Virus record (IMG/VR): IMGVR_UViG_3300046168_000085
Coordinates: 1 to 64,000 of that record
Origin: a virus
Direction: 5' to 3' (one strand)
DNA: 64,000 bases
Shown piece after piece: positions 1 through 64,000 of this stretch. Every line of letters begins with the position of its first letter. Within the stretch, counting starts at the first letter, position 1. A model generated the notes under the pieces. It had not been told where the DNA came from and did no database searches. It saw nothing but the letters and a program-made list of their open reading frames with translations. Both the position numbers and the translations under genes were made by a program.

Positions 1-483
1 TTATATTTTTGCTTTCTTTTGACTTGTTCCAGTTAATCGAGTTGCGAGTTCATCGGTATATTCGTTCCATTTATTTCCGTTGTGACCTTTAACCCATATC
101 ATTTTATTTAAATATTTTTCATATCTTATCACATCTTGACGATATTCCCAAGTAAAATCGTTCTTGCATTGCCAAGGTGTTTGATTCTCAGTAATATCCC
201 ACACCCATCTTTGAAGTCCAATATAATCATAATATACATTTAAACGCATATTATATACAGAAGCATAATCAAGTGCTTCGATGACTGCACGACATTCCGT
301 TGCAATGTTACGCAATTTTCTAAGTTCTGGTTGAAGTGTGTAATTTAATAATCCAACTCCTTCTGCAATGCTTTTGTCCGTTTCACTATCTACGATAGTA
401 TATGCCCACGAACCTTTATCAAACTTTGCAGAAAAAGAACCATCTACATAAGCATCGTAAATTTTAGAATTTTCAACTGACAT
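1..483 (-). CDS. rnhA: Ribonuclease HI
   Basis: A 160-residue RNase HI-like protein that would cut RNA in RNA-DNA hybrids, for example removing primers during phage replication. Visible catalytic positions are Asp in YVDGSF (residue 14), Glu in ATECRA, Asp in YYDYIG, and a late His/Asp region, KGHNGNKWNEYTDELA. The length is normal for the family. The stop codon occupies bases 1-3, so the gene is complete. It follows the methyltransferase gene with an 11-base overlap. Family assignment is from motifs and is fairly sure. Confidence 0.88.
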   Translation of the reverse strand: MSVENSKIYDAYVDGSFSAKFDKGSWAYTIVDSETDKSIAEGVGLLNYTLQPELRKLRNIATECRAVIEALDYASVYNMRLNVYYDYIGLQRWVWDITENQTPWQCKNDFTWEYRQDVIRYEKYLNKMIWVKGHNGNKWNEYTDELATRLTGTSQKKAKI

Positions 484-1255
484 ATTGATTTATCCTTTCA
501 TTTGCAATTTCGCAATATTCTTTTGAAATTTCACTTCCGATAAAATTTCTATTGCAAAGCAATGCCATTTTTGCAGTTGTTCCACTTCCCATAAATGGAT
601 CGTAAATTAAATCATATTCGTTGCTCCAACTAACAATATGATCTTTAGCAAGTTCTTCAGGAAAAATAGCAGGATGATTATGTGCAATCGCATCACTTGA
701 ACTTTTTCCTTTACCAACTTTATACTGCCAAATATTTGTTCGTCTTCCGAGTTTTCCGTATCCACCTCGTTTTATGCTTTTGAGTTCTCCTGTTTCTAAT
801 CGTTTTGTTCCACGATCACCGTTTCTACTTTCCTGATTTTCACGATCACAAATTAAATTGATTGTTTTGGGTGAACCTTTGCTTAACACAAACATATACT
901 CAAATGTTTGCCAATAACTTTTATTGTTGCCAACTGCACCTCTTGGTGGTTTTGCGTATATCATTGTATCAAATAAATTAAAACCAATTTCCTTGAAGTA
1001 TAATGCTTGACGAAAACTTGTTCCTGTCTCGTTTGCTCCGTAACTTGAATCGTTAACAACCCAAACAACTACACCACCTTGTTTTGTTACACGAAACAAT
1101 TCATTTGCCATATTTTCAAAATCAAATGAATAACCCTTGTAGGTTCTTCTTTCATCATACGGTGGTGAAGTGACCACCAAGTCTATAAAATCGTCATCCA
1201 TTAAAGACATCGTTTTAAGATTGTCTTCGTTATAGATTGTATTTAGTTCAAGCAT
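473..1255 (-). CDS. DNA methyltransferase (TSPPY type, beta-like order)
   Basis: An N6-adenine or N4-cytosine DNA methyltransferase of about 260 residues. Catalytic motif IV is TSPPYDERR near residue 30. The AdoMet-binding motif DPFMGSGTT is near the C-terminus, so the motif order is that of beta-class enzymes. I start at the ATG at 1255, giving MLELNTIYNEDNL, because this matches the usual start just before motif IV; the frame is open upstream to 1318. No restriction partner is next to it, so it is probably a phage self-protection or regulatory methylase. The target sequence cannot be read from the gene. Confidence 0.85.
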   Translation of the reverse strand: MLELNTIYNEDNLKTMSLMDDDFIDLVVTSPPYDERRTYKGYSFDFENMANELFRVTKQGGVVVWVVNDSSYGANETGTSFRQALYFKEIGFNLFDTMIYAKPPRGAVGNNKSYWQTFEYMFVLSKGSPKTINLICDRENQESRNGDRGTKRLETGELKSIKRGGYGKLGRRTNIWQYKVGKGKSSSDAIAHNHPAIFPEELAKDHIVSWSNEYDLIYDPFMGSGTTAKMALLCNRNFIGSEISKEYCEIANERINQYVS

Positions 1256-1368
1256 TATTCCGTTGCTTGAAGAAATCTGACGGACGGATAAATTGTTGCA
1301 AAATAAATTGCGAAACAAATCGTAGTCACCAGAATCAAAGAGAATATATTATTTAACATTATTATATA

Positions 1369-1551
1369 TTACTTCTTAAATATGAAATGGTCAATATTAT
1401 AATATATCAACGCACCAACAAACTGAAATAAAACGATACTTGCCCACAAAGGCATTCCTAATTTTTCCTGACATATATACATTACAGGAAAAGATACGAT
1501 GAAACCACTTTGCCATCTTGCATGATATTTTATTATGCGTTTCCAATTCAT
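1369..1551 (-). CDS. Small membrane protein
   Basis: A 60-residue hypothetical protein with two hydrophobic stretches (about residues 16-28 and 36-50) and a basic N-terminus, so probably a small inner membrane protein. The ATG at 1551 lies only 7 bases after a TATTTATA motif; a TTG at 1557 is another possible start. No family recognised. Confidence 0.5.
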   Translation of the reverse strand: MNWKRIIKYHARWQSGFIVSFPVMYICQEKLGMPLWASIVLFQFVGALIYYNIDHFIFKK

Positions 1552-1558
1552 CTCCAAT

Positions 1559-1566
1559 TATAAATA
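1559..1566 (-). promoter_or_regulatory. TATTTATA start-proximal motif
   Basis: On the coding strand TATTTATA lies directly before the start of the small membrane protein. The same octamer sits in the same orientation and position before several other genes here, including one on the plus strand. It may be a promoter -10 element or a translation leader signal; its role is inferred. Confidence 0.35.
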
Positions 1567-1593
1567 CGATGAAGATGTAATCTTGGATTAAAA

Positions 1594-1719
1594 TTAATTA
1601 TTTTTTTTAAAATAAGTCACCTTTGCATATTCAATTAGTTTTCTAATAATTAATTGATTTTGGGTTGGTGGTTTTGGTTCAAACTGATAAATGTATGCTT
1701 TTTTAACCGCACTTTCCAT
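1594..1719 (-). CDS. Small hypothetical protein, 41 aa
   Basis: A short open frame beginning MESAVKKAYIYQFEPKP and ending FKKNN. The ATG follows within two bases of the stop of the upstream gene (TAAAATGG), the tight packing typical of this genome, which supports it being real. Rich in Lys and Ile. No family recognised. Confidence 0.5.
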   Translation of the reverse strand: MESAVKKAYIYQFEPKPPTQNQLIIRKLIEYAKVTYFKKNN

Positions 1720-1720
1720 T

Positions 1721-1924
1721 TTATTTAGTTTTATCTTTATTTGATTTATTTTGTTCACGTATTGATTTTATTTGGTATTTGAGTTCTTCAGTTGCTTTTT
1801 TGAACATATTTGTTCTTTCTTGAGATGTCAAGTAATATTCATCAATATCTCCAAAAGTACTATACTTGTAATCTTCAAAAGATGAAACAAATTTAGACCA
1901 TCTACTTTCTTTTATTTCATTTTC
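1721..1924 (-). CDS. Hypothetical protein, 67 aa
   Basis: An unknown, charged small protein starting MENEIKESRWSKF. I prefer the ATG at 1924, which overlaps the stop of the upstream gene (ATGAAAT context), over an earlier ATG at 1966 that would give a 50-base overlap. The C-terminus is Lys/Asn rich. No recognisable domain. Confidence 0.5.
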   Translation of the reverse strand, partial: ENEIKESRWSKFVSSFEDYKYSTFGDIDEYYLTSQERTNMFKKATEELKYQIKSIREQNKSNKDKTK

Positions 1925-2129
1925 CATTTGGCATAATAATTCCTTGCATATCGGAAATACTTTCATTCAGTCTTTCCTGCTTTTGTTGAAGTTCACGATT
2001 TTTAATCATACCATACAACAAATCTTCATACAATTCATCATATAAATTATGTTCACCAATAACTTCACGAATATATTCCATGAGTTTATCGTGTGTCGTG
2101 ACTTCTTCCCATTTTATTTTTGAATTCAT
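1917..2129 (-). CDS. Hypothetical protein, 70 aa
   Basis: An unknown small protein, MNSKIKWEEVTTHDKL at the N-terminus, with a predicted helical C-terminal half rich in Gln, Glu and Arg. It overlaps the start of the following gene by 8 bases. Two TATTTATA motifs lie just upstream of its ATG, so it may begin a transcription unit. Confidence 0.5.
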   Translation of the reverse strand: MNSKIKWEEVTTHDKLMEYIREVIGEHNLYDELYEDLLYGMIKNRELQQKQERLNESISDMQGIIMPNGK

Positions 2130-2133
2130 ATAA

Positions 2134-2154
2134 TATAAATATATTATATAAATA
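2134..2154 (-). promoter_or_regulatory. Two TATTTATA start-proximal motifs
   Basis: Two copies of TATTTATA on the coding strand, at 2134-2141 and 2147-2154, 5 and 18 bases before the ATG at 2129. The region between this gene and the next gene upstream is AT only. Candidate promoter or leader; function inferred from recurrence. Confidence 0.35.
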
Positions 2155-2175
2155 TTACGAAAAAAATCAAATTTA

Positions 2176-2562
2176 TTATTTATCCAGAGGATGTTTAATA
2201 TGAATAGTTTTTATTTTCTTGCTTTTTATCAACGAAAGTTCATGTGGATCATCATCATAATGCAATACACTTCCTATTCTAAGTAGAGTATGTACTTTGT
2301 CTTTTCCGTTGGTGAATATAATGTCTTTTATCGGAAGATTGTGCTTTTTTGCAAATGTTGCAACATCTTTTTTATGTTTACCTGTTCCGTGCCGTGATGT
2401 TACAATTTTTACTTCGTATCCTTTTGAAGCAAACTTTTTTAGTGCTGAAATTGTTTTTTTGTTGGGTTCTAAACCAGATGTCCACAACTCTTCTTCTTCA
2501 TCGTAATGTGGTAATGTAAGAGTATCGTCAAAATCAAACGTTATGATTTTTTTTGGAATCAT
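2176..2562 (-). CDS. HAD-like phosphatase
   Basis: A 128-residue HAD-superfamily hydrolase, probably a small phosphatase. Motif I is DFDDTLT near residue 9, motif II the Ser in IVTSRHG near residue 56, and the acidic motif IV region is HYDDDPHE near residue 106. The size is that of the compact phage and T4 polynucleotide-phosphatase-like members. The substrate could be a nucleotide or nucleic acid end. It overlaps the upstream adhesin-like gene by 4 bases. Confidence 0.75.
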   Translation of the reverse strand: MIPKKIITFDFDDTLTLPHYDEEEELWTSGLEPNKKTISALKKFASKGYEVKIVTSRHGTGKHKKDVATFAKKHNLPIKDIIFTNGKDKVHTLLRIGSVLHYDDDPHELSLIKSKKIKTIHIKHPLDK

Positions 2563-4112
2563 AACTGATATTCATATAAATGAACTTCATTATATTTATT
2601 GGCTTCGTATGGACGTGTTGACAATGCAATTCGCATCCCGTTTTGTGATATTGACATTGATGTGCCAAGGCTAGATGACTCGTCCCCAACAATCTCGTTT
2701 CCGAGTTGTAACCATTCGTTATTTGAAAGTGCATAAACTCTTACTTTTCCTTGGTTTGTCCAAGTTCCACATACAATATACTTACCGTCAGGTGTCATTT
2801 CAGCTACTGACATATATCCACCGTGAAACAAACTTATATTATTTCCAACTTGTTCCCACCCACTTGTAGCATTGTTATATGAATATACATTTATACCTTC
2901 ACTTCCATGATAACCCACCATAATAGTGTTTCCATCTGAACTTATGCCAAGACAATATGGCATTATTGACCGACCAGATACTCCGTGAAATGGGCCACCG
3001 AGAAGTTGCCATTGATTGCTTATTAATCGATAAACTGCGATTTTACCATACTTATTTTCACTTGAATTGCTATATTGTCCAGAACCTACTATAATAGTAT
3101 CACCCGTTTCGTTTATTTTTACATTGTGACCAAGAAGTTCTATTGAATTGTCTGTTGTAATTGTTTGTCCTAATTGAACCCATTGACTACCATTGTATCT
3201 ATATACATTTGCTTCACCCGTTTTAGGTTTATATGAAGCAGATGTTGTCATTTTAGCATATGGTGATCCTACCACGATTGTTTGTGAGTCTCCACTTATA
3301 TCAACGGAAAATCCAAATCTATCTTCTGCTTCACCATTTAATGTTCCGATTGTTGATAGACTACTTGAGTTTACATTATAAATTGAAACTCTTCCGTTAT
3401 ACCCATTCTGTGTATTGTTATTAGGATATTGAGCTGCTGAGATAACGCATTTATTAGAATTTCTCGAAAATGACAAACTCCCACCAAATTTGTCCCCAGT
3501 TCCATACCCGTTTATTGTCGTAATTTTACTAAATGCATTTTCTGCTTGATTAAGTTTATACATATCAACTTTTCCAGTTAATGTGTCATCACCTGTGCCG
3601 GGTAGATACCTGTCAAATGTACCTTGTAGCAATAAAGTTCCATTAGAGTTTAAAGATACCTTAGAAGATGCATAATCTATACCATTATTAATTGTTGCTT
3701 TTTTTACCCATGTTCCTCCAAATTGATTTGGAGTTGGTGTCGGAGTTGGTGTCGGAGTTGGTGTAGGAGTTGGTGTAGGAGTTGGTGTAGGATTTTGTAA
3801 ATTTTCACAAGTTTGTGTGATTCTCGTATTAGATTCTTGAGTTTCAAAATATACAACATCTGCATCCTCAATTTCAAGTGAATCAGAACCCTGATTTAAA
3901 ATGCAATAGTAGTAATGTCCACATTTTAGTTTTGTAAAAAAACTTGCTCCACCTGGTTTATACCAACGAGCAAATCCGGACTCGGTAAACTCATATACTG
4001 CATTAAAAAACTTAGAATGTGGTTCTAAATCAAAGTCTAAGCATTCTTTCTCACAATTTCCATGATGCAAAAGAAGACTTGAAATATTACTTTTTTGGTT
4101 TAGTGTTGCCAT
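2559..4112 (-). CDS. Adhesin-like protein: N-domain, PT linker, propeller-like repeats (copy 1)
   Basis: A 517-residue protein with three parts. Residues 1-105 form a Cys-containing N-domain with ECLDFDLEPHS and GFARWYKPGG motifs. About residues 108-128 are a Pro-Thr repeat linker. The rest is built of repeats of roughly 50 residues with SxDGxTIxVG-like cores (for example SSDGNTIMVG), as in beta-propeller or FG-GAP-like surface proteins. It is a paralogue of the protein at 4521-6083. Together with its small partner it is probably a virion-attached receptor-binding or decoration protein. This role is inferred from architecture and phage context. Confidence 0.65.
   Translation of the reverse strand: MATLNQKSNISSLLLHHGNCEKECLDFDLEPHSKFFNAVYEFTESGFARWYKPGGASFFTKLKCGHYYYCILNQGSDSLEIEDADVVYFETQESNTRITQTCENLQNPTPTPTPTPTPTPTPTPTPTPNQFGGTWVKKATINNGIDYASSKVSLNSNGTLLLQGTFDRYLPGTGDDTLTGKVDMYKLNQAENAFSKITTINGYGTGDKFGGSLSFSRNSNKCVISAAQYPNNNTQNGYNGRVSIYNVNSSSLSTIGTLNGEAEDRFGFSVDISGDSQTIVVGSPYAKMTTSASYKPKTGEANVYRYNGSQWVQLGQTITTDNSIELLGHNVKINETGDTIIVGSGQYSNSSENKYGKIAVYRLISNQWQLLGGPFHGVSGRSIMPYCLGISSDGNTIMVGYHGSEGINVYSYNNATSGWEQVGNNISLFHGGYMSVAEMTPDGKYIVCGTWTNQGKVRVYALSNNEWLQLGNEIVGDESSSLGTSMSISQNGMRIALSTRPYEANKYNEVHLYEYQL
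3731..3792 (-). repeat. 12-bp tandem repeat coding a Pro-Thr linker
   Basis: About five copies of a 12-base unit reading GGAGTTGGTGTC/A on the plus strand, which encode alternating Pro-Thr on the minus strand. It forms the flexible hinge of the adhesin-like protein. Slippage in such repeats could change linker length. Confidence 0.85.
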
Positions 4113-4117
4113 AAAAC

Positions 4118-4498
4118 TTAATCAAGTCCAGCATTTATAGCAAAGTCTGAATAAATACCCGAATCAAATTCTTCAATACGCATTAAATTTTTACCACCTC
4201 GTTTGTCAAGAATAACAACATATTCATCAAGAAAAAACTCTGTACCATCATCTGTATTTTCGTCTAACTCTTCGGCATCACTTTTAAATTTGTTTGCTAT
4301 TATTTCAATACCCGTGGGTGTTGCTTTAAAATATTTCTTTATTGAACGTGGAATTTTTTTGAAACGTCTTTCTACTTCCTTTTCGTCTTTATACTTTGCT
4401 TTTTTCGGTGCTACAAAATATGCCTTAGCGGGTTTCCAGGTTGACTCCGTGATAACCTCTCGGATTATTTCTTTTAATTCATTTCTTGTTATTTTCAT
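4118..4498 (-). CDS. Small virion-associated-type protein with IIREVI N-tag (copy 1)
   Basis: A 126-residue protein opening with the helical motif KITRNELKEIIREVITES, also seen at 28725-28967. A basic middle (KKAKYKDEKEVERRFKKIP) is followed by an acidic C-terminus. The motif 'FKKIPRSIKKYF' aligns with 'LKKIPSKLQKYF' in the protein at 6100-6435, so the two are paralogues. Each lies directly upstream of an adhesin-like gene (this one starts its stop 5 bases before 4112). A role as capsid-associated or fibre-assembly protein is inferred. Confidence 0.55.
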   Translation of the reverse strand: MKITRNELKEIIREVITESTWKPAKAYFVAPKKAKYKDEKEVERRFKKIPRSIKKYFKATPTGIEIIANKFKSDAEELDENTDDGTEFFLDEYVVILDKRGGKNLMRIEEFDSGIYSDFAINAGLD

Positions 4499-4520
4499 AA
4501 TATTATTAATTTACTTTGAT

Positions 4521-6083
4521 TCATAATTCATAGTCATATACGGTGGCTTCCATTGGTTTACTTTCATTAAAAGGAGAAAGAATTACAAGACTTAGTCCAT
4601 CGTCTGATATATCTACACCAGACCCCAATGATTGGTTTTCAGCTTGACCCTTGATATCTTGACCTAATTGCAACCAAGTGCTTCCAGATAAACGATACAC
4701 ACGGACCATTCCTGTTCCCACCACATTATCACTATGACTTGGACATCCAATTACAATAGTTTTAGTGTCAGCTGACATCTTTATGCTACGAGCATCTAAA
4801 CCCACAGAAAGAATTATATCATTACCAACTTTATTCCACTGATTATTTTCATACTTATACTGATTTACAATAGGAGGTTCAGCACTGCCTCGATTTCCTA
4901 ATGTGACAACATTACCGTCGTGACTAATGGCAATTCCTGACAAAAGTTTTTTTCCAACCTGACCTGTAAATTGCTCACCCTTTTGCACCCATTCATTATT
5001 TACCAAACTATATACAACCACCCTTCCAACATTTGTGTTTGGACCATCATTGTATTGCCAACTACCTATTGCAATTGTATTTCCATCACCACTTATTACT
5101 GCGCTACCCCCCAAAACCTCAACAGATTGCTCTCCATTCAAAGTTTGACCAATCTGTGTCCATGTATTATTTATCAAGTCATAAACTCTGACAGCACCTG
5201 CACTGTCTAGTCCATTTACATCTTCATATTTCGATGCAACTAAAAGACGATTACCTTCATCGTTCAAATCAACTCGATTACCACAATTATCACTCGGTGA
5301 TCCGTTAATTAAGTTTCCAACCAATGTCCACGTACCTGCTGTATATACACCTACTCTACCTGCCCAACTGCTTTGGTCATTATTGTTGGGGAAAAAAGGA
5401 GCACCCACGGCAACTCTGCTACCAATTCCGTTTATAGATAATCCACTGCCGAAGCTGTCTCCGATTCCATATCCGGTAAGAGTATTACCAGCAGGTGCTA
5501 AGCTATTGTTTGAATCGTCATAACTATAAAGTCTTACAAATCCTGCTATTGCACTCTTAGTCGCACCTGGTAAATACTGAGTGTATGTAGCTAATGCAAA
5601 CATTCTACCGTCATTTCTCCACTTAACAACACCACCACTATAAGATTTTCCATTATTAATTGTTGCTTTATTTACCCAGGTTCCTCCAAATTGATTTGGA
5701 GTTGGTGTCGGAGTAGGTGTTGGAGTCGGTGTTGGAGTCGGTGTAGGTGTTGGTGTTGGTGACGGATTGAATAATGAACAATCATTTACAAATCTATAAT
5801 CATTATCAGCATCTTCAAATTTTGTAATCATCGCATGAGGAATATCAAGTTCATTTGCTCCGATATTTAAAGTGACATAATAAAGTTTTCCACAACTCAG
5901 TGATGTAAAAAAACTAACTCCTCCTGGTTTAAACCAACGAGCAAATCCAGCATCAGAAAATTGATAAACAGAATTAAAAAAATCTGAATGAGGTTCAAGA
6001 TCAAAGTCTGCACACTCTAAATCACATGAACCATAAAATAGTACACAATTTTTGAGGTTAGTTGACTGTTTTAGAATTGCCAT
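4521..6083 (-). CDS. Adhesin-like protein: N-domain, PT linker, propeller-like repeats (copy 2)
   Basis: A 520-residue paralogue of the protein at 2559-4112. The N-domain keeps ECADFDLEPHSDFFN and GFARWFKPGG. A longer Pro-Thr linker follows at about residues 108-130. The repeat region has cores such as SGDGNTIAIGS and SHDGNVVTLGN. The N-domain and junction GGTWV-KATINNG are most alike between the copies while the repeats differ more, as expected if the distal part binds variable surface targets. Tail fibre or surface decoration is the likely role; no enzymatic motif is visible. Confidence 0.65.
   Translation of the reverse strand: MAILKQSTNLKNCVLFYGSCDLECADFDLEPHSDFFNSVYQFSDAGFARWFKPGGVSFFTSLSCGKLYYVTLNIGANELDIPHAMITKFEDADNDYRFVNDCSLFNPSPTPTPTPTPTPTPTPTPTPTPNQFGGTWVNKATINNGKSYSGGVVKWRNDGRMFALATYTQYLPGATKSAIAGFVRLYSYDDSNNSLAPAGNTLTGYGIGDSFGSGLSINGIGSRVAVGAPFFPNNNDQSSWAGRVGVYTAGTWTLVGNLINGSPSDNCGNRVDLNDEGNRLLVASKYEDVNGLDSAGAVRVYDLINNTWTQIGQTLNGEQSVEVLGGSAVISGDGNTIAIGSWQYNDGPNTNVGRVVVYSLVNNEWVQKGEQFTGQVGKKLLSGIAISHDGNVVTLGNRGSAEPPIVNQYKYENNQWNKVGNDIILSVGLDARSIKMSADTKTIVIGCPSHSDNVVGTGMVRVYRLSGSTWLQLGQDIKGQAENQSLGSGVDISDDGLSLVILSPFNESKPMEATVYDYEL
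5698..5766 (-). repeat. Pro-Thr linker repeat (copy 2)
   Basis: Short tandem repeats built from GTTGGT, GTCGGT and GTAGGT hexamers, coding alternating Pro-Thr on the minus strand. The base pattern differs from the first copy although the peptide is the same, so the two linkers have diverged or been rebuilt separately. Confidence 0.85.
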
Positions 6084-6099
6084 TGTAGTTTCCTAAAAT

Positions 6100-6435
6100 T
6101 TACTTCCACTCAGATTCGTCAAACTTTGCAATTTCAAGTGGATAATATCCATCTGCAAGAGTGATTTCAAAACCATCAACTTCCTTGGTGTATGTATCCA
6201 TGCTATTATCAAGTGTAGTTGCTTTTTTATCAAATGCTTTGTTTACTTCAACTTCAACTCCGTAAGAAGGACCGTCAACTGGTTTAATCGTAAAATACTT
6301 TTGCAGTTTACTTGGAATCTTTTTAAGTTCACGTTTTGCGTGTGCTTCGTTTTGATATTTCTTGGGTGCTTTCCAAATAGTTTTACCCTCGTTTAGAATA
6401 TCTTCAACAATGCTAAGTAACTTCGTATGTTTCAT
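6100..6435 (-). CDS. Small virion-associated-type protein (copy 2)
   Basis: A 111-residue paralogue of the protein at 4118-4498. It shares the N-terminal helix (KHTKLLSIVEDILNEG), the W-KAPKK segment, and KKIPSKLQKYF. I start at the ATG at 6435, which places the helix at the N-terminus and removes an upstream hydrophobic stretch read from the AT-rich leader. The gene lies 16 bases before the second adhesin-like gene, mirroring the order of the first copy. Confidence 0.55.
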   Translation of the reverse strand: MKHTKLLSIVEDILNEGKTIWKAPKKYQNEAHAKRELKKIPSKLQKYFTIKPVDGPSYGVEVEVNKAFDKKATTLDNSMDTYTKEVDGFEITLADGYYPLEIAKFDESEWK

Positions 6436-6466
6436 AGCAATAAATATATATGTAAACAAAAAAAAA

Positions 6467-6754
6467 TTACTTCTTTACACGACCACACGCAAAATTATAA
6501 AATACCTCAACTTCCAATGGATTATCGTTTGATGCGTCCACCGTAATTTCTTTGAAACCACTTTTAAGTTTTAAGTTCTTATTGTGAGTTTCATAATGCA
6601 TTGCTTCTGCACCCATTTTAATATTGGAATCTATTTCTTCAAGAAATTGATGTCCAAGATATTGTCGTGTTTTTTTGTCGGTAAACTCCTTAAAGTAACC
6701 GAATATGTGAAAGTGTTCTACTCTATCGTCTTTAGTGTAATGTAAGGTTGGCAT
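6467..6754 (-). CDS. Hypothetical protein, 95 aa
   Basis: An unknown protein with His-rich N-terminal half (TLHYTKDDRVEHFHIFGYF). It overlaps the end of the deformylase gene by 23 bases, so it is probably co-transcribed with it. No family recognised. Confidence 0.5.
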   Translation of the reverse strand: MPTLHYTKDDRVEHFHIFGYFKEFTDKKTRQYLGHQFLEEIDSNIKMGAEAMHYETHNKNLKLKSGFKEITVDASNDNPLEVEVFYNFACGRVKK

Positions 6755-7280
6755 TTTCAGATTTGATTTTACGGATTAATTTAGCATCCTTGTTTTTAAT
6801 TTTCTTGGTTCGTTTGTTAAATAAAACTCCGTCAAGGTGATCAACTTCGTGTTGTATACAACGAGCAAGTCCACCTGCACATTCTACAATACGATTGTTT
6901 CCTTCAATATCTTGAAAAGTAAGTTTAATTATACTTGGACGTTTAACTTCAAGAGTTACACCCGGAAAACTCAAACATCCTTCATTCATAACAGACTTTG
7001 CTTCTGATACAACTTGTATCTCAGGGTTGATTAAAATTAAAGGATAATAGTCATCAGTAATTGCTTTTTCTCCATCAAAAACAAATCCTTCGGTAAAACC
7101 TAAATCAATCACACAAATTCTACGATTATCTCCGACTTGAGGAGCAGCCAACCCAACTCCGTTGCTTTCTTTCATCGTAGAAATCATATCTTCCGTGAAC
7201 TTTATCAGTTCTTCATTAAACTCTGTGACCTTTTCAGTCGGAGTTTCCAAAATTTCTTGTCCGTAATTAACGATTTTCAT
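6732..7280 (-). CDS. def: Peptide deformylase
   Basis: A 182-residue peptide deformylase that would remove the formyl group from new proteins. All three family motifs are visible: GVGLAAPQ (about residue 42), EGCLSFPG with the metal-binding Cys (about 99), and QHEVDHLDG with the two metal-binding His and the catalytic Glu (about 143). Length and order are normal. Deformylases are known in large phages. In this window it is one of several translation-related genes. Confidence 0.95.
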   Translation of the reverse strand: MKIVNYGQEILETPTEKVTEFNEELIKFTEDMISTMKESNGVGLAAPQVGDNRRICVIDLGFTEGFVFDGEKAITDDYYPLILINPEIQVVSEAKSVMNEGCLSFPGVTLEVKRPSIIKLTFQDIEGNNRIVECAGGLARCIQHEVDHLDGVLFNKRTKKIKNKDAKLIRKIKSENANLTLH

Positions 7281-7322
7281 ACAAGTATATTAGCATGAAT
7301 ATTATAAAAAGTCAATCTTTTT

Positions 7323-8072
7323 TTAATAAACATCCCATGCACGATTTAAGAATACTCTTTCTACATCATATTCTTGATTTGTAAATTCAGATATAAAACT
7401 AAGTAAAACATTCAATGCGTTTTTTTCAAATTTCTTTCCATGCCTACGTTCTTTATCTTTAAATAAATCATAATCATGGTGTGGCCTTGGTACATTGACA
7501 TATTTGTAAAATTCAGTATCAACACTTTCTAAATTTGTATCATAAATTTGGCAATCTATACATAGAACCTTGTAATTAAGGTTTGGGTATTTTTTATTTA
7601 AAATTGAAATTAATTTTGTTGGATAAATGGGTTCAGTTGTCACGTGGTGTATAAATGGAGTCAGCAAAAATAAAATACAATTATTCGTTAATGTTGCATT
7701 TTTAATTTCATTTTGAAATTGGTATATTCTTTTATTCATTTGTATTTTAAAATCATCTAGATTCGTATTTTTCTCATGGTTGTAATAGCAAGGTGTATCT
7801 GTGTGTAAGTGTAAAGGATTTTTTGCTACTTTTAAACCATCGTAAATACACTTAAAATCTGATTCTAATATTTTACACAACGCATGATAAGGAGTTGTAC
7901 ATCCATCAAATGGCATTCGCACAGAACGGTCTTTTTTAAAATCAAATACATGAAATCTCTCTGGCAAAGTTCTTGACCAACAAGACGAACCAAGTGAAAT
8001 AATTTTATAGTTTCCAATATCCAATACTCTATCCGCAATTGGTTTTATGGGTATATTTTTATTTCTTCTCAT
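7323..8072 (-). CDS. DUF1796-like putative cysteine peptidase
   Basis: A 249-residue protein whose N-terminus (IISLGSSCWSRTLPERF, then MPFDGCTTPYHAL) matches the pattern of the DUF1796 papain-like family, with a conserved Cys after LGSS and a later PFD. Scattered His residues (HTDTPCYYNHEK) could supply the partner. No signal peptide is visible. The function of this family is not established; the call rests on motif recall. It overlaps the NUDIX gene by 4 bases. Confidence 0.5.
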   Translation of the reverse strand: MRRNKNIPIKPIADRVLDIGNYKIISLGSSCWSRTLPERFHVFDFKKDRSVRMPFDGCTTPYHALCKILESDFKCIYDGLKVAKNPLHLHTDTPCYYNHEKNTNLDDFKIQMNKRIYQFQNEIKNATLTNNCILFLLTPFIHHVTTEPIYPTKLISILNKKYPNLNYKVLCIDCQIYDTNLESVDTEFYKYVNVPRPHHDYDLFKDKERRHGKKFEKNALNVLLSFISEFTNQEYDVERVFLNRAWDVY

Positions 8073-8536
8073 TTATTTTTTCCTAGAATATAATCCTTGG
8101 CATACTTCAAAAGTTTCTTGTTGAACAACTGCTTCTTTTTTGCCTTGGAATATGGCAACCAAATAAAACCAACGTGTTCGTGTGAAATTCTTACATTTGA
8201 TTCGTAAGGAACTTCCGCAAGAAAATAAGTCACCATCTTTAACTTGGGAGTTTTGTATTGCTTACCAGTTGACCAATTCTTTTTTAGAAAATATTTTACT
8301 TCTTGTTTAAATCCAGGTTCCAACTTTGAAATTTTAAGAGAAGTTTCTTCGTAGGTTTCTCGTTTTGCAGTTTGAACTAGATTTTCACCTTTATCAATAT
8401 GACCTTTAGGAAATCCCCACCCTATTGCATCTCCATTGAGCAATAAAAACTCGGGTATATCTTCGGAATTGATTCTGTATACAATAATTCCTGCTGATTG
8501 CTCTGCTATTTCTTTCATTGCTTCTGCTAATTTCAT
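8069..8536 (-). CDS. NUDIX hydrolase
   Basis: A 155-residue NUDIX pyrophosphatase. The NUDIX box is clear at about residues 45-67: GHIDKGENLVQTAKRETYEET fits Gx5Ex7REUxEE. The preceding GWGFPKG is typical of the diadenosine tetraphosphatase/RNA pyrophosphohydrolase-like subgroup. In a phage it may remove Ap4A or 5' pyrophosphate from RNA. Substrate cannot be decided from sequence. Confidence 0.85.
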   Translation of the reverse strand: MKLAEAMKEIAEQSAGIIVYRINSEDIPEFLLLNGDAIGWGFPKGHIDKGENLVQTAKRETYEETSLKISKLEPGFKQEVKYFLKKNWSTGKQYKTPKLKMVTYFLAEVPYESNVRISHEHVGFIWLPYSKAKKKQLFNKKLLKYAKDYILGKNK

Positions 8537-8588
8537 CTTTTAAATAAATATACGCACGGTTGAGAATGTATATATAATATTTACATAC

Positions 8589-8663
8589 ATGATACATGGT
8601 GTAAAAGTATGGCAAATTGTTGCTTTAGTCGCAGTTGCAGTTGTTCTTGTCTTAGTATTCTAA
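8589..8663 (+). CDS. Single-pass membrane peptide, 24 aa
   Basis: A plus-strand open frame from an ATG after an AT-rich stretch (GTATATATAATATTTACATAC). The peptide is one hydrophobic helix (WQIVALVAVAVVLVLVF) after a short basic start. It lies divergently from the NUDIX gene and ends one base before the infC stop. Peptides of this size occur in phages as holin-like or accessory membrane proteins, but chance is possible. Confidence 0.35.
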   Translation: MIHGVKVWQIVALVAVAVVLVLVF

Positions 8664-8664
8664 G

Positions 8665-9207
8665 TTAAGAACTTTTTGCAGGACTTAAATTGGTAGAAAT
8701 TCTTCTGCCGGCAAATGTGAAAGGTGTGTTGGTTTTACACAACTCACCAGAATCTTGTATTACACGATCAAGTAACTCATGACCCAAATGCTTATATTGC
8801 ATTTCACGACCACGAAATTCTACTGCCACTCGCACCTGACTTCCTTTTTCAAGAAATTCACATATCTTTTTAAGTTTTGTTTGATAATCATGTTCGTCAA
8901 TTCTAGGATGAAATTTAATTTCTTTGAACTTGGATTTTTTTGACGTAGACGAACCTTGTCGTTTACTTTGCTCATATTTGTATTTACCATATTCAATAAT
9001 TTTACAAACCGGTGGTCTTGCATCTGCCACTATCTCAACTAAATCAAGACCTGCAGTTTTTGCAATAGACAATGCTTCTTGTGGAGACATAATGCCAAGC
9101 ATTTTACCATCTTCGTTAATAACCCGAATCTTAGGAATTCTTATTCTTTCATTCACCCTAGGACCGTACTCTTTTCTTTTTTTATCGTACTTTTTTTTAT
9201 TATCCAT
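8665..9207 (-). CDS. infC: Translation initiation factor IF-3
   Basis: A 180-residue full-length IF-3. The N-domain has [17 protein letters not shown] and the PQEALSIA motif, then [27 protein letters not shown] leading into the linker. The C-domain begins [14 protein letters not shown]. IF-3 binds the 30S subunit and controls start-site choice. A phage copy could bias initiation towards phage messages; this is inferred. The gene starts with ATG rather than the rare start often used by bacterial infC. Confidence 0.93.
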   Translation of the reverse strand: [180 protein letters not shown]

Positions 9208-9376
9208 AAGTTTTTACACAGACACACATAAAGTCTGAGTATTTCTTGTTAGTATTTACAATGATTAGCAAAGTATTTTTATTTATACAGAGCATAATTT
9301 ATTTTTATTTTTATTATCATTGTTTATATAGTATTTTATTAAATTTAAAGATTTCGTCAATAAGAAACTTATACTA

Positions 9377-9384
9377 TATTTATA
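9377..9384 (+). promoter_or_regulatory. TATTTATA start-proximal motif (plus strand)
   Basis: TATTTATA on the plus strand, three bases before the ATG of the plus-strand gene at 9388. It shows the same sense orientation as on minus-strand genes, which argues that it is a directional signal and not chance AT richness. Confidence 0.4.
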
Positions 9385-9387
9385 AGT

Positions 9388-9684
9388 ATGAAAGATAAAC
9401 TCATAAAAATTAAAGAATCGTTAGAATCTGCAATTGAAAACTCAGAAAAAAAAGATATTTTCATTGGTAAGGCACTTGGTATAGTTGAAGAGTTAATTGA
9501 AATGCCAATTGAACAAACTTCAGAATCGTATAAACCACCATTTGATATTCCGGATGCAGTTCTTAAGAGTCTTGACTCGGGTGCGACAATGCTTGATGCA
9601 GTTCGCAGACACAAAGAAGTTCACAATGAATTAAGTGATGATGCAGTCAGTAAGAAAAATACACAATTCAAAAAACTTCAATAA
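9388..9684 (+). CDS. Hypothetical protein, 98 aa, plus strand
   Basis: The longest convincing plus-strand gene. It is a soluble, helical protein (MKDKLIKIKESLESAIENS). It faces the dCMP deaminase gene tail to tail with a 7-base overlap of the coding ends. The 150 bases upstream are AT-rich and hold a second TATTTATA at 9280. No family recognised. Confidence 0.6.
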   Translation: MKDKLIKIKESLESAIENSEKKDIFIGKALGIVEELIEMPIEQTSESYKPPFDIPDAVLKSLDSGATMLDAVRRHKEVHNELSDDAVSKKNTQFKKLQ

Positions 9685-10115
9685 TACTTTATTTGGACAC
9701 CAGATTCTTCAAACATTATTTTAGAACGCAAAGAATGTTCTATCCAATGTTTTGATTTTGTTATATCCGTTTCGCATACATAAATTGTTTTAATTCCTGC
9801 GTTAATAATTCCTCTTGCACAGTCACAACAAGGAACTCCACAATTTAAATACATAACACATTTTTTAGTGGATACACCTATTTTGGCTGCGTTATACAAA
9901 GCATTGCGTTCTGCGTGTTCTATCCAATAATACTTTTCAGGTCTTTCTTGTCGTTCTGATAAATCATCATTTATACCACTTGGAAAACTATTGTAACCGG
10001 TTGAACGAATTTCATTATCAGGTCCTACTATGACTGCACCAATTTGTGTAGATTGATCTTTGCTTTTCTTGGCAACAAGATTTGCCATATCATAAAAGTA
10101 TTCCGACCAGTTCAT
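9678..10115 (-). CDS. dCMP deaminase
   Basis: A 145-residue zinc-dependent deoxycytidylate deaminase that would convert dCMP to dUMP for thymidylate supply. Zinc-site motifs are HAERNALYN (His and catalytic Glu, about residue 75) and PCCDCARGI (Cys pair, about 100). The N-terminus MNWSEYFYDMANLVAKKSKD is typical of phage members. It fits with the ribonucleotide reductase genes in supplying phage DNA precursors. Confidence 0.93.
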   Translation of the reverse strand: MNWSEYFYDMANLVAKKSKDQSTQIGAVIVGPDNEIRSTGYNSFPSGINDDLSERQERPEKYYWIEHAERNALYNAAKIGVSTKKCVMYLNCGVPCCDCARGIINAGIKTIYVCETDITKSKHWIEHSLRSKIMFEESGVQIKYY

Positions 10116-10157
10116 GTTAATACTTTATATGAAACAAAAAATAATTGCAAATCTAAA

Positions 10158-10688
10158 TTACCAAGATGTTGCTAACCACTTTGCAGTTGCCATAATAGCA
10201 CCAATTTCATCGTATCGTTCAAGAACATCTGCCCATTGTGCTTCGTTTAATGATTGCAACTTTTTTAAAGCATTTGCTCCGTATTTTGCATGAAACTTTT
10301 TTCCGAAAAAGGCACTAGAATTTTTAACTACATCCATTGCAGTTTTAGGTTCAACTTGCCAATAACTACGAGCAGGACCACCATTATATTGAACCTTTGT
10401 CTTATACAAACTTTCTACTGCACCTGTATGCTGAAGATATGTAATCAACTGACTACGAGTTTTACCTTCATCACCTTCAAAGATGTCAGCCGCAATTTCA
10501 ATTGCTTTTTGTGCAGAACTCGGAACTGAATATCCGTTTTCAATTACCAATCTTGCACGATTTTCTTTGGAAGCATCTAAAGAGGTTTGATAATACTTGC
10601 TCCAATTTTTAACAAAGTCTGCATTCAATGCAGAAGCACAAAGCAAAAATAAAGACAATATTCTTTTAGTTCCCTTAATCACCATCAT
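10158..10688 (-). CDS. Secreted protein, possible lytic transglycosylase-like
   Basis: A 176-residue protein with a clear signal peptide (basic start, hydrophobic LSLFLLCASALNA, then DF). The motif GGPARSYWQVEPKTAMDVV resembles the active-site neighbourhood seen in some phage muralytic proteins (substrate-contact SYWQ-EP), but I cannot place it in a named family. Possibly periplasmic and involved in cell wall damage or superinfection control. Function is open. Confidence 0.5.
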   Translation of the reverse strand: MMVIKGTKRILSLFLLCASALNADFVKNWSKYYQTSLDASKENRARLVIENGYSVPSSAQKAIEIAADIFEGDEGKTRSQLITYLQHTGAVESLYKTKVQYNGGPARSYWQVEPKTAMDVVKNSSAFFGKKFHAKYGANALKKLQSLNEAQWADVLERYDEIGAIMATAKWLATSW

Positions 10689-10751
10689 ACCTATATACTA
10701 CTAAAAATCTTATAAAAAGTCAAGCACATAGTGCTTTTATTTGCAGTAGAA

Positions 10752-12299
10752 TTAAACAACAACCGAAGAGTATCGGTCAATATCAATCGCATCAAGCATA
10801 ACTTGAATTGGATCAATTTCTTTACCACTAAGAATCGCAGTAAGAATTGCAGGTGAACAACCACTTACCATACAGGTTCCGTGGTCATCCTTTGTAACAG
10901 GTACTTGTTTACCATTTGCATTTACGTTCCAAAAGATAAGTTCTGGACATTTGAAACCTTCTGCTTCAAATTTCTTTTTGATTGTAGTGTAATTTGAATT
11001 TTCATTATTCTCACACGCACTATCAAATTCCATATCACTAACAATGTAAAGTTTCTCAGGAAGATTGTCGTTTCCGAGGTTCTTGTTTTTTGCAGTTTCA
11101 AGAATTACATCAAAAACTGCTTGAAGATTTGTGTTGTATCCCCAATCTGCTTTTTGTAAAACAGAAATTTTTTCAAGAATATTTCCGGTTGGAATTCTTT
11201 GAAGTTGTGGATGACTTGAAAATGTAAGAAATGCATTTCCAAATACAGGATCGTTATTGCGTTCTGCAATATACATTGCCAATGAAATTGCAACTTCTAT
11301 AGGTTCTATACCACCTCCACCATACATACTACCACTTGTATCACACACAACTAATCCACGATGAGGATTGTCTGATAAATAATTAGGAAGATTATTCCAC
11401 ATTGCGTTTAACGATTGAACTTCTTGTTCATTTAGTCGTTTAATTCCACCGTAATCACCAAGAAACTTTCTTACAATATCGTAAGGATACAAAGTAGAAG
11501 CATTGATTTTCTTTTTGCCACTTGCGACATCTTCAAGATACTTTCCGTATCTTGCTTCGTCATTCCGTGAAAATGCTCCACGATATTTAAGTCCTGCAAC
11601 ACTTGGAACTTTTTGATAATCAATGTCAGACCATTGCTTGGTGGTCATCTTCTTTTCAAGAACATCAATTGCAGTTCTTAGTTTAGAAAGGATTTTGCGA
11701 TATTCAGATTGTTGCAGTCCGAAAAACTTTGCGAAATACTTTCCTCGTTTCTTGGTAAGATGCGAAGAAGCATTTACACTTGGCAACCATTTTCCAAGCA
11801 ACGACACAGATGTTTCACCTTTTTCAAGTGCATTAACATCTGCATTAAATTGATTTTGAATATACTTGCTTGTATCATACCAAGACTTGGTGTTCTCAAG
11901 ACAAAACAAATCATCCCAACGACCATACTTTACTACATTATCAAGATTGCGATTAACCTTCTCAGGATGTAGATTTCCGAGTTTCTTAAAAATTACACGA
12001 AATGCTTTTCGTTCACCTTGACCACCACGAATATCACGGAAGTAAAAAAGACATTTTAATGCAAGAAGATTATCTTGAATAAATGCTTTGTGAAACAAAT
12101 CAAAAATTTTGCTATCGTCACTATACCGCATTGCACCAGCAGATGCAAAAAAGTCTAATACGGCATCAAGAGAAGTGCGATTTGAAATAGCACCATTTGC
12201 AGTATAAGCAACATTCGTTGATTTCTCAAGTTCGTTTACCAAATTGGTATTATCGTTAATGTTGCCTTCGTGACTTTCAGGTAAAATGATATTTTCCAT
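10752..12299 (-). CDS. DUF2828 protein (Ro60-like helical domain plus VWA)
   Basis: A 515-residue protein. The N-terminal half is helical with the conserved RDIRGGQGERKAFR segment (about residue 88). The C-terminal half is a von Willebrand A domain with the metal-site motif DTSGSM (about residue 320) and IVSDMEFDSA. This is the layout of DUF2828, which resembles the RNA-binding Ro60/TROVE proteins. Ro-like proteins bind misfolded or small RNAs; a similar role here is inference. About 320 bases upstream hold only a degenerate reading frame and nested inverted repeats. Confidence 0.8.
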   Translation of the reverse strand: MENIILPESHEGNINDNTNLVNELEKSTNVAYTANGAISNRTSLDAVLDFFASAGAMRYSDDSKIFDLFHKAFIQDNLLALKCLFYFRDIRGGQGERKAFRVIFKKLGNLHPEKVNRNLDNVVKYGRWDDLFCLENTKSWYDTSKYIQNQFNADVNALEKGETSVSLLGKWLPSVNASSHLTKKRGKYFAKFFGLQQSEYRKILSKLRTAIDVLEKKMTTKQWSDIDYQKVPSVAGLKYRGAFSRNDEARYGKYLEDVASGKKKINASTLYPYDIVRKFLGDYGGIKRLNEQEVQSLNAMWNNLPNYLSDNPHRGLVVCDTSGSMYGGGGIEPIEVAISLAMYIAERNNDPVFGNAFLTFSSHPQLQRIPTGNILEKISVLQKADWGYNTNLQAVFDVILETAKNKNLGNDNLPEKLYIVSDMEFDSACENNENSNYTTIKKKFEAEGFKCPELIFWNVNANGKQVPVTKDDHGTCMVSGCSPAILTAILSGKEIDPIQVMLDAIDIDRYSSVVV

Positions 12300-12360
12300 A
12301 ATTTAATTTTTAATTGTTAAGTGTTTTAATTTTTAATATTTAATTTTTAATAAAAGGGTC

Positions 12361-12497
12361 AAGGTGCTTCATTGTATAGTTCATTATTTTTTTGATTGCT
12401 GTATGCACCTTTCTAATATTTGCGGATCGTCAACTTGTCATAACCATTTATGATTAAAATCAACAAGGCACGACGTAATGTTCACTTCAGTTGACGA
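12361..12497 (-). other. Leader region with nested inverted repeats
   Basis: Upstream of the DUF2828 gene, AAGGTGC (12361-12367) pairs with GCACCTT (12405-12411), and TCGTCAACT (12427-12435) pairs with AGTTGACGA (12489-12497), both perfect. The region may form a structured leader or small RNA. It overlaps a possible interrupted reading frame, so the two explanations compete. Confidence 0.3.
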
Positions 12498-12554
12498 ACC
12501 ATTTCTTATTTCATGTATTAAGTTTGGTTTGCTGGATATGCCTTTTTTAATCAT
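12384..12554 (-). pseudogene. Interrupted small reading frame
   Basis: A frame opens at ATG 12554 (MIKKGISSKPNLIHEIRNG) and reads 38 codons to TGA at 12438-12440, then continues in the same frame as QVDDPQILERCIQQSKK to TAA at 12384. The downstream part looks protein-like. Either a sequencing error or a decayed gene. TGA is a normal stop elsewhere in this genome. Confidence 0.3.
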
Positions 12555-12623
12555 GTAATATAATATAATTTATTTATTACGATTCGTCAAGCGTTTTGAC
12601 AAACTTTTTTAAATTAGTTTTAT

Positions 12624-12913
12624 TTACGACAAATCACCTGTCGCAAACCAACGTTGACCATCTGTGTAAACTACTGCGTCATCGTACTTTCTGACGAAGA
12701 TACATTGACGAGCATAAACTTCTGAATCCATCTGCAGTATCAAGTTGTAATTCATGATCCGAAAATTATAAACATAAAATTGAGTACCTGACTATCAAAG
12801 TCTTTGCAGGATGGTAATATTACTTTTGTAGTTTCTTCTGGATAAGAAATGAAGTAATTTTCCTTCATCTCTCTTTCAAATGTATATTCTCGTGTTACAT
12901 CTTTGATATTCAT
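12624..12913 (-). CDS. Small beta-rich protein, paralogue of next gene (frame-split)
   Basis: Starts MNIKDVTREYTFERE at 12913. A frame change near 12795 joins LPSCKDFDSQ to GTQFYVYNF, after which the frame runs to VVYTDGQRWFATGDLS. The order of elements (TxTLP, F-V-N, then Y-DGQ-WF at the end) matches the C-terminal part of the neighbouring protein at 12930-13409, which ends IYFDGQEWFGLW. The 'YxDGQxWF' ending suggests a small trimeric beta fold of phage tail or fibre proteins. Function is inferred. Confidence 0.45.
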
Positions 12914-12929
12914 ACCGCGGATCACCAGA

Positions 12930-13409
12930 TCACCATAATCCAAACCACTCTTGACCATCAAAGTAGATATATGCATTATCAAACTTATGCCGAAGTATTC
13001 CACCTCGGGCATTAAATCTACCAACCTTGGATTCAATATCAACTTTAATTCCTTCGTCTGACATATTAACAAGTACAAAGTGAACTTTGTCATTTTCGTT
13101 CATTGGTGGTAAAGTTACAGTCACATTATGCTCTGCTTTGACATGGAAAATTCTACCATTTAAAAATGGAGGTGGTTGAATGGTTTCTCCGTTTACTTCA
13201 GTTGCAACTGGATCAGTATTATCATTCAAAGGTAACTGCATTGAATCTACAATCTCCGTAACGTCCACCAAATTGAAATAGTTTTTTACATGAGACAACG
13301 GATATCGTTTCTCACCACCCACATCAGGAACATCATATCCAATTAAAAAATCGTGATGGTGTGGTTTGAATTTTAAATTAAAATCGTTAAAAGTTTTTCT
13401 ATTTGCCAT
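12930..13409 (-). CDS. Beta-rich virion-like protein, 159 aa
   Basis: An unknown protein with an N-terminal segment (ANRKTFNDFNLKFKPHHHDF), a Pro-rich turn (QPPPFLNG) and a C-terminal beta-rich domain ending AYIYFDGQEWFGLW. Its C-terminal half resembles the following gene at 12624-12913, so the two are tandem relatives. A TATTTATA motif lies 10 bases before the start. A tail or baseplate-linked role is plausible but not shown. Confidence 0.5.
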   Translation of the reverse strand: MANRKTFNDFNLKFKPHHHDFLIGYDVPDVGGEKRYPLSHVKNYFNLVDVTEIVDSMQLPLNDNTDPVATEVNGETIQPPPFLNGRIFHVKAEHNVTVTLPPMNENDKVHFVLVNMSDEGIKVDIESKVGRFNARGGILRHKFDNAYIYFDGQEWFGLW

Positions 13410-13419
13410 AACTTACTTC

Positions 13420-13427
13420 TATAAATA
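13420..13427 (-). promoter_or_regulatory. TATTTATA start-proximal motif
   Basis: TATTTATA on the coding strand, 10 bases before the ATG at 13409, within an all-AT tract. See the recurring motif described in the findings. Confidence 0.35.
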
Positions 13428-13466
13428 TATATTTTCTGAGATTTCTTTTAATAAAGTATTTGTTTA

Positions 13467-13778
13467 TTAAATGTCTTGATTTACGATATTTTGTAGATTT
13501 TGCTTCCAATCTCGTAAATCGTTTAATTTATTTTGCATTTCTTCACATGATTCTTTCCAAAATTCTGCGTTGTCTCTTAGTTTGGAATTCATATTTCGTA
13601 ACAATTCCATTTCTTCGGATGCTTTGTATAACCAATCATTTACCTTATCAATATGTGGACAAGTAAAGTCAGGCATTTCTGGTTGATCTGCTTCAAATGT
13701 TTCAAACTCCGAAAGTTTTTTTTTGCTAACTACCCGTTTTTTTTTGGTTTTCACAACATTATAATTCGGTAAATACAT
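13467..13778 (-). CDS. Coiled-coil protein, 103 aa
   Basis: Basic N-terminus with two KKKR/KKK clusters, then a long heptad-like helix (about residues 45-98) rich in Glu, Leu, Asn and Lys. Probably an oligomeric structural or DNA-associated protein. No family recognised. It lies 5 bases after the gene at 13784. Confidence 0.5.
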   Translation of the reverse strand: MYLPNYNVVKTKKKRVVSKKKLSEFETFEADQPEMPDFTCPHIDKVNDWLYKASEEMELLRNMNSKLRDNAEFWKESCEEMQNKLNDLRDWKQNLQNIVNQDI

Positions 13779-13783
13779 ACAAT

Positions 13784-14029
13784 TTACATCAAACCAAATA
13801 TCTTTGCAAGAATAACAATTTGTAATGAAATGGTAACAAATCCAAACAGTGTTCTTAAAAACTCCATTTTATGATTGTGACGATCAAATAATCGTTCTAT
13901 TCTAACAGAAATCGGTTTTTTTTCTCCTTTGTCAATTTCACCTGGTTTTACAATTTGAACTTTTTGTACTTTCTTTATTGCCGGTTTTTCCACAAAGGGA
14001 CTTTCTTCTTTTTTCTTTTTATTTGCCAT
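13784..14029 (-). CDS. Small C-tail-anchored membrane protein
   Basis: An 81-residue protein, very basic at the start (ANKKKKEESPF), Pro/Val/Lys-rich in the middle, and with one hydrophobic helix at about residues 60-80 (LFGFVTISLQIVILAKIF). It is probably anchored in the inner membrane by the C-terminus. Similar small proteins in phages include lysis or transport accessories; the role is unknown. Confidence 0.5.
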   Translation of the reverse strand: MANKKKKEESPFVEKPAIKKVQKVQIVKPGEIDKGEKKPISVRIERLFDRHNHKMEFLRTLFGFVTISLQIVILAKIFGLM

Positions 14030-14032
14030 AAC

Positions 14033-14040
14033 TATAAATA
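14033..14040 (-). promoter_or_regulatory. TATTTATA start-proximal motif
   Basis: TATTTATA on the coding strand, three bases before the ATG at 14029 and directly after the stop of the upstream methyltransferase gene. Position and orientation agree with the other copies. Confidence 0.35.
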
Positions 14041-15111
14041 TTATTGTTCTTTGATAAATATAAACACAGGTTCGTATTTGAATCCTCCTGCGTTTAATGC
14101 ACTTAATGATAACTTCAATTCTCCTTTGTAAGTTAGTCCAACTTTTTTAGCAAGATTAACTGAATCTTCTTCTATTGGAAGTTTACCTGCATTTGCAATA
14201 TTAAGAAGCAAATGACCACCCACTTTCAAACCACGATTAACGTGACGAAGAGTTTGCTGAAGAAATCCGTTTGACCAATCTTCATAACTCGGAAACTTTA
14301 AATAACTTTGAGTTTCTTCATCACTGTATCTTTCAGTATCAAAATACGGGGGACTTGTAAAACACAAATCAATTGAGTTGGGTTGTGGCAAATATGCTTC
14401 ACTTCCTAAACAATGCAACTCCACTTTCTTTCCAAGATAACTAAAATCATCACGCATCTTACCAAGTCCACGATGTGTCAATGTACTTGGATCAGTTCCA
14501 ATGTATGTATGAATTCGTTTGCTCATCAAAGCACCAAGTAATCTACCACCCCAACCACAACTCATATCCCAAGTAACTCCACTTCCACCAAATTTTTCGT
14601 AAATAGCAGCCGCAGCTGTTGGACGAAAGTTGCTTACTCCTTGAACACCCGTTGCAATCTTCAAAATCTTACGCAGATACATATCACTAATAAGTTTTCC
14701 ATCATACTTAGTACGAAACATTAAACACTTACGAATAACCTTCTTGAATGATTCATCATCCTTGAACGCATCCATAGGACTTTTTTTATCGTTACAACGA
14801 ACACTCCAACTATGAGGAAAGTAACTCCATGCCAATCCTAATCCGTGCATTGTTTGACGCACAATATCTTCTGAAATATACTGTTCACACGAAACTTTTC
14901 GTAGTCTACGCATTTCGTTTATTTTTTCTTGTTCAGTAAATTTATAGTGAGGAAATCCATGCTTACGATAATACTTGAAAATAGCATCAATCGTTTCATG
15001 ATTTTCATAATCTCCGTCGAACTCTTGCTCAGTAATTGAATGAAATTCCATATCTACATCATCAACATCGACAAATGAACTCAATGCATTATAATTTATA
15101 GTAGTAGACAT
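14041..15111 (-). CDS. DNA methyltransferase-like protein (TSPPYF, copy A)
   Basis: A 356-residue methyltransferase. The AdoMet motif WDMSCGWGGRLLG is near residue 183 and catalytic motif IV FTSPPYFDTERYS near residue 255, so motif I precedes IV. The N-terminal 150 residues are helical and unique. It is paralogous to the larger protein at 36642-38111 (SMGWGDRLCGF and TSPPYFSVERYS). Likely N6A or N4C modification of phage DNA; a nucleic-acid substrate other than DNA cannot be excluded. Confidence 0.75.
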   Translation of the reverse strand: MSTTINYNALSSFVDVDDVDMEFHSITEQEFDGDYENHETIDAIFKYYRKHGFPHYKFTEQEKINEMRRLRKVSCEQYISEDIVRQTMHGLGLAWSYFPHSWSVRCNDKKSPMDAFKDDESFKKVIRKCLMFRTKYDGKLISDMYLRKILKIATGVQGVSNFRPTAAAAIYEKFGGSGVTWDMSCGWGGRLLGALMSKRIHTYIGTDPSTLTHRGLGKMRDDFSYLGKKVELHCLGSEAYLPQPNSIDLCFTSPPYFDTERYSDEETQSYLKFPSYEDWSNGFLQQTLRHVNRGLKVGGHLLLNIANAGKLPIEEDSVNLAKKVGLTYKGELKLSLSALNAGGFKYEPVFIFIKEQ

Positions 15112-15142
15112 TTTAATAATATATCTGAATTGTTAATTAATG

Positions 15143-16316
15143 TCAACCAACGATTAGCAATTTTTTTTGACTTCGTGTAACCGCAGTATATAACCAACGA
15201 TTCCAGTTTTCACGCCAAACATATTTACCTTCTTCAATGACCATTACATTTTCAAATTCAGAACCTTGACTTTTATGAGCAGTTATAGCATACCCGTAAT
15301 CGAATACTTCTTTACCACTATCTGAATGATACGCACTATACTTTTCCTTTGCAAACGATTCGTATAATATTTTCCCACGAAACATATCTTCGTTTACTCC
15401 GTCCATCTCGATTACACTTCTTGCGTAGTTCAAATGTGGGTTCTTAACAATATGTTTTACGGTTCCGTGTGCTCCGTTATATAAAGGAACATTGCTTCGT
15501 TTATTGTTCTTTAAACAAATGACACGATCACCGATCATCGGAGTGTGTTCAGTGAAATTATTATGATCACGAATTTTTGCATTCAAACCGATTCTTGTTT
15601 TGTTGAATCCACATACAATCACCGCAGTTCCGTTTAATAGATTTTTGCTTTTAACAAAATTGCTTATATCTCCGTTCTCTTTTGAAATTTCAGATTTAGG
15701 TAATTTTTTTACATTCTCGGAGAACTCACCAAACGGAATACGACCTTCTACACGAGCAAGCATACTTAATTTAATCAAAGCAGAACCCTCTGAAAATCTA
15801 TGTGGAGTTTCCAAACGCAACATCGGGTCTTGCATTAAATTAAAACTTTCATTGATCGGTGGTAATTGTCCGTGATCACCTACGTACAAAATAGGAACTC
15901 CGTAACTAAGCAAATCTTCGTGAACTGCTTGTCCTATCATACTTGCTTCGTCAACCACCACAAGGTCAGCATCAATGTTTGGTTTTTTGTCCCATCCTGT
16001 GACTTGTCCGTGCTCATCCAACTTTGGTTTGTATATCAAAGAATGAATTGTACTAACAGAACAATTATCTTCAAGGTCTTGATTACGTTCGTTTAATTTC
16101 TTACGAAGAACACTGGCTGCTTTACCTGTATACGCACAGTAAGCAATTGTACTATTATTTAACTTATCTTGAAGCAACGACATCAATGTGGTTTTACCCC
16201 GTTCCGGCATAACCACCCATTGTTAAGAATGGAACAGAATTCTGATGGTAAACATACCAATCAGTTATGTCATTGAATGCCGAGTTCTGATCTTTACTCA
16301 GTTGCAGTTGTGGCAT
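15143..16316 (-). CDS. Dda/RecD-like SF1 helicase (frame-split)
   Basis: A 5'-3' DNA helicase of the RecD2/T4 Dda type, about 390 residues. Walker A GGYAGTGKTTL is restored by removing one base from a GGGG run (16197-16200). Walker B is VVDEASMIG with YVGDHGQLPP following. The C-terminal UvrD-like motif is ITAHKSQGSEFENV, ending with WLYTAVTRSQKKLLIVG. I place the start at ATG 16316 (MPQLQLSKDQNSAFND), which overlaps the end of the upstream gene. Such helicases help start replication and clear proteins from DNA in T4. Confidence 0.85.
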
Positions 16317-16533
16317 TCTCTTGCTTTTTTTCTGCTTTCTTTGCTTTGGGTTTTACTGCTTTTTTGACAGGTTCAACTTTCTCTGCTTTCTCTGCTTGCT
16401 TTGCTTCTTTTGCTTGCTTTGCTTCAAACTCAGCAATTTGCTTTCTAAGTTCTGCTTGTCTTTCTAAACTTTTTTGGTATTTGCTTTTGTTTCCAAATGC
16501 ACCACCAGTTCCTGCTTTACTTTTACTGCTCAT
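16294..16533 (-). CDS. Lys/Ala-rich small protein
   Basis: A 79-residue low-complexity protein: a Gly/Ser/Lys start, a helical middle (SLERQAELRKQIAEFEAKQ) and a tail of AKEAKQAEKAEK repeats, highly charged. It resembles small nucleic-acid-binding or scaffold-type phage proteins only in composition. It overlaps the helicase start and the upstream gene end. Confidence 0.5.
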   Translation of the reverse strand: MSSKSKAGTGGAFGNKSKYQKSLERQAELRKQIAEFEAKQAKEAKQAEKAEKVEPVKKAVKPKAKKAEKKQENATTATE

Positions 16534-16780
16534 TAATTACACTTTCTAATTTAGTTTTTACATCGAATAGACTTTGCATATATTCCGCAACTTCTTCGTG
16601 TTCATCGTATGGATCAACACTTCCGTCTGCATCATAATGATAGCCTGTTTTTAATTGTGAACTATTAATATGTGGCAACTCACGAATTGCTTTATCAATT
16701 GCATCAATAGCAATACTAAGTCCAGATGAATCGTTCCACGTATTAAAAGTAATTGTTTTATTTACTTTTGGTATTAACAT
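16523..16780 (-). CDS. Hypothetical protein, 85 aa
   Basis: An unknown acidic protein starting MLIPKVNKTITFNTW, with a central YHYDADGSVDPYDEHEE segment that resembles a calcium-loop pattern (DxDGxxxPxDE), though one match is weak evidence. I choose the ATG at 16780 over an AT-rich upstream extension. Confidence 0.45.
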   Translation of the reverse strand: MLIPKVNKTITFNTWNDSSGLSIAIDAIDKAIRELPHINSSQLKTGYHYDADGSVDPYDEHEEVAEYMQSLFDVKTKLESVINEQ

Positions 16781-16821
16781 TAAAATAATATTATTATAGT
16801 TTTTATATAAACACAAGAAAA

Positions 16822-17370
16822 TTATTTCATTAAATAATAATATTTGTCTTCGAGGTACTCTTTTGTGCTTTTAGAAATTTTTCCATGTTTAACTATTTTC
16901 TTTATATTTTGCCTATACTCTGTAATTTTACCTACATCGTTTGTCATCCGTGCTTCGGCAATTTTTTCTTCTATTACGAAAACACGTGCATCATCTGCAT
17001 TGTCATAACAATCAGGATCATTTGTATAATCAAATGAATCAAATATTTCTTGAAAATACCAGTTTTGTCTTCCGACTGCCCACATACTCATCCATGCAAT
17101 GAAAAACACACCAAGACATACTATTGATATTAATGTTGATGAATAATCTGTGGTATATGCTCCGAGAAATCCAGCAAGTGTTGGAAACCCAAGTATAAAT
17201 CCCCACAACCAAACTAAAAATAAAAGAATGTGATTTCGTGTATACTCAGTCGGTTTGGTATTAGTAAATTTATCGTAATAACTTTGATCTTTTCCTTGCT
17301 TATGATCAATATAAATTTTACCAGTAAGCATTTGCATTAGTTTACTAAATTTTCTTCTTTTTTTTCCCAC
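16822..17370 (-). CDS. Two-helix membrane protein, 182 aa
   Basis: A basic N-terminus (MGKKRRKFSKLMQML), two transmembrane helices at about residues 48-72 and 80-100, and a cytoplasmic-type charged C-terminal domain with helical pattern. No family recognised. Possibly an early protein acting at the host membrane. Confidence 0.55.
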   Translation of the reverse strand: MGKKRRKFSKLMQMLTGKIYIDHKQGKDQSYYDKFTNTKPTEYTRNHILLFLVWLWGFILGFPTLAGFLGAYTTDYSSTLISIVCLGVFFIAWMSMWAVGRQNWYFQEIFDSFDYTNDPDCYDNADDARVFVIEEKIAEARMTNDVGKITEYRQNIKKIVKHGKISKSTKEYLEDKYYYLMK

Positions 17371-17385
17371 TTCATATATACATAT

Positions 17386-17847
17386 TCACAACGCATAATT
17401 TGGAATAGGTTTATAATCCATATTGTAAAAAAATCTGTTGTGTAATAAGTCCAAATATCTCTGAAAATAAAAATATGCACCTGCATAATTTAATTCCACC
17501 ATGCTTGCAGTTGTTTGTATATAAAATTCATGTTCCGTATCTCCGTATCTTTTTGTGGATTCACAATCTGCTAAAAACTTCAAATTACGATCATGTTCAT
17601 CAGATAATGCTTGTTCATACTCAGACATAAAGAATGCATATGTATCAAAGTCATGGTTTGCAATTGCATTACCCATTTCAACTAAATAAACATTTGACCA
17701 TGTTTTGTACAACTTGGTATCGGTTGGTTTTAATTGACATTGTGTAGAATCTTTGGTTGATTGACACCCAACTAGCAATAATAATATTAAAGATACAATA
17801 AATTTTATCACGAAAGTAATACTATTACATAAAATAGAATTTGTCAA
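17386..17847 (-). CDS. Lipoprotein, 153 aa
   Basis: A hydrophobic leader ends in the lipobox LLVGC (about residue 28), followed by a helical periplasmic domain. The stretch NHDFDTYAFFMSEYEQ is loosely like MDNYDAAAYVFFFEEF in the secreted protein at 48303-48776, so they may be distant relatives. A GTG a few codons downstream is another possible start. Function unknown. Confidence 0.55.
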   Translation of the reverse strand: MTNSILCNSITFVIKFIVSLILLLLVGCQSTKDSTQCQLKPTDTKLYKTWSNVYLVEMGNAIANHDFDTYAFFMSEYEQALSDEHDRNLKFLADCESTKRYGDTEHEFYIQTTASMVELNYAGAYFYFQRYLDLLHNRFFYNMDYKPIPNYAL

Positions 17848-18371
17848 TTTTTTTTGGTAATTTTATACACAGATATTATTTTTGTGTATTCTTTAAAAAA
17901 TGACGGAATGCTTTCTTTGTCGTTTGGCCAAGCAGCCCAATGCCATTCGTGTATGTCATCATAGCCTTTTAATAACACAATAGCAAAATCTCCTTTTTTT
18001 AAATCCTTGTATTTTATTTTTTTGTAATTAAAACCATTTCTTTTTAGATATGATCTAAGTTCAGGTGGGCAAGTGATTCTTCTGAATTCTGTATGAACTA
18101 TCCCCAACCCCTTGAATATATTAAAACATCGATTTTCTTGTAAGTGAATTGAAACCATTTGTTTTGATATACCATCACCAAAATGTTTATGCATCTGACT
18201 TAAACAAGTTGGACCACATGAATCGAAGTGCAGTGAATCTATTCCCATATTTGCCCACACTTCTTCTTTTGCAGAAGGTTTGTGAAACAACCCACAACTT
18301 GTAAAACATAACAATATTGATATAAATAGTACGCACTTCACGTACTTATATATATTACCTAATCTACGCAA
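17844..18371 (-). CDS. Lipoprotein with C39-like cysteine peptidase domain
   Basis: A 175-residue protein. A signal with lipobox (CFTSC, about residue 26) is followed by a domain with DSCGPTCLSQMHKHFG, matching the catalytic Cys region of C39-type (papain-fold) peptidases, and HEWHWAAWPND near residue 142, which fits the catalytic His region. It would act at the envelope, lipid-anchored. Possible jobs are cleaving a host envelope protein or an assembly step. The C39 call is from two motifs only. It overlaps the next lipoprotein gene by 4 bases. Confidence 0.6.
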   Translation of the reverse strand: MRRLGNIYKYVKCVLFISILLCFTSCGLFHKPSAKEEVWANMGIDSLHFDSCGPTCLSQMHKHFGDGISKQMVSIHLQENRCFNIFKGLGIVHTEFRRITCPPELRSYLKRNGFNYKKIKYKDLKKGDFAIVLLKGYDDIHEWHWAAWPNDKESIPSFFKEYTKIISVYKITKKN

Positions 18372-18613
18372 TCATCAGATTCATCCCAAACCTGATTTTG
18401 TATTTTGGCACTTTCTTCATCAACAAAACGGTTAACCATCCCAACACGTGCATAATAGTTACCAAATCCCTTAAATGAAGAGTGTGTATTATCTGGTTCA
18501 TCCATTCCGTTCCATGATGCTAAAATTTGCACAGAATCACAATATTCTGATAACTCATTTAGTTTTTGCTCTATTATTGAATTAATATGTTCTGCTCTTT
18601 CTTGGTCGTTCAT
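18359..18613 (-). CDS. Hypothetical protein, 84 aa
   Basis: A soluble protein starting MNDQERAEHINSIIEQKL, with SFKGFGNYYARVGMVNRFV near the centre. I use the ATG at 18613; the upstream extension is AT-rich and hydrophobic. It overlaps the C39-like lipoprotein gene by 13 bases. No family recognised. Confidence 0.5.
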   Translation of the reverse strand: MNDQERAEHINSIIEQKLNELSEYCDSVQILASWNGMDEPDNTHSSFKGFGNYYARVGMVNRFVDEESAKIQNQVWDESDDCVD

Positions 18614-18721
18614 AAAAATATATAGTATTTGATTTACGAAAAAAGTCAAACTATCTTCTTAACCCAATACACCTATTATTAATACACTCAGCAAACACGA
18701 ACTTAACTCATGTTCTTACTT

Positions 18722-19132
18722 CTAATGAATAGATTTCGTTGTTACGATATTTTGATCACATTCTTTGACATTTTTGTTAATCCAGACCATAGCATCAGAA
18801 AAAGTACCTGTAAACACAATTTCATCTTTATTTCTTATTTCATATACCGATGGTTTATTTGAGTGATTCCACTTCATTGATATGTCCGTTGAATTATACT
18901 TATCGGATTTTTTTATTGTGTGGGATATTTTAAGTGAAGAAACATCGGTATATTGTTCAAGTTTGTCACCGAGTATGTCTATATTTTGTGTAGCAGTTGT
19001 TTTAATTACAACATCGATGGTGTGTATATCTCCCACAGAGTCAATTACAGTAATTTCCAAGGAATCGTTGGATTTTTTATCAACGACTACCTTTTCTGCG
19101 TTGCATGATAACTTTTTAAAGATATCATTCAC
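18722..19132 (-). CDS. Hypothetical protein, 136 aa
   Basis: A beta-rich unknown protein (SNDSLEITVIDSVGDIHTIDV) with a Ser/Lys-rich middle. It overlaps the thioredoxin gene by one base, so the two are probably co-translated. Confidence 0.5.
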   Translation of the reverse strand: MNDIFKKLSCNAEKVVVDKKSNDSLEITVIDSVGDIHTIDVVIKTTATQNIDILGDKLEQYTDVSSLKISHTIKKSDKYNSTDISMKWNHSNKPSVYEIRNKDEIVFTGTFSDAMVWINKNVKECDQNIVTTKSIH

Positions 19133-19377
19133 TAAGATAATCTCTGAATAAGATCTTCTTTTGAAGTTGCTCCTAATACACCGTCTACAATTTTACCATC
19201 TTCTTCTATGACAATCATTGGAACACTTCTTACACTATATTGTTGAGCAAGTTCTAAATTTTGATCAACATCAAGTATTTCTATCTTATGACCTTCTTCT
19301 ATAAGTTCGTTTACAACAGGTTTGAACATTTTGCATGGACCACACCATGATGCCGAAAAGTATTTTGCAGTTTTCAT
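19132..19377 (-). CDS. Thioredoxin
   Basis: An 81-residue compact thioredoxin. The active site is SASWCGPCKMFKP near residue 11 and the cis-proline motif RSVPMIV near residue 53. It is shorter than bacterial TrxA, like phage and NrdH/glutaredoxin-sized proteins. A probable role is to reduce the phage ribonucleotide reductase. Confidence 0.9.
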   Translation of the reverse strand: MKTAKYFSASWCGPCKMFKPVVNELIEEGHKIEILDVDQNLELAQQYSVRSVPMIVIEEDGKIVDGVLGATSKEDLIQRLS

Positions 19378-19410
19378 GTTATATACATATTAGGCAGTTA
19401 GTAAAATAAG

Positions 19411-19500
19411 TGGCGGAGGATGTAGGATTCGAACCTACGGAACCCGTAAGAGTTCAATGGTTTTCAAGACCACCGCCTTAAACCACTCAGCCAATCCTCC
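19411..19500 (-). tRNA. tRNA-Ser (UGA)
   Basis: The minus strand folds as a class II tRNA. The acceptor stem GGAGGAT pairs with ATCCTCC, followed by GCCA, so CCA is encoded. The anticodon loop CTTGAAA carries TGA. A long variable arm (ACTCTTACGGGT region) is typical of Ser tRNA, and the T loop GGTTCGAATCC is present. It reads UCA codons. Confidence 0.95.
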
Positions 19501-19799
19501 TAATCATTTTTTTTCCACCAGTCGTTTTCATCTTCGTTTGGAAATTCATTCATAAAATCCTCATCCATGAATTTTTCTAGAAATCCCAACGCACCGTTCT
19601 CCACAAAAGTAGCAATGTGATTATCGTATTCATCTGATATTATTGAAATACAAACCCATCCATGTAGCATTACACGTGTATATAACTCTGTAAAGTATTT
19701 TCCTTGTACTTTTATTTCCACCGAGTCGTCACCTGGTAATATCTCTACTTTATCACAATACTCCTCGAATATAGAATGTGCATATTTATGGTTGCTCAT
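19500..19799 (-). CDS. Hypothetical acidic protein, 99 aa
   Basis: An unknown protein starting MSNHKYAHSIFEEY, ending in a strongly acidic, Trp-containing tail (DENDWWKKND). Its stop abuts the tRNA gene. The ATG at 19799 overlaps the stop of the upstream gene, preferred over an earlier in-frame codon. Confidence 0.5.
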   Translation of the reverse strand: MSNHKYAHSIFEEYCDKVEILPGDDSVEIKVQGKYFTELYTRVMLHGWVCISIISDEYDNHIATFVENGALGFLEKFMDEDFMNEFPNEDENDWWKKND

Positions 19800-19800
19800 T

Positions 19801-20046
19801 TTATTTAATAAGGTTTTTAATATCAGTTGCATTTAGTTTATTATCAAAAAAAAGTTTAAATGCAATTTCACGATCATCTAAATCCATTTTTAGATTTACA
19901 TTTTCTTTTAATGCATTTTCCAACGATATTTCATACTTGTACAACATTTTATTTAATACCTGTACACTCAACTTATCTTCATTTGAAGATAAATGTCGTT
20001 TAACTGCTTCACGTTCTGAAACAGATATTTCGTTGGCAATTTGCAC
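19801..20046 (-). CDS. Hypothetical protein, 81 aa
   Basis: A helical, charged protein beginning with GTG directly after the bS21 stop (TAAAGTG), so it is probably translated by coupling to bS21. No domain recognised. Confidence 0.5.
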   Translation of the reverse strand: MQIANEISVSEREAVKRHLSSNEDKLSVQVLNKMLYKYEISLENALKENVNLKMDLDDREIAFKLFFDNKLNATDIKNLIK

Positions 20047-20047
20047 T

Positions 20048-20242
20048 TTAACGATTTTTATACTCTTTCATTAACTGAGAATAATAAGCATTCTGTTTTG
20101 CCTTCTTTTTAGTCTCTGACTTAGGAATAAAGTACCGTCTCTGTCTCACAGAATCAAGAACACCTTCTTCTTTAAGTTTCTTTTTAAGTCTTTTTAATGC
20201 CCGATCAACAGGTTCACCTTCTCTTACTTTTACTTTAATCAT
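20048..20242 (-). CDS. rpsU: Ribosomal protein bS21
   Basis: A 64-residue bS21 homologue: IKVKVREGEPVDRALKRLKKK at the N-terminus, EGVLDSVRQRRYFIPKSE in the middle and a basic tail, matching the family along its whole length. bS21 sits on the 30S subunit near the mRNA start site. Phage copies are known and could replace the host protein to favour phage messages. Confidence 0.95.
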   Translation of the reverse strand: MIKVKVREGEPVDRALKRLKKKLKEEGVLDSVRQRRYFIPKSETKKKAKQNAYYSQLMKEYKNR

Positions 20243-20279
20243 GTTTTTATTTTATACGTTTATTTTTGAATTGTCAATG

Positions 20280-21548
20280 TTACTTGAAGTTTTCCATTGA
20301 ATAAAAATTGCAATTTTTGTCAGATAGACATTTTGCTTGTTGCATACACCAATTACCACCGTCTATGAACCAATTCCACTTTTTGGGTTCTTTGATTTTT
20401 ACGTTATCTCCGTATCCATCTGTGAATACAAAAATAACTGGATGTTTCTTTTTGTGTTTTAGTTCACGATCAATATGCTCCTGAATGATATAAAATGAAG
20501 TACCCCCACCACTAATAAGTTTTTTATCTTTGAGATTAACTTCCGTTATTTTTGTATCAAAGCAGAATGTACGCATTTTGATTCTATCTTGTGGAATTGT
20601 AAGTGATGCACAATAAAAATCGTTTCGCAAATTAGCACACGAACCACTAACATCCAAATACAACCACATTTCTACTTTGTCATTGTCGTAAGCATAATCG
20701 TCATTATCAGAAGGAAGCATCAATTGACTTCCTGTGTCGGTGTTAAGTAAAGACAATCTACGATTTGTTTTTACCCATTGCTCTGCATCTGTGTCGGTTC
20801 TGCCTTTATCAGTTGCCCATCTTTTAATAAGTTCAAACCAACTTTTTTTCTTTTTGATTGTGGTAGGTGGAATCATATGTTCCCATTCCATCATTGCACG
20901 ATCACCTTTTCCAAAGTCTTTTGTTTTTTGACGATGTTTGTCAATTGTTTTGCTTATATCCTTTTTTTCTTCTTCCGACAAATCTTGGCCAAGTTGATCT
21001 ACGATTTTATCAAAGTCAACATCTTCTAAATGATCATGTGAATCAACCAATTTACAATTTATGAAATTAGTATTGGGACTATCAACAAGTTTATTGTAAT
21101 AGTATTCAAAGGTTTGCTCATTTTTAATTTCACCATCATTTTCAGCATACACGGTATCAATCCAACACAACTCTTTGGCATCTGAAATTTTATGTCGTTG
21201 AAATCCAAAGTTATCTATTAACATATGATTAATAACTACATCAAGTGCAGTATTAACTAATTGAGGATGCTCTGCGTTTTTTGTGCGAAGTCCGTGATTC
21301 AACCAAACGTGTAGACATTCATGGCAGATAATAAACAATCGTTCGTATGATGTTTTAGATTCCCAAAACTCAGGATTGAAATGAAATGAAACATAATTAC
21401 CTGCACGATCAAATTTAACACACGCAGTTGGAATTTCTTCATCAAAAACCATCTCACCCATTTCCCACAACTTGTAGAAAATTGAATGATGCGTTTCTAA
21501 CTTAAACGCAATTTCTTCAAACTCAGATAACTTTAAGACTTCACTCAT
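20280..21548 (-). CDS. VWA-like putative metallopeptidase
   Basis: A protein of about 422 residues. The zinc-peptidase-like motif HECLHVWLNH lies near residue 77. The C-terminal VWA-like domain has LDVSGS (about 300) and VFVFTDGYGD. This is the DUF2201-type partner of MoxR ATPases. The start ATG overlaps the stop of the upstream ATPase (GGATGAGTG), showing coupling. MoxR-VWA pairs act as chaperone-like complexes in metal or complex assembly; what this pair acts on is unknown. Confidence 0.8.
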   Translation of the reverse strand: MSEVLKLSEFEEIAFKLETHHSIFYKLWEMGEMVFDEEIPTACVKFDRAGNYVSFHFNPEFWESKTSYERLFIICHECLHVWLNHGLRTKNAEHPQLVNTALDVVINHMLIDNFGFQRHKISDAKELCWIDTVYAENDGEIKNEQTFEYYYNKLVDSPNTNFINCKLVDSHDHLEDVDFDKIVDQLGQDLSEEEKKDISKTIDKHRQKTKDFGKGDRAMMEWEHMIPPTTIKKKKSWFELIKRWATDKGRTDTDAEQWVKTNRRLSLLNTDTGSQLMLPSDNDDYAYDNDKVEMWLYLDVSGSCANLRNDFYCASLTIPQDRIKMRTFCFDTKITEVNLKDKKLISGGGTSFYIIQEHIDRELKHKKKHPVIFVFTDGYGDNVKIKEPKKWNWFIDGGNWCMQQAKCLSDKNCNFYSMENFK

Positions 21549-23114
21549 CCGTCCCAATCATCGGTGAGAACATAAGAATCCATTTTTTGTGGAACAGGTG
21601 GCGGTGTTTTCTTTTTTGTACCAACCCTCAGATTTTCAAACAAATTCTTTGCAATTTTGCTTTCATTATCTTTGTATCGTCCAGGTTGATAAATCTTTTT
21701 TTCACGATTTGCATCTTTCATTTTCTGAAGAAAGTTTGCAATGATTGATCCGTGCTTTTTAATGAATGCTTCCCAATTCAATTTCTGTTCAGAACATATT
21801 GTGTAAATGCAACTATTAATCGCACCTACAATCTCAGGAGACGCAATGGTATACGAATGAGAACGTTCTGCAACTGCATCAATCATTTCAATTGCTTCTG
21901 TTGCAGATTTAACAGACATTCCTTTCGCAGGTATATTTCCAACCAAATCTGAAACGAGTTCTTTACGATGTGCAGTTGTAGTAACTCTACGTGTAAGCAA
22001 ACCTTTGATAATCTGCTGAAAAGTTACATCATCATTTGCAGTATTACCAGTTGCACTCTGAGGAGCAGTTTTAAGTTCACTCATATCTACAACATTAAGA
22101 ATATGGTGCAAATCTTTAGTCAACTGCTTTGCTAACTTTTTGTTTTGATTTGCAGTAACAATATCCTTTGCAATGTCCGTGAACTTTTGATCTTTGCTTT
22201 TGATACGACCCACCGCAAGTTTGTATACATCAGTTTCCGTTGCCATTAAATTAGACAACTTTTCATTTGCAAACAATGGAACAAAAAAGTCACGGAGTTT
22301 CTTGCTTTTGATGATATAAGGAAGACCATCACGATAATTGTTTTCTGTTTTAATAAAGTCACGTGCTTCCGCAAGTTTCTTACGAGCAGCCAAAGCAACC
22401 AACTTTTCTTCAATTGGTCCATCTGTTAACACACGCATCAATTTGCTTACATTAGAAGATGTAGGAAGAACGTGACGCAGATTTCCTTTTGCTCCATAAA
22501 CTTTCAACGCATACTCTAATCTACGAGGAGTAACTTTAGTTTGCACATTCGGTGGAAGTTCGTTCCACCAAGAAACTGCTGAATTGGCAAGTTGCTTACC
22601 GAAGTTTTCACGAAACCAAGTTACATCAGGTTTATACGGAACTTCAATGTGAACGTGAAATCTATCTTCTTGTGCAGGATCAAGAGCATCTACATCGTAA
22701 TTAAATTCTTCATCATCTTCAGGATTAATGGGCTGCCCATACAATTTTAAGATTCTTGAACTTACGACCATTGATACTTTTAAACTGAATAAGTTCCATT
22801 ACTGCATTACGAACTTTTTTGTGTGCTCTTGAAAATTCGTCCATAAAAATTGCTTCTACTTCATCATCTTGAAATTCTTGTGGACGAACCAAATCCAAAT
22901 AAGAGTTTCCGTTTTCATCGGTTTTTTCTTTTGGAACTCCGATGAAGTCAACCCACGGGTCCATTGTACTTGCACTAAAATATTTATACTTCAAATTATT
23001 GCGTTCAAATGCATCAACTACCATAGCAGTTTTTCCTACTCCATGCTTTCCACGAAGCAATACATTTAGATTGTTTTCAATCCAAAAATCAAAGTTGTTT
23101 GGTTTAAGATTCAT
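21545..23114 (-). CDS. MoxR-type AAA+ ATPase (frame-split)
   Basis: An ATPase of about 520 residues. Walker A is LRGKHGVGKTAMV and Walker B EAIFMDEFSRAHKKVRNAV. Sensor-1 WAAINPEDD is restored by removing one base from a CCC run at 22730-22732, after which the frame runs on with DPAQEDRF, typical of MoxR. The remaining 350 residues are a helical C-terminal extension. Its gene is coupled to the VWA metallopeptidase gene. It is probably the motor that remodels a target chosen by the VWA partner. Confidence 0.82.
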
Positions 23115-23177
23115 ATATTTCCTTGGTTATATTTAAATTATATTATATATTATCAAATGCGTTTGATTCCGTCAAGA

Positions 23178-23723
23178 TTAGATAATCCATCTTGGTATAG
23201 GTCGTTCATCATCAATGGTTTCATCAAGAGAATTTGCTTTTTCGTATTCTATAAATTTACCTGTTTTGCCATAGGGTCTTACCATTTTATCAAACGAATC
23301 ACTATTTACACCTGTGATATATAAACGCACTACTTCACCATTGACAGTTGTAAATCCGTGTAATCTAAAATTTTTGAATACTCTTGCTTTATTTAGTGCA
23401 GTTTCTAAATAATTAGAAACACCTGCTCCACATTGAATTTTCCATAATGCAATTCGTTTTGGTTTATCTGAAAGTACATTATGAAAGAAAATACTTTTCA
23501 GAAAGGGTCTTCCCCACGGATCAACTCCGTTTATGTAATCAAATGTTTGATTGGAATTAAAATCAAGTTCGTATGTAGGAAGTTTATTTGCAAACGGATT
23601 GAAGTATGGTTTCCAAATTGTTTCTCCGTGTCTATTTTGTACAAGATGTTTTGTATTCTCTGTTAGATTTTTACTCCAACTTGAACACGGGTTCCATTCG
23701 TCTGAATTAACTATTGGTTGCAT
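23178..23723 (-). CDS. Hypothetical protein, 181 aa
   Basis: A soluble unknown protein with a conserved-looking core (YINGVDPWGRPFLKSIFF, then KIQCGAGVSNYLETALNKA). It overlaps the upstream gene by 17 bases. No family recognised. Confidence 0.5.
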   Translation of the reverse strand: MQPIVNSDEWNPCSSWSKNLTENTKHLVQNRHGETIWKPYFNPFANKLPTYELDFNSNQTFDYINGVDPWGRPFLKSIFFHNVLSDKPKRIALWKIQCGAGVSNYLETALNKARVFKNFRLHGFTTVNGEVVRLYITGVNSDSFDKMVRPYGKTGKFIEYEKANSLDETIDDERPIPRWII

Positions 23724-24027
23724 TTACTCGTAACGATTCAGGATCATCACGCAATGCAGTCATAATTTCATTTACTTCAGTTTTTGTTCGATGACCAATG
23801 ACATCATCAGAGGGTGTCAACTGAATGAATTCATTGTTATTATCGAATGCGGCCACTTCAAATGTAGATTTATAGAAATCATTTACATCAATGTCACCAT
23901 ACATTCCGTCACCAGTTACAACAGAAATCGTACATCCATTATCAAAATCTTTTCTTGCTTGGATGCAGTTTACCGATCCACGATGTGGAATGAATGTTAA
24001 TTCTTCAAACATTACGTTATTATTCAT
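23707..24027 (-). CDS. Hypothetical protein, paralogue of 24066-24473
   Basis: A 106-residue protein sharing with its upstream neighbour the pattern 'PHxxxxNxIxARxxFDxG...TG...TFxVxxFDNxxExIQ'. Here it is IPHRGSVNCIQARKDFDNG and STFEVAAFDNNNEFIQ. The two are tandem duplicates. Function unknown. Confidence 0.5.
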   Translation of the reverse strand: MNNNVMFEELTFIPHRGSVNCIQARKDFDNGCTISVVTGDGMYGDIDVNDFYKSTFEVAAFDNNNEFIQLTPSDDVIGHRTKTEVNEIMTALRDDPESLRVNATNS

Positions 24028-24065
24028 AGATACTATAATACATTATTATTATAGAAAGTCAAGTA

Positions 24066-24473
24066 TTAGTCGTTCTGAAATTGAAGAATAATCTGACCCA
24101 CTTCTTGTGGTTCAAGATTCGCACCATGAGTGTCACCTTCCTCAGGAAAAATTCCATTGGTGATTGGGCATTGAATCTCGTTTCCTTCGTTATCAAAAAT
24201 GCCAACGTGGAAAGTTGCGTGATTAAGAGCAGAATCAGGTCCTTCAGGATGTTCAGGATCAAAAGATGCTTCAATGCAAACATTACTTGACAAAAATCCG
24301 TGTGGAATTAAATTTCCGGTAAATATTTCTATCACACCCCCATCAAATGGGACCCTTGCATTAATTGAATTAAAACAATCGTGGGGAGATAATGCTTCCC
24401 AATTCCATTCAATTGACTCAAACGCATTCCTATTATCAATATAATTTATCCAGTTATCTGTTATCGTTCCCAT
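24066..24473 (-). CDS. Hypothetical protein, paralogue of 23707-24027
   Basis: A 135-residue protein with SPHDCFNSINARVPFDGG and ATFHVGIFDNEGNEIQ, the same motif series as the next gene, plus an insertion of about 20 residues (DPEHPEGPDSALNH). Tandem duplication followed by divergence is the simplest reading. Function unknown. Confidence 0.5.
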   Translation of the reverse strand: MGTITDNWINYIDNRNAFESIEWNWEALSPHDCFNSINARVPFDGGVIEIFTGNLIPHGFLSSNVCIEASFDPEHPEGPDSALNHATFHVGIFDNEGNEIQCPITNGIFPEEGDTHGANLEPQEVGQIILQFQND

Positions 24474-24560
24474 AATTTTTTCTCTCTATTTTAGTTGTTT
24501 ATATAATTTCTCTCTAGATATACACCCTACCAAAATTATTATAAAAAGTCAAGCAAAAAA

Positions 24561-25346
24561 TCACCAATGTTCAGGATATCTTGATTTTTGAAAACGACAC
24601 AAAGCACATACTCGGATGATTATTTTATTAATAAATGCAGATACTTTTTCTACTGCATTATACAATTTTTTTTCTGTATTATCAAGAGGTATCCAATAAT
24701 ATTTTTCCAATGCTTTGTATTTGTCGGATTCTTCCCACTTTTTCCAATTTTCACGATACTCAATTAATTTATATCTCGCAATATTACAAATGTAATTAAC
24801 TTCTGGATTAATTTCAAGTATTTTTCCATCTTTGAATGTTAAATGAAAATCAACACGCAAGTCTCTTCTAAATTCACGACTACCTAAAAAATACTTGGTT
24901 GCAGTTATACATCCTGTGTAGAATTTTTCTTCTTCATCACGATTACTACTTAAACAAGTTCTCCAATAGTCCATATCATTTAACTTCCAACTTCCTTTTT
25001 CATTGTCGGCATCTTTGGGTGATTCTGCTTCTCCGTTTCTTCCGTTTCGTGCAAAATGTATATAACCTTCTTTGTCTACCAAATAAACATTGTGATGGTC
25101 ACGTTTGTCTTCACGGAATTCAAAACGATAATATAATCGTTGCCAATCAACTCCATAAAAAGGATGATCCTTTTCATCGCAATTCTCCATATCACGATCA
25201 AGTGGAAGTTCATAATGAATTACAATTCTATTTGATTGATTACACGTTCCGTTTCTCAAAAGTCGTTCGTTTGATTTTGCTTCTGCTTCCAACGGATTGT
25301 GGTTTCCATAATGATCGTAAGGTTCGTATTCTTCTTCGTAACACAT
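24561..25346 (-). CDS. Hypothetical protein, 261 aa
   Basis: A charged, aromatic-rich protein with central YLVDKEGYIHFARNGRNG and a basic, Cys-containing C-terminus (VCALCRFQKSRYPEHW). The ends of the gene are clear and AT-rich spacers flank it. No family recognised. Confidence 0.5.
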   Translation of the reverse strand: MCYEEEYEPYDHYGNHNPLEAEAKSNERLLRNGTCNQSNRIVIHYELPLDRDMENCDEKDHPFYGVDWQRLYYRFEFREDKRDHHNVYLVDKEGYIHFARNGRNGEAESPKDADNEKGSWKLNDMDYWRTCLSSNRDEEEKFYTGCITATKYFLGSREFRRDLRVDFHLTFKDGKILEINPEVNYICNIARYKLIEYRENWKKWEESDKYKALEKYYWIPLDNTEKKLYNAVEKVSAFINKIIIRVCALCRFQKSRYPEHW

Positions 25347-25420
25347 AAAAGAAGATTACCAAAAATTTCGGAAAAACAAAAGAATATAAAAACTATTAAT
25401 GCTTACCAAATAGTAAGGTA

Positions 25421-25666
25421 TTATTCCATAAATGTACCAAAGTCTATGTTATTCAACGATGAAGGATAGTCATTAGTACTGTGTTTGTTGAGAAATCCTG
25501 CCAATTGTTCAAGTTGCTCTTGTTCTAGTTCAACTTCTATTTTGCGTTTCTGAAAAGGATTCCACGAAATTCCTTTTTTATGATTAATACGCATTTTGTA
25601 GGTTTTACCTTCTTTGAATAACTCTATGATTTTGTTTCCGTTATCCAACGATATTTTTGTACTCAT
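25421..25666 (-). CDS. Hypothetical protein, 81 aa
   Basis: A small beta-rich N-terminal half (STKISLDNGNKIIELFKEG) followed by a helix. It ends NNIDFGTFME. Unknown. Confidence 0.45.
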   Translation of the reverse strand: MSTKISLDNGNKIIELFKEGKTYKMRINHKKGISWNPFQKRKIEVELEQEQLEQLAGFLNKHSTNDYPSSLNNIDFGTFME

Positions 25667-25746
25667 AGCAATAAGATACTATAATAATACATTTTTGTCA
25701 AATAAAAGTGGTGAAAAAGTAAATTACTTTCTTGTGAATTATACAC

Positions 25747-25866
25747 TCACGCAGTATCACGCATTTTTTTGGCAATGTCAATGATGATATCTTTACTTTT
25801 TACAGAAAATCCTAGTTCAGATATAACCTCATCCATTTCTTCGTCTGTTAGATCAAAATCTTCCAT
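25747..25866 (-). CDS. Small acidic protein, 39 aa
   Basis: MEDFDLTDEEMDEVISELG followed by a basic helix ending RDTA. The ATG lies inside the end of the upstream gene (19-base overlap), a common packing here. Likely a small regulatory or structural peptide. Confidence 0.4.
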   Translation of the reverse strand: MEDFDLTDEEMDEVISELGFSVKSKDIIIDIAKKMRDTA

Positions 25867-26015
25867 TTACTTGAATTGGTAACTACCGAAGATGCAAGGT
25901 CTTGGTCTATTTCACCAAGAACCGTTAATATTAAATTCACTTCAGATGCATATTCATCAATTTTATCATCAGCATCGAGTTCAAAATCAAATTCTTCTTC
26001 TTTCTTTTTTGCCAT
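25848..26015 (-). CDS. Small acidic protein, 55 aa
   Basis: Starts MAKKKEEEFDFELDADDKID with a strong charge contrast, then a hydrophobic helix (VNLILTVLGEIDQDLASSV). The opposite-strand frame here is a shadow. No family recognised. Confidence 0.4.
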   Translation of the reverse strand: MAKKKEEEFDFELDADDKIDEYASEVNLILTVLGEIDQDLASSVVTNSSKWKILI

Positions 26016-26071
26016 TGTTCATATAACTACCACCTTTTTGAAAAAAAAATTAAAGTTCTTTGAAAAAAGTA

Positions 26072-26099
26072 CAAAAAAAAGACCTCCTTACGGAAGTCT
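26072..26099 (-). terminator. Intrinsic terminator after the porin gene
   Basis: On the minus strand AGACTTCC-GTAA-GGAGGTCT forms an 8-bp stem (one G-U pair) with a four-base GTAA loop, followed directly by a run of eight T. This is a textbook intrinsic terminator, 57 bases after the porin stop. Confidence 0.85.
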
Positions 26100-26122
26100 T
26101 AAAACTCTAATAATAAAGTTTT

Positions 26123-26138
26123 AGGTGTAAAAACACCT
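26123..26138 (-). terminator. Second hairpin after the porin gene
   Basis: AGGTGT-TTTT-ACACCT, a perfect 6-bp stem on the minus strand, between the porin stop and the main terminator. It may be a weak terminator or may protect the RNA 3' end. Confidence 0.5.
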
Positions 26139-26155
26139 CCTTTCGGTTTTTTAAG

Positions 26156-26830
26156 TTAGAAGGAAAGTGATAATCCAACCGAAAATACGGTTTCAGAATC
26201 ACTTCCTGCGTTATCATTGTCAACAAGGGCAATGCCTGCGAATGTATCCGCACCTCCAAGAGAGGAAGTCACCGTAGCACCTACACTATAATATGTGTAG
26301 TCAGCAGCGGCATCGACAGAACCCAATGAACCATCAAGAGTCAAACCAAACTGCTCTGAAAGAGAGATTGAGTGACCCACCGATAATTCTGCTACATCCG
26401 AATCATTATCTGAATCGATTGCATACAAAACACTTGGATTGAGGATAGTTTCAACGGACAAACCAAATCCGATTTCATCAGCACTTGTAGCACTTTGATA
26501 ATCGTAATTAGTATATCCGACACTCAAATCAACCTTGCCAAGATCATAACCCAAAGAAACTCCACTACGAAGTTCGTTGGTTTGACCTGCTTCCAACGCA
26601 TTAAAAGAATCAATGGATACTCCCAAAGATACTTTTTCAGAAACTGAAGTGGAAAGACCGAGAGAAGCACCAAGAGTGTCATCTGCTTGCTTTACACCAC
26701 GGAATGTACGTGTGTCTGTATAAGAAACTCCAGCTTTACCTGTAAGTTCCCCTGCGTTAACGGTTTGATATGCGAAAAACCCTCCACCAAGAACGGCGAC
26801 GGTTGCGATTATTTTAACTAATGTTTTCAT
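26156..26830 (-). CDS. TorF-like outer membrane beta-barrel protein
   Basis: A 224-residue protein with a signal peptide (TLVKIIATVAVLGGGFFAYQTVNA) and alternating short beta strands. It ends FSVGLSLSF, a terminal Phe typical of the outer-membrane insertion signal. Segments such as DTRTFRGVKQ resemble TorF-family putative porins. Two hairpins follow, so it is probably a separate, strongly expressed unit. A phage-coded surface protein could block superinfection or alter uptake; this is inference. Confidence 0.7.
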   Translation of the reverse strand: MKTLVKIIATVAVLGGGFFAYQTVNAGELTGKAGVSYTDTRTFRGVKQADDTLGASLGLSTSVSEKVSLGVSIDSFNALEAGQTNELRSGVSLGYDLGKVDLSVGYTNYDYQSATSADEIGFGLSVETILNPSVLYAIDSDNDSDVAELSVGHSISLSEQFGLTLDGSLGSVDAAADYTYYSVGATVTSSLGGADTFAGIALVDNDNAGSDSETVFSVGLSLSF

Positions 26831-26869
26831 AATGAGATATTATTATGACAGATTTAACAAATATGTCAA

Positions 26870-27076
26870 CTACTTTTCTTTTAAAAATTTTATGACTTTG
26901 TTTCTAAAATCCACATCATTTGCAATCCTATATTTTATTTTTTGCTCTATTAGTTTATCTTCGTGTTGAATCTTTTTCATAATTTCAATTTTTTTAGATT
27001 CTGTTTCTAATATAACAAATGTAAAAAATAGTAATTCCAAAAGTAATAAAAAGTACTGTTTGGATTGATAGAACAT
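26870..27076 (-). CDS. Small single-pass membrane protein
   Basis: A 68-residue protein with a hydrophobic N-terminal helix (FLLLLELLFFTFVIL) and a basic C-terminal helix. No cleavage site is evident, so probably membrane anchored. Unknown role. Confidence 0.45.
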   Translation of the reverse strand: MFYQSKQYFLLLLELLFFTFVILETESKKIEIMKKIQHEDKLIEQKIKYRIANDVDFRNKVIKFLKEK

Positions 27077-27092
27077 ATTGATAATTAGTTAT

Positions 27093-28365
27093 TTATTGTT
27101 TTTTTTGAAAGTCGTATAAATTTTCTAATTTAAGAATATTGCTTAGTTCATTTAAAGCATTTCTACATTTTAATATAAACGAAGGCACAAATATGTCATC
27201 GTAAATTAAATTACCAACATAATACTTTTTAATCCATATTTTTAAATTATTATACAAATCTTCTGTAAAAACAACTCCAGTGTGAATGTTATTAAATTCA
27301 GTTTCATTCATAGATACTCTTAATCTTAAACACGCCGGACCACCTCCGTTCCATAAACTTTGCTCTAAATTTACATAACGAACCTTTCGTATATCATTTG
27401 TTTCTTCCGATGATGCTTTGTAGGTATTTGCGTACCAATGGACTTCTACGACATCGTATGGGTGCTATCAGCATATGCCCATCTTTATATTCAACTAACT
27501 GACTATTAAACAAATATGTTTCAACTGCAACATCAAGTGGTATCTCTGATTCAGTTATCCGTAGAAGATTTAGTTTCCCATTAAAAGAGTCCTGAAGTTT
27601 TGTAATAGTTTCTGCTTCCTCTGCTAATGCATTTTCGTGGTAAACGTACAAATTTTTATTTCCGACTCCAATTACATCGTGGTGAAATACACCAGCATCT
27701 ATGCTTTCCGCAGATTGTTGTGCGAATACTGCATTCTTGATTTGCATAATTTCCGCAACTTTTTTGGATGCTTCTAATGTTTGCCGTGCAGGATATTTTG
27801 ACGGAGTTTCTTCTGACGAATTATTTGAACGACCATACACAAAGAAATGTAATCCTTCTTCTTCATACGAATTGCAGAATCGTGTGTGATTGGCTGCACC
27901 TTCATCGTCCAACTCTCCATCACTATTCAAAGGAGAATGAATTAAAAATTTAGAGGTATCGTTGAAAATTTTATTTAATGTGATGTAAGTTTGAGGTGCT
28001 TCAATTCTACGATGATGTGTGAAATTCAAATTTGCAGTCAATAAATTTAACTTCCCATTCTCGGAATCTGTACTTGGTACGACAGTAGACGAATTAGCAA
28101 CCCACATACTGCTTGCAGATGAATTGATTGCCATATTATCATAATCTTCATAGTCGTTGATTAAAGGTCTTTCTTGTGGTGGTATAATTGCTTGTTTATG
28201 CCCCAAATCAAACATCAACTTCATTTTGTCTAAACCTTGCAATGCAGCTTCCCGTGGATTGCTCGGCTTGCTTTTGTTCGTTGCCGAGTGTACATTTCCG
28301 TTAGCAAGACCAGCATAATTGTGAGTTGGTCCAACCAACCCATCAAAGTTTACTTCAAACGACAT
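27093..28365 (-). CDS. astB: N-succinylarginine dihydrolase (frame-split)
   Basis: AstB hydrolyses N2-succinylarginine to N2-succinylornithine, two NH3 and CO2 (AST pathway step 2). The N-terminus VNFDGLVGPTHNYAGLANGN matches the family closely, and DDEGAANHTRF and SIDAGVFHHDVI carry the Glu and His regions of the active site. After a frame change near 27460 the frame resumes and reaches the catalytic Cys motif NGGGPACLRLRV near the C-terminus, then runs to 27093. The joined length (about 424 residues) fits the family. Neighbouring genes supply the other steps. Confidence 0.92.
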
Positions 28366-28379
28366 GGTATTATTATAGA

Positions 28380-28688
28380 TTACTTAATCTTACCAGTCAA
28401 CCATTCAAACATCATTCTCCAATCTGCCATCTTAGCATATATTGGATTGCTTGACAAAAACGCAGGCATATTACCTTCAAAAAGAAGATGACCCACAACC
28501 GCAAGTGGATAAACCACAAACGGAGTTAACAACAACCACCATAAACTAAGATTGAAAACGAACACGGATACAACAAATGCAATCGTTGCGACGTTTCCAA
28601 GCAAATGAAAAAACTTATTGATTGGTTTTGTGTGCTTACTCAGATAAAACTGATAGTATTCTTCAAAACTTTCAAACTTTTTTCCCAT
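28380..28688 (-). CDS. DUF962/Mpo1-like membrane protein
   Basis: A 102-residue protein with the family pattern: FEEYYQFYLSKHTKPINK, a His in FFHLLGN, two hydrophobic segments, then VGHLLFEGNMPAF and DWRMMFEW. The yeast member Mpo1 is an iron-dependent dioxygenase acting on 2-hydroxy fatty acids, and the His residues proposed to bind iron appear kept. It lies between astB and astA, which hints at a lipid link alongside the beta-oxidation genes. Activity is not shown for bacterial or phage members. Confidence 0.75.
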   Translation of the reverse strand: MGKKFESFEEYYQFYLSKHTKPINKFFHLLGNVATIAFVVSVFVFNLSLWWLLLTPFVVYPLAVVGHLLFEGNMPAFLSSNPIYAKMADWRMMFEWLTGKIK

Positions 28689-28724
28689 ATCAATAAATAT
28701 GGTATATATGAGTTTTTATAATAA

Positions 28725-28967
28725 TTACTTCTTCGCAACTTCTACATCAACCGAGTGCCAAGATTTTTCACACCCAACACTTTTACAAGCCTTTTTAATT
28801 GCTTCCGCAGTTCCTCTTGCTTTTACAGTTTCGGTGTGTCCTTTTTTGATGTCAACACCATCCACTTTTGCACTTTTGGTGAATTTTACTTCCCAATTGC
28901 TGAATGCTTCATTTAAAAAGTTTTGAATTTCTTCACGGATGATTGATTGTAGTTCTGTTTTCTTCAT
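28725..28967 (-). CDS. Small virion-type protein with IIREEI N-tag
   Basis: An 80-residue protein opening KKTELQSIIREEIQNFLNEA, the same helix type as in the protein at 4118-4498, followed by a small basic domain. This tag recurs in marine phage structural proteins (from memory). Its location between astA and astB is strong evidence that the catabolic genes sit in a phage genome. Confidence 0.5.
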   Translation of the reverse strand: MKKTELQSIIREEIQNFLNEAFSNWEVKFTKSAKVDGVDIKKGHTETVKARGTAEAIKKACKSVGCEKSWHSVDVEVAKK

Positions 28968-28990
28968 AACAATATATAAGTATTATCCAC

Positions 28991-29989
28991 TTACAGAAAA
29001 TATATACGAACTTTGTCGTTAATGTTTAGTTGTAATTTTTTTATGCTTTCTGCATCTACATGGATTTCTTGATTATCCCAATATTCTGCTTTTCCACGAC
29101 AACAACGAAATGGTTCGTATGTTGCAATTAAAGTATCTTTTGGGTCTTCCACGAAATTCCCTGTTAATTTACCCACCTTGCTTCTTTTAATCGCACGAAT
29201 GTTTTCAGTTTCACACGAATAAGTTGGTCCTGCTTCAAAAATATCAATCTCTCCGTTGAACTTGAAGTTCTGTTTCTGTAACATTCCCTTTGCAGGTTCC
29301 GTATTTTTGTGGACTTTACCAAGAACATCACGAACGTGTTTCGGAAGAAGATTAACGTAAATAGGATGACTCGGCATAAGGTCTTCTATAAACTGCTTGT
29401 TTTTCATACTAAGATAATCTGCATTGGTATAATCTATCTTTAGAAAATGCTTCATACAATATTCGTAAAATGGTGAATGACCTCTTGTTGTTACAACACC
29501 ACGCATTTCTGCGATTACTTCATTTTCAAAACGATCAAGATATTCTGCAATAAAAAGAAATCGTGAATAACTCAACAACTTTCCGTTTCCTTTTCTTGCA
29601 TTTGGAAGCAGATAAAGAGTTCCAATTTCAGTAGGACCGGAATGCTTTTTATCTAAACGCAATACTTCGTTTGAAGTTTTGATTTTAAGTTCCTTATTTT
29701 CGTGGACTTCAGTATCTGTTACATATGTGTAGAAAGGTTCAAATCCACCAACTTTGCTGATGATACCGCAGATGCCTACTAACTCGTTGTTGTTTTCCAT
29801 AACAAACAAATAACTTTCACCTTCAGGAGAATCCACCGATTTCTCAAATGAATATAATGTATGCTCAAGTCGTTTTTGAAGCAGAGATTTATCGTTCTGC
29901 AAAGTTGTTATACCAGTTCCTGCTTTTTTTGCAAGTTTTTGCAGTCCACTTAAATCATTCTTATTTATCTGCCGAACGATCATAATCAA
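28991..29989 (-). CDS. astA: Arginine N-succinyltransferase
   Basis: A 332-residue AstA that transfers succinate from succinyl-CoA to the alpha-amino group of arginine (AST pathway step 1). Family features are VRQINKNDLSGLQKLAKKAG, the GNAT-like core EIGTLYLLPNARKGNGKLLS, FIAEMRGV-like EVIAEMRGVVTTRGHSPFYE, and EAGPTYSCETENIRAI near the end. Length agrees with the family. It overlaps the upstream aminotransferase gene by 29 bases, so the two are co-expressed. Confidence 0.93.
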   Translation of the reverse strand: MIMIVRQINKNDLSGLQKLAKKAGTGITTLQNDKSLLQKRLEHTLYSFEKSVDSPEGESYLFVMENNNELVGICGIISKVGGFEPFYTYVTDTEVHENKELKIKTSNEVLRLDKKHSGPTEIGTLYLLPNARKGNGKLLSYSRFLFIAEYLDRFENEVIAEMRGVVTTRGHSPFYEYCMKHFLKIDYTNADYLSMKNKQFIEDLMPSHPIYVNLLPKHVRDVLGKVHKNTEPAKGMLQKQNFKFNGEIDIFEAGPTYSCETENIRAIKRSKVGKLTGNFVEDPKDTLIATYEPFRCCRGKAEYWDNQEIHVDAESIKKLQLNINDKVRIYFL

Positions 29990-31343
29990 ACTGAATTAAG
30001 GTATCAAGAGTAATTTTAACAACTTCATCAATATCTTTTTTACTCATTACAGGTGTCGGAAAAAGAAAACGAACCTTCGTTGGATTTTTTCCTGCAATGA
30101 ACGAAATCACTCCGTTTTTAAATAATTCGTGGACAAACTTCATTGTGACATCAGGAGACCCATCAAACACTTGAAATGCAAACATTGCACCGATACCTCC
30201 AATGTTTGAAACAAACTCAGAGTTTTTTAATCCACTTTCAAACAAATTAAAGTATTTGTGATTCTTGCCGATTTTATACAACTCAGGACCTGTTTTGCTT
30301 TTCTTGTCGTAAAACTTACCTTTAAGAATCTCTGTCAATACTACATCGGCTGCGAACAACGATGAAGTTGCTCCTGTGAAAGTTTGCGACACCAACCCTG
30401 GTCTTGGTTTGACATCTTCTTTGAAAATCGTTGCACATACTTGTGTGCTTTTTCCTACACAAACCAAATCAACATATTCATCTAATTCAAACATTTGAAA
30501 TGCGAATGGTTTATATGTTCTTGCAAAACTTTGTACTTCATCTACAAAGAAAAGTATATCGTGCTTTTTAAGACATTTTGCAATATCTTGAAGAATCTTT
30601 TTATCTCCAACATTGAATCCACCTTCTCCTTGAATAAGTTCTGCAACCATACACGAATGTTTACCAGGATGTCTTGCAATATGCTTTTCAAGATGCTTTA
30701 CTGCTGATTCTGCATTAAACGGAATATAATCAACTTTAAGTGTATCAGGTAATCCTTCACGATAATATGGTTTATCTGTGATTTGTGAAACACCTGTTGT
30801 TCTTCCGTGGAAACAATTTGCAAATGCAAGAATACGATCAGCAGGAAACTTTTTTTGAAATGCCATCTTGATTCCGTTTTCAACTGCCATTGCTCCACTT
30901 GTTGTTAAAAATACATGATCAAGTTTTGCTCCATGTAAATTTGCAACTTGTTTGAACTTTTCCATTACAACCAACGATTCTTCGTTTTGCTGAAGATTGC
31001 CTTGCATAACACAATCACTAAACGCAGAATTTAATGATGCTTCTACAATCTTCTCGTTTCCGTGTCCAAAATAATTTACACCAATTCCACCTATCATGTC
31101 GTATTTAACTGATCCATCGGTAAGTTCTACTAATGCACCATATCCTTTTCCTGTTCCGACATAAGGAAATACCAATCCACCACCACGAACATTTTTAAAT
31201 CGTTCTAGTAGTTCTTCGGTGATTTCTTTAGGTGCAGTTGGTGGTGTGTGTTTTAGTTTTTTTACGGACTTAATATATTCTTTTAATAAAATTTGTTTTG
31301 CATCATTTGTTGTTTTGTCTGTAAAAAAATCGTTGTACCACAT
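29961..31343 (-). CDS. Class III PLP aminotransferase, AstC role
   Basis: A 460-residue PLP-dependent class III aminotransferase. Motifs are TTSGAMAVENGIKMAF (cofactor phosphate site), CFHGRTTGV, FFVDEVQSFARTYKPFAF (Asp that contacts the pyridine ring) and CVGKSTQVCATI with the Schiff-base Lys. Context points to succinylornithine transaminase (AST step 3). However, it is longer than typical AstC and could act on lysine or acetylornithine. It has a good ribosome site (GGAG) 7 bases before ATG. Confidence 0.85.
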   Translation of the reverse strand: MWYNDFFTDKTTNDAKQILLKEYIKSVKKLKHTPPTAPKEITEELLERFKNVRGGGLVFPYVGTGKGYGALVELTDGSVKYDMIGGIGVNYFGHGNEKIVEASLNSAFSDCVMQGNLQQNEESLVVMEKFKQVANLHGAKLDHVFLTTSGAMAVENGIKMAFQKKFPADRILAFANCFHGRTTGVSQITDKPYYREGLPDTLKVDYIPFNAESAVKHLEKHIARHPGKHSCMVAELIQGEGGFNVGDKKILQDIAKCLKKHDILFFVDEVQSFARTYKPFAFQMFELDEYVDLVCVGKSTQVCATIFKEDVKPRPGLVSQTFTGATSSLFAADVVLTEILKGKFYDKKSKTGPELYKIGKNHKYFNLFESGLKNSEFVSNIGGIGAMFAFQVFDGSPDVTMKFVHELFKNGVISFIAGKNPTKVRFLFPTPVMSKKDIDEVVKITLDTLIQFDYDRSADK

Positions 31344-31347
31344 AATA

Positions 31348-32538
31348 TTACTCCTTTGTTATATTATATAAATATAACGCAGATAACTTTGTTCGTTCTT
31401 TTAACGAATCAATGAAAATCATTTCATCACGACTATGCATTCCATTTCCAACAGGACCAAGTGAATCCATATTAGGCAATCCATATCCGTTTAGTTTGTT
31501 TCCATCACTTGCTCCTCCACTCATAATCAACTTTAGTTTGTTCATTCCAAGTTGCTTCGCACATTTTTGAAGATGCTCGGTTATTTTCTTTGCTTCTTTG
31601 GTGTATGGTTTTGGAGGACTTGTAAATTTTCCGTGAAGTTCTGTACCTGGATACTTCTTACGCATATCACGATAAAAATTTTGCAGACGATGTTCAAACT
31701 CAGTTCTTTGTTTTTTGGTGACAACTCTGCAATTGAATCTGCATATTGCTAAATCAGGAACAACATTTGACGGACCACCTCCTTCTACTTTACCTAAATT
31801 GATCGTCATTCCTTCATTGATTGTCATCATAGTCTTTGACCAATTTATGAAATCAGCAACTCCGTAAAACGCATTTAATCCATCGTGAAAGCAACGGCCT
31901 GCGTGTGCAGATACTCCTCGGAATACCATTGTATAACTTCCTACTCCTTTACGTGATTTAACGATGCTTCCGTCAGGTAACGCAGGTTCATACAACAATC
32001 CAATATCATTGTTTCTTGCGGAAGTTTCTAAATAAGAAGAAGATGCAATGCTTCCAACTTCCTCATCTGGTAAAATTAATACTTCCCAACCAACTTTATT
32101 TTTAATATCACTATTTTCGTATGCAAGCAAAGCATACAACATAGTCATTAAACCACCTTTCATATCAAGTACTCCAGGACCCATCATTTTGTTTCCGTTT
32201 ATTGTAACTTTCTGAAAATCATGGTCTTTCGGATATACGGTGTCATAATGTCCACACAATAAAATTCGTGTTTCAGCAGTTTGTCGTTTACGCAAACGAA
32301 GAACTTTTCCGTGATTTAATTGTTTTATTTCTCCGTTGGAATTTATTGAATCAATTGGAGATAACTCGTATTGATTAATTTCATCTGGTTCAAGTTCTGA
32401 AAACATTTCTTGAAGTTGATCAATTGCGACATCAAGATTTTTTAAATTATAGGTATGAGTATTAAGATTTGAAAACGACTCAAGACGATCAAGCATTTCA
32501 TCAAACCTATCGTCTATTAAACTTAGGTAGTTGTTCAT
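31348..32538 (-). CDS. M20 metallohydrolase, possible AstE substitute
   Basis: A zinc-dependent M20 peptidase/deacylase of about 396 residues, carboxypeptidase G2-like. Metal-site motifs are LCGHYDTVYP, GPGVLDMKGG, PDEEVGSIAS, LLYEPALP, and a late SGGASDGN with HSRDE. No signal peptide, so cytoplasmic. The canonical AstE is an unrelated M14 enzyme and is absent here, while all other AST steps are next door. Carboxypeptidase G2 relatives hydrolyse N-acyl-glutamates, so cleavage of succinylglutamate (AST step 5) is a reasonable inference. Start chosen at MNNYLSLID. Confidence 0.78.
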   Translation of the reverse strand: MNNYLSLIDDRFDEMLDRLESFSNLNTHTYNLKNLDVAIDQLQEMFSELEPDEINQYELSPIDSINSNGEIKQLNHGKVLRLRKRQTAETRILLCGHYDTVYPKDHDFQKVTINGNKMMGPGVLDMKGGLMTMLYALLAYENSDIKNKVGWEVLILPDEEVGSIASSSYLETSARNNDIGLLYEPALPDGSIVKSRKGVGSYTMVFRGVSAHAGRCFHDGLNAFYGVADFINWSKTMMTINEGMTINLGKVEGGGPSNVVPDLAICRFNCRVVTKKQRTEFEHRLQNFYRDMRKKYPGTELHGKFTSPPKPYTKEAKKITEHLQKCAKQLGMNKLKLIMSGGASDGNKLNGYGLPNMDSLGPVGNGMHSRDEMIFIDSLKERTKLSALYLYNITKE

Positions 32539-32555
32539 ACCTATAAGTATCAAAC

Positions 32556-33927
32556 TTACAGAGTAATACCAGGTAGCAGTTTGCTTGGAAGTTCAGGAAC
32601 TTCAGTAAGATGTAAGGCAGTTGGGTGGCCGCAATGTTCAATAGTTGTATAACCACTTGGACGATTGCAACCACTCCAACCCATCCCACCGAAAGGAACA
32701 ACACTTGCACAACCCGTGGTAGGACGATTCCAATTTACTATTCCCGTTTTGAGTTCTGCTTCTGCTTTCCAAAATAAATTCTTGTTCTTGGTGATGACAC
32801 CTGATACTAATCCGTACTTGGTGTCGTTTGCAATTTCTATTGCGTGTTCAAAAGTATTACTGCGAATAACTTGAAGCAACGGACCAAAATATTCTTCGTC
32901 TGGTAAATTCTTTATATCAGTAACATCAATGATACCAGGTTCAACTAATCTACTTGATGTTCCATTAATTTGTTTAAATTCTTTTAATATAGTTCCACCT
33001 AAACTTACCAAATGTTTTTGAGCATCTAAAATTCCGTTGACTGCATTCACCGAAATCATTGGTCCCATAAAGGTTCTGGAGTCATCAGTATATTCTCCGA
33101 TAACAAGTTTATCAGCTGCATCAATTAAATTACGAATTATACGATCACCTTCACACGCAGTTAATCCTTTGTTAACAATCAATCTTCGTGTACAAGTGCA
33201 TCTCTGACCAGTAGAAATAAATGCAGATTGAAGAAGAATGTTTGTAGCAGTATTAAGACCACCTGCTTCTTCAACAATTGTTGCATTGTTTCCACCCATT
33301 TCCAATGCGACAATCTTTTCTGGGATAATCACTTAATGCTTTGTAAATGCTATGACCAACTTTTGTACTTCCTGTAAAAAACACTCCGTCTAACAACGAA
33401 TTATCAATTACATCTGCTCCACTTCCTTCGCATAAAATTACCACGTCTTTTGGTATTCCTGCTTGATGTAAAAGTTCCACCATTTTTCGTCCTGTTTCAG
33501 GAGTCAATGAACTTGGTTTAAATACAACAGAATTCCCTGCGAGAAGCAAAGGAACGATGTGTCCGTTTGGAAGATGACCAGGAAAGTTGAATGGACCAAT
33601 AACTGCAAAAACACCGAATGGTTTGAATCGTGCTTGTATTCCCATATCAGCATGAACTGATCGTAACGCATTAAGACGATCATTGTAAGATTCAAATGTT
33701 ACATCAATTTTTCCGACCATTGCTCCAACTTCAGATTTGGAATCCCATAAAGGTTTTCCGTGTTCTTTTGATATGGTCTCGGCGATTATATCAGAATTTG
33801 CTTCTAATAACTTTTTGTATTTTCTAAGAATACTTTTACGATGCTGAATTGTAGTTTTTCTCCAACTATCAAATCCTAGTTTGGCACTCTTGAATTTATC
33901 ATTTATTTCGTTTTTGCTAAGTGCCAT
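32556..33927 (-). CDS. astD: Succinylglutamate semialdehyde dehydrogenase (frame-split)
   Basis: AstD oxidises N-succinylglutamate 5-semialdehyde to N-succinylglutamate with NAD (AST step 4). Motifs are VIGPFNFPGHLPNGHIVPLL, FKPSSLTPETGRKM, FTGSTKVGHSIY, ALEMGGNNATIV (catalytic Glu) and ISTGQRCTCTRRLIV (catalytic Cys), all typical of AstD. Removing one base from a CCC run at 33322-33324 restores DYPEKIVALEMGG. Joined length is about 456 residues, slightly short of AstD at about 490. It overlaps the DUF1338 gene by one base. Confidence 0.92.
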
Positions 33928-34722
33928 TACTTATTATCCGTACTTTCAAAAATTTTATCGGCAGAACCTGCAATAAATCCGTCAAAATTATTATGACGCA
34001 ATGCAAATTCATAATAGCATCCAGGAATTTCAAATAATTGTCCCTCCTCTGAATCAAACTCAACGGATACATTTTCTGCCATAATACTTGATTGCTCTAG
34101 TCCTTGTTTAACTGAACCTTTTATTTCACCACCTGAATCATTTATTCTATATCCGTTTTCTTTCAAATATGAATTTACCTGTCCAAGATTTTCAAACGAA
34201 GAACAATCTGTGACACTTATTGTAAAATGATTAACGATAAAACCAAATGTGGCCACCCAAAGCTGCATACTCACTTTCTTCTTTTAAAAAGTCATAAGTT
34301 TCTTTTGTAATCATGCCCCACGGAGTTCCACAATTACAGAAATCAAAAGCATCTAGTTGCTCGTTGGATATTTGGTTAACTAATCTGTCAATCGTATCTT
34401 GTAATTCTTGTGAAAATTCTTCTAATCTTAGTTCACTAATAAATACCCGTGTCAAATCATCATCAGAATGTAAATAATATGTTGCATCGAGTTTCTTTTT
34501 TTCAAATGCTAAGTCTTCAACTTCTGAATATCCACTCTTTACAAAAGATTTGGCAAGAACACTACGATTAATACGTGGATGATTGAATGTTCTTAATGCA
34601 ATATGATCATTCTTTACCGAAGTTCCTTCGTGTTGCTCAATGAGTTTTTTTACTTTAACAACTTGCGGATTTACACGTGAATACATACTCCACATATCAT
34701 CAAACAATTCTCGTATATTCAT
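33927..34722 (-). CDS. DUF1338 protein, 2-oxoadipate dioxygenase-like (frame-split)
   Basis: The DUF1338 family includes HglS, a non-haem iron enzyme turning 2-oxoadipate into D-2-hydroxyglutarate in lysine breakdown. Here NDHIALRTFNHPRI gives the first conserved His. Removing one base at 34259-34261 joins SEYAAW to VATFGFIVNHFTISV, giving the second His motif, and the C-terminus has QLFEIPGCYYEFALR with the conserved Glu. Joined length is about 264 residues, a short family member. It lies first in the AST block, so it may serve amino acid breakdown. Confidence 0.8.
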
Positions 34723-34950
34723 AATAAATCTAACCTTTCATTTACCTTCTCAAGCATTTTTTCATAATTTATTCTGTTTGAACGGGTTGTCGTATCATCA
34801 CCCCACTCGATACAATCTTCAAGTTGGTCTTTTAACCATCGTAACTCTTTTTTATTAAATGGAGTGGTTATACCGTTTACTTTAAATGTTTTCTGATGGA
34901 TATCTTCTGGATTCTCCACACATTTTTTTAAAGTATTCCTCAAAGTCCAT
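34719..34950 (-). CDS. Hypothetical protein, about 77 aa (A-run error)
   Basis: Starts MDFEEYFKK at ATG 34950, immediately after the NusG-like stop (TAAATGG). Removing one A from a run of seven (34923-34929) joins it to CVENPEDIHQKTF and the frame then ends at 34719. Charged, helical, unknown. It overlaps the DUF1338 gene by 4 bases. Confidence 0.5.
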
Positions 34951-35539
34951 TTATTCTTCTTCAACTCTTTCTACTTGCCAATTTTCTAATTCAACTGGAG
35001 TTTCGCGACCAAATATGCTGACAAGCACTTTTAGTTTTTGATGCTCTGTATCAACTTCTGCCAATTGCTCCTTGTAGACCAACAAAAGGTCCATCTAAAA
35101 TTGTAACTTGTTGACCTACATCATAATAAGACTTTGGAACTTCTTTATTTTGAAACTTTTGCTATATGATATTTGATCGTGTCAATTTCTTTGTTCTTAA
35201 TTGAACGGGATTTTTTCCACCTATAAATCCAGTTACACCATTTATTGAGTAATAAAGTAGTATGCATCTGCGTTTAATTCGGTTGGATTTTCTTCATCGA
35301 AAATATTCATACGCACAAAAAGATATCCTGGATATAATTTCCGTACACGTGCATTTTTTCTTACCTTGCTTAACCGTTGTAACAATTTCAGAAGGCATCA
35401 AAACCTCATAAAAATAATCTTTATGTTTAGGTTCAGTTTCCAAACCCTTTTCAATGAGGTTTTTTACTCTGTCTTCAAAATTGGATAATACTTTTAAAGT
35501 ATACCATTTATTTTTTTGTTCTGTTTGTAAAGTTTCCAT
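34951..35539 (-). CDS. NusG-like transcription factor with KOW domain (several frame breaks)
   Basis: The N-terminal NGN domain is [22 protein letters not shown] with [17 protein letters not shown], then [10 protein letters not shown] and NGVTGFIGG after frame corrections. A KOW domain follows: [20 protein letters not shown] joined to [19 protein letters not shown], ending [10 protein letters not shown]. At least four one-base shifts break the frame, so this is either badly affected by sequencing error or a decayed gene. An intact form would bind RNA polymerase and favour read-through of phage operons. Confidence 0.75.
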
Positions 35540-35591
35540 AATTTGTTTAGGTAATAATATATACAAAAATATATATATTTACAAGCACTTA

Positions 35592-35843
35592 TTAAACAAA
35601 AAAAGAATCGTTTACTTTTTTATTTGATGTAACTCCACACTGAGATGTTTCGTAATACCACTTCTCAAGACGTTCAACTAATTCTTTTTTCGTTCCACCA
35701 ATTTTAAGTTTATGCTTTTTGCACATCTCTTTTAATTTTGAAAGTGGCAAATGCTTGTATCCTCGTTTATCTACCGACTCATCGTATTGAACATGGTTCA
35801 TTTTATTTTTGAGTATTTCTCCTGCTTTTGTGTCTTCCGTCAA
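35592..35843 (-). CDS. SAP-domain protein
   Basis: An 83-residue protein with a SAP DNA-binding motif at about residues 31-67: LPLSKLKEMCKKHKLKIGG followed by TKKELVERLEKWY. SAP domains bind AT-rich DNA. The rest is short and polar. It overlaps the next gene upstream by 4 bases. It may be a nucleoid or transcription accessory in the same unit as the NusG-like protein. Confidence 0.75.
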   Translation of the reverse strand: MTEDTKAGEILKNKMNHVQYDESVDKRGYKHLPLSKLKEMCKKHKLKIGGTKKELVERLEKWYYETSQCGVTSNKKVNDSFFV

Positions 35844-36073
35844 AATATTTCCAAATTCTTTACTATCGTCTGTTCCAATGCATGGATACTGAAGTTTCCT
35901 TGTGCTTTTATTACATATGTTGCGTGACCTTTTGGGTTCATTCCCACTTCATCCCAAGTTTGCTCAACAATGTGACCAACTCGTTTTGATCCAGCAAACA
36001 CGAAAACGACTGTATCATTTATTTTATATAAATGTCGTTTAGGATAATTTTTTCGTTTACCCCTACGTTTCAT
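35840..36073 (-). CDS. Basic small protein, KOW/SH3-like
   Basis: A 77-residue protein with a very basic start (MKRRGKRKNYPKRHL) and a small beta-rich core (YKINDTVVFVFAGSKRVGHIV) resembling KOW or SH3-like barrels, so nucleic acid binding is plausible. I start at the second Met because the first lies in an AT-rich leader. Family uncertain. Confidence 0.5.
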   Translation of the reverse strand: MKRRGKRKNYPKRHLYKINDTVVFVFAGSKRVGHIVEQTWDEVGMNPKGHATYVIKAQGNFSIHALEQTIVKNLEIF

Positions 36074-36091
36074 TGAAACTAACACAACAAT

Positions 36092-36622
36092 TTAATTTGG
36101 TAGGATCAAACCATCAGTTGACGGTATATCAACCACTCGTTCTTCGGGATCAGTTTTTGGTTCGTCTGCACTGAGCCTTGATATACGAGTTCTCCAGTCT
36201 GCGTCTTCTCCGTTGTATTCATCGATAATATCACGAAGATGTTCAAGGTAATCACTTGGCCAGGAATTATAGTCAACTGATGTTTCTGTAATTGGGAATG
36301 GTTGCATTGGTTTATCTGCAAATAAATCTATATCATTTTCAGTGTACATAGTGTTTGCAAAATTTTCATCTAACTTTCCGAATACATCTTCGTATCTATC
36401 TTGTAAATAATTCATTTTTTTATCATACTCATAATTTACATCAATGTAAATACTTGTTGTATTGTCCGTGCAACTTTCTGTTTCAAAATTTTCAGGTTCA
36501 TATCCAGGAGCATACTCAAGGTGAAGACCAGTTTCGTCAATAGCCCACCACTCAGTCCATTCCGGGCAAGAAAGTATCTCGTTCGGTTGGTTCATTTCAA
36601 AAATTAGATCATCCATTGTCAT
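36092..36622 (-). CDS. Acidic hypothetical protein, 176 aa
   Basis: A very acidic protein (many Asp and Glu, for example EYNGEDADWRTRISRL), with no basic patches and no signal peptide. DNA-mimic proteins have such composition, but no fold can be assigned. It lies between a methyltransferase and a basic small protein. Confidence 0.5.
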   Translation of the reverse strand: MTMDDLIFEMNQPNEILSCPEWTEWWAIDETGLHLEYAPGYEPENFETESCTDNTTSIYIDVNYEYDKKMNYLQDRYEDVFGKLDENFANTMYTENDIDLFADKPMQPFPITETSVDYNSWPSDYLEHLRDIIDEYNGEDADWRTRISRLSADEPKTDPEERVVDIPSTDGLILPN

Positions 36623-36641
36623 TTTACCTTTCTATATATAT

Positions 36642-38111
36642 TCAACTTTTTTGCCAAACCCACACTGGTTCTCCGAAACTTCCTTCACGTTCGTGATACT
36701 CGGTGTCCATTTTGCTATCGTCAGTATCTTCCGCAGTTCCGATTCCAAGGCAGTTTGGTCGTTTTGCCATTTCCATTCCAAAGCACTCTACATAACTTGC
36801 ATTATTCTTTTTACTAAGATGCTCGTTCATTGGATCACAAATTTTTAACCACTGCTTCCCACCCTTCATACCTTTGCTTGTGGTATTTACATCACTTATA
36901 TTTACCATCAGTAACCCACCTTCTTTTAATGTTGTTAAAACATTATTTAATGCTTTGTGCAAAAAGTCTTTATTCCAACGATCAATATTTTTATGACGAA
37001 CCCAACTTTGTGTGTCATCATAACTATATCGTTCCACGGAAAAATAAGGTGGACTGGTAAATATTAAGTCAACCGAGTCTTTATATTCTGTCAAATCTGC
37101 ATCTTCTGCCGGTGAAGGAATGAAATCAGTTTCTTTTTTCTTACCTAACCAGGATTCATAGAATTCTTTTTGTTTATCATATATAGGATGATTTTCTGTC
37201 CGTGGGTCAATGCCAATATATTTTGTTGCTTTACTTGCATAAAAACCACACAATCTGTCACCCCAACCCATGCTAAAATCTAATACAACTTGTGCATCTC
37301 TATACTTTTCTGGTTCGTTAGTTTTTTTATCCAATATTATTTTATCATCTTCATCAGTTTTATGATGAGTTGGTACATTATCTCTAAATTTCTTTAGTAA
37401 TGAATCAGGATAAAACTGATAAATTAATTTTGCGACATTGGGTTTGAATTGACTGCAAATGTATTTACGCAATCCTATACTTGTTCTTAAAGTAGATTTA
37501 TCAACTTTTTCTGCTTTTAATGTAAACAAACTTCCCATTAAACTTGTCATGAATTCTTTGCTATTCCATGTACGCAAGGGTCCAGGTGATACACTTCCAT
37601 CTACACTCCAACGATTTTCTTGCTGAAAATAGTTACTTGCTTTATTACCTTTATTGTTTCTTTTTAAGATACGATCACTTAAAGGAAATTTTTTTGAATA
37701 TACAGACCTAGCAAACCAAGGAGTTTCTGTGAATAAAGAATCTTGTCTTTGTTTTTTTACTATGCTAGAACTTTTTTCGTGTTTTTCTTTTTGCTCATTC
37801 GTCATTTCAAACGATTCGTAAAAAGATGTATTTACACTCTTCGCCTCTTCCGTAGTTTCGTTTAAATCTTTGTATGTGAATTTTTCCAATAAATGAAAAT
37901 CTTTTTCTGCTTCGTATGGACAGATCTCCATATACGGAAGATCATATTGCATTAAAATTTCTGCAAGAGTTTCTTTTATATCTTCTTTGTCGTACTTCTC
38001 TTTTAATCGTGTCCAATTTACTGGATCAATTTCATAATAAGGTTTTACTAGTTTTCCCTCGGAATCTTTATATTCTTCTTTTATATAATTTTTAAACTCT
38101 TCAATAATCAT
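36642..38111 (-). CDS. DNA methyltransferase-like protein (TSPPYF, copy B)
   Basis: A 489-residue paralogue of the protein at 14041-15111. The AdoMet motif region is LDFSMGWGDRLCGFYASKA with GIDPRT, and motif IV is FTSPPYFSVERYSYDDTQSW. A long N-terminal region (about 230 residues) may recognise the target. It sits between phage regulators and the serine dehydratase gene. Likely a phage DNA methylase; substrate not proven. Confidence 0.75.
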   Translation of the reverse strand: MIIEEFKNYIKEEYKDSEGKLVKPYYEIDPVNWTRLKEKYDKEDIKETLAEILMQYDLPYMEICPYEAEKDFHLLEKFTYKDLNETTEEAKSVNTSFYESFEMTNEQKEKHEKSSSIVKKQRQDSLFTETPWFARSVYSKKFPLSDRILKRNNKGNKASNYFQQENRWSVDGSVSPGPLRTWNSKEFMTSLMGSLFTLKAEKVDKSTLRTSIGLRKYICSQFKPNVAKLIYQFYPDSLLKKFRDNVPTHHKTDEDDKIILDKKTNEPEKYRDAQVVLDFSMGWGDRLCGFYASKATKYIGIDPRTENHPIYDKQKEFYESWLGKKKETDFIPSPAEDADLTEYKDSVDLIFTSPPYFSVERYSYDDTQSWVRHKNIDRWNKDFLHKALNNVLTTLKEGGLLMVNISDVNTTSKGMKGGKQWLKICDPMNEHLSKKNNASYVECFGMEMAKRPNCLGIGTAEDTDDSKMDTEYHEREGSFGEPVWVWQKS

Positions 38112-38155
38112 TTTACTATTATTATATAAACTAAGATATTAGTCAAACTCAAAAA

Positions 38156-39508
38156 TTAGCACTCAGTTACATTTACTGCCAATCCACCTTTACTTGTTTC
38201 TTTGTATTTGCTTTTCATATCAGCACCAGTTGCTTTCATTGTTTTTATTACGTCATCCAATGAAATTTTTGTATCGTTTTCATTAAGCATTGCCATACGA
38301 CTTGCATTAATTGCCTTTCCAACTCCAATTGCATTTCGTTCTATACATGGTATTTGTACAAGTCCTGCAACAGGATCACAAGTTAATCCTAAATTATGCT
38401 CCATAGCAATTTCGGCCGCATTTTCTACTTGCTTTAAAGTTCCTCCTACAATTTCAGTTAATGCACCGGCTGCCATACTACAAGCAACTCCCACTTCTCC
38501 TTGGCATCCTACTTCTGCACCTGATAAACTTGCATTCATTTTGTATAACATAGCAATTACTCCAGCCGTTAATAAAAACTTGATTTCCCAATCTTCTGAT
38601 TTTTCGTGGACATACTCTTTAATATACATCATTGTTGCGGGAATAATACCAGATGCTCCGTTGGTAGGAGCAGTAACAACACGATTCATAGCTGCGTTTT
38701 CTTCGTTAACCGCAATCGCACAAATGCTTGAATAATCAAGAAATGCTTGATTATCAAGTTCATTGTTTTTAAGAAAGTTTTCGTACATAATCGCAGCTCT
38801 TCGTTCTACATTTATTGTACCAGGAAGCATACCTTGAGTTGTTAATCCTCTGTCTACGCATTCTTGCATTATTCTCCATATTCTGCGTAATTCTGTTTTG
38901 GTTGTTTTTTCTTTTCTGAAACACTTTTCATTTTCCAACACCACATCAGATATTTTCAAATTACGATTTTCTGCGATAGTAAATAATTCTTCCGCACAAG
39001 AAAATTCATTGGTGAGTTTTCTTTTGGAAGTTTTAACTTTATTCTTTTTTGCGTTACTTTCTGTTACCACAAAACCACCACCAATGCTATAATACATTCT
39101 CGTAGCAACTTCTTTACTTTTTGTATAAGCATAAAACTTTATTCCATTGGGATGATACGGAAGTTTTTTCTTTTTGTTGAAAATTATATCATTCTGCGTG
39201 AATTTAATTTTACGAATGCCACCGAGTTTTATTTCTCCGTCAAGAGAATCAACTTCATTTAATTGTTGTTGTTTTACTTGATCCGGTGCATAATTCAATA
39301 AACCGAGTTGAATTGCAATCGGAGTTCCGTGACCTTCACCTGTTAATGCAAGTGAACCAAACAACTCAATTTTGATTGAATCGACTTCACCAAATACTTT
39401 TTTGTGTTTCAAAAAAGAAACAAACTTTCTTGATGCTTGGATAGGACCTGTGGTGTGTGAACTTGAAGGACCTATTCCAATTTTGAAAAAGTCAAGAACA
39501 CTATACAT
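38156..39508 (-). CDS. sdaA: L-serine dehydratase (iron-sulphur type)
   Basis: A 450-residue single-chain L-serine ammonia-lyase that gives pyruvate and NH3. The beta domain begins SVLDFFKIGIGPSSSHTTGP, the diagnostic motif. The alpha domain has APTNGASGIIPATMMY, GCQGEVGVACSMAAGA and GLTCDPVAGLVQIPC, with the Cys residues that bind the 4Fe-4S cluster. It is full length and undamaged. Its ATG overlaps the stop of the acyl-CoA dehydrogenase gene. A metabolic gene of this kind is very unusual in a phage. Confidence 0.95.
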   Translation of the reverse strand: MYSVLDFFKIGIGPSSSHTTGPIQASRKFVSFLKHKKVFGEVDSIKIELFGSLALTGEGHGTPIAIQLGLLNYAPDQVKQQQLNEVDSLDGEIKLGGIRKIKFTQNDIIFNKKKKLPYHPNGIKFYAYTKSKEVATRMYYSIGGGFVVTESNAKKNKVKTSKRKLTNEFSCAEELFTIAENRNLKISDVVLENEKCFRKEKTTKTELRRIWRIMQECVDRGLTTQGMLPGTINVERRAAIMYENFLKNNELDNQAFLDYSSICAIAVNEENAAMNRVVTAPTNGASGIIPATMMYIKEYVHEKSEDWEIKFLLTAGVIAMLYKMNASLSGAEVGCQGEVGVACSMAAGALTEIVGGTLKQVENAAEIAMEHNLGLTCDPVAGLVQIPCIERNAIGVGKAINASRMAMLNENDTKISLDDVIKTMKATGADMKSKYKETSKGGLAVNVTEC

Positions 39509-41358
39509 TATTCAAGAAACTTGAATGTACCACCTAGAATTTTCTTTGCGAAAGAATAATTCTTTTTGTCGTTATTGTTGCTCATTCCACTAAAGTTGTT
39601 TTTGATTTTGATTTTTGCTTCACTAAAAACCACATCCATCAACTCAAGATATTCAGCTGCTTTTTCAGGATCATCTTTGATCATGCTATCAATACGTAAT
39701 GCACACGCAGATATTACAAACAACTCAGTTCCAATTTCAGTCAAACGACCAAGAAGCATTTGTTGTTTGTCTAATGAAGGACCGTATCGTGCCATTGAGT
39801 GAAATAGTTTTCTGCTTAATTTCTTGCTTGTTCTTGAAACATAAAGAAGATACTTTTTGACTGCTCCATTTACTCCCGTGGGTCCTGAATTGAAAGTTGG
39901 TAACCATTGTTTTGGATACCAAGTTGCATAGTGTATTCCTGCTCCGATAGCTGCCTTTAAACGAACCATCAATGGAAGACGTGAATCAAGAACTGCTCCG
40001 GCTGCTTTAAGATGTGGATCAAGTGCTTCACGTGCCAAAAGCAAACGCATAATTTCACTTGAACCTTCAAAGATCATATTGATACGACAATCACGAAGAA
40101 ATCTTTCCACAGGAATTGGATCAGAACCACGATTGCGAAGTGAGTCAGCAGTTTCGTAACCACGACCACCACGTATTTGCATCGTTTCGTCTGCTACTTT
40201 CCATGCTTCTTCTGTTCCCCACATTTTACACATTGCAGATTCCACACGAATATCTGCTTTTTTACCATCCACTAAACTTGATGTAAAAAGAACGATACTT
40301 TCAGTTGCGAAATTCTTGGCCGCAATCTTAGCAATTTTATCACCAATTGCTTGGTGTTTACCAATAGCACATCCCCACTGTTCACGTGATGAACCCCACT
40401 CACGACAAATCTTTAAGCAACTACGCATAAGTCCCACACAAGCAGCCGGTAATGTAAGACGACCTGTATTCAATGTGCTAAGTGCAACCTTGAGTCCTTT
40501 GCCTTCTCCTGCTACCAAATTCTCCACAGGTATCTTTACATCGGTAAATCTTACAACACCATTATACAATGCTTTAAGACCCATAAAACGACATCGAGTA
40601 ACTACTTCTACACCAGGTGTATCCATATCAAGAATAAATGCCGAAATGCTTTTACGCATTTTGCCTTTAATTTCTGTATCAGGTGTTCTTGCCATTACAA
40701 TAATAACACTTGCTTTTACTCCATTTGTACACCAAAGTTTTTCTCCGTTTAAAACATAATGAGTTTTATCTTCTGATAACTCTGCGTAAACCGTCATTTG
40801 TGCAGGATCACTTCCTACAGTTTCTTCAGTCAACGCAAACGCACTAATTTCTCCTTTACCAAAACGAGGAAGATGCTTTTTCTTTTGTTCGTCTGTTCCG
40901 TAAAGTAACAATGGTTGAGGAACTCCGATACTTTGATGTGCTGATACTAACGCAGTTATATTTCCGCACACTTCACCCAACTTCATAGCCGCACGTGAAT
41001 AATTTGTTTGTGATAAACCACGACCACCATATTCCGTTGGAATTTTAATTGCGAATGCACCAATCTTTGCAAGTTCTTTAAATACTTCATCAGGAATTTC
41101 ACCTTCACGATCAATTGCGTCTGCATCTACATACTTGTCTAACACATCACCCAATTCATTCAAGAAAATATCTCCTTTTGCTTTGTCTTCTGCTTTTTGT
41201 TTCGGAAATGGATAAATCAAATCATAATTTGCTTCACCTGTAAACAAACCACCACTAAAACTTTTTGTTCCTTTTTTTCCTTTATCACGTGCAGCCTCGG
41301 CTGCTTCCAAGGCATCTGCTTTACCCTTGGACATTTTTGAAGTATCTATTTCACTCAT
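39508..41358 (-). CDS. Acyl-CoA dehydrogenase
   Basis: A 616-residue FAD enzyme for the first step of fatty acid beta-oxidation. Features: a Lys-rich N-terminus, the N-terminal helical domain with KIPTEYGGRGLSQTNYS, FAD/substrate motifs ALTEETVGSDPAQM and LNGEKLWCTNG, RGGRGYETADSL, and IFEGSSEIMRLLLAREA where the Glu is the catalytic base. The C-terminal extension of about 170 residues recalls very-long-chain enzymes (VLCAD-like). Chain-length preference is not certain. Electrons would go to host ETF. Confidence 0.92.
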   Translation of the reverse strand: MSEIDTSKMSKGKADALEAAEAARDKGKKGTKSFSGGLFTGEANYDLIYPFPKQKAEDKAKGDIFLNELGDVLDKYVDADAIDREGEIPDEVFKELAKIGAFAIKIPTEYGGRGLSQTNYSRAAMKLGEVCGNITALVSAHQSIGVPQPLLLYGTDEQKKKHLPRFGKGEISAFALTEETVGSDPAQMTVYAELSEDKTHYVLNGEKLWCTNGVKASVIIVMARTPDTEIKGKMRKSISAFILDMDTPGVEVVTRCRFMGLKALYNGVVRFTDVKIPVENLVAGEGKGLKVALSTLNTGRLTLPAACVGLMRSCLKICREWGSSREQWGCAIGKHQAIGDKIAKIAAKNFATESIVLFTSSLVDGKKADIRVESAMCKMWGTEEAWKVADETMQIRGGRGYETADSLRNRGSDPIPVERFLRDCRINMIFEGSSEIMRLLLAREALDPHLKAAGAVLDSRLPLMVRLKAAIGAGIHYATWYPKQWLPTFNSGPTGVNGAVKKYLLYVSRTSKKLSRKLFHSMARYGPSLDKQQMLLGRLTEIGTELFVISACALRIDSMIKDDPEKAAEYLELMDVVFSEAKIKIKNNFSGMSNNNDKKNYSFAKKILGGTFKFLE

Positions 41359-41360
41359 TG

Positions 41361-43451
41361 TTATTTATCCTCGTAGAATTTTTTGTTTGTTTTTGCGTAT
41401 TCAAGAAGCATATCACACGGAGTAAAGTATGCATCTTTTTTTGCTAGTTCTTGTAATTTTTGAACAACTTTTAATGCTCCTAAATTATCAAGATACGAAA
41501 TTGGTCCTCCACGAAATGGAGCCCATCCAGTTCCCATTATCATTCCAAAGTCTACATCCTTTGGACTATTTACAACTTCTTCTTGTAAACAACGAACTGC
41601 TTCGTTAACCATAATTAAAATTAAACGATCAACAATTTCTTCATCTGCAATTTCTTGATTTATATAAGCAGATTGGATTGCTGATGTAGGTAACTTAGAA
41701 CTTACACCTGTTGATTTTCCATTTGTATATTTGTAAAATCCACGACCACTTTTTTTACCTACATCTTTGTTGTCGATCATTAACTTCAAAAACTCTGATT
41801 TAGGAAAATTAGTTTCAAGACGATTCAGCAGATCATCTGCGACGTGTTGACATACATCCCCTCCTACTTCATCAATTAAACGAAACGGTCCCATTGGCAT
41901 TCCAAACTTACGCAACAACTTATCGACTCGTTCAATGTCTGCACCACACGAAACCATATAAACTGCTTCAATCAAATATGGCATAAGAATTCTATTAACA
42001 AGAAATCCAGGTGAATCTTTTACCACCACAGGAAGTTTACCTGTCTTTTTAACAAACTGAGTTGCTTTTAAAACGGTTTCCTCGGAGGTACATTCTCCAC
42101 GAACCACTTCCACTAATTTCATTTTGTGAACAGGATTAAAATAATGTATTCCGACCACTCGTTCTTTATGTTGCATTTTTTCTGCGACATCTACAATACT
42201 AAGTGCTGATGTGTTTGTTGCAAGAATTGTATCATCACGAACAAGTGTTTCAAGTTCCGCAAATAAATCCTGCTTGATTTCAAGTTGCTCAATCGCAGCT
42301 TCTACTACTAAATCAACACTTTTCATTGGCATAGATTCGGTGATAGGTGTAACATTATCAAACTTACTTGATGCTTCTGCTTTAGTCATCACTCGTTTGC
42401 TTACAGCTGCTGAGTACAATTTACTTATGCTTGCAATTCCTTTTGCTACAAACTCTGGTTTAATATCCTTGAGCAATACTTTGATTCCTCTTGAACTAAT
42501 CCATTGTGCAATACCTGCACCCATCACTCCTGCTCCTATAACCGCAGTATTTTTTACTTTAAAGTCTTTGTCACTTTTTGTTTTCTTGCTTCGTTCTTGT
42601 AAAAAGAATATGTTCACCAAATTGTTTGCTACATCTGAAGTAAGAAGTTCTGCAAATGCTTTTTGTTCAAGTTTAAGTGATTCTTCACGACTTACACCAA
42701 GACCTTTCACCATAACATCAATTGCTTTCAACGGAGCAGGATAAACGCCACCTGTTGTTTTAATAACATTTTTGGTTGCTTTGCTTTTTGCGATATACTT
42801 CAACGGAAAACGATTTAATAAATGAGACTTGTATTTCTTTTTTCCATTTAGTAACATTGCTTTTGCAGATGCTTCCAAATTTTCTTTGTATACCGCACGA
42901 TCAATCATTCCAAGTTTAAGTGCCAACTTTGGAACAACCACTTTACCTGCTAGAATAATTCCCATTGCTCCAGGTAACCCAATCATTCTTGGTAAACGAG
43001 TTGATCCACCCCAAGCAGGAAGAATTCCAAGCATCGTTTCTGGTAAACCAATTTTAGTTGCTGAATCTAATGTTGCAACACGATGATCACACGCAAGTGC
43101 AAGTTCATATCCACCACCCAAACACGCACCGTGAATTGCAGCCACAGTTACACACGACAAATCCTCAATACGATCAAATGTATGCTGACCAAGTTTTACT
43201 AAATAAGAAATTCTTTCAGGTGTAGGATCATCTGCGAATGATTTCAAATCCGCACCTGCGATGAATATACTTGGTTTAGCACTTTGAAATACCACTCCTT
43301 TGATCGTCTTACTGCTATCTTCTATAAAATCAAGATGATCATTTAATTCTGCAAACATATTTTCATCAAACACGTTAGCAATTGAATTTTCTTGATCAAA
43401 TGTTATTGTAACAACATCATTTAATTGTTCTAGTTTAATTGACTTGCTCAT
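41361..43451 (-). CDS. fadJ: FadJ-type enoyl-CoA hydratase / 3-hydroxyacyl-CoA dehydrogenase
   Basis: A 696-residue two-enzyme protein for beta-oxidation steps 2 and 3. The hydratase domain (residues 1-190) has the oxyanion-hole sequences IAGADLKSF and CLGGGYELALACDH and both catalytic Glu residues (YELAL and GLPETMLG). The dehydrogenase domain has the NAD motif VIGAGVMGAGIAQW (about 305), VGIHYFNPVHKMKLVEVV with catalytic His, and DSPGFLVNRILMPYL. The C-terminal half-domain with MGTGWAPFRGGP is complete. It ends three bases before the acyl-CoA dehydrogenase start. Confidence 0.95.
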   Translation of the reverse strand: MSKSIKLEQLNDVVTITFDQENSIANVFDENMFAELNDHLDFIEDSSKTIKGVVFQSAKPSIFIAGADLKSFADDPTPERISYLVKLGQHTFDRIEDLSCVTVAAIHGACLGGGYELALACDHRVATLDSATKIGLPETMLGILPAWGGSTRLPRMIGLPGAMGIILAGKVVVPKLALKLGMIDRAVYKENLEASAKAMLLNGKKKYKSHLLNRFPLKYIAKSKATKNVIKTTGGVYPAPLKAIDVMVKGLGVSREESLKLEQKAFAELLTSDVANNLVNIFFLQERSKKTKSDKDFKVKNTAVIGAGVMGAGIAQWISSRGIKVLLKDIKPEFVAKGIASISKLYSAAVSKRVMTKAEASSKFDNVTPITESMPMKSVDLVVEAAIEQLEIKQDLFAELETLVRDDTILATNTSALSIVDVAEKMQHKERVVGIHYFNPVHKMKLVEVVRGECTSEETVLKATQFVKKTGKLPVVVKDSPGFLVNRILMPYLIEAVYMVSCGADIERVDKLLRKFGMPMGPFRLIDEVGGDVCQHVADDLLNRLETNFPKSEFLKLMIDNKDVGKKSGRGFYKYTNGKSTGVSSKLPTSAIQSAYINQEIADEEIVDRLILIMVNEAVRCLQEEVVNSPKDVDFGMIMGTGWAPFRGGPISYLDNLGALKVVQKLQELAKKDAYFTPCDMLLEYAKTNKKFYEDK

Positions 43452-43452
43452 T

Positions 43453-44700
43453 TTATTCTCTTTCCAAAATTATTGCACCACCTTGGCCACCACCAATACA
43501 AAGTGAAATTAATGCTCGTTTACCACCACGACGTTCAAGTTCCTTCAAAGTTGTAAGTGCAATACGTGAACCACTTGAACCAACTGGATGACCAAGAGCA
43601 ATTGCTCCTCCATTGACATTCAATTTGGCAAAATCAACTTCACCCAAGTTTGTGGTTTTTTTCAGTTGCTTGCAAACCGCAAGAACTTGGGCAGCGAATG
43701 CTTCGTTGATTTCAATTAAATCAAAGTCATCAAGTTTATATCCAGTTTCTTCGCATACTTTCTGAATCGCATAAACTGGTCCTAATCCCATTCTTTCAGG
43801 GATCACATCCTGCATATGCGTATGCGGAAATTCTACCCAATGGATTCCAATTGTTTTGCTTAACTGCATTTCATCTGCAATCAACAATGACACTGCTCCG
43901 TCTGTAATTTGCGATGCGTTGCCCGCAGTTACAGTTCCTTGTTTGCGATCAAATACAGGTTTAAGTTTTTCCAACGCACCCATACTTTGCTCACCACGAA
44001 TTCCATTGTCTGCATCAACGAATGTTCCGTCTGCGAAATAAAATGGGGAAATCTCAGATGACATTTTTTCTATTGCCACAAATGCTTTCAAATGAGATTC
44101 TAATGCAAACTTATCTTGATGATATCGTGTTACTCCACTTTCTCTTGCGATCAATTCAGCAGTTTCACCCATATTCATTCCAACCGTGATATCACTCAAT
44201 CCTAATCGTAAACTGATTATAGGTGCGAAGTCTTTTGGACGGAAACTCAATATCGTATGAAGACGATCACGAAATGTTCTACACTTACTTAACTTGGTAA
44301 ATTTATCAACTGCACTTGAACGATATAAAAATGGTGCTTGTGTCATATTCTCCGTTCCCCCACTTAAATAAACACTTCCACGATCAGCATTAATTTTATC
44401 AGATGCTTGTGTAATTGATTCAAAACCACTTGCACAATTACGATGAACCGTATAAGCAGGAACACTCTTGGGTACTCCCGATTTAAGTGAAATTACACGT
44501 GTGATGTTTGCGGTGTCTGCTGGTTGACATACACAACCCATTACACTTTCGTCAATTACATCGGGATTCAAATCCATCTTTGCAAACAATGCTTTTGTTG
44601 CAGAAACTCCGAGGTCTGCAGCTGATGTTTTAGCAAAGGTCGTACCCATTTTACAAAAAGGAGTCCGAGTACCATCTACAAGATATACATTTTTTTTCAT
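43453..44700 (-). CDS. fadI: Acetyl-CoA acyltransferase (thiolase)
   Basis: A 415-residue thiolase for the last beta-oxidation step, releasing acetyl-CoA. The nucleophilic Cys is in HRNCASGFESI (about residue 90), the active His in NVNGGAIALGHPVGSSGSR (about 370), and the second Cys in LCIGGGQGGAII (about 400). Full length, undamaged. It is the promoter-proximal gene of the fadI-fadJ-acyl-CoA dehydrogenase-sdaA run, with gaps of 0-5 bases. The symbol is by pairing with FadJ; FadA is equally possible. Confidence 0.94.
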   Translation of the reverse strand: MKKNVYLVDGTRTPFCKMGTTFAKTSAADLGVSATKALFAKMDLNPDVIDESVMGCVCQPADTANITRVISLKSGVPKSVPAYTVHRNCASGFESITQASDKINADRGSVYLSGGTENMTQAPFLYRSSAVDKFTKLSKCRTFRDRLHTILSFRPKDFAPIISLRLGLSDITVGMNMGETAELIARESGVTRYHQDKFALESHLKAFVAIEKMSSEISPFYFADGTFVDADNGIRGEQSMGALEKLKPVFDRKQGTVTAGNASQITDGAVSLLIADEMQLSKTIGIHWVEFPHTHMQDVIPERMGLGPVYAIQKVCEETGYKLDDFDLIEINEAFAAQVLAVCKQLKKTTNLGEVDFAKLNVNGGAIALGHPVGSSGSRIALTTLKELERRGGKRALISLCIGGGQGGAIILERE

Positions 44701-44782
44701 AACCGTTACATTATATATATCACAATTTTATACATATCGTCAACTATATAACGAACAATATACATAAATGGTTTATATTAAT

Positions 44783-44977
44783 TTATGAAAAAAACTTTGA
44801 AAGCAAGTGAATCCATATTCCGATTGAATCCACAACCACAAAATAAAACGCAAGAGCAGCCAACCAATACATTTTTCTGCCGACAAAAAAGATGATACTT
44901 AAAAAATTAACAATCGCAAAAACAACAAATCCCCAACCAATCAATTCTGGAAAAGGAAGTATTCCTCCTCCGATCAT
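44783..44977 (-). CDS. Small two-helix membrane protein
   Basis: A 64-residue, almost wholly hydrophobic protein with helices at about residues 12-32 and 36-60, separated by VGRKMYW. Could be holin-like in size and layout, but nothing diagnostic is seen. Confidence 0.5.
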   Translation of the reverse strand: MIGGGILPFPELIGWGFVVFAIVNFLSIIFFVGRKMYWLAALAFYFVVVDSIGIWIHLLSKFFS

Positions 44978-44994
44978 TCCAAGAATTGCAATGA

Positions 44995-46069
44995 CTATTT
45001 CAAATTGTTTGCTGTGTGTTTGCTTCTGCCATTTCTAAATCCAAGTTTATTTAACTCTTCAAGCAACACATCTGAAATTTCAATTCCGTTTTTATGAACA
45101 TCAATAGATGTATTATATTCAGTTTCTCCTGGAACTAAAACTTCTTCACCTCGTTTACTTTTGCTTGATTTTATTTCACGCATCACATCACCAACATTTT
45201 TTTTGAAATCTTTAAGTCCGCAAAGTTTTCTGGATCAATGCAAATAAAGAAATGACCAATATCATAATTTGGATTTTTGTATTTCCTTCATACAAGTCCA
45301 CTTAGTTTGCTCATATAAGCACCACTTTGAAATGCCGAACACATAAGTTCTATTGCAATACTTAAACCAGAACCTTTGTGTCCTCCATCTGGTGTCAACG
45401 CCGCAATTCCTTGTTTTAACCAACGCAATGATCTTTCAAATGTTAGATTTTGATTTTCAGAAACTATCGCACAATTAGGAACATAGTTGTCTGGTGTTTT
45501 TCTTGCCATTACTTCCAAATCACCTCTTTGATAAACTGATGTTGCACAATCAATACTAAACGGATATTTTTCATCAGATGGAAATGCTATTGCGTATGGA
45601 TTCGTACCCATCTTTGGTTCTACTCACCATGAGGAGCAACCGCAGGTCGTGCGTTTGTAAAACTCATTCCCACTAAATTATGCTGAGTTGCATAACGACT
45701 ATAATAACTTGCAATTCCGTAATGTGAGGAATTTCTAACCGCAACACAACTAATTCCATGTTCTTGAGTTTTTGCAATTGCTTGGTTCATTGCATACTTG
45801 CCAACGATTTGTCCAAGTGCATTGTGACCATCAATAGTTACACAGGCTTTGTTGTCACGAACAATCTCGGGAGTTGCATTTACATCGATTACACCATCTT
45901 GAATTCGTTTTATATAATAACTAAGTCTGCTTAATCCGTGTGATTTAAATCCAAGTTCGTCAGCACTTAATAATACATCAGCACATACACTTGAATATTT
46001 GCTTGGTACTTTGTTTTTTTCAAATACCCACTTCGCAAACGCAATTGCATCTTTAAGTTTTATTTTCAC
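44995..46069 (-). CDS. LDH2/malate dehydrogenase-family oxidoreductase (frame-split)
   Basis: An NAD(P)-dependent oxidoreductase of the malate/L-lactate (LDH2), ureidoglycolate and sulfolactate dehydrogenase family. Motifs are ADELGFKSHGLSRL (conserved His), NSSHYGIASYY (catalytic His region), FTNARPAVAPHG, PKMGTNPYAIAFPS, PDGGHKGSGLSIAIELM, and EEVLVPGETEY near the C-terminus. Three one-base shifts (near 45615, 45290 and 45225) split it. The GTG start at 46069 is inferred. Substrate unknown; it extends the catabolic island. Confidence 0.85.
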
Positions 46070-46463
46070 TTTGCTCTTTCGATTTTCTAATTTCACGTGC
46101 TTTTCTGATTTTCCTACGCATATACGGTTTCAGAAAATAATGACCAATGAATCCCTTGATAGTTGGTTTACCCACTTGCACTCTTAGTTTATTTTCATAA
46201 CGAGTCATTGGACAATCTAATACTCTTGAAAAGGAAATTAATATAATAAACGAACACAAAGGCAAACATACATACCACGGAAATCCAAACGGTGTTAAAC
46301 CCTGAAATGCAAGAATGAAAAATGCACTAAAGTTACCAATTACAACCACCCAATGCAATAGAACTACAATCAGTAGTTTAAGATGCCTTAAAGGATTGGT
46401 TGGCAAAAATCTAAGAAACCGTTTTTCGTCAGAAGGTTCTGTTATGTTTTCATCGTTCTCCAT
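46053..46463 (-). CDS. Membrane protein, DUF2784-like
   Basis: A 136-residue protein with two or three transmembrane helices. The core HWVVVIGNFSAFFILAFQG, then SRVLDCPMTRYENKLR and GFIGHYFLKP, resembles the DUF2784 pattern. The C-terminus is strongly basic (RRKIRKAREIRKSK), so cytoplasmic. Function unknown. Confidence 0.55.
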   Translation of the reverse strand: MENDENITEPSDEKRFLRFLPTNPLRHLKLLIVVLLHWVVVIGNFSAFFILAFQGLTPFGFPWYVCLPLCSFIILISFSRVLDCPMTRYENKLRVQVGKPTIKGFIGHYFLKPYMRRKIRKAREIRKSKEQSENKT

Positions 46464-46481
46464 ATAGAATAAATATAAAAA

Positions 46482-46703
46482 CTATTCTGTTTTATTTTCT
46501 AATTCTTTTAGATTTTCGGTCAACCAATGTGTGTGCCAATTATTTTTATGATGACAAACCCAAGACCATCTTGCTTTGTCTTTGCCTATGTCTTCTCCTA
46601 CCTTTTCGGACTCAATCCACTTGTGTTTGTTTATTTCGTTAGTTTCGTCAACAACATGACGATAATATAAACTTTTGTCGTATAGCTCTTGGTCGTAGTC
46701 CAC
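46482..46703 (-). CDS. Hypothetical protein, 73 aa
   Basis: A polar protein rich in His, Trp and Lys with WSWVCHHKNNWHTHW near the centre, a possible metal-binding cluster. Unknown family; lies just before the NrdB gene end to end. Confidence 0.45.
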   Translation of the reverse strand: MDYDQELYDKSLYYRHVVDETNEINKHKWIESEKVGEDIGKDKARWSWVCHHKNNWHTHWLTENLKELENKTE

Positions 46704-46727
46704 TAACTATATATATGTACATATCAA

Positions 46728-47735
46728 TTAAAAATCGTCAACTAATGCAGATTCATCTTGATAATCAATAACTCTTGTTTCAAAAAAGTTCTTTTGTTTG
46801 CGAATATCAATAACTTCACTTAACCAAGGAAATGGATTGTTATCACTATCATAGCGATATTTCATATTTAGATTTTCCAATCTACGATTAGCAATAAACT
46901 GCATATACTCAACGAACATTTCAGAATTTAATCCAAGAATACCTCTTGGTAATACATCTTGTGCATACGAAATTTCCAATTCAACTGCTTGTTTTAGAAC
47001 TTCTGTCAACTCAGTTTCAAATTTGTCGGTCATTAAATCAGGATTTTGTTCTCGGATTTTATTCAACAAAGTTGTTCCAAATTTGATGTGAATACTTTCA
47101 TCACGAAGTGTATATTGAATTTGCTCTGCGATACCTGGTATTTTATCACTTAGTGCGAGTAACATTGCAAATCCACTGAAAAAGAATGTTCCTTCGCATA
47201 CAACCCAATATGTAAATGCGGCCTTGTACAACTCTCGTTTTCCTTCAATAGTAGATGTATCGATATTTGCTTCATTCAATCCACCTGTTACTTGTATAAG
47301 AAAATCATCTTTTGCTTTGATAGATGGAACCGTTTTATATGCTTCGTATACCTCACCTATATCCAAGTCTAAACTATCACAGATATAAACTACAGTGTGA
47401 TTGTGCAAGCACTCTTCATACATCTGTCTTGCCATATATTGTCTACATTCAGGATCAGTAATGTACTTGGATAATGTCATAAGATTGTTTGCAACCAAAC
47501 TTTCACTTCCTGCAAAGAAACCAAGACATCTCTTAATAACCAAACGTTCATCTTCACTCAATGCATCATCAGGTGATGATTTCCAATTTTGAACATCTTT
47601 TGTCATCGGTACATCTGTTGGTACCCAGTTGTTTTTGACACCTTGTTCATACAGATCCCACGCCCATTTATGTTTATGAGGGAGAATTTGATTTACCCCC
47701 TCTGTTTCTTTTCCTAGTAGTTCTCCAGTTTTCAT
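46728..47735 (-). CDS. nrdB: Ribonucleotide reductase beta subunit, class Ic-like
   Basis: A 335-residue R2 subunit. All six metal ligands are visible: Glu in AGSESLVANN, Glu and His in EECLHNHTVVYI, Glu in VCEGTFFFSG, and Glu and His in RDESIHIKFG. In class Ia enzymes a radical Tyr lies four residues after the first His; here that position is Val. Chlamydial class Ic enzymes have Phe there and use a Mn/Fe centre, and this protein resembles them overall (HKWAWDLYEQG, NNWVPTDVPM). It partners NrdA at 49857-52342. Confidence 0.93.
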   Translation of the reverse strand: MKTGELLGKETEGVNQILPHKHKWAWDLYEQGVKNNWVPTDVPMTKDVQNWKSSPDDALSEDERLVIKRCLGFFAGSESLVANNLMTLSKYITDPECRQYMARQMYEECLHNHTVVYICDSLDLDIGEVYEAYKTVPSIKAKDDFLIQVTGGLNEANIDTSTIEGKRELYKAAFTYWVVCEGTFFFSGFAMLLALSDKIPGIAEQIQYTLRDESIHIKFGTTLLNKIREQNPDLMTDKFETELTEVLKQAVELEISYAQDVLPRGILGLNSEMFVEYMQFIANRRLENLNMKYRYDSDNNPFPWLSEVIDIRKQKNFFETRVIDYQDESALVDDF

Positions 47736-47770
47736 AATAATATATATAACGATTCAGTAGTTAAAAAAGT

Positions 47771-48118
47771 TTATAATGATTTCAAATTTTGTTGTTTTAA
47801 ACGATACACAAGTAACCCAAGAATAGCAAGACCAACAAACGGTAGCACATAATACCAATTAACAAAAGATTCATTAGATGCGTTCGTTTGTATTTCAGTT
47901 CGTGTTATTGGTTTAGTTTTAGTATTCTGTTTACTTGGTTGTGTTTGTTGAACTATAACAGGGTCATCAAGAACATCCGTGTTTGTATCTACCGGTGTTG
48001 TAACTTCCGTTGGTTGTTTGGGTACTCCGAGTGTTCCACCGGACGAGTTTAATAACTTGTTTTTAATACCACACGATGTAAGTGTAGTGATGCATAGTAA
48101 TATCAATAAATGTTTCAT
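47771..48118 (-). CDS. Lipoprotein with C-terminal membrane helix (u-spanin candidate)
   Basis: A 115-residue protein. A signal peptide ends in the lipobox TLTSC (about residue 16). A Pro/Thr/Gln-rich ectodomain of about 70 residues follows, then one helix at about 87-106 (WYYVLPFVGLAILGLLVY) and a short basic tail. An outer-membrane lipid anchor plus an inner-membrane helix is the layout of unimolecular spanins, which fuse the two membranes at lysis. No endolysin or holin is next to it, so the call is tentative. Confidence 0.55.
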   Translation of the reverse strand: MKHLLILLCITTLTSCGIKNKLLNSSGGTLGVPKQPTEVTTPVDTNTDVLDDPVIVQQTQPSKQNTKTKPITRTEIQTNASNESFVNWYYVLPFVGLAILGLLVYRLKQQNLKSL

Positions 48119-48126
48119 ATATAATT

Positions 48127-48133
48127 CTCCTTT
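48127..48133 (-). promoter_or_regulatory. Strong Shine-Dalgarno
   Basis: AAAGGAG on the coding strand, 8 bases before the lipoprotein ATG at 48118. Most genes here lack so clear a site, so this one is probably well translated. Confidence 0.7.
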
Positions 48134-48183
48134 ATTTAGAAGAACAATATACCATATTTTATTGTGTACGTAAAGTAATTAAA

Positions 48184-48282
48184 TTATTTCTTGTCGTGAC
48201 AAAGACAATCACATTTGTTGTCTTTGCAACACTTAACAAAAAAGCATTTAATTTTACAAATAATTTTTTTGATCAATTCCAT
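48184..48282 (-). CDS. Cysteine-rich peptide, 32 aa
   Basis: The frame from ATG 48282 reads MELIKKIICKIKCFF, then VKCCKDNKCDCLCHDKK, with seven Cys and one His in 32 residues, plus many Lys. It may bind zinc or iron or form disulphides. A TATTTATA motif lies 6 bases upstream, as with other genes here, which supports expression. Confidence 0.5.
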   Translation of the reverse strand: MELIKKIICKIKCFFVKCCKDNKCDCLCHDKK

Positions 48283-48288
48283 TGTTAT

Positions 48289-48296
48289 TATAAATA
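48289..48296 (-). promoter_or_regulatory. TATTTATA start-proximal motif
   Basis: Coding-strand TATTTATA, 6 bases before the start of the Cys-rich peptide. Same orientation and spacing range as the other copies. Confidence 0.35.
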
Positions 48297-48302
48297 TTAA
48301 AT

Positions 48303-48776
48303 TTAATTATTATATTCACGACATTCGCAGTCTTTTATTTTACAATTAGGATTGATCATTCCTGCTCGTTTGAATGTAAGTTTTACAAATTCCTCAAAAA
48401 AGAAAACATAAGCAGCTGCATCATAGTTGTCCATTGCTATTGTAATTTCTTTTTCGTATGTTCTCATCCACTTGGTATATTCATCAAACTTATCAGCATC
48501 AAAATGAGGTCCTTTCAAATCGTATTGATGAATCAATAATGCCAAATTTAATTTTGACTTTTTCAATGTTGCAAATCTTGCGATGTCTTTAGAAAACTTT
48601 GCTCGTTCTCGTTTTTCCTTTTCGTATGCTTCGTAAGATGCTTGTAATTTCGGATCAACGATGTCTATCCAAGTTTTACTTTCTTTCTTTATAAACCCAT
48701 CACCCTTGGCACAATAAAGCACCAAGGGTGATAAAAATAAAAATGTAACCTTTAAAATAAGACTAACGAGTCTCAA
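48303..48776 (-). CDS. Secreted protein, 157 aa
   Basis: A hydrophobic signal (LVSLILKVTFLFLSPLVLYC) may be a lipoprotein or signal-anchor leader ending at Cys21. The mature part is helical and charged, with a Cys-rich end (NPNCKIKDCECREYNN). It may be distantly related to the lipoprotein at 17386. It overlaps the protease gene by 4 bases. Unknown function. Confidence 0.5.
   Translation of the reverse strand: MRLVSLILKVTFLFLSPLVLYCAKGDGFIKKESKTWIDIVDPKLQASYEAYEKEKRERAKFSKDIARFATLKKSKLNLALLIHQYDLKGPHFDADKFDEYTKWMRTYEKEITIAMDNYDAAAYVFFFEEFVKLTFKRAGMINPNCKIKDCECREYNN
48701..48730 (-). repeat. 9-bp perfect inverted repeat in a coding region
   Basis: CACCCTTGG (48701-48709) and CCAAGGGTG (48722-48730) with a 12-base loop, near the 5' end of the secreted-protein gene. 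It would form an RNA hairpin just after the signal-peptide codons. No T run follows, so it is not a terminator. Confidence 0.5.
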
Positions 48777-49774
48777 TACTTCAACTCAAATTTAGGAGTG
48801 AAATCTTCAAGAGGTAGTTGTCTTAATACTCTCTCGGGATTCCGTGATCGTTCGTTTGGAAGAATTTTAATGCGAAATGGGAAATGCTTTTGAATTGATT
48901 TTTCATCGTCATCGTCATCGTCTGCACTACGAATTACTCCAGAATCTTCAATTTGCATTCCGAGAATGTCATCCATACTTGGCATATCTTCTTTTGGGTC
49001 AATTGCCCACATAATATCATTCTTTTTTGCCCACTCTTTCATTCTACGAACAGGGTACCATTAAATTGAATCCTTCTCCTGCTCCACGAACAATCATTCC
49101 GACATACTTTCCATTTTGCAAATAAACTCCTCCTCCTGAACTTCCTGGAAATGCAGTAACCGTTGTTTGATCGTATTCGTATTTATCAAGTGTTCTTCCT
49201 ACTTGAGAAATGATACCAGTTGTCATTGAGTTTGCACCCATTTGACCAAGCAACGAACCAACGTGAAATAAACTCGTTCCGATTGGCACAATGCCATCAT
49301 TAGCATCACTTAAATTAAATTCAACTCCTTCTTTTGCATAATCAGTAGCACGAACCATAAGAAGTGCCAAATCGTGACCATCTTTGTAATCTGAGTATTT
49401 GATTACTTTGGCATCCATTTTCATTTCACCGACACGTCTGCCTTTTCTACAAGTTCTTTAACAATAGACGCATCATCAAATTCTACAAGTTTAACTGGAC
49501 TTCCTCCTTCAATAACACTTCGTACTTTACGAAGATTATCAACAACGTGTGCGGCCGTCCAAACGAAAGTAACTTTTTTTCCGTCTACTTCACGGATGAT
49601 CATTGCTCCAGAACCTTCTGAACTACTATACTTTGCTTTTGCTTTTATAGTAACCGATACATCTTGTAAATGGTCTGCAACTTCTCGTACTTGTTTAGCA
49701 CTCGGAGCTCCTGTTGAAATGTTTACTGAAAATGCCGTAATGGCCACTACTACTAAAAGTTTGATTGCGTTCAT
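48773..49774 (-). CDS. Secreted trypsin-like serine protease (frame-split)
   Basis: A protein of about 334 residues with a signal peptide (AIKLLVVVAITAFSVNISTGA). The catalytic triad is visible: His in FVWTAAHVVD, Asp in GHDLALLMV, Ser in FPGSSGGGVY. One-base shifts near 49443 (AAAA run) and 49053 split it; corrections give VEKGRRVGEMKMDAK and NLMVPVRRMKEW. The C-terminal tail has a DDDDDD run. The layout is like the protease domain of HtrA without a PDZ domain. It would act in the periplasm or outside the cell. Confidence 0.85.
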
Positions 49775-49781
49775 GAATGCT

Positions 49782-49789
49782 ACCCTCCT
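49782..49789 (-). promoter_or_regulatory. Very strong Shine-Dalgarno
   Basis: AGGAGGGT on the coding strand, 7 bases before the protease ATG, the best ribosome site in the window. An AT-rich tract (ATATATATAGATATATTAT) upstream may be the promoter. Confidence 0.75.
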
Positions 49790-49856
49790 GGGTTTGAGAT
49801 TGATAATATATCTATATATATTAACCCAAACGCACTTTTAGGTCAATCTTTAATAT

Positions 49857-52342
49857 CTATTGACAACTCTCACACACTTCACCACGCATTTTTGCTTCTA
49901 AACTGCACAATGAGGGTTCTTCAGATTCTTGTGGATTTTCTGTATCTGTATTATCTGCATTGTGTTCTTCTACATTTGATCCAGTTGACTTTTCAATTGC
50001 ACTTGCCGCCAAATTCCGCAAATAGTAAGTTGTTTTCAATCCACTTTTCCATGCGTGTGTATAAATGTCGTTCAAAAACTTCATACTACTTTTGTCGTTG
50101 TAAAGATTCAAACTTTGACCTTGATCAATCCACTTTTGACGAGCAGCCTGCACAATCAATAAGTTTGAATTGATCTTGTTGAAATGCAGTAACATATTTT
50201 TCTTTTATCCATTGAGGAATTGAACCATTTAGTTTGCTAAGATCACCATCAACGGTTTTAACCAAGTTGGCAAGTTCTTTTGTCCAAATTCCTTCTGCTT
50301 TCATATCATTAACAAAGTATTCGTTCATCATTGTAAACTCACCACTTAAAGTAGAATACACAAAAATAACTCCAAAGTTTGGTTCAATGCTTTGTGAACA
50401 TCCTGCGATGTAACTGATTGTTGCAGTTGGAGCAATTGCCATTGTATTGGAATTACGCATTCCTTGTTTGGCAACTTTCTTTTTGAGTTTGTCCCAATTT
50501 TTTCTAAGATTCACTTCGTCAGAATTTCCACGAAGTTTCATAACCTCTTTCCAAGTATCAATCGGAAATGTTCCTTTGCTCCAAAGACTTCCTGTGTATG
50601 ATTCGTAAGTTTCTTTTTCTACTGCCATATCAGACGAAGATTCAATTGCGAAATAAGAAATGTTTTCATAAATTTCATCACTAATACGAATTGCATCATC
50701 ACTTCCGTAGTTGACACTAAACTCATAAAACATATCGTGCCAACCCATTGTTCCTAATCCAACAGGACGATGAGTCATATTACTTTTACGTGCTTCTTCT
50801 GTTGGATAATAATTTAGATCAATAACATTGTCTAACATACGCATTGCCATTTTGGTGCTTTTTTCTAATTTATCATAATCAATAAATTTTTCACCATTTT
50901 TATCTACACCTACGTGTCGTTTCAAATTGATGCTTGCTAAATTGCAAGTTGCAGTTTCTCCGTATTCTTTAACGGTGCGTGTGCCATCATCTGCGTGAAT
51001 AGTGGGTTTGGTATGAAGAAGAATCTCTGTACACAAATTACTGCTATGCACCGTTCCTACGTGCTGATTACTATACCGAATATTACTTGGGTCTTTGAAG
51101 GTTACCCACGGATGACCAGTTTCAAAAATACTTTTCAACATTTTCTTCCAAAGGTCTTTTGCTTTGAGTTCACGAAAAACATTCAATTCTCCGTCTTGAC
51201 CTTTTTTAACATATTCCCAATATTTTGTTTCAAATGCTTCACCGAAGATTTCGTGTAACTCAGGAACTTCATTTGGACTAAACAAATACCAAGGACCATC
51301 TGCTTCTACTTGTTTCATAAACAAATCAGGAATCCAATTTGCAGTATTCATATCGTGACAACGCATTCTGTCATCACCTACGGTTTTTCGTAATGCCAAA
51401 AAGTCTTCAATGTCAGAATGCCATGTTTCAAGATATGCACATCCTGCACCTTTTCTTTTTCCACCTTGATTTACTGCAACGAGCATATCATTGTAAAGTT
51501 TCCAAAAGTATACAGGTCCTTGATTGATTCCGTTTGTTCCTTTGATATAACTACCTCTTGCACGAAAGTTTGAGATGTCAAAACCAAGACCACCTGCGAA
51601 TTTGCTTTTTCTTGCTTCTTGCCAAATGCCATCAAAAATTCCATCAATAGAATCATCAAAGTATTTAAATAGCAACTGCTGAGTTGACTATGAGTTGTTC
51701 CACTATTAAACAAAGTTGGTGTGGAACTAACTACATCAAAGCAACTAAGAGTTTCGTAAAACTTTAATGCGTATGCTTGTCGGTCTTCTGGTTTTTCATT
51801 TAATGCCAATCCCATTGCAATACGCATCCACATTGCTTGTGGAGTTTCCATACGACGTCCTTCTATATGCAAAAGATAACGATCATAAATGGTTTGTATT
51901 CCAAGATACTTCCAATCTTTTTCTCTATCAATATTAAGTTTCGCACTAAGTTCACGCAAATCAAAACTTTCAAGTAACTCTTCGTTGAGAATTTCTTCAC
52001 GGACTAATCTACGCATATTAGTAATAAAACTTTTACGATACTGAAGTTCAAACGCATCACTATCTACTCCTTCACCGAACACTTCTTTGTAAATTGTATT
52101 AAGAAGCATTCTCGCAGCCATATAAGCATAATTCGGTTCAAACTCAATTTTAGACCTAGCACTCATAATAAGTGATTTGTCTATTTCAGTTGTTGTAACT
52201 TTATCGTACAACTTTATTTTGGCATCAATTAATACTTCACTTGCACTTACGTTATCTAAATTTTTGATGCACGTTCGGCACATTCGTTGATTTTATCAAC
52301 ATTAAATTCTTCGAGTCTTCCGTTGCGTTTTTTTACTTTCAC
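49857..52342 (-). CDS. nrdA: Ribonucleotide reductase alpha subunit, class I (frame-split)
   Basis: About 827 residues, making deoxynucleotides from nucleoside diphosphates. An ATP-cone lies at the N-terminus ([20 protein letters not shown]). Active-site Cys residues are in [15 protein letters not shown] and [10 protein letters not shown], the radical-transfer Tyr pair is in KTTYYLRN, and the C-terminal redox pair is in GEVCESCQ. The GTG start at 52342 follows AAAAGG. One-base shifts near 52262, 51667 and 50147 split it; the last, when corrected, gives [13 protein letters not shown]. Works with NrdB and thioredoxin in this window. Confidence 0.93.
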
Positions 52343-52455
52343 TTGTAACCTTTTGTTAGAATTTTATATTAACATTATAATTTAATTATATAAATATCAT
52401 TTACGAAATCTATCGTAAAAATACATACTATATATACAGAATTTTTTAACCAATA

Positions 52456-53862
52456 TCAGACACTATCTTCGTTATTATATGAATTTTTATTGTTCATTTG
52501 GTCGTACTTGGATTTAAGAAGATTCTTTGCGCCATTATCAGAATCATTCATTTCCACCATTATTTCCGCACCCTTTGTACTTTTTTCATCATATATTTCA
52601 ATAACACCCGAAGACGTGTCAACTCTACTTGGAAATGTCAAACCATCGGGTCCAAACCGATTTTTAATGACATGAAATCTACCTGTGTTACTGACTTTGT
52701 CAGTTGCTTTTCTTGATAAACTTATCACGAAAGTCTGCCGTCATTATTTTCCGATAACTATCCGCAACTTTTTGTGCTTCAATAATATTATCTTCTAACG
52801 ATGAACGACTTGCTTGTGATGCAGTCCACACAGGTACTCCGAGTTCGCCCGCAAGGCCTCGGAGATCCTCATAAATTCCTCCTTGCTCAACATAACTGTT
52901 GGCATTGTTTCCGTGATTACCAGGAGATAAAATATCTGCATAGTCAATCACAACCATATCAACCGGATATCCCATTGTATTTGCTAAATTTGCGTGTGCA
53001 AGAATTGTACTTACTCCTACACTTTTCGTTGGATATTCTTTAATAAGAAGTTTTCCTTTAATGTTTGCTACAACATTTTTTACAGTTTCTTCGTGTTCAA
53101 TAATATCTTGAAACGGAATACCTGTAAAACAACTATCATAACGAAGTCCTACATAACACTCGTTAAGTTCCATTGTATAATGCAAAACATTTTTACCAAG
53201 TTTCATTGCAGATTTACCAAGTGATGCAAGCACCAACTTTTTCCTCCACCTGCACTACTAATAATAACACCGAGTTCTCCTGGTCCCAAACCTCCGTTTG
53301 TTAAATCATCAATTACTTCCCATCCGGTGGCCACAGTATCACGTGCAGTTTCTGACATTCTAAGTTCAATGTCACGTGCATAGTCGTGACCCATATCACG
53401 TGCAGTTCCTGCTTTTAATGCATCATCAACTATTCGTTTGATTGATTCGTATTGACCACCTTTGAGAAAGTCAACACTTTGCATAATTGCATTTTTAACT
53501 TTTGGTTCTTACAAAAGTCTAAAAATTCGTTTTTAACGAACTCTGTATCATTTAGATCAACTTGTGTAAATATATTTCTTAGTTGATCTATGATTGCCAG
53601 CTTTTAATGAATCAATTCCTACATCGTCACACTTAATTTTGAATACATCTAATGTTGCAGTCTTTTTGTATTTACTATAATGAGTTAAAATCTCATCAAC
53701 AATCCATTTGTGTGCTTCACTTTCCCAATACTCTGTTTCAATGATATCGTGCGTTCTGTCCAAGAATTTTTTGTCATCGATTAAAGCACGAATTGTTTTA
53801 CTTTGAAATGCAGTCCCAAACTTTTGTAGGGTATCCACATTATTATTATTAGTCTCCGTCAT
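52456..53862 (-). CDS. DnaB/gp41-like replicative helicase (frame-split)
   Basis: About 468 residues. Walker A is SSAGGGKSWVLASLGK after restoring one G near 53236. Walker B is VVIDYADIL, and HYTMELNE and SRSSLEDN are typical of DnaB/T4 gp41. The C-terminus SRKATDKVSNTGRFHVIKNR carries the arginine-finger region. Four frame breaks lie near 53597, 53500, 53236 and 52728, all restored by single-base changes. It would unwind DNA at the phage fork. It precedes NrdA in the same direction. Confidence 0.9.
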
Positions 53863-53917
53863 ATTTAATAAACTTTATCAGATGACTCTGGTTGAATCAA
53901 GTCTATTTATAAAAAAA

Positions 53918-54997
53918 CTACGAATTACTTGTAATTGCATAGTTGTTCAAAATGGTCCAAGTTTCCATAAGCCAGTTATGGTGATTAGGAAACGCGGCCC
54001 ATAGTTGGTCTTCTGCGAACTTTTTGCTAAATTCAAATTTATTAAGTTCGGTTACAGGAGAATCTACATGATCAAATATTTTCGTTTGCATACTTGCAGG
54101 AAGAATACTATCTTTCAATTGCATTAAATCATAGTTTCGTTTAAGTAAACTCTGATTATCTTCTTTCAAAAAGTTTTTATACAAAGGCATTTCTTTGAGT
54201 TTATCTTCTGAAATTTTTATTAAATCGTCTCTGCTTATAAATTGTTCGGTTGCAAGTTCAGGAAAAGCAGTTTTAAGTTTCTTTTCACCTATACCTTTGA
54301 TCCCATCTATATTATCCCCACGATCACCATCAATTGTTCTGTATAACAGAAAATTATTTGGATGAATTCCGTACTCTAACGAAACTTTTTCAGGAGTATA
54401 AACTGTTCGTTTGGTTGGACTATAAACAGTTACATCGTTATCTACCAACTGAAGAAAATCTTTGTCAGTACTCATTATTGTACACTTTTTACCAAGACCA
54501 CTAAAATATGATCGTGCTAATAATGCCATAACATCATCTGCTTCTACATTATCCATACATATAGTAGTAACAGGAAGCATATTCAAATATTGTATCAATT
54601 TAACTATCTGATACTTCATCGAACTTGATTCTTCGGTTTGATCTAAGTCTAAACTCAACGCACGATTTACACGAAACCGAACATTCTTTTTCATTTTATA
54701 GTCAGGAAAGATTTTACGTCTTCTTGCACTCCCACCCTTTCCATCAAATACAACGATACATCGTGTGGGTTTACGCAAACGAATTGCGTGACCTATGCTC
54801 TTTAGAAACCCGGTATATCCACCTATATGATCACCATTGTCGTTGGTGGTCGGATACATACTCCAAACACGCATAAACGTGTTCATACCATCAATTAAAA
54901 GGGTATCAGAATTTATATTCCGGTCTACATCTAGTTCTTCTTTTTGTTCTTGAGAGAATTCTTGAAATAAACTAAATATCTTTTTTTTATCACTCAT
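53918..54997 (-). CDS. 5'-3' exonuclease / T4 RNase H-like (FEN family)
   Basis: A 359-residue flap-nuclease family protein. Acidic metal-site motifs are LLIDGMNTFMR, VVFDGKGGSARRRKIFPDYK, MDNVEADDVMALLAR and STDKDFLQLV, and the helix-hairpin-helix region is GDNIDGIKGIGEKKL. T4 RNase H removes RNA primers and flaps at the lagging strand. It overlaps the recA-like gene by 8 bases. Length is close to T4 RNase H with some extension. Confidence 0.92.
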   Translation of the reverse strand: MSDKKKIFSLFQEFSQEQKEELDVDRNINSDTLLIDGMNTFMRVWSMYPTTNDNGDHIGGYTGFLKSIGHAIRLRKPTRCIVVFDGKGGSARRRKIFPDYKMKKNVRFRVNRALSLDLDQTEESSSMKYQIVKLIQYLNMLPVTTICMDNVEADDVMALLARSYFSGLGKKCTIMSTDKDFLQLVDNDVTVYSPTKRTVYTPEKVSLEYGIHPNNFLLYRTIDGDRGDNIDGIKGIGEKKLKTAFPELATEQFISRDDLIKISEDKLKEMPLYKNFLKEDNQSLLKRNYDLMQLKDSILPASMQTKIFDHVDSPVTELNKFEFSKKFAEDQLWAAFPNHHNWLMETWTILNNYAITSNS

Positions 54998-56150
54998 TTG
55001 AAACAGATGCTAATTCTGCGTCTTCAATTTCTGCATTATCCGTGAACTCAACATCTTCATCTACTACACTATTTGCTGATTCATATTCCATTACAATGTT
55101 ATCACAAATATGCTGATATAATTCTTTTTTTAGTTCTATGTCTTTCAACATTTCAGGAAATTCTTTTGCCATAAACTTATAATCTTTTCCTTTGGAGTCT
55201 GTAAATGAATAATAAGCACCACCTTGTTTTAAGATTTTGTGTGTTTTCAATGTTGTTATCCAACTTCCGATATCATCAATACCACGATTAAAATAAATTT
55301 CAAATGATGCTTTTCGTTGTGGAGGACCCATTCTGTTTTTTACAATAGTTGCTTCACATTTTCCACCGATAACTTCTGTGGTTGCACCTTTTTTAATTTG
55401 ACCCATACTTTTCAGACGAATACGAACACTTGCGTGAAACGCAATTGCTTTACCACCACTCGTTGTCCACGGATCACCAAACATAACTCCCATCTTTTGA
55501 CGAAGTTGGTTAGTGAATACCAATGCAATTTTTTGTCTTCCAATTGTTGAAGTCAACTTACGCATTGCCTTACTAATTAAAATTGCTTTAGTAGTTGCAT
55601 ATCCATCTTTCGCATAATCTGCCGCCATTTCAATTTTAGTTGATGCAGCCGATACACTATCTGTTACAATCGTTACAAGTTTATCTTTGTTGCTTTTACG
55701 TACCGTTGCGATGATATTGTCAATGGTTGCAAAAATATCTTCCACCGTATCAACGTGGACATACAATAACTTTTCAGTATCAACACCAATTGCTTTTAGA
55801 TACTCAATGGATACACTTGTCTCGGTATCTATTAATACCGCAACACCTCCCTTCTTTTGAGTTTCCGCAAGAATGTGTCCAGATACTAAACTTTTTCCAC
55901 TTTGTTCAAGTCCAGTTAGTTCTGTGATTCGGCCTGTGGGAATTCCACCATTGGGACGATTTGAGATTGCAAGATCAAGAAGACTACTGCCAGTTGAAAT
56001 CCAATCTGATATTAGCGATGGATCATCACCTTCACTTAAAAAGAAAGCAACTTTGCCTTCATCTTTATATGCAGTATTTAAACTATCTGCAAGTACACTT
56101 GCTAAATCATCGGACTTGCTTGTTGCTTTTACTTCTTTTTTCTTTGCCAT
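54990..56150 (-). CDS. RecA/UvsX-like recombinase
   Basis: A 386-residue strand-exchange protein. Walker A is GLEQSGKSLVSGH, and Walker B IVTDSVSA follows VLIDTETSVS. The L2-region motif FTNQLRQKMGVMFGDPWTTSGGKA is close to bacterial RecA, while the acidic C-terminus and gene context match phage UvsX. It would drive recombination-dependent replication with the gp32-like protein encoded just upstream. A strong hairpin separates the two genes. Confidence 0.93.
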   Translation of the reverse strand: MAKKKEVKATSKSDDLASVLADSLNTAYKDEGKVAFFLSEGDDPSLISDWISTGSSLLDLAISNRPNGGIPTGRITELTGLEQSGKSLVSGHILAETQKKGGVAVLIDTETSVSIEYLKAIGVDTEKLLYVHVDTVEDIFATIDNIIATVRKSNKDKLVTIVTDSVSAASTKIEMAADYAKDGYATTKAILISKAMRKLTSTIGRQKIALVFTNQLRQKMGVMFGDPWTTSGGKAIAFHASVRIRLKSMGQIKKGATTEVIGGKCEATIVKNRMGPPQRKASFEIYFNRGIDDIGSWITTLKTHKILKQGGAYYSFTDSKGKDYKFMAKEFPEMLKDIELKKELYQHICDNIVMEYESANSVVDEDVEFTDNAEIEDAELASVSNE

Positions 56151-56177
56151 ATTTAATAATTTCTATTTTGTGAACTT

Positions 56178-56206
56178 GTGTGGTGAGGGAGTTGCCCTCA
56201 CCACAC
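56178..56206 (-). terminator. Strong hairpin between gp32-like and recA-like genes
   Basis: GTGTGGTGAGGG pairs perfectly with CCCTCACCACAC (12 bp, 5-base loop), in an otherwise AT-rich spacer. No long T run follows on the minus strand, so it is an attenuator, processing or RNA-stability element more than a classic terminator. It would let the ssDNA-binding protein be made in excess over the recombinase. Confidence 0.7.
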
Positions 56207-56226
56207 TTATAGTTCTTTTTACTTCT

Positions 56227-57060
56227 TTAAGACTTAAACAACTCTTCAAAAGCAGCCTCAACATCTTCCGTAGAAGTTGCGTTTGGTTTGCTTTGCTCAG
56301 AAGTTGCACTTGCAACTTTTGGTTGCTTCACTTCTGTTTGTGTTTCTTCAACAACAACCTTTTCATCCGAACCAACCGATTCAGCAGGAGGAGCATCTTC
56401 TTCAGATTCTCCACTCACCCACTTTTCAAGTGCCTCTTTCAAATCATCATAACTGAGTTCTTGATATATCTCAGTGATTTCTGCTTGATTGTTAGCAACT
56501 CCATCCGCAATGTTTTTGTTGTCGGATACAGGTGATGTGTTGGGTTTAACACGAATGTTTGTCTTTGGAAATGAACGACCAGCCTCTTCAGCAGAAAGAA
56601 ATTCGATTGTAATGTCTCTTCCGTTGGTTGGATCGGTAATGTCTCCATAATCGGGGTCTGCGATGACACCTAGTAGTTCTTGGTAAACTTCTTTACCAAA
56701 TCCCCAAAAACGAACTCCTTCTGCTTCTTCACCACGAACGATGACAGGAACAAAAGTTCTCATCTTTGGCATTAAGGAACGTCCCATACGATAATCATCT
56801 TTATCTCCACTGCGAGTCAACTTTTCTGCGAACTCTACGATTGGGTCAGGACGACCAAAAGACTTGGGAGATAGATAAGTCCGATTGTTGATTCCATAGT
56901 GGAAAAACAACTCGATAAACGGATTATCTGGTTGATGCATATAAGGTACGATACGAACCTGTTGTTTACCCGGTTGGGGTTTCCATTGATAATTCTTACG
57001 ATTATTTGTCTGTGACAAATTATTTAACTTTGCTTTAATTTTATCTAGGTCAATTGCCAT
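56227..57060 (-). CDS. gp32-like single-stranded DNA-binding protein
   Basis: A 277-residue protein. The basic N-terminus (LDKIKAKLNNLSQTNNRKN) is as in T4 gp32. The OB-fold core has WKPQPGKQQVRIVPY, NPFIELFFHYGI and TFVPVIVRGEEAEGVRFWGFG. The C-terminal tail is acidic and Pro/Thr/Ser-rich, ending AAFEELFKS, the element by which gp32 contacts replication partners. Zinc ligands of T4 gp32 are not seen. A ribosome site, AAGGAAT, lies 6 bases upstream. Confidence 0.9.
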   Translation of the reverse strand: MAIDLDKIKAKLNNLSQTNNRKNYQWKPQPGKQQVRIVPYMHQPDNPFIELFFHYGINNRTYLSPKSFGRPDPIVEFAEKLTRSGDKDDYRMGRSLMPKMRTFVPVIVRGEEAEGVRFWGFGKEVYQELLGVIADPDYGDITDPTNGRDITIEFLSAEEAGRSFPKTNIRVKPNTSPVSDNKNIADGVANNQAEITEIYQELSYDDLKEALEKWVSGESEEDAPPAESVGSDEKVVVEETQTEVKQPKVASATSEQSKPNATSTEDVEAAFEELFKS

Positions 57061-57146
57061 TTTTTATTCCTTAATTTAGTATTTGTTATTATTATTCTTA
57101 ATATAATACAACTTGTTTCGTATTTCGTCAATCAGAATTGTGTACA

Positions 57147-57378
57147 TCAAGAAGTTTTTCCGCCATTTTCAACGAAATTGTAAAAGTCAGAAGCAATTTC
57201 TAATACTTCTTGTGTAGTTGGAAGTGGTGGTATTTCTAAGGGAACTATCTTCAAATCTGGCACGACTTTCCAACTCTTCTTTTTCCATATGCCATGTTTC
57301 CCATACCATCTCTTTTGCGTTTTTTAATACCTCTAATCGAATGCCGTAGGCATTGTATTTTTTATCTTCATTACTCAT
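57147..57378 (-). CDS. Small phage protein (frame-split)
   Basis: Starts MSNEDKKYNAYGIRLEVLKNA. Removing one base from a CCC run at 57240-57242 joins FEDSS to LEIPPLPTTQEVLEIASDF and the frame ends NGGKTS at 57147. The 'IRLEVLKxA...PTxEEVLxxAxxFYxFV' pattern is common in T4-like phages beside replication genes (from memory). Function unknown; about 76 residues. Confidence 0.55.
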
Positions 57379-57463
57379 TTTTTTAATTATTATTTAGTCA
57401 ATTTTAGTTACTATATATAAATATATTTTACTTGAAGTTTAAGCACATTTCAAGGTAAAAAAA

Positions 57464-58223
57464 TTAACTTTTTTTGACTATTCTTTCCTTAGAAATTCGC
57501 ACGGCATCAGCATTAATATCACATCCTATAAAGTTGCGATTCAACGACTTGGCAACTGCAAATGTAGTTCCACTACCGCAATAAAAATCTGCAACTACAT
57601 CATTTTCATTGCTACTTGCTTTGATGATTCTTTCTAAAATCTTAGGATGTTTCTCACTATAATAGTCAGTTGCTTTTTTAACTTTTAATCCTGACGGAAT
57701 ATCATCCCAAACATTTGTAGGTATCGTTCCGATTTTTAATTTCTCTTCGGTTATGTTTGGTCTATCTTGTTTTTTGCTGATAACTGACTTGTATGGAACT
57801 CTTATATCAAGGTCATTAAAAATAAATTCATCCGACTTTGTATACACTATAATGTAATCGTGTTTTTTTGCAAACTCTCGTTTACCCCTTCCACCGATAT
57901 TAAATTTTACTACAATCTGATTTCTGAAATTTTCGTATCCAAACACATTATCCATTAAAACTCGTATCCAATGAACTATACGTAAATCCATTTGCAAATA
58001 AATCGTTCCATTAGATTTTAATACTCGTTTCATTTCATGTAAACGAGGAACATAGTGGGATAGAATCGTGTTGTGGTCAGTTTCTAAATCCTGATAATCT
58101 TTAAACTTTTTACCCGTTCCCGTACAAAACATCACAATAAATTAAATTTATAGACTCGGTATCTATTCTACCAAGTAACTCTAAATTGTCCAAGTGATAT
58201 ATTTGATTTGTGTTTGGATTCAC
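57464..58223 (-). CDS. DNA methyltransferase (type III-like, frame-split)
   Basis: About 252 residues. From a GTG start at 58223 it reads NPNTNQIYHLDNLELLG, then IDTESINLIYCDVLYGTGKKF, where one base of a CCC run at 58119-58121 must be removed. Motif IV thus appears as CDVLYG instead of DPPY, which is unusual. The C-terminal AdoMet motif is ADFYCGSGTTFAVAKSLNRNFIG. HDYIIVYTKS is typical of the family. The GTG overlaps the upstream stop (GTGA), so it is coupled. The altered motif IV raises doubt about activity. Confidence 0.72.
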
Positions 58224-58363
58224 CTATCAAATTTTATTACCTCGTATCGTTTCATTTCTCCGTTGTTGTAACGATACCTAACCTCTACTTCAACGATTTC
58301 TTTTCTGTCACCATATCCTTCACTCTCTACATCGTAAGTTAGTATATTGATAGGTTTTTTCAT
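58220..58363 (-). CDS. Small hypothetical protein, 47 aa
   Basis: Starts MKKPINILTYDVESEGYGD and ends YEVIKFDR, with a beta-strand-like pattern (IVEVEVRYRYNNGEMKRY). Its stop overlaps the methyltransferase GTG by four bases (GTGA), which supports both starts. Unknown. Confidence 0.5.
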   Translation of the reverse strand: MKKPINILTYDVESEGYGDRKEIVEVEVRYRYNNGEMKRYEVIKFDR

Positions 58364-58367
58364 AATC

Positions 58368-59793
58368 TCATGCAGATATGCCATTGTACCCTGAAGCATA
58401 TTTTATGTCAAGTGGTCGGCCATCAAAATCATGTCTAAGAAGAATTTCAGTATTTTTATACTTCATATTTTCCATATAATAAACAGGTCTACCCATATTG
58501 ACGTGTCGTTCAACTAACTTTTCTTTTATTTTTTTGTGGTCTTTACTAACAACTACATATTTGTTGGTTGATTTATCAAGTGCATATTCAAAGTATTCAT
58601 ACTTTTCACAAAAGTCACGTGTAAAAAATTCATTAAGAAATGTTACATCATTGTACAATTCACGAACTTCAAAAAGTTTTTCACGACCAAGACCGAGATG
58701 TTTATTCCAATATCTTTTTTCGTCTCCGTTGTCGCAATTTTCATATTCTTTCCCAAACTTTCCTTTATCCCATCTATCTTCAATGTCACGCAATAAAGTG
58801 TTTCCTAGTTTATATGGATTGTTCATATTGTATTTTCCACCAAGAACTCCTGCGTGGTGTTTTGCATAATCAAAAATTCCTTCGTCTCCTGCAAAGTTAC
58901 AACTTGCCATAATAAATGAATCCCAATAACTTGCCCAACCTTCGTTGAGAACTTTCGTCATTCCCTGTGGACGATAGTAAATAGATTCATCACGAATCAT
59001 ACTAAGAATATTTTGTTGCCAAGGTTCTAAACGACAATGATTAATAATCATTAGCATAATATCACGTTCAGGTCGTAAAGGGAATTTGTTTTCTGCTAAC
59101 TTTGTACGTTCTTCTCTGTCTCGTCTTTGCTTTTCAATATAATGAGGAGGATTAACATATTTGTCCATGTACTCTTTAGTATCTAAACGAGAAACGTGTT
59201 CACGTGGTTGACGGTCTTCAAAGTTGAATTTAGTTGCTTTCTTTAAATTACTTTCACGATAACAAAGTGATGGATCAATTAAATCATCAATTGCAAGAGC
59301 CCGCATTCAAAAAGTCTTTAACTTTTTTGCGGCCGAAACGATCCATATACATACGAATTTTATCACTATGATTTGCCATCACATTCATCATATTACGATT
59401 CGTGTGTTTGAACATAATATTATTCTTGAAGAAATCACTATGTGCAGTTGCGTGTGCAACAACAGTTAGATTATCAACGATAGGATTGTTTCGTTGAAGG
59501 TACATATAAGTTGGATCGGTATTTACAACCATCTCATAAATCTTACCCATACCAGAATGATACTGATGATGCAAGTTGCTCAAATTGTTGTCCGAAATTA
59601 AATGTGGATAACGAACAGGAAATCCACCATACGCCGCAATCTCAACTATTTCGTCAGCATCAAATTCTTCAATGCACAACGGATATGGATCAAGTCCATT
59701 ATCATAACACGCCTTTAGGCATTCAGGTATAAGAGCAGCCAATTCTGGACACACTCCTTCGTTTAAACTATCTACTTCCCATGCAATTCCCAT
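58368..59793 (-). CDS. SpoVR/YcgB-family protein (frame-split)
   Basis: About 475 residues. The N-terminal domain has WEVDSLNEG and HHQYHSGMGKIYEMVVN, and AHATAHSDFFKNN follows. Removing one base from a CCC run at 59300-59302 joins KDFLNA to ALAIDDLIDPSLCYRES, and the C-terminal half has EGWASYWDSFIMA and GGKYNMNNPYKLG. In Enterobacteria ycgB belongs with yeaG/prkA and yeaH in a stress-regulated set of unknown mechanism. Here the three genes lie in a row (PrkA, YeaH, SpoVR) in the same direction. Confidence 0.9.
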
Positions 59794-59797
59794 AATA

Positions 59798-60953
59798 TTA
59801 AAAAGGTACTTCTTCTTCAGCAGGTGTTAACAACTTCTGAAGTGTTCTGAATACGTCGGAGTTGCTATCCAACGACGCGGTTACTATTGTTTTTGGATCA
59901 AGTTCACCACTTGATAATTGTGATTCAATGTGTGGAAGAAATGTTGCCCAACTTCTTACTGCTTTAACTTCTGTTATTCCTATTAAGATTTGCATATGTT
60001 TGCATTTTTGTTAAATAATCAACACACAAATCATTATCAGAACCAAAGTTTTCTCCATCACTTAAATAAAATACATAAATGTTCCATTCGTTCAATGGAA
60101 ATGCTTTTTCTACAATATCGTTGACTAAATGAAATGCACTACTAATTTGTGTTCCACCTCCACTTTTGTATTTGTAAAACTTTTCTTGATCAACTTCTTG
60201 AGCATGATGATCGTGTACAATATATTTTACTTGAGTTTCTTGATAAAATCGTTGAACCCAGTTATCAAGATACCAACATAGTTCACGAATCAATGCACGT
60301 TTTGGTTCGTCCATACTTGCAGAGATGTCTGATACAAAAAATATGGCTGCATTCGTATCAGGTACTTCAACTGAACTCCAACTTCTAAATTCTTTATCAT
60401 CTTTAATTGGATAAAAGTTGGATAAATCTTCTGGATTGTAATCTTCCGATGAAATTAATCGTTTGAAAGCATTTTTGAGTGTTTTTCTTTTATGCAATAA
60501 ACTATTATTACCAACCTTAGCAATCCGATTCCATTTGATTTTTTCTTTTACCATTTCTCCATTGTCTTTTGGTTTTAGATTTGGTAATTGAAGTTCTTCT
60601 CCGATCATATCAAAATAGGCATCCATACTGATTCCGACATCTATTTCATGCCCATCACCTTCTCCTTCACCACCTTCACCTGGCTGAGATCCTTGTCCTC
60701 CTTGTTGTTGAGGTCCTTCTCCTACCTCATCACCTACATCTGCTTCACCGTTACCAATCCCACTCCCATCAGAAGGCTGTCCATATCGGAAACTTGGTAA
60801 CTCTACATGAGGAACTTTTACTACAACAAAGTCCTTTCCTCTTCTGGAAATTCTTTGTCCACTCTTAATGTGCTTTTTAAGTTTATCGTCAACATTTCCT
60901 TTAACGATATCCCTATATTCACCGTGGTCTTCTCTGATTCTACGAGATGGCAT
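59798..60953 (-). CDS. yeaH: YeaH/DUF444 VWA-like protein (frame-split)
   Basis: About 385 residues. N-terminal PSRRIREDHGEYRDIVKG, then a basic region, a Gly/Glu/Gln-rich linker (about 85-108), and a VWA-like domain with FVSDISASMDEPKRALIREL and SGGGTQISSAFHLV. Removing one base from a TTT run at 59989-59991 joins the C-terminal part (ILIGITEVKAVRSWATFLP). YeaH is the partner of the PrkA kinase; its role in phage is unknown. It lies 20 bases after prkA. Confidence 0.9.
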
Positions 60954-60973
60954 AATGATGTATCCCTTGACTA

Positions 60974-63079
60974 TTAATCTTCGTCTTCGTCTGCATCACC
61001 CTCTGCAAAAATACTTCCAACATATGTAAGAACATCTGAAGCACTATCTTCATCATATCCAAACGAAGTAATAAGACGTTGCTTCAATGCATCAATCTTT
61101 TCAAGAAGTTCCTTGTCAACAACAGTTGCAGTATCTTGTGCAAGAGCAGATAACTTGATGCTATCTTTAGTATCTTCAAACAACTTCTTTTCAAGTGCTT
61201 TGTAAAGTTGCTCGTTTGAGTCATACTTAAACTCTTTACCCTTAGCGGCAAGTCCACCCATATAGTTCATAATTTCTCTACGGAAATCGTCTTTCATACC
61301 ATTGGAAATGCCAATCTTTTCTTCAATACTACGCATAAGTTGTTCATTGGCAACTTCTTCTTTACCTGTAACTTGATTTGTAACTTTTTCGTCTTGAATA
61401 TAAGCAACAATGTTATCAATGTAGTTGGTGCAAGTTGCTTTTATTGCTTCTTCACTGCTACTAAGTGCTTGTTGAACTTCTCGTTTCACGATTCTGTCAT
61501 ATTCCTTTTCTACGAGTTCAAGTCGTTCCATCAAATTCTTTTTGTCATCTTCACTATTGAATCCACTATAACTTTTAAGTCCTTCACGAATTTGTGCAAA
61601 CAACATAAATGGATTCAAACTTTTTGCACCCATTCTTGGATTTACAATTGCGTTGGAAAATTGATTCTGAATAAATCTTGCGGATACTCCACCATATAAT
61701 CCTTCTTTTGGTGATTCATCTTGCATTTCTTTCACGTGTTCATCTGTGAATCCGTGTACACTTTGACCATTGTAAAGTTTTGCTTTTTGAATGATGCTCA
61801 TATCTTGCTTGGAACTTTCTTCTAAACGACTTACAACTGCGAATAACGCAGCCAGATAAGTTGTATGAGGAGCAATATGCTTATTAACAGTTGTACCATT
61901 ATAGAAGTGATCATAAATCTTTTTCTCTTCATCAATTTTCAAAAGATAAGGAATATCAATCTTGATGGTTCTATCACGAAGTGCTTCCATAAATTTATTG
62001 TTAGTTAACTTTTCAAACTCAGCATTATTGGTATGCCCAAGAATAACTTCATCAATTGGTACCTGATTAAAACGACGTGGTTTGACACGATGCTCTTGGG
62101 TTGCACCAAGTAAATCGTACAAAAATTCAGTTTGTAACTTAAGAATCTCTTGAAATTCAATCAAACCACGATTAGATACTAGGAATTCTCCGTCAAAATC
62201 AAATGCACGGGGGTCACTTTCACTACCATATTCTGCTAACTTACGATAATTAATATCACCAGTAAGTTCGGTTGCATCTTGTGATTTCTCATCCTTTGGT
62301 TGGAATGTTCCGATACCTACACGATTCTTTTCCGACAAAACAACTCTTCTAACAACAATGTGATCAAGAACCTTGCGGTAATCCCCCCCATGCATTTCCA
62401 TTAATTGGTTGTAATAAAATTCATTAACAGGATTTAATGCTCCATCTAATTTTAATTTATATGCATCCTCAGATAAATTTTTATTCAAATTAGATATAAT
62501 TTTATTACGAACTTTTCTTGGTAAAAGTTTTAATGGCTCTTCATTCATCGGACAATTGACAAGAACATCGTTACCATCTTTATCAGAAACCCTCCAACTA
62601 AAGGAATATAAAGCACCTTCATCGGTTTTTGTATATTCTTCTAATCCTTTTTTCAATGCTGTAACGATTGTAGACTTGCTACTACCAACGGGTCCGTGAA
62701 GAAGAATAACACGTCTTTCTGGACCATAGTGACGACTTGCACTTTTAAGAATATCCATGAACTCCATTAAACTCTCTTCTAAACCATAAATTGAAATATC
62801 TCCAAGGCCTTCAAAAAATTTATATTTTACATACTTTCTCTTGCAATATGTGAACTCGTCAGTTCCATGAGAAATTACCATATCATATAATCGTTGATAT
62901 GAATTTCGTGCAATTGTGGGACTCTCTTCCACCAATTTAATATAATCCCAAAAGGTTCCTGTCCAATTTAAAGATTTGTATGTTTCAATTGCATCATCAT
63001 TGTCACATCTTATCAATGATTCAAGTGCAGAATTTTCCGTGTTAGTTTCTTTTTGTCGTTTTTTATTTTCCATAACCAT
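60974..63079 (-). CDS. prkA: PrkA-family AAA+ serine protein kinase
   Basis: A 701-residue PrkA (YeaG) protein. Walker A is LLHGPVGSSKSTIVTAL near residue 145. The AAA domain contains GDINYRKLAEYGSESDPRAF, and NRGLIEFQEILK and EVILGHTNNAEFEKL are typical of the family. The C-terminal kinase-like part is followed by an acidic tail (EGDADEDED). It is undamaged and somewhat longer than bacterial YeaG. With YeaH and SpoVR it forms a complete triad, perhaps to reset host stress or proteostasis. Confidence 0.93.
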   Translation of the reverse strand: MVMENKKRQKETNTENSALESLIRCDNDDAIETYKSLNWTGTFWDYIKLVEESPTIARNSYQRLYDMVISHGTDEFTYCKRKYVKYKFFEGLGDISIYGLEESLMEFMDILKSASRHYGPERRVILLHGPVGSSKSTIVTALKKGLEEYTKTDEGALYSFSWRVSDKDGNDVLVNCPMNEEPLKLLPRKVRNKIISNLNKNLSEDAYKLKLDGALNPVNEFYYNQLMEMHGGDYRKVLDHIVVRRVVLSEKNRVGIGTFQPKDEKSQDATELTGDINYRKLAEYGSESDPRAFDFDGEFLVSNRGLIEFQEILKLQTEFLYDLLGATQEHRVKPRRFNQVPIDEVILGHTNNAEFEKLTNNKFMEALRDRTIKIDIPYLLKIDEEKKIYDHFYNGTTVNKHIAPHTTYLAALFAVVSRLEESSKQDMSIIQKAKLYNGQSVHGFTDEHVKEMQDESPKEGLYGGVSARFIQNQFSNAIVNPRMGAKSLNPFMLFAQIREGLKSYSGFNSEDDKKNLMERLELVEKEYDRIVKREVQQALSSSEEAIKATCTNYIDNIVAYIQDEKVTNQVTGKEEVANEQLMRSIEEKIGISNGMKDDFRREIMNYMGGLAAKGKEFKYDSNEQLYKALEKKLFEDTKDSIKLSALAQDTATVVDKELLEKIDALKQRLITSFGYDEDSASDVLTYVGSIFAEGDADEDED

Positions 63080-63117
63080 TACCTTATATTTTTTTTGTTA
63101 GTGAGTCAAATATTAAA

Positions 63118-63528
63118 TCAAATTTTAACAATTTTAAAAAGTTTTGTATAAACAAACTTACATGATTCGTCTGAGTTTGTCAATAAAATGCAATTCTTAT
63201 AATCACTCCAATTTACTTTATAGAATGGATTATCTATTCCATTATTTAAAGTTCTAATTAATGAATTTAATGAATTTATAGTATACAATGTATTACTGTC
63301 TTTTTTTCTGTGAACGCTAATTGTATCCATATAAAAATTATTTATATTTATATTACTTTTATTTACATTGTATGTCAACATCAATGAATCTAGATTATCC
63401 ATGTCGTGTAATACATATACTTTTCCAAACACTACTTCATAATGTGTCTGAATATTCTTGATATCAAGATCATACCTTTTAATATTTGAAAAGGTGCATA
63501 ATAATTGAGCATTAATTTTTGTAACCAT
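63118..63528 (-). CDS. Hypothetical protein, 136 aa
   Basis: A beta-rich unknown protein (MVTKINAQLLCTFSNIKRYDL), Asn/Ser/Lys-rich and very AT-rich in base content compared with its neighbours. An ATATTTATC motif precedes the start. No family recognised. Confidence 0.5.
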   Translation of the reverse strand: MVTKINAQLLCTFSNIKRYDLDIKNIQTHYEVVFGKVYVLHDMDNLDSLMLTYNVNKSNININNFYMDTISVHRKKDSNTLYTINSLNSLIRTLNNGIDNPFYKVNWSDYKNCILLTNSDESCKFVYTKLFKIVKI

Positions 63529-63559
63529 TTATATTACAGATAAATATGCAAAAAAAAAC

Positions 63560-64000
63560 TCAAACATTAAATTCTACCATGTCACCATAATTTGCTCCTA
63601 CATAAGTTTTTACTGGAAACTTATCATCAGGATTCATAATTTTAACTAAATCTTTTAGTAAAAGAAACTCTTCTTTAGGTAAATCAAATAAAAAAGCATC
63701 GTAAGTATATAATATACATTTTGTTTTTTTATTATCTAAGAAATTATTAAGACTCATTAAAATTTTACAATTTCGTTCTGTCTCAGCAGCCTGTAATAGA
63801 TAATTAAATACCACATATGGTTTTTCTTTTTCACGAAATAAGCATGAGTTAAGTCTTCGTTTATAGTACCAAGTCTCGACATATTTATTTTTATTATATT
63901 TAGACCATGTAGTTTCCACAAAATCCGATACTTCCTTCATAAAAGGAACATTATTTTTTATGTCATCATCAATTCCACCGTATATTAAATTGAATGTAAT
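63560..64000 (-). CDS. polA: Family A DNA polymerase, C-terminal part (runs off the edge)
   Basis: The frame is open to the right edge and reads ITFNLIYGGIDDDIKN, matching the end of polymerase motif B (NFGxxYG). It continues with VVFNYLLQAAETERNCKILM (NYxxQxxE region) and motif C ILYTYDAFLFDLP, and ends KTYVGANYGDMVEF. In typical family A enzymes motif C is HDE; here it is YDA, keeping only the catalytic Asp. The rest of the gene lies outside the window. Confidence 0.75.
   Translation of the reverse strand: MTFNLIYGGIDDDIKNNVPFMKEVSDFVETTWSKYNKNKYVETWYYKRRLNSCLFREKEKPYVVFNYLLQAAETERNCKILMSLNNFLDNKKTKCILYTYDAFLFDLPKEEFLLLKDLVKIMNPDDKFPVKTYVGANYGDMVEFNV

Follow-up and report, generated by a model that had tools for sequence, protein, structure and literature searches.

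A block of six enzyme genes lies on the minus strand at 27.1-34.7 kb of the window, which comprises bases 1-64,000 of the incomplete, 80,388-base IMG/VR virus record IMGVR_UViG_3300046168_000085. The genes encode AstB, AstA, a class III aminotransferase, an M20 hydrolase, AstD, and, directly upstream of AstD, an HglS/DUF1338 protein (Table 1); we refer to them as the arginine succinyltransferase (AST) block. A sequence-only reading of this DNA had placed the first five together on one strand, with visible catalytic motifs, a DUF962 gene between astA and astB, and NusG and methyltransferase genes following. Profile matches locate all five where that reading put them, identify the DUF962 gene as Mpo1-like, and confirm NusG followed by an N4/N6 DNA methyltransferase. 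The sixth member, HglS, had been overlooked, and the proposed extent of 27093-33927 was too short, as catabolic genes (SdaA, FadE, FadB, FadA, and Ldh_2) run on to 46.1 kb.

AstA and AstB score above the PF04958 and PF04996 cut-offs and miss the stricter NCBIfam equivalog cut-offs; AstA also reaches the AOST subfamily model. AstD is split over two ORFs whose frames meet at ~33316-33353, with TIGR03240 and NF006992 as the top models on both halves. The catalytic motifs seen earlier hold up on inspection. AstB keeps its catalytic Glu/His/Cys, the Cys being read in a second frame that holds the C-terminal part with GGGPACLRLR, as judged by alignment to planctomycete AstB. AstD keeps ALEMGGNN and GQRCTC, the aminotransferase its lysine within GKxxQVC, and the M20 hydrolase its metal ligands. 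Alignment of HglS recovers the His-His-Glu iron triad and substrate arginine that are features of the family (PMC7286885).

Table 1. Genes of the AST block and of the adjoining catabolic island, in window coordinates
Feature	Position	Strand	Evidence and remarks
AstB, N-succinylarginine dihydrolase	27093..28365	-	PF04996 E=1e-113; frames 27394-28365 and ~27093-27407, overlapping
Mpo1-like (DUF962) protein	28380..28688	-	PF06127 E=2e-24
80-aa ORF between AstA and Mpo1-like	28725..28967	-	no Pfam match
AstA, arginine N-succinyltransferase	28991..29989	-	PF04958 E=1e-110; groups with Planctomycetota in AstA tree
Class III aminotransferase, planctomycete ast type, predicted succinylornithine transaminase (AstC role)	29961..31343	-	PF00202 (Aminotran_3) E=9e-47
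M20 hydrolase, PRK07338 type, predicted succinylglutamate desuccinylase (AstE role)	31348..32553	-	NF005602 above cut-off, E=4e-126
AstD, succinylglutamate semialdehyde dehydrogenase	32556..33927	-	two ORFs, TIGR03240 2e-86 and 6e-64
HglS/DUF1338 protein	33927..34722	-	PF07063 on both of two ORFs
NusG-like gene, frame-shifted	34954..35566	-	intact 209 aa in G323
DNA methyltransferase (N4/N6)	36642..38111	-	PF01555
SdaA, L-serine ammonia-lyase	38156..39508	-	TIGR00720 above cut-off; 85% in G323
FadE-like acyl-CoA dehydrogenase (VLCAD/ACAD9-like)	39508..41358	-	Pfam; 95% in G323, 65-67% in G343
FadB/FadJ-like enoyl-CoA hydratase / 3-hydroxyacyl-CoA dehydrogenase	41361..43451	-	81% in G323
FadA/FadI-like thiolase	43453..44700	-	89% in G323
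Ldh_2 malate/lactate-type dehydrogenase, frame-shifted	44998..46111	-	intact 376 aa in G323

Upstream of the AST block, a serine deaminase, a full beta-oxidation set, and Ldh_2 extend the island to 46.1 kb. A close relative from an independent metagenome (G323; IMGVR_UViG_3300022920_000504, 57.6 kb) repeats the order Ldh_2, FadA, FadB, FadE, SdaA, methyltransferase, NusG between the ribonucleotide reductase (RNR) genes and its contig end. The junction of these catabolic genes with phage genes thereby recurs, and the contig stops 47 bases past NusG, just short of the expected HglS position. In a distant relative (G343), FadA-FadB-FadE stand near RNR and are accompanied by a gene for DUF1501, a domain abundant in Planctomycetota. 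No gene for an acyl-CoA synthetase was noticed, so the host would have to activate fatty acids. Viral acyl-CoA synthetases have been reported in one paper (PMC10401857).

Phage context and integrity of the block

Long ORFs are nearly all on the minus strand, and GC content is ~0.34 across the window. To the right of the AST block lie RNR (NrdA, NrdB), an exonuclease, UvsX, SSB, and a PrkA-YhbH-SpoVR module, followed farther right by a weak DNA polymerase match, tape measure, baseplate hub, tail tube, and tail sheath, which places hallmark genes of phage tails and of replication on the same contig. To the left, where AstB borders on a porin gene, are peptide deformylase, IF3, a phage TROVE-type RNA-binding protein, a Dda-like helicase, an HNH endonuclease, and tRNA-Ser. 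No major capsid protein, terminase, or portal was found among the ORFs scanned on the incomplete 80-kb record. A PrkA scan of IMG/VR returned ~30 contigs with 75-97% protein identity as well as huge phages at greater distance; the PrkA-YhbH-SpoVR module also occurs in the 595-kb GenBank phage LR756511. We therefore regard the contig as a member of a large-phage lineage. Close members share RNR, UvsX, and tail genes with it, and some have FadE/B/A. The AST genes set it apart: AstA was found in none of 50 related virus records and the planctomycete-type aminotransferase in none of 40.

AstA, the aminotransferase, and the M20 hydrolase are intact, whereas the other three of the six (AstB, AstD, HglS) each contain one frame switch, located in or near a short single-base run. 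Such switches abound elsewhere on the contig. Proteins encoded by single ORFs in G323 are broken here in the NrdA region (four pieces), in Ldh_2 (three), in a 521-aa SpoVR-region protein (three), and in NusG and the tail sheath (at least two each). By our own count, ~17 switches fall in ~45 kb outside the block and three within its 7.6 kb, or ~1 per 2.5 kb. Because the rate in the AST block equals that in essential phage genes that are intact in G323, the switches look like assembly indels, as read from sequence comparison. Programmed frameshifting of AstB, AstD, and HglS was rejected on the same two observations. AstD is also 35-50 residues shorter at its N-terminus than bacterial AstD, its ORF starting at the HglS stop codon; unlike the frame switches, this would be a real deletion. 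The deletion and the switches are what one would expect if the block were genuine phage DNA that had decayed into a non-functional remnant of an acquired operon. We consider this unlikely, given that NusG, NrdA, and tail sheath regions with intact G323 orthologues switch frame just as often, that all six enzymes keep their catalytic residues, and that AstA, the aminotransferase, and the M20 hydrolase remain intact at only 36-48% identity to bacterial forms.

Were the block a planctomycete ast operon that assembly had wrongly joined to phage sequence, its presence on a single contig, among frequent long-read-like indels, would be accounted for. Five related contigs, moreover, end at 44.7-48 kb in window coordinates, the border of the island, although such ends might equally arise if the island varied between strains and so interrupted assembly. 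Composition speaks against such a chimera. Codon usage of the block correlates at r=0.985 with the right backbone and 0.983 with the left part, within the range of equal-sized random backbone codon samples (mean 0.992, lowest 0.972), whereas the values for planctomycete operons against this backbone are 0.52-0.78, rising to 0.87 for the most AT-rich one. Dinucleotide distances of 41.6 to the right part and 22.6 to the left compare with 37-88 for backbone windows, toward or below the low end. A chimera would also take two joins, and it would have to draw on an operon whose gene order, with small ORFs interleaved, matches no planctomycete operon found and most of which is only ~36-48% identical to all bacterial homologues found. 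In G323, from a different metagenome, the neighbouring catabolic genes are likewise carried by a phage. On all these grounds together we judge a chimera highly improbable.

Planctomycete affinity and the probable replacement of AstC and AstE

The phage block shares AstA, AstB, AstD, and the reaction sequence with enterobacterial astCADBE. It differs in having HglS as an extra gene, a distant aminotransferase in place of AstC, of which no orthologue was found in the block, and a PRK07338-type M20 hydrolase in place of AstE, which was likewise not seen there. Identity of the aminotransferase to AstC-type enzymes stays <30% over most of the protein; to planctomycete proteins it is 42-46% over the full length and up to 48% over matched parts. 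Its planctomycete counterparts occur in 19 of 294 Planctomycetota genomes (E below 1e-40), where the operon reads M20-aminotransferase-AstA-AstD-AstB with HglS close by. All six enzyme families are common to this operon (for example at loci L118, L120, L124, and L125) and the phage block, and in both the distinctive aminotransferase stands between M20 and AstA in the same order. In the phage, AstD and HglS are shifted upstream, two small genes precede AstB, codon usage is AT-rich and phage-like, identity is ~36-48%, and the whole is phage-borne. The earlier impression that the cluster does not look like an ordinary bacterial operon thus has to be revised, as its gene set fits a known operon type, that of Planctomycetota.

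Phylogeny of AstA, which the sequence-only reading had suggested as a check, likewise groups the phage sequence with Planctomycetota. In a quick tree of 116 rows, with SH-aLRT support only, the phage AstA is placed among sequences from planctomycetes (support of 94 for the join with a Pirellula group) and outside a clade of Pseudomonadota and SAR324 (support of 100). The phage branch is long, leaving its exact sister unsure. A gammaproteobacterial origin was rejected on the position of AstA outside the Pseudomonadota clade and on the low identity of the aminotransferase to AstC. Among 21 genomes, a set rich in planctomycetes, the top matches to FadE (56%), FadB (42%), and SdaA (52%) are also from planctomycetes. 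FadE of the phage type occurs in other bacteria too. These sequence affinities make a host among the Planctomycetota rather likely. Overall, we think it probable that the window is part of the genome of a large myovirus-like phage, likely one with such a host, and that the catabolic island of this phage includes, as its AST block, an ast operon of the planctomycete type in rearranged form.

The two substituted steps were examined in 40 bacterial loci encoding AstA, AstD, and AstB together, absence meaning absence within the stretch examined. On this basis, the desuccinylase step is represented by AstE only in 21 loci, by M20 only in 14, and by neither in five; the transaminase step by AstC only in 27, by the planctomycete type only in six, and by neither in seven. 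No locus has both enzymes for either step. Mutual exclusion of this kind is what non-orthologous replacement gives. It makes both phage enzymes credible replacements, and the case for a complete phage pathway rests mainly on it; the near-complete AST pathway proposed earlier would accordingly be complete on paper.

Predicted catabolism and its precedents

In the proposed flow, AstA would transfer succinyl from succinyl-CoA to arginine, AstB would release two NH3 and CO2 from succinylarginine to leave succinylornithine, and the planctomycete-type aminotransferase would pass an amino group to 2-oxoglutarate. NAD-dependent oxidation of the semialdehyde by AstD and hydrolysis of succinylglutamate to glutamate and succinate by the M20 enzyme are predicted to complete the route. 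The net AST reaction is arginine + succinyl-CoA + 2-oxoglutarate + NAD -> 2 glutamate + succinate + CoA + 2 NH3 + CO2 + NADH. The sequence-only reading had the kinds of product right; it left out the need for succinyl-CoA and 2-oxoglutarate and the yield of two glutamates per arginine. HglS, an operon companion in bacteria, may feed lysine-derived 2-oxoadipate in as 2-hydroxyglutarate. Its action on 2-oxoadipate in lysine catabolism (PMC7286885), along with the distance from AstC of the aminotransferase and its predicted substrate, would suit a cluster devoted to some other purpose, such as lysine/ornithine metabolism or polyamine supply. We find this very unlikely, as AstA, AstB, and AstD are specific AST families and HglS and M20 genes each recur regularly in bacterial ast clusters. 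Beside arginine catabolism, SdaA is predicted to yield pyruvate and ammonia, and FadE, FadB, and FadA to perform a full turn of beta-oxidation to acetyl-CoA. Together with the AST pathway, these activities would draw on the amino acids and fatty acids of the infected cell to supply TCA intermediates, glutamate, ammonia, NADH, and acetyl-CoA, with which a large genome could be replicated.

The statement that no phage AST pathway had been described held in the virus databases and open literature searched, and a search of viral databases for AstA/AstB, another suggested check, gave no credible other phage carrier in GenBank or IMG/VR. IMG/VR scans for AstA, M20, and the aminotransferase returned no match. 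Four AstB matches there all lie at contig edges and were set aside, this position being read as host DNA beside proviruses. GenBank phage records hold no AstA or AstB except under "Acinetobacter phage MD-2021a"; the contig examined is chromosome-like with an ordinary astCADBE, and these entries were set aside as mislabelled bacterial contigs. The open literature held no paper joining arginine succinyltransferase with auxiliary metabolic genes, and nothing relevant on phage AST, arginine-degradation auxiliary genes, or planctomycete phages.

Phage auxiliary metabolism is itself known, and the contig resembles other carriers in combining metabolic genes of host origin with RNR, NusG, and further phage genes. 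Most known sets consist of single genes, or of genes for photosynthesis, carbon, nucleotide, or sulphur metabolism, and usually patch single steps. What is new here is an entire pathway for amino-acid degradation, with its lineage-specific replacements, in the company of beta-oxidation. We see about an even chance that this is a huge Planctomycetota phage encoding a complete module for the catabolism of amino acids and fatty acids (AST, serine deaminase, beta-oxidation cycle, Ldh_2), through which infected cells would use protein and lipid of their own as fuel, the AST part occupying a variable slot in an otherwise conserved lineage. Such a module would mean that some phages bring with them the catabolism of host protein and lipid. 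The affinity of its genes offers Planctomycetota as a host hypothesis for a widespread large-phage lineage, and the M20 hydrolase replacing AstE and the aminotransferase replacing AstC become directly testable.

Catabolic genes and the island border

The serine deaminase, β-oxidation and Ldh_2 genes are phage-borne, and FadE, FadB and FadA form a complete β-oxidation set. All five were confirmed in the independent contig of a close relative (IMGVR_UViG_3300022920_000504), and FadE/B/A also in the more distant phage contig G343. A DUF1501 protein, from a family abundant in Planctomycetota, is encoded in G343 (L283:6239-7519). The contigs of five related phages (G324, G325, G326, G339 and G340) all break off at the edge of the catabolic island (window 44700-48100), which suggests a strain-variable slot there. 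For the putative outer-membrane protein, a family match was sought and none was found.

Features in the window
Feature	Window position	Remark
Signal-peptide protein, outer-membrane β-barrel look	26156-26830	Shortly downstream of AstB
Serine deaminase; FadE, FadB, FadA; Ldh_2 dehydrogenase	38156-46111	Phage-borne
PrkA-YhbH(DUF444)-SpoVR module	58241-63079	

The PrkA module in other viral contigs

The PrkA module, typical of starvation and sporulation responses in bacteria, is kept in ~30 IMG/VR contigs and the huge phage LR756511. Two further viral contigs (L241 and L242, IMGVR 3300010885) encode VLCAD-type acyl-CoA dehydrogenases (43%), and one also carries the module.

Hydrolases of bacterial ast clusters

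The GenBank entries called Acinetobacter phage MD-2021a (CAKLQ records, including L003) have the appearance of bacterial chromosome contigs. Among bacterial ast clusters (L003-L126), 14 have only the PRK07338 M20 hydrolase and 21 only AstE; the two never occur together. The M20 hydrolase in place of AstE would constitute a testable enzyme replacement in bacteria.
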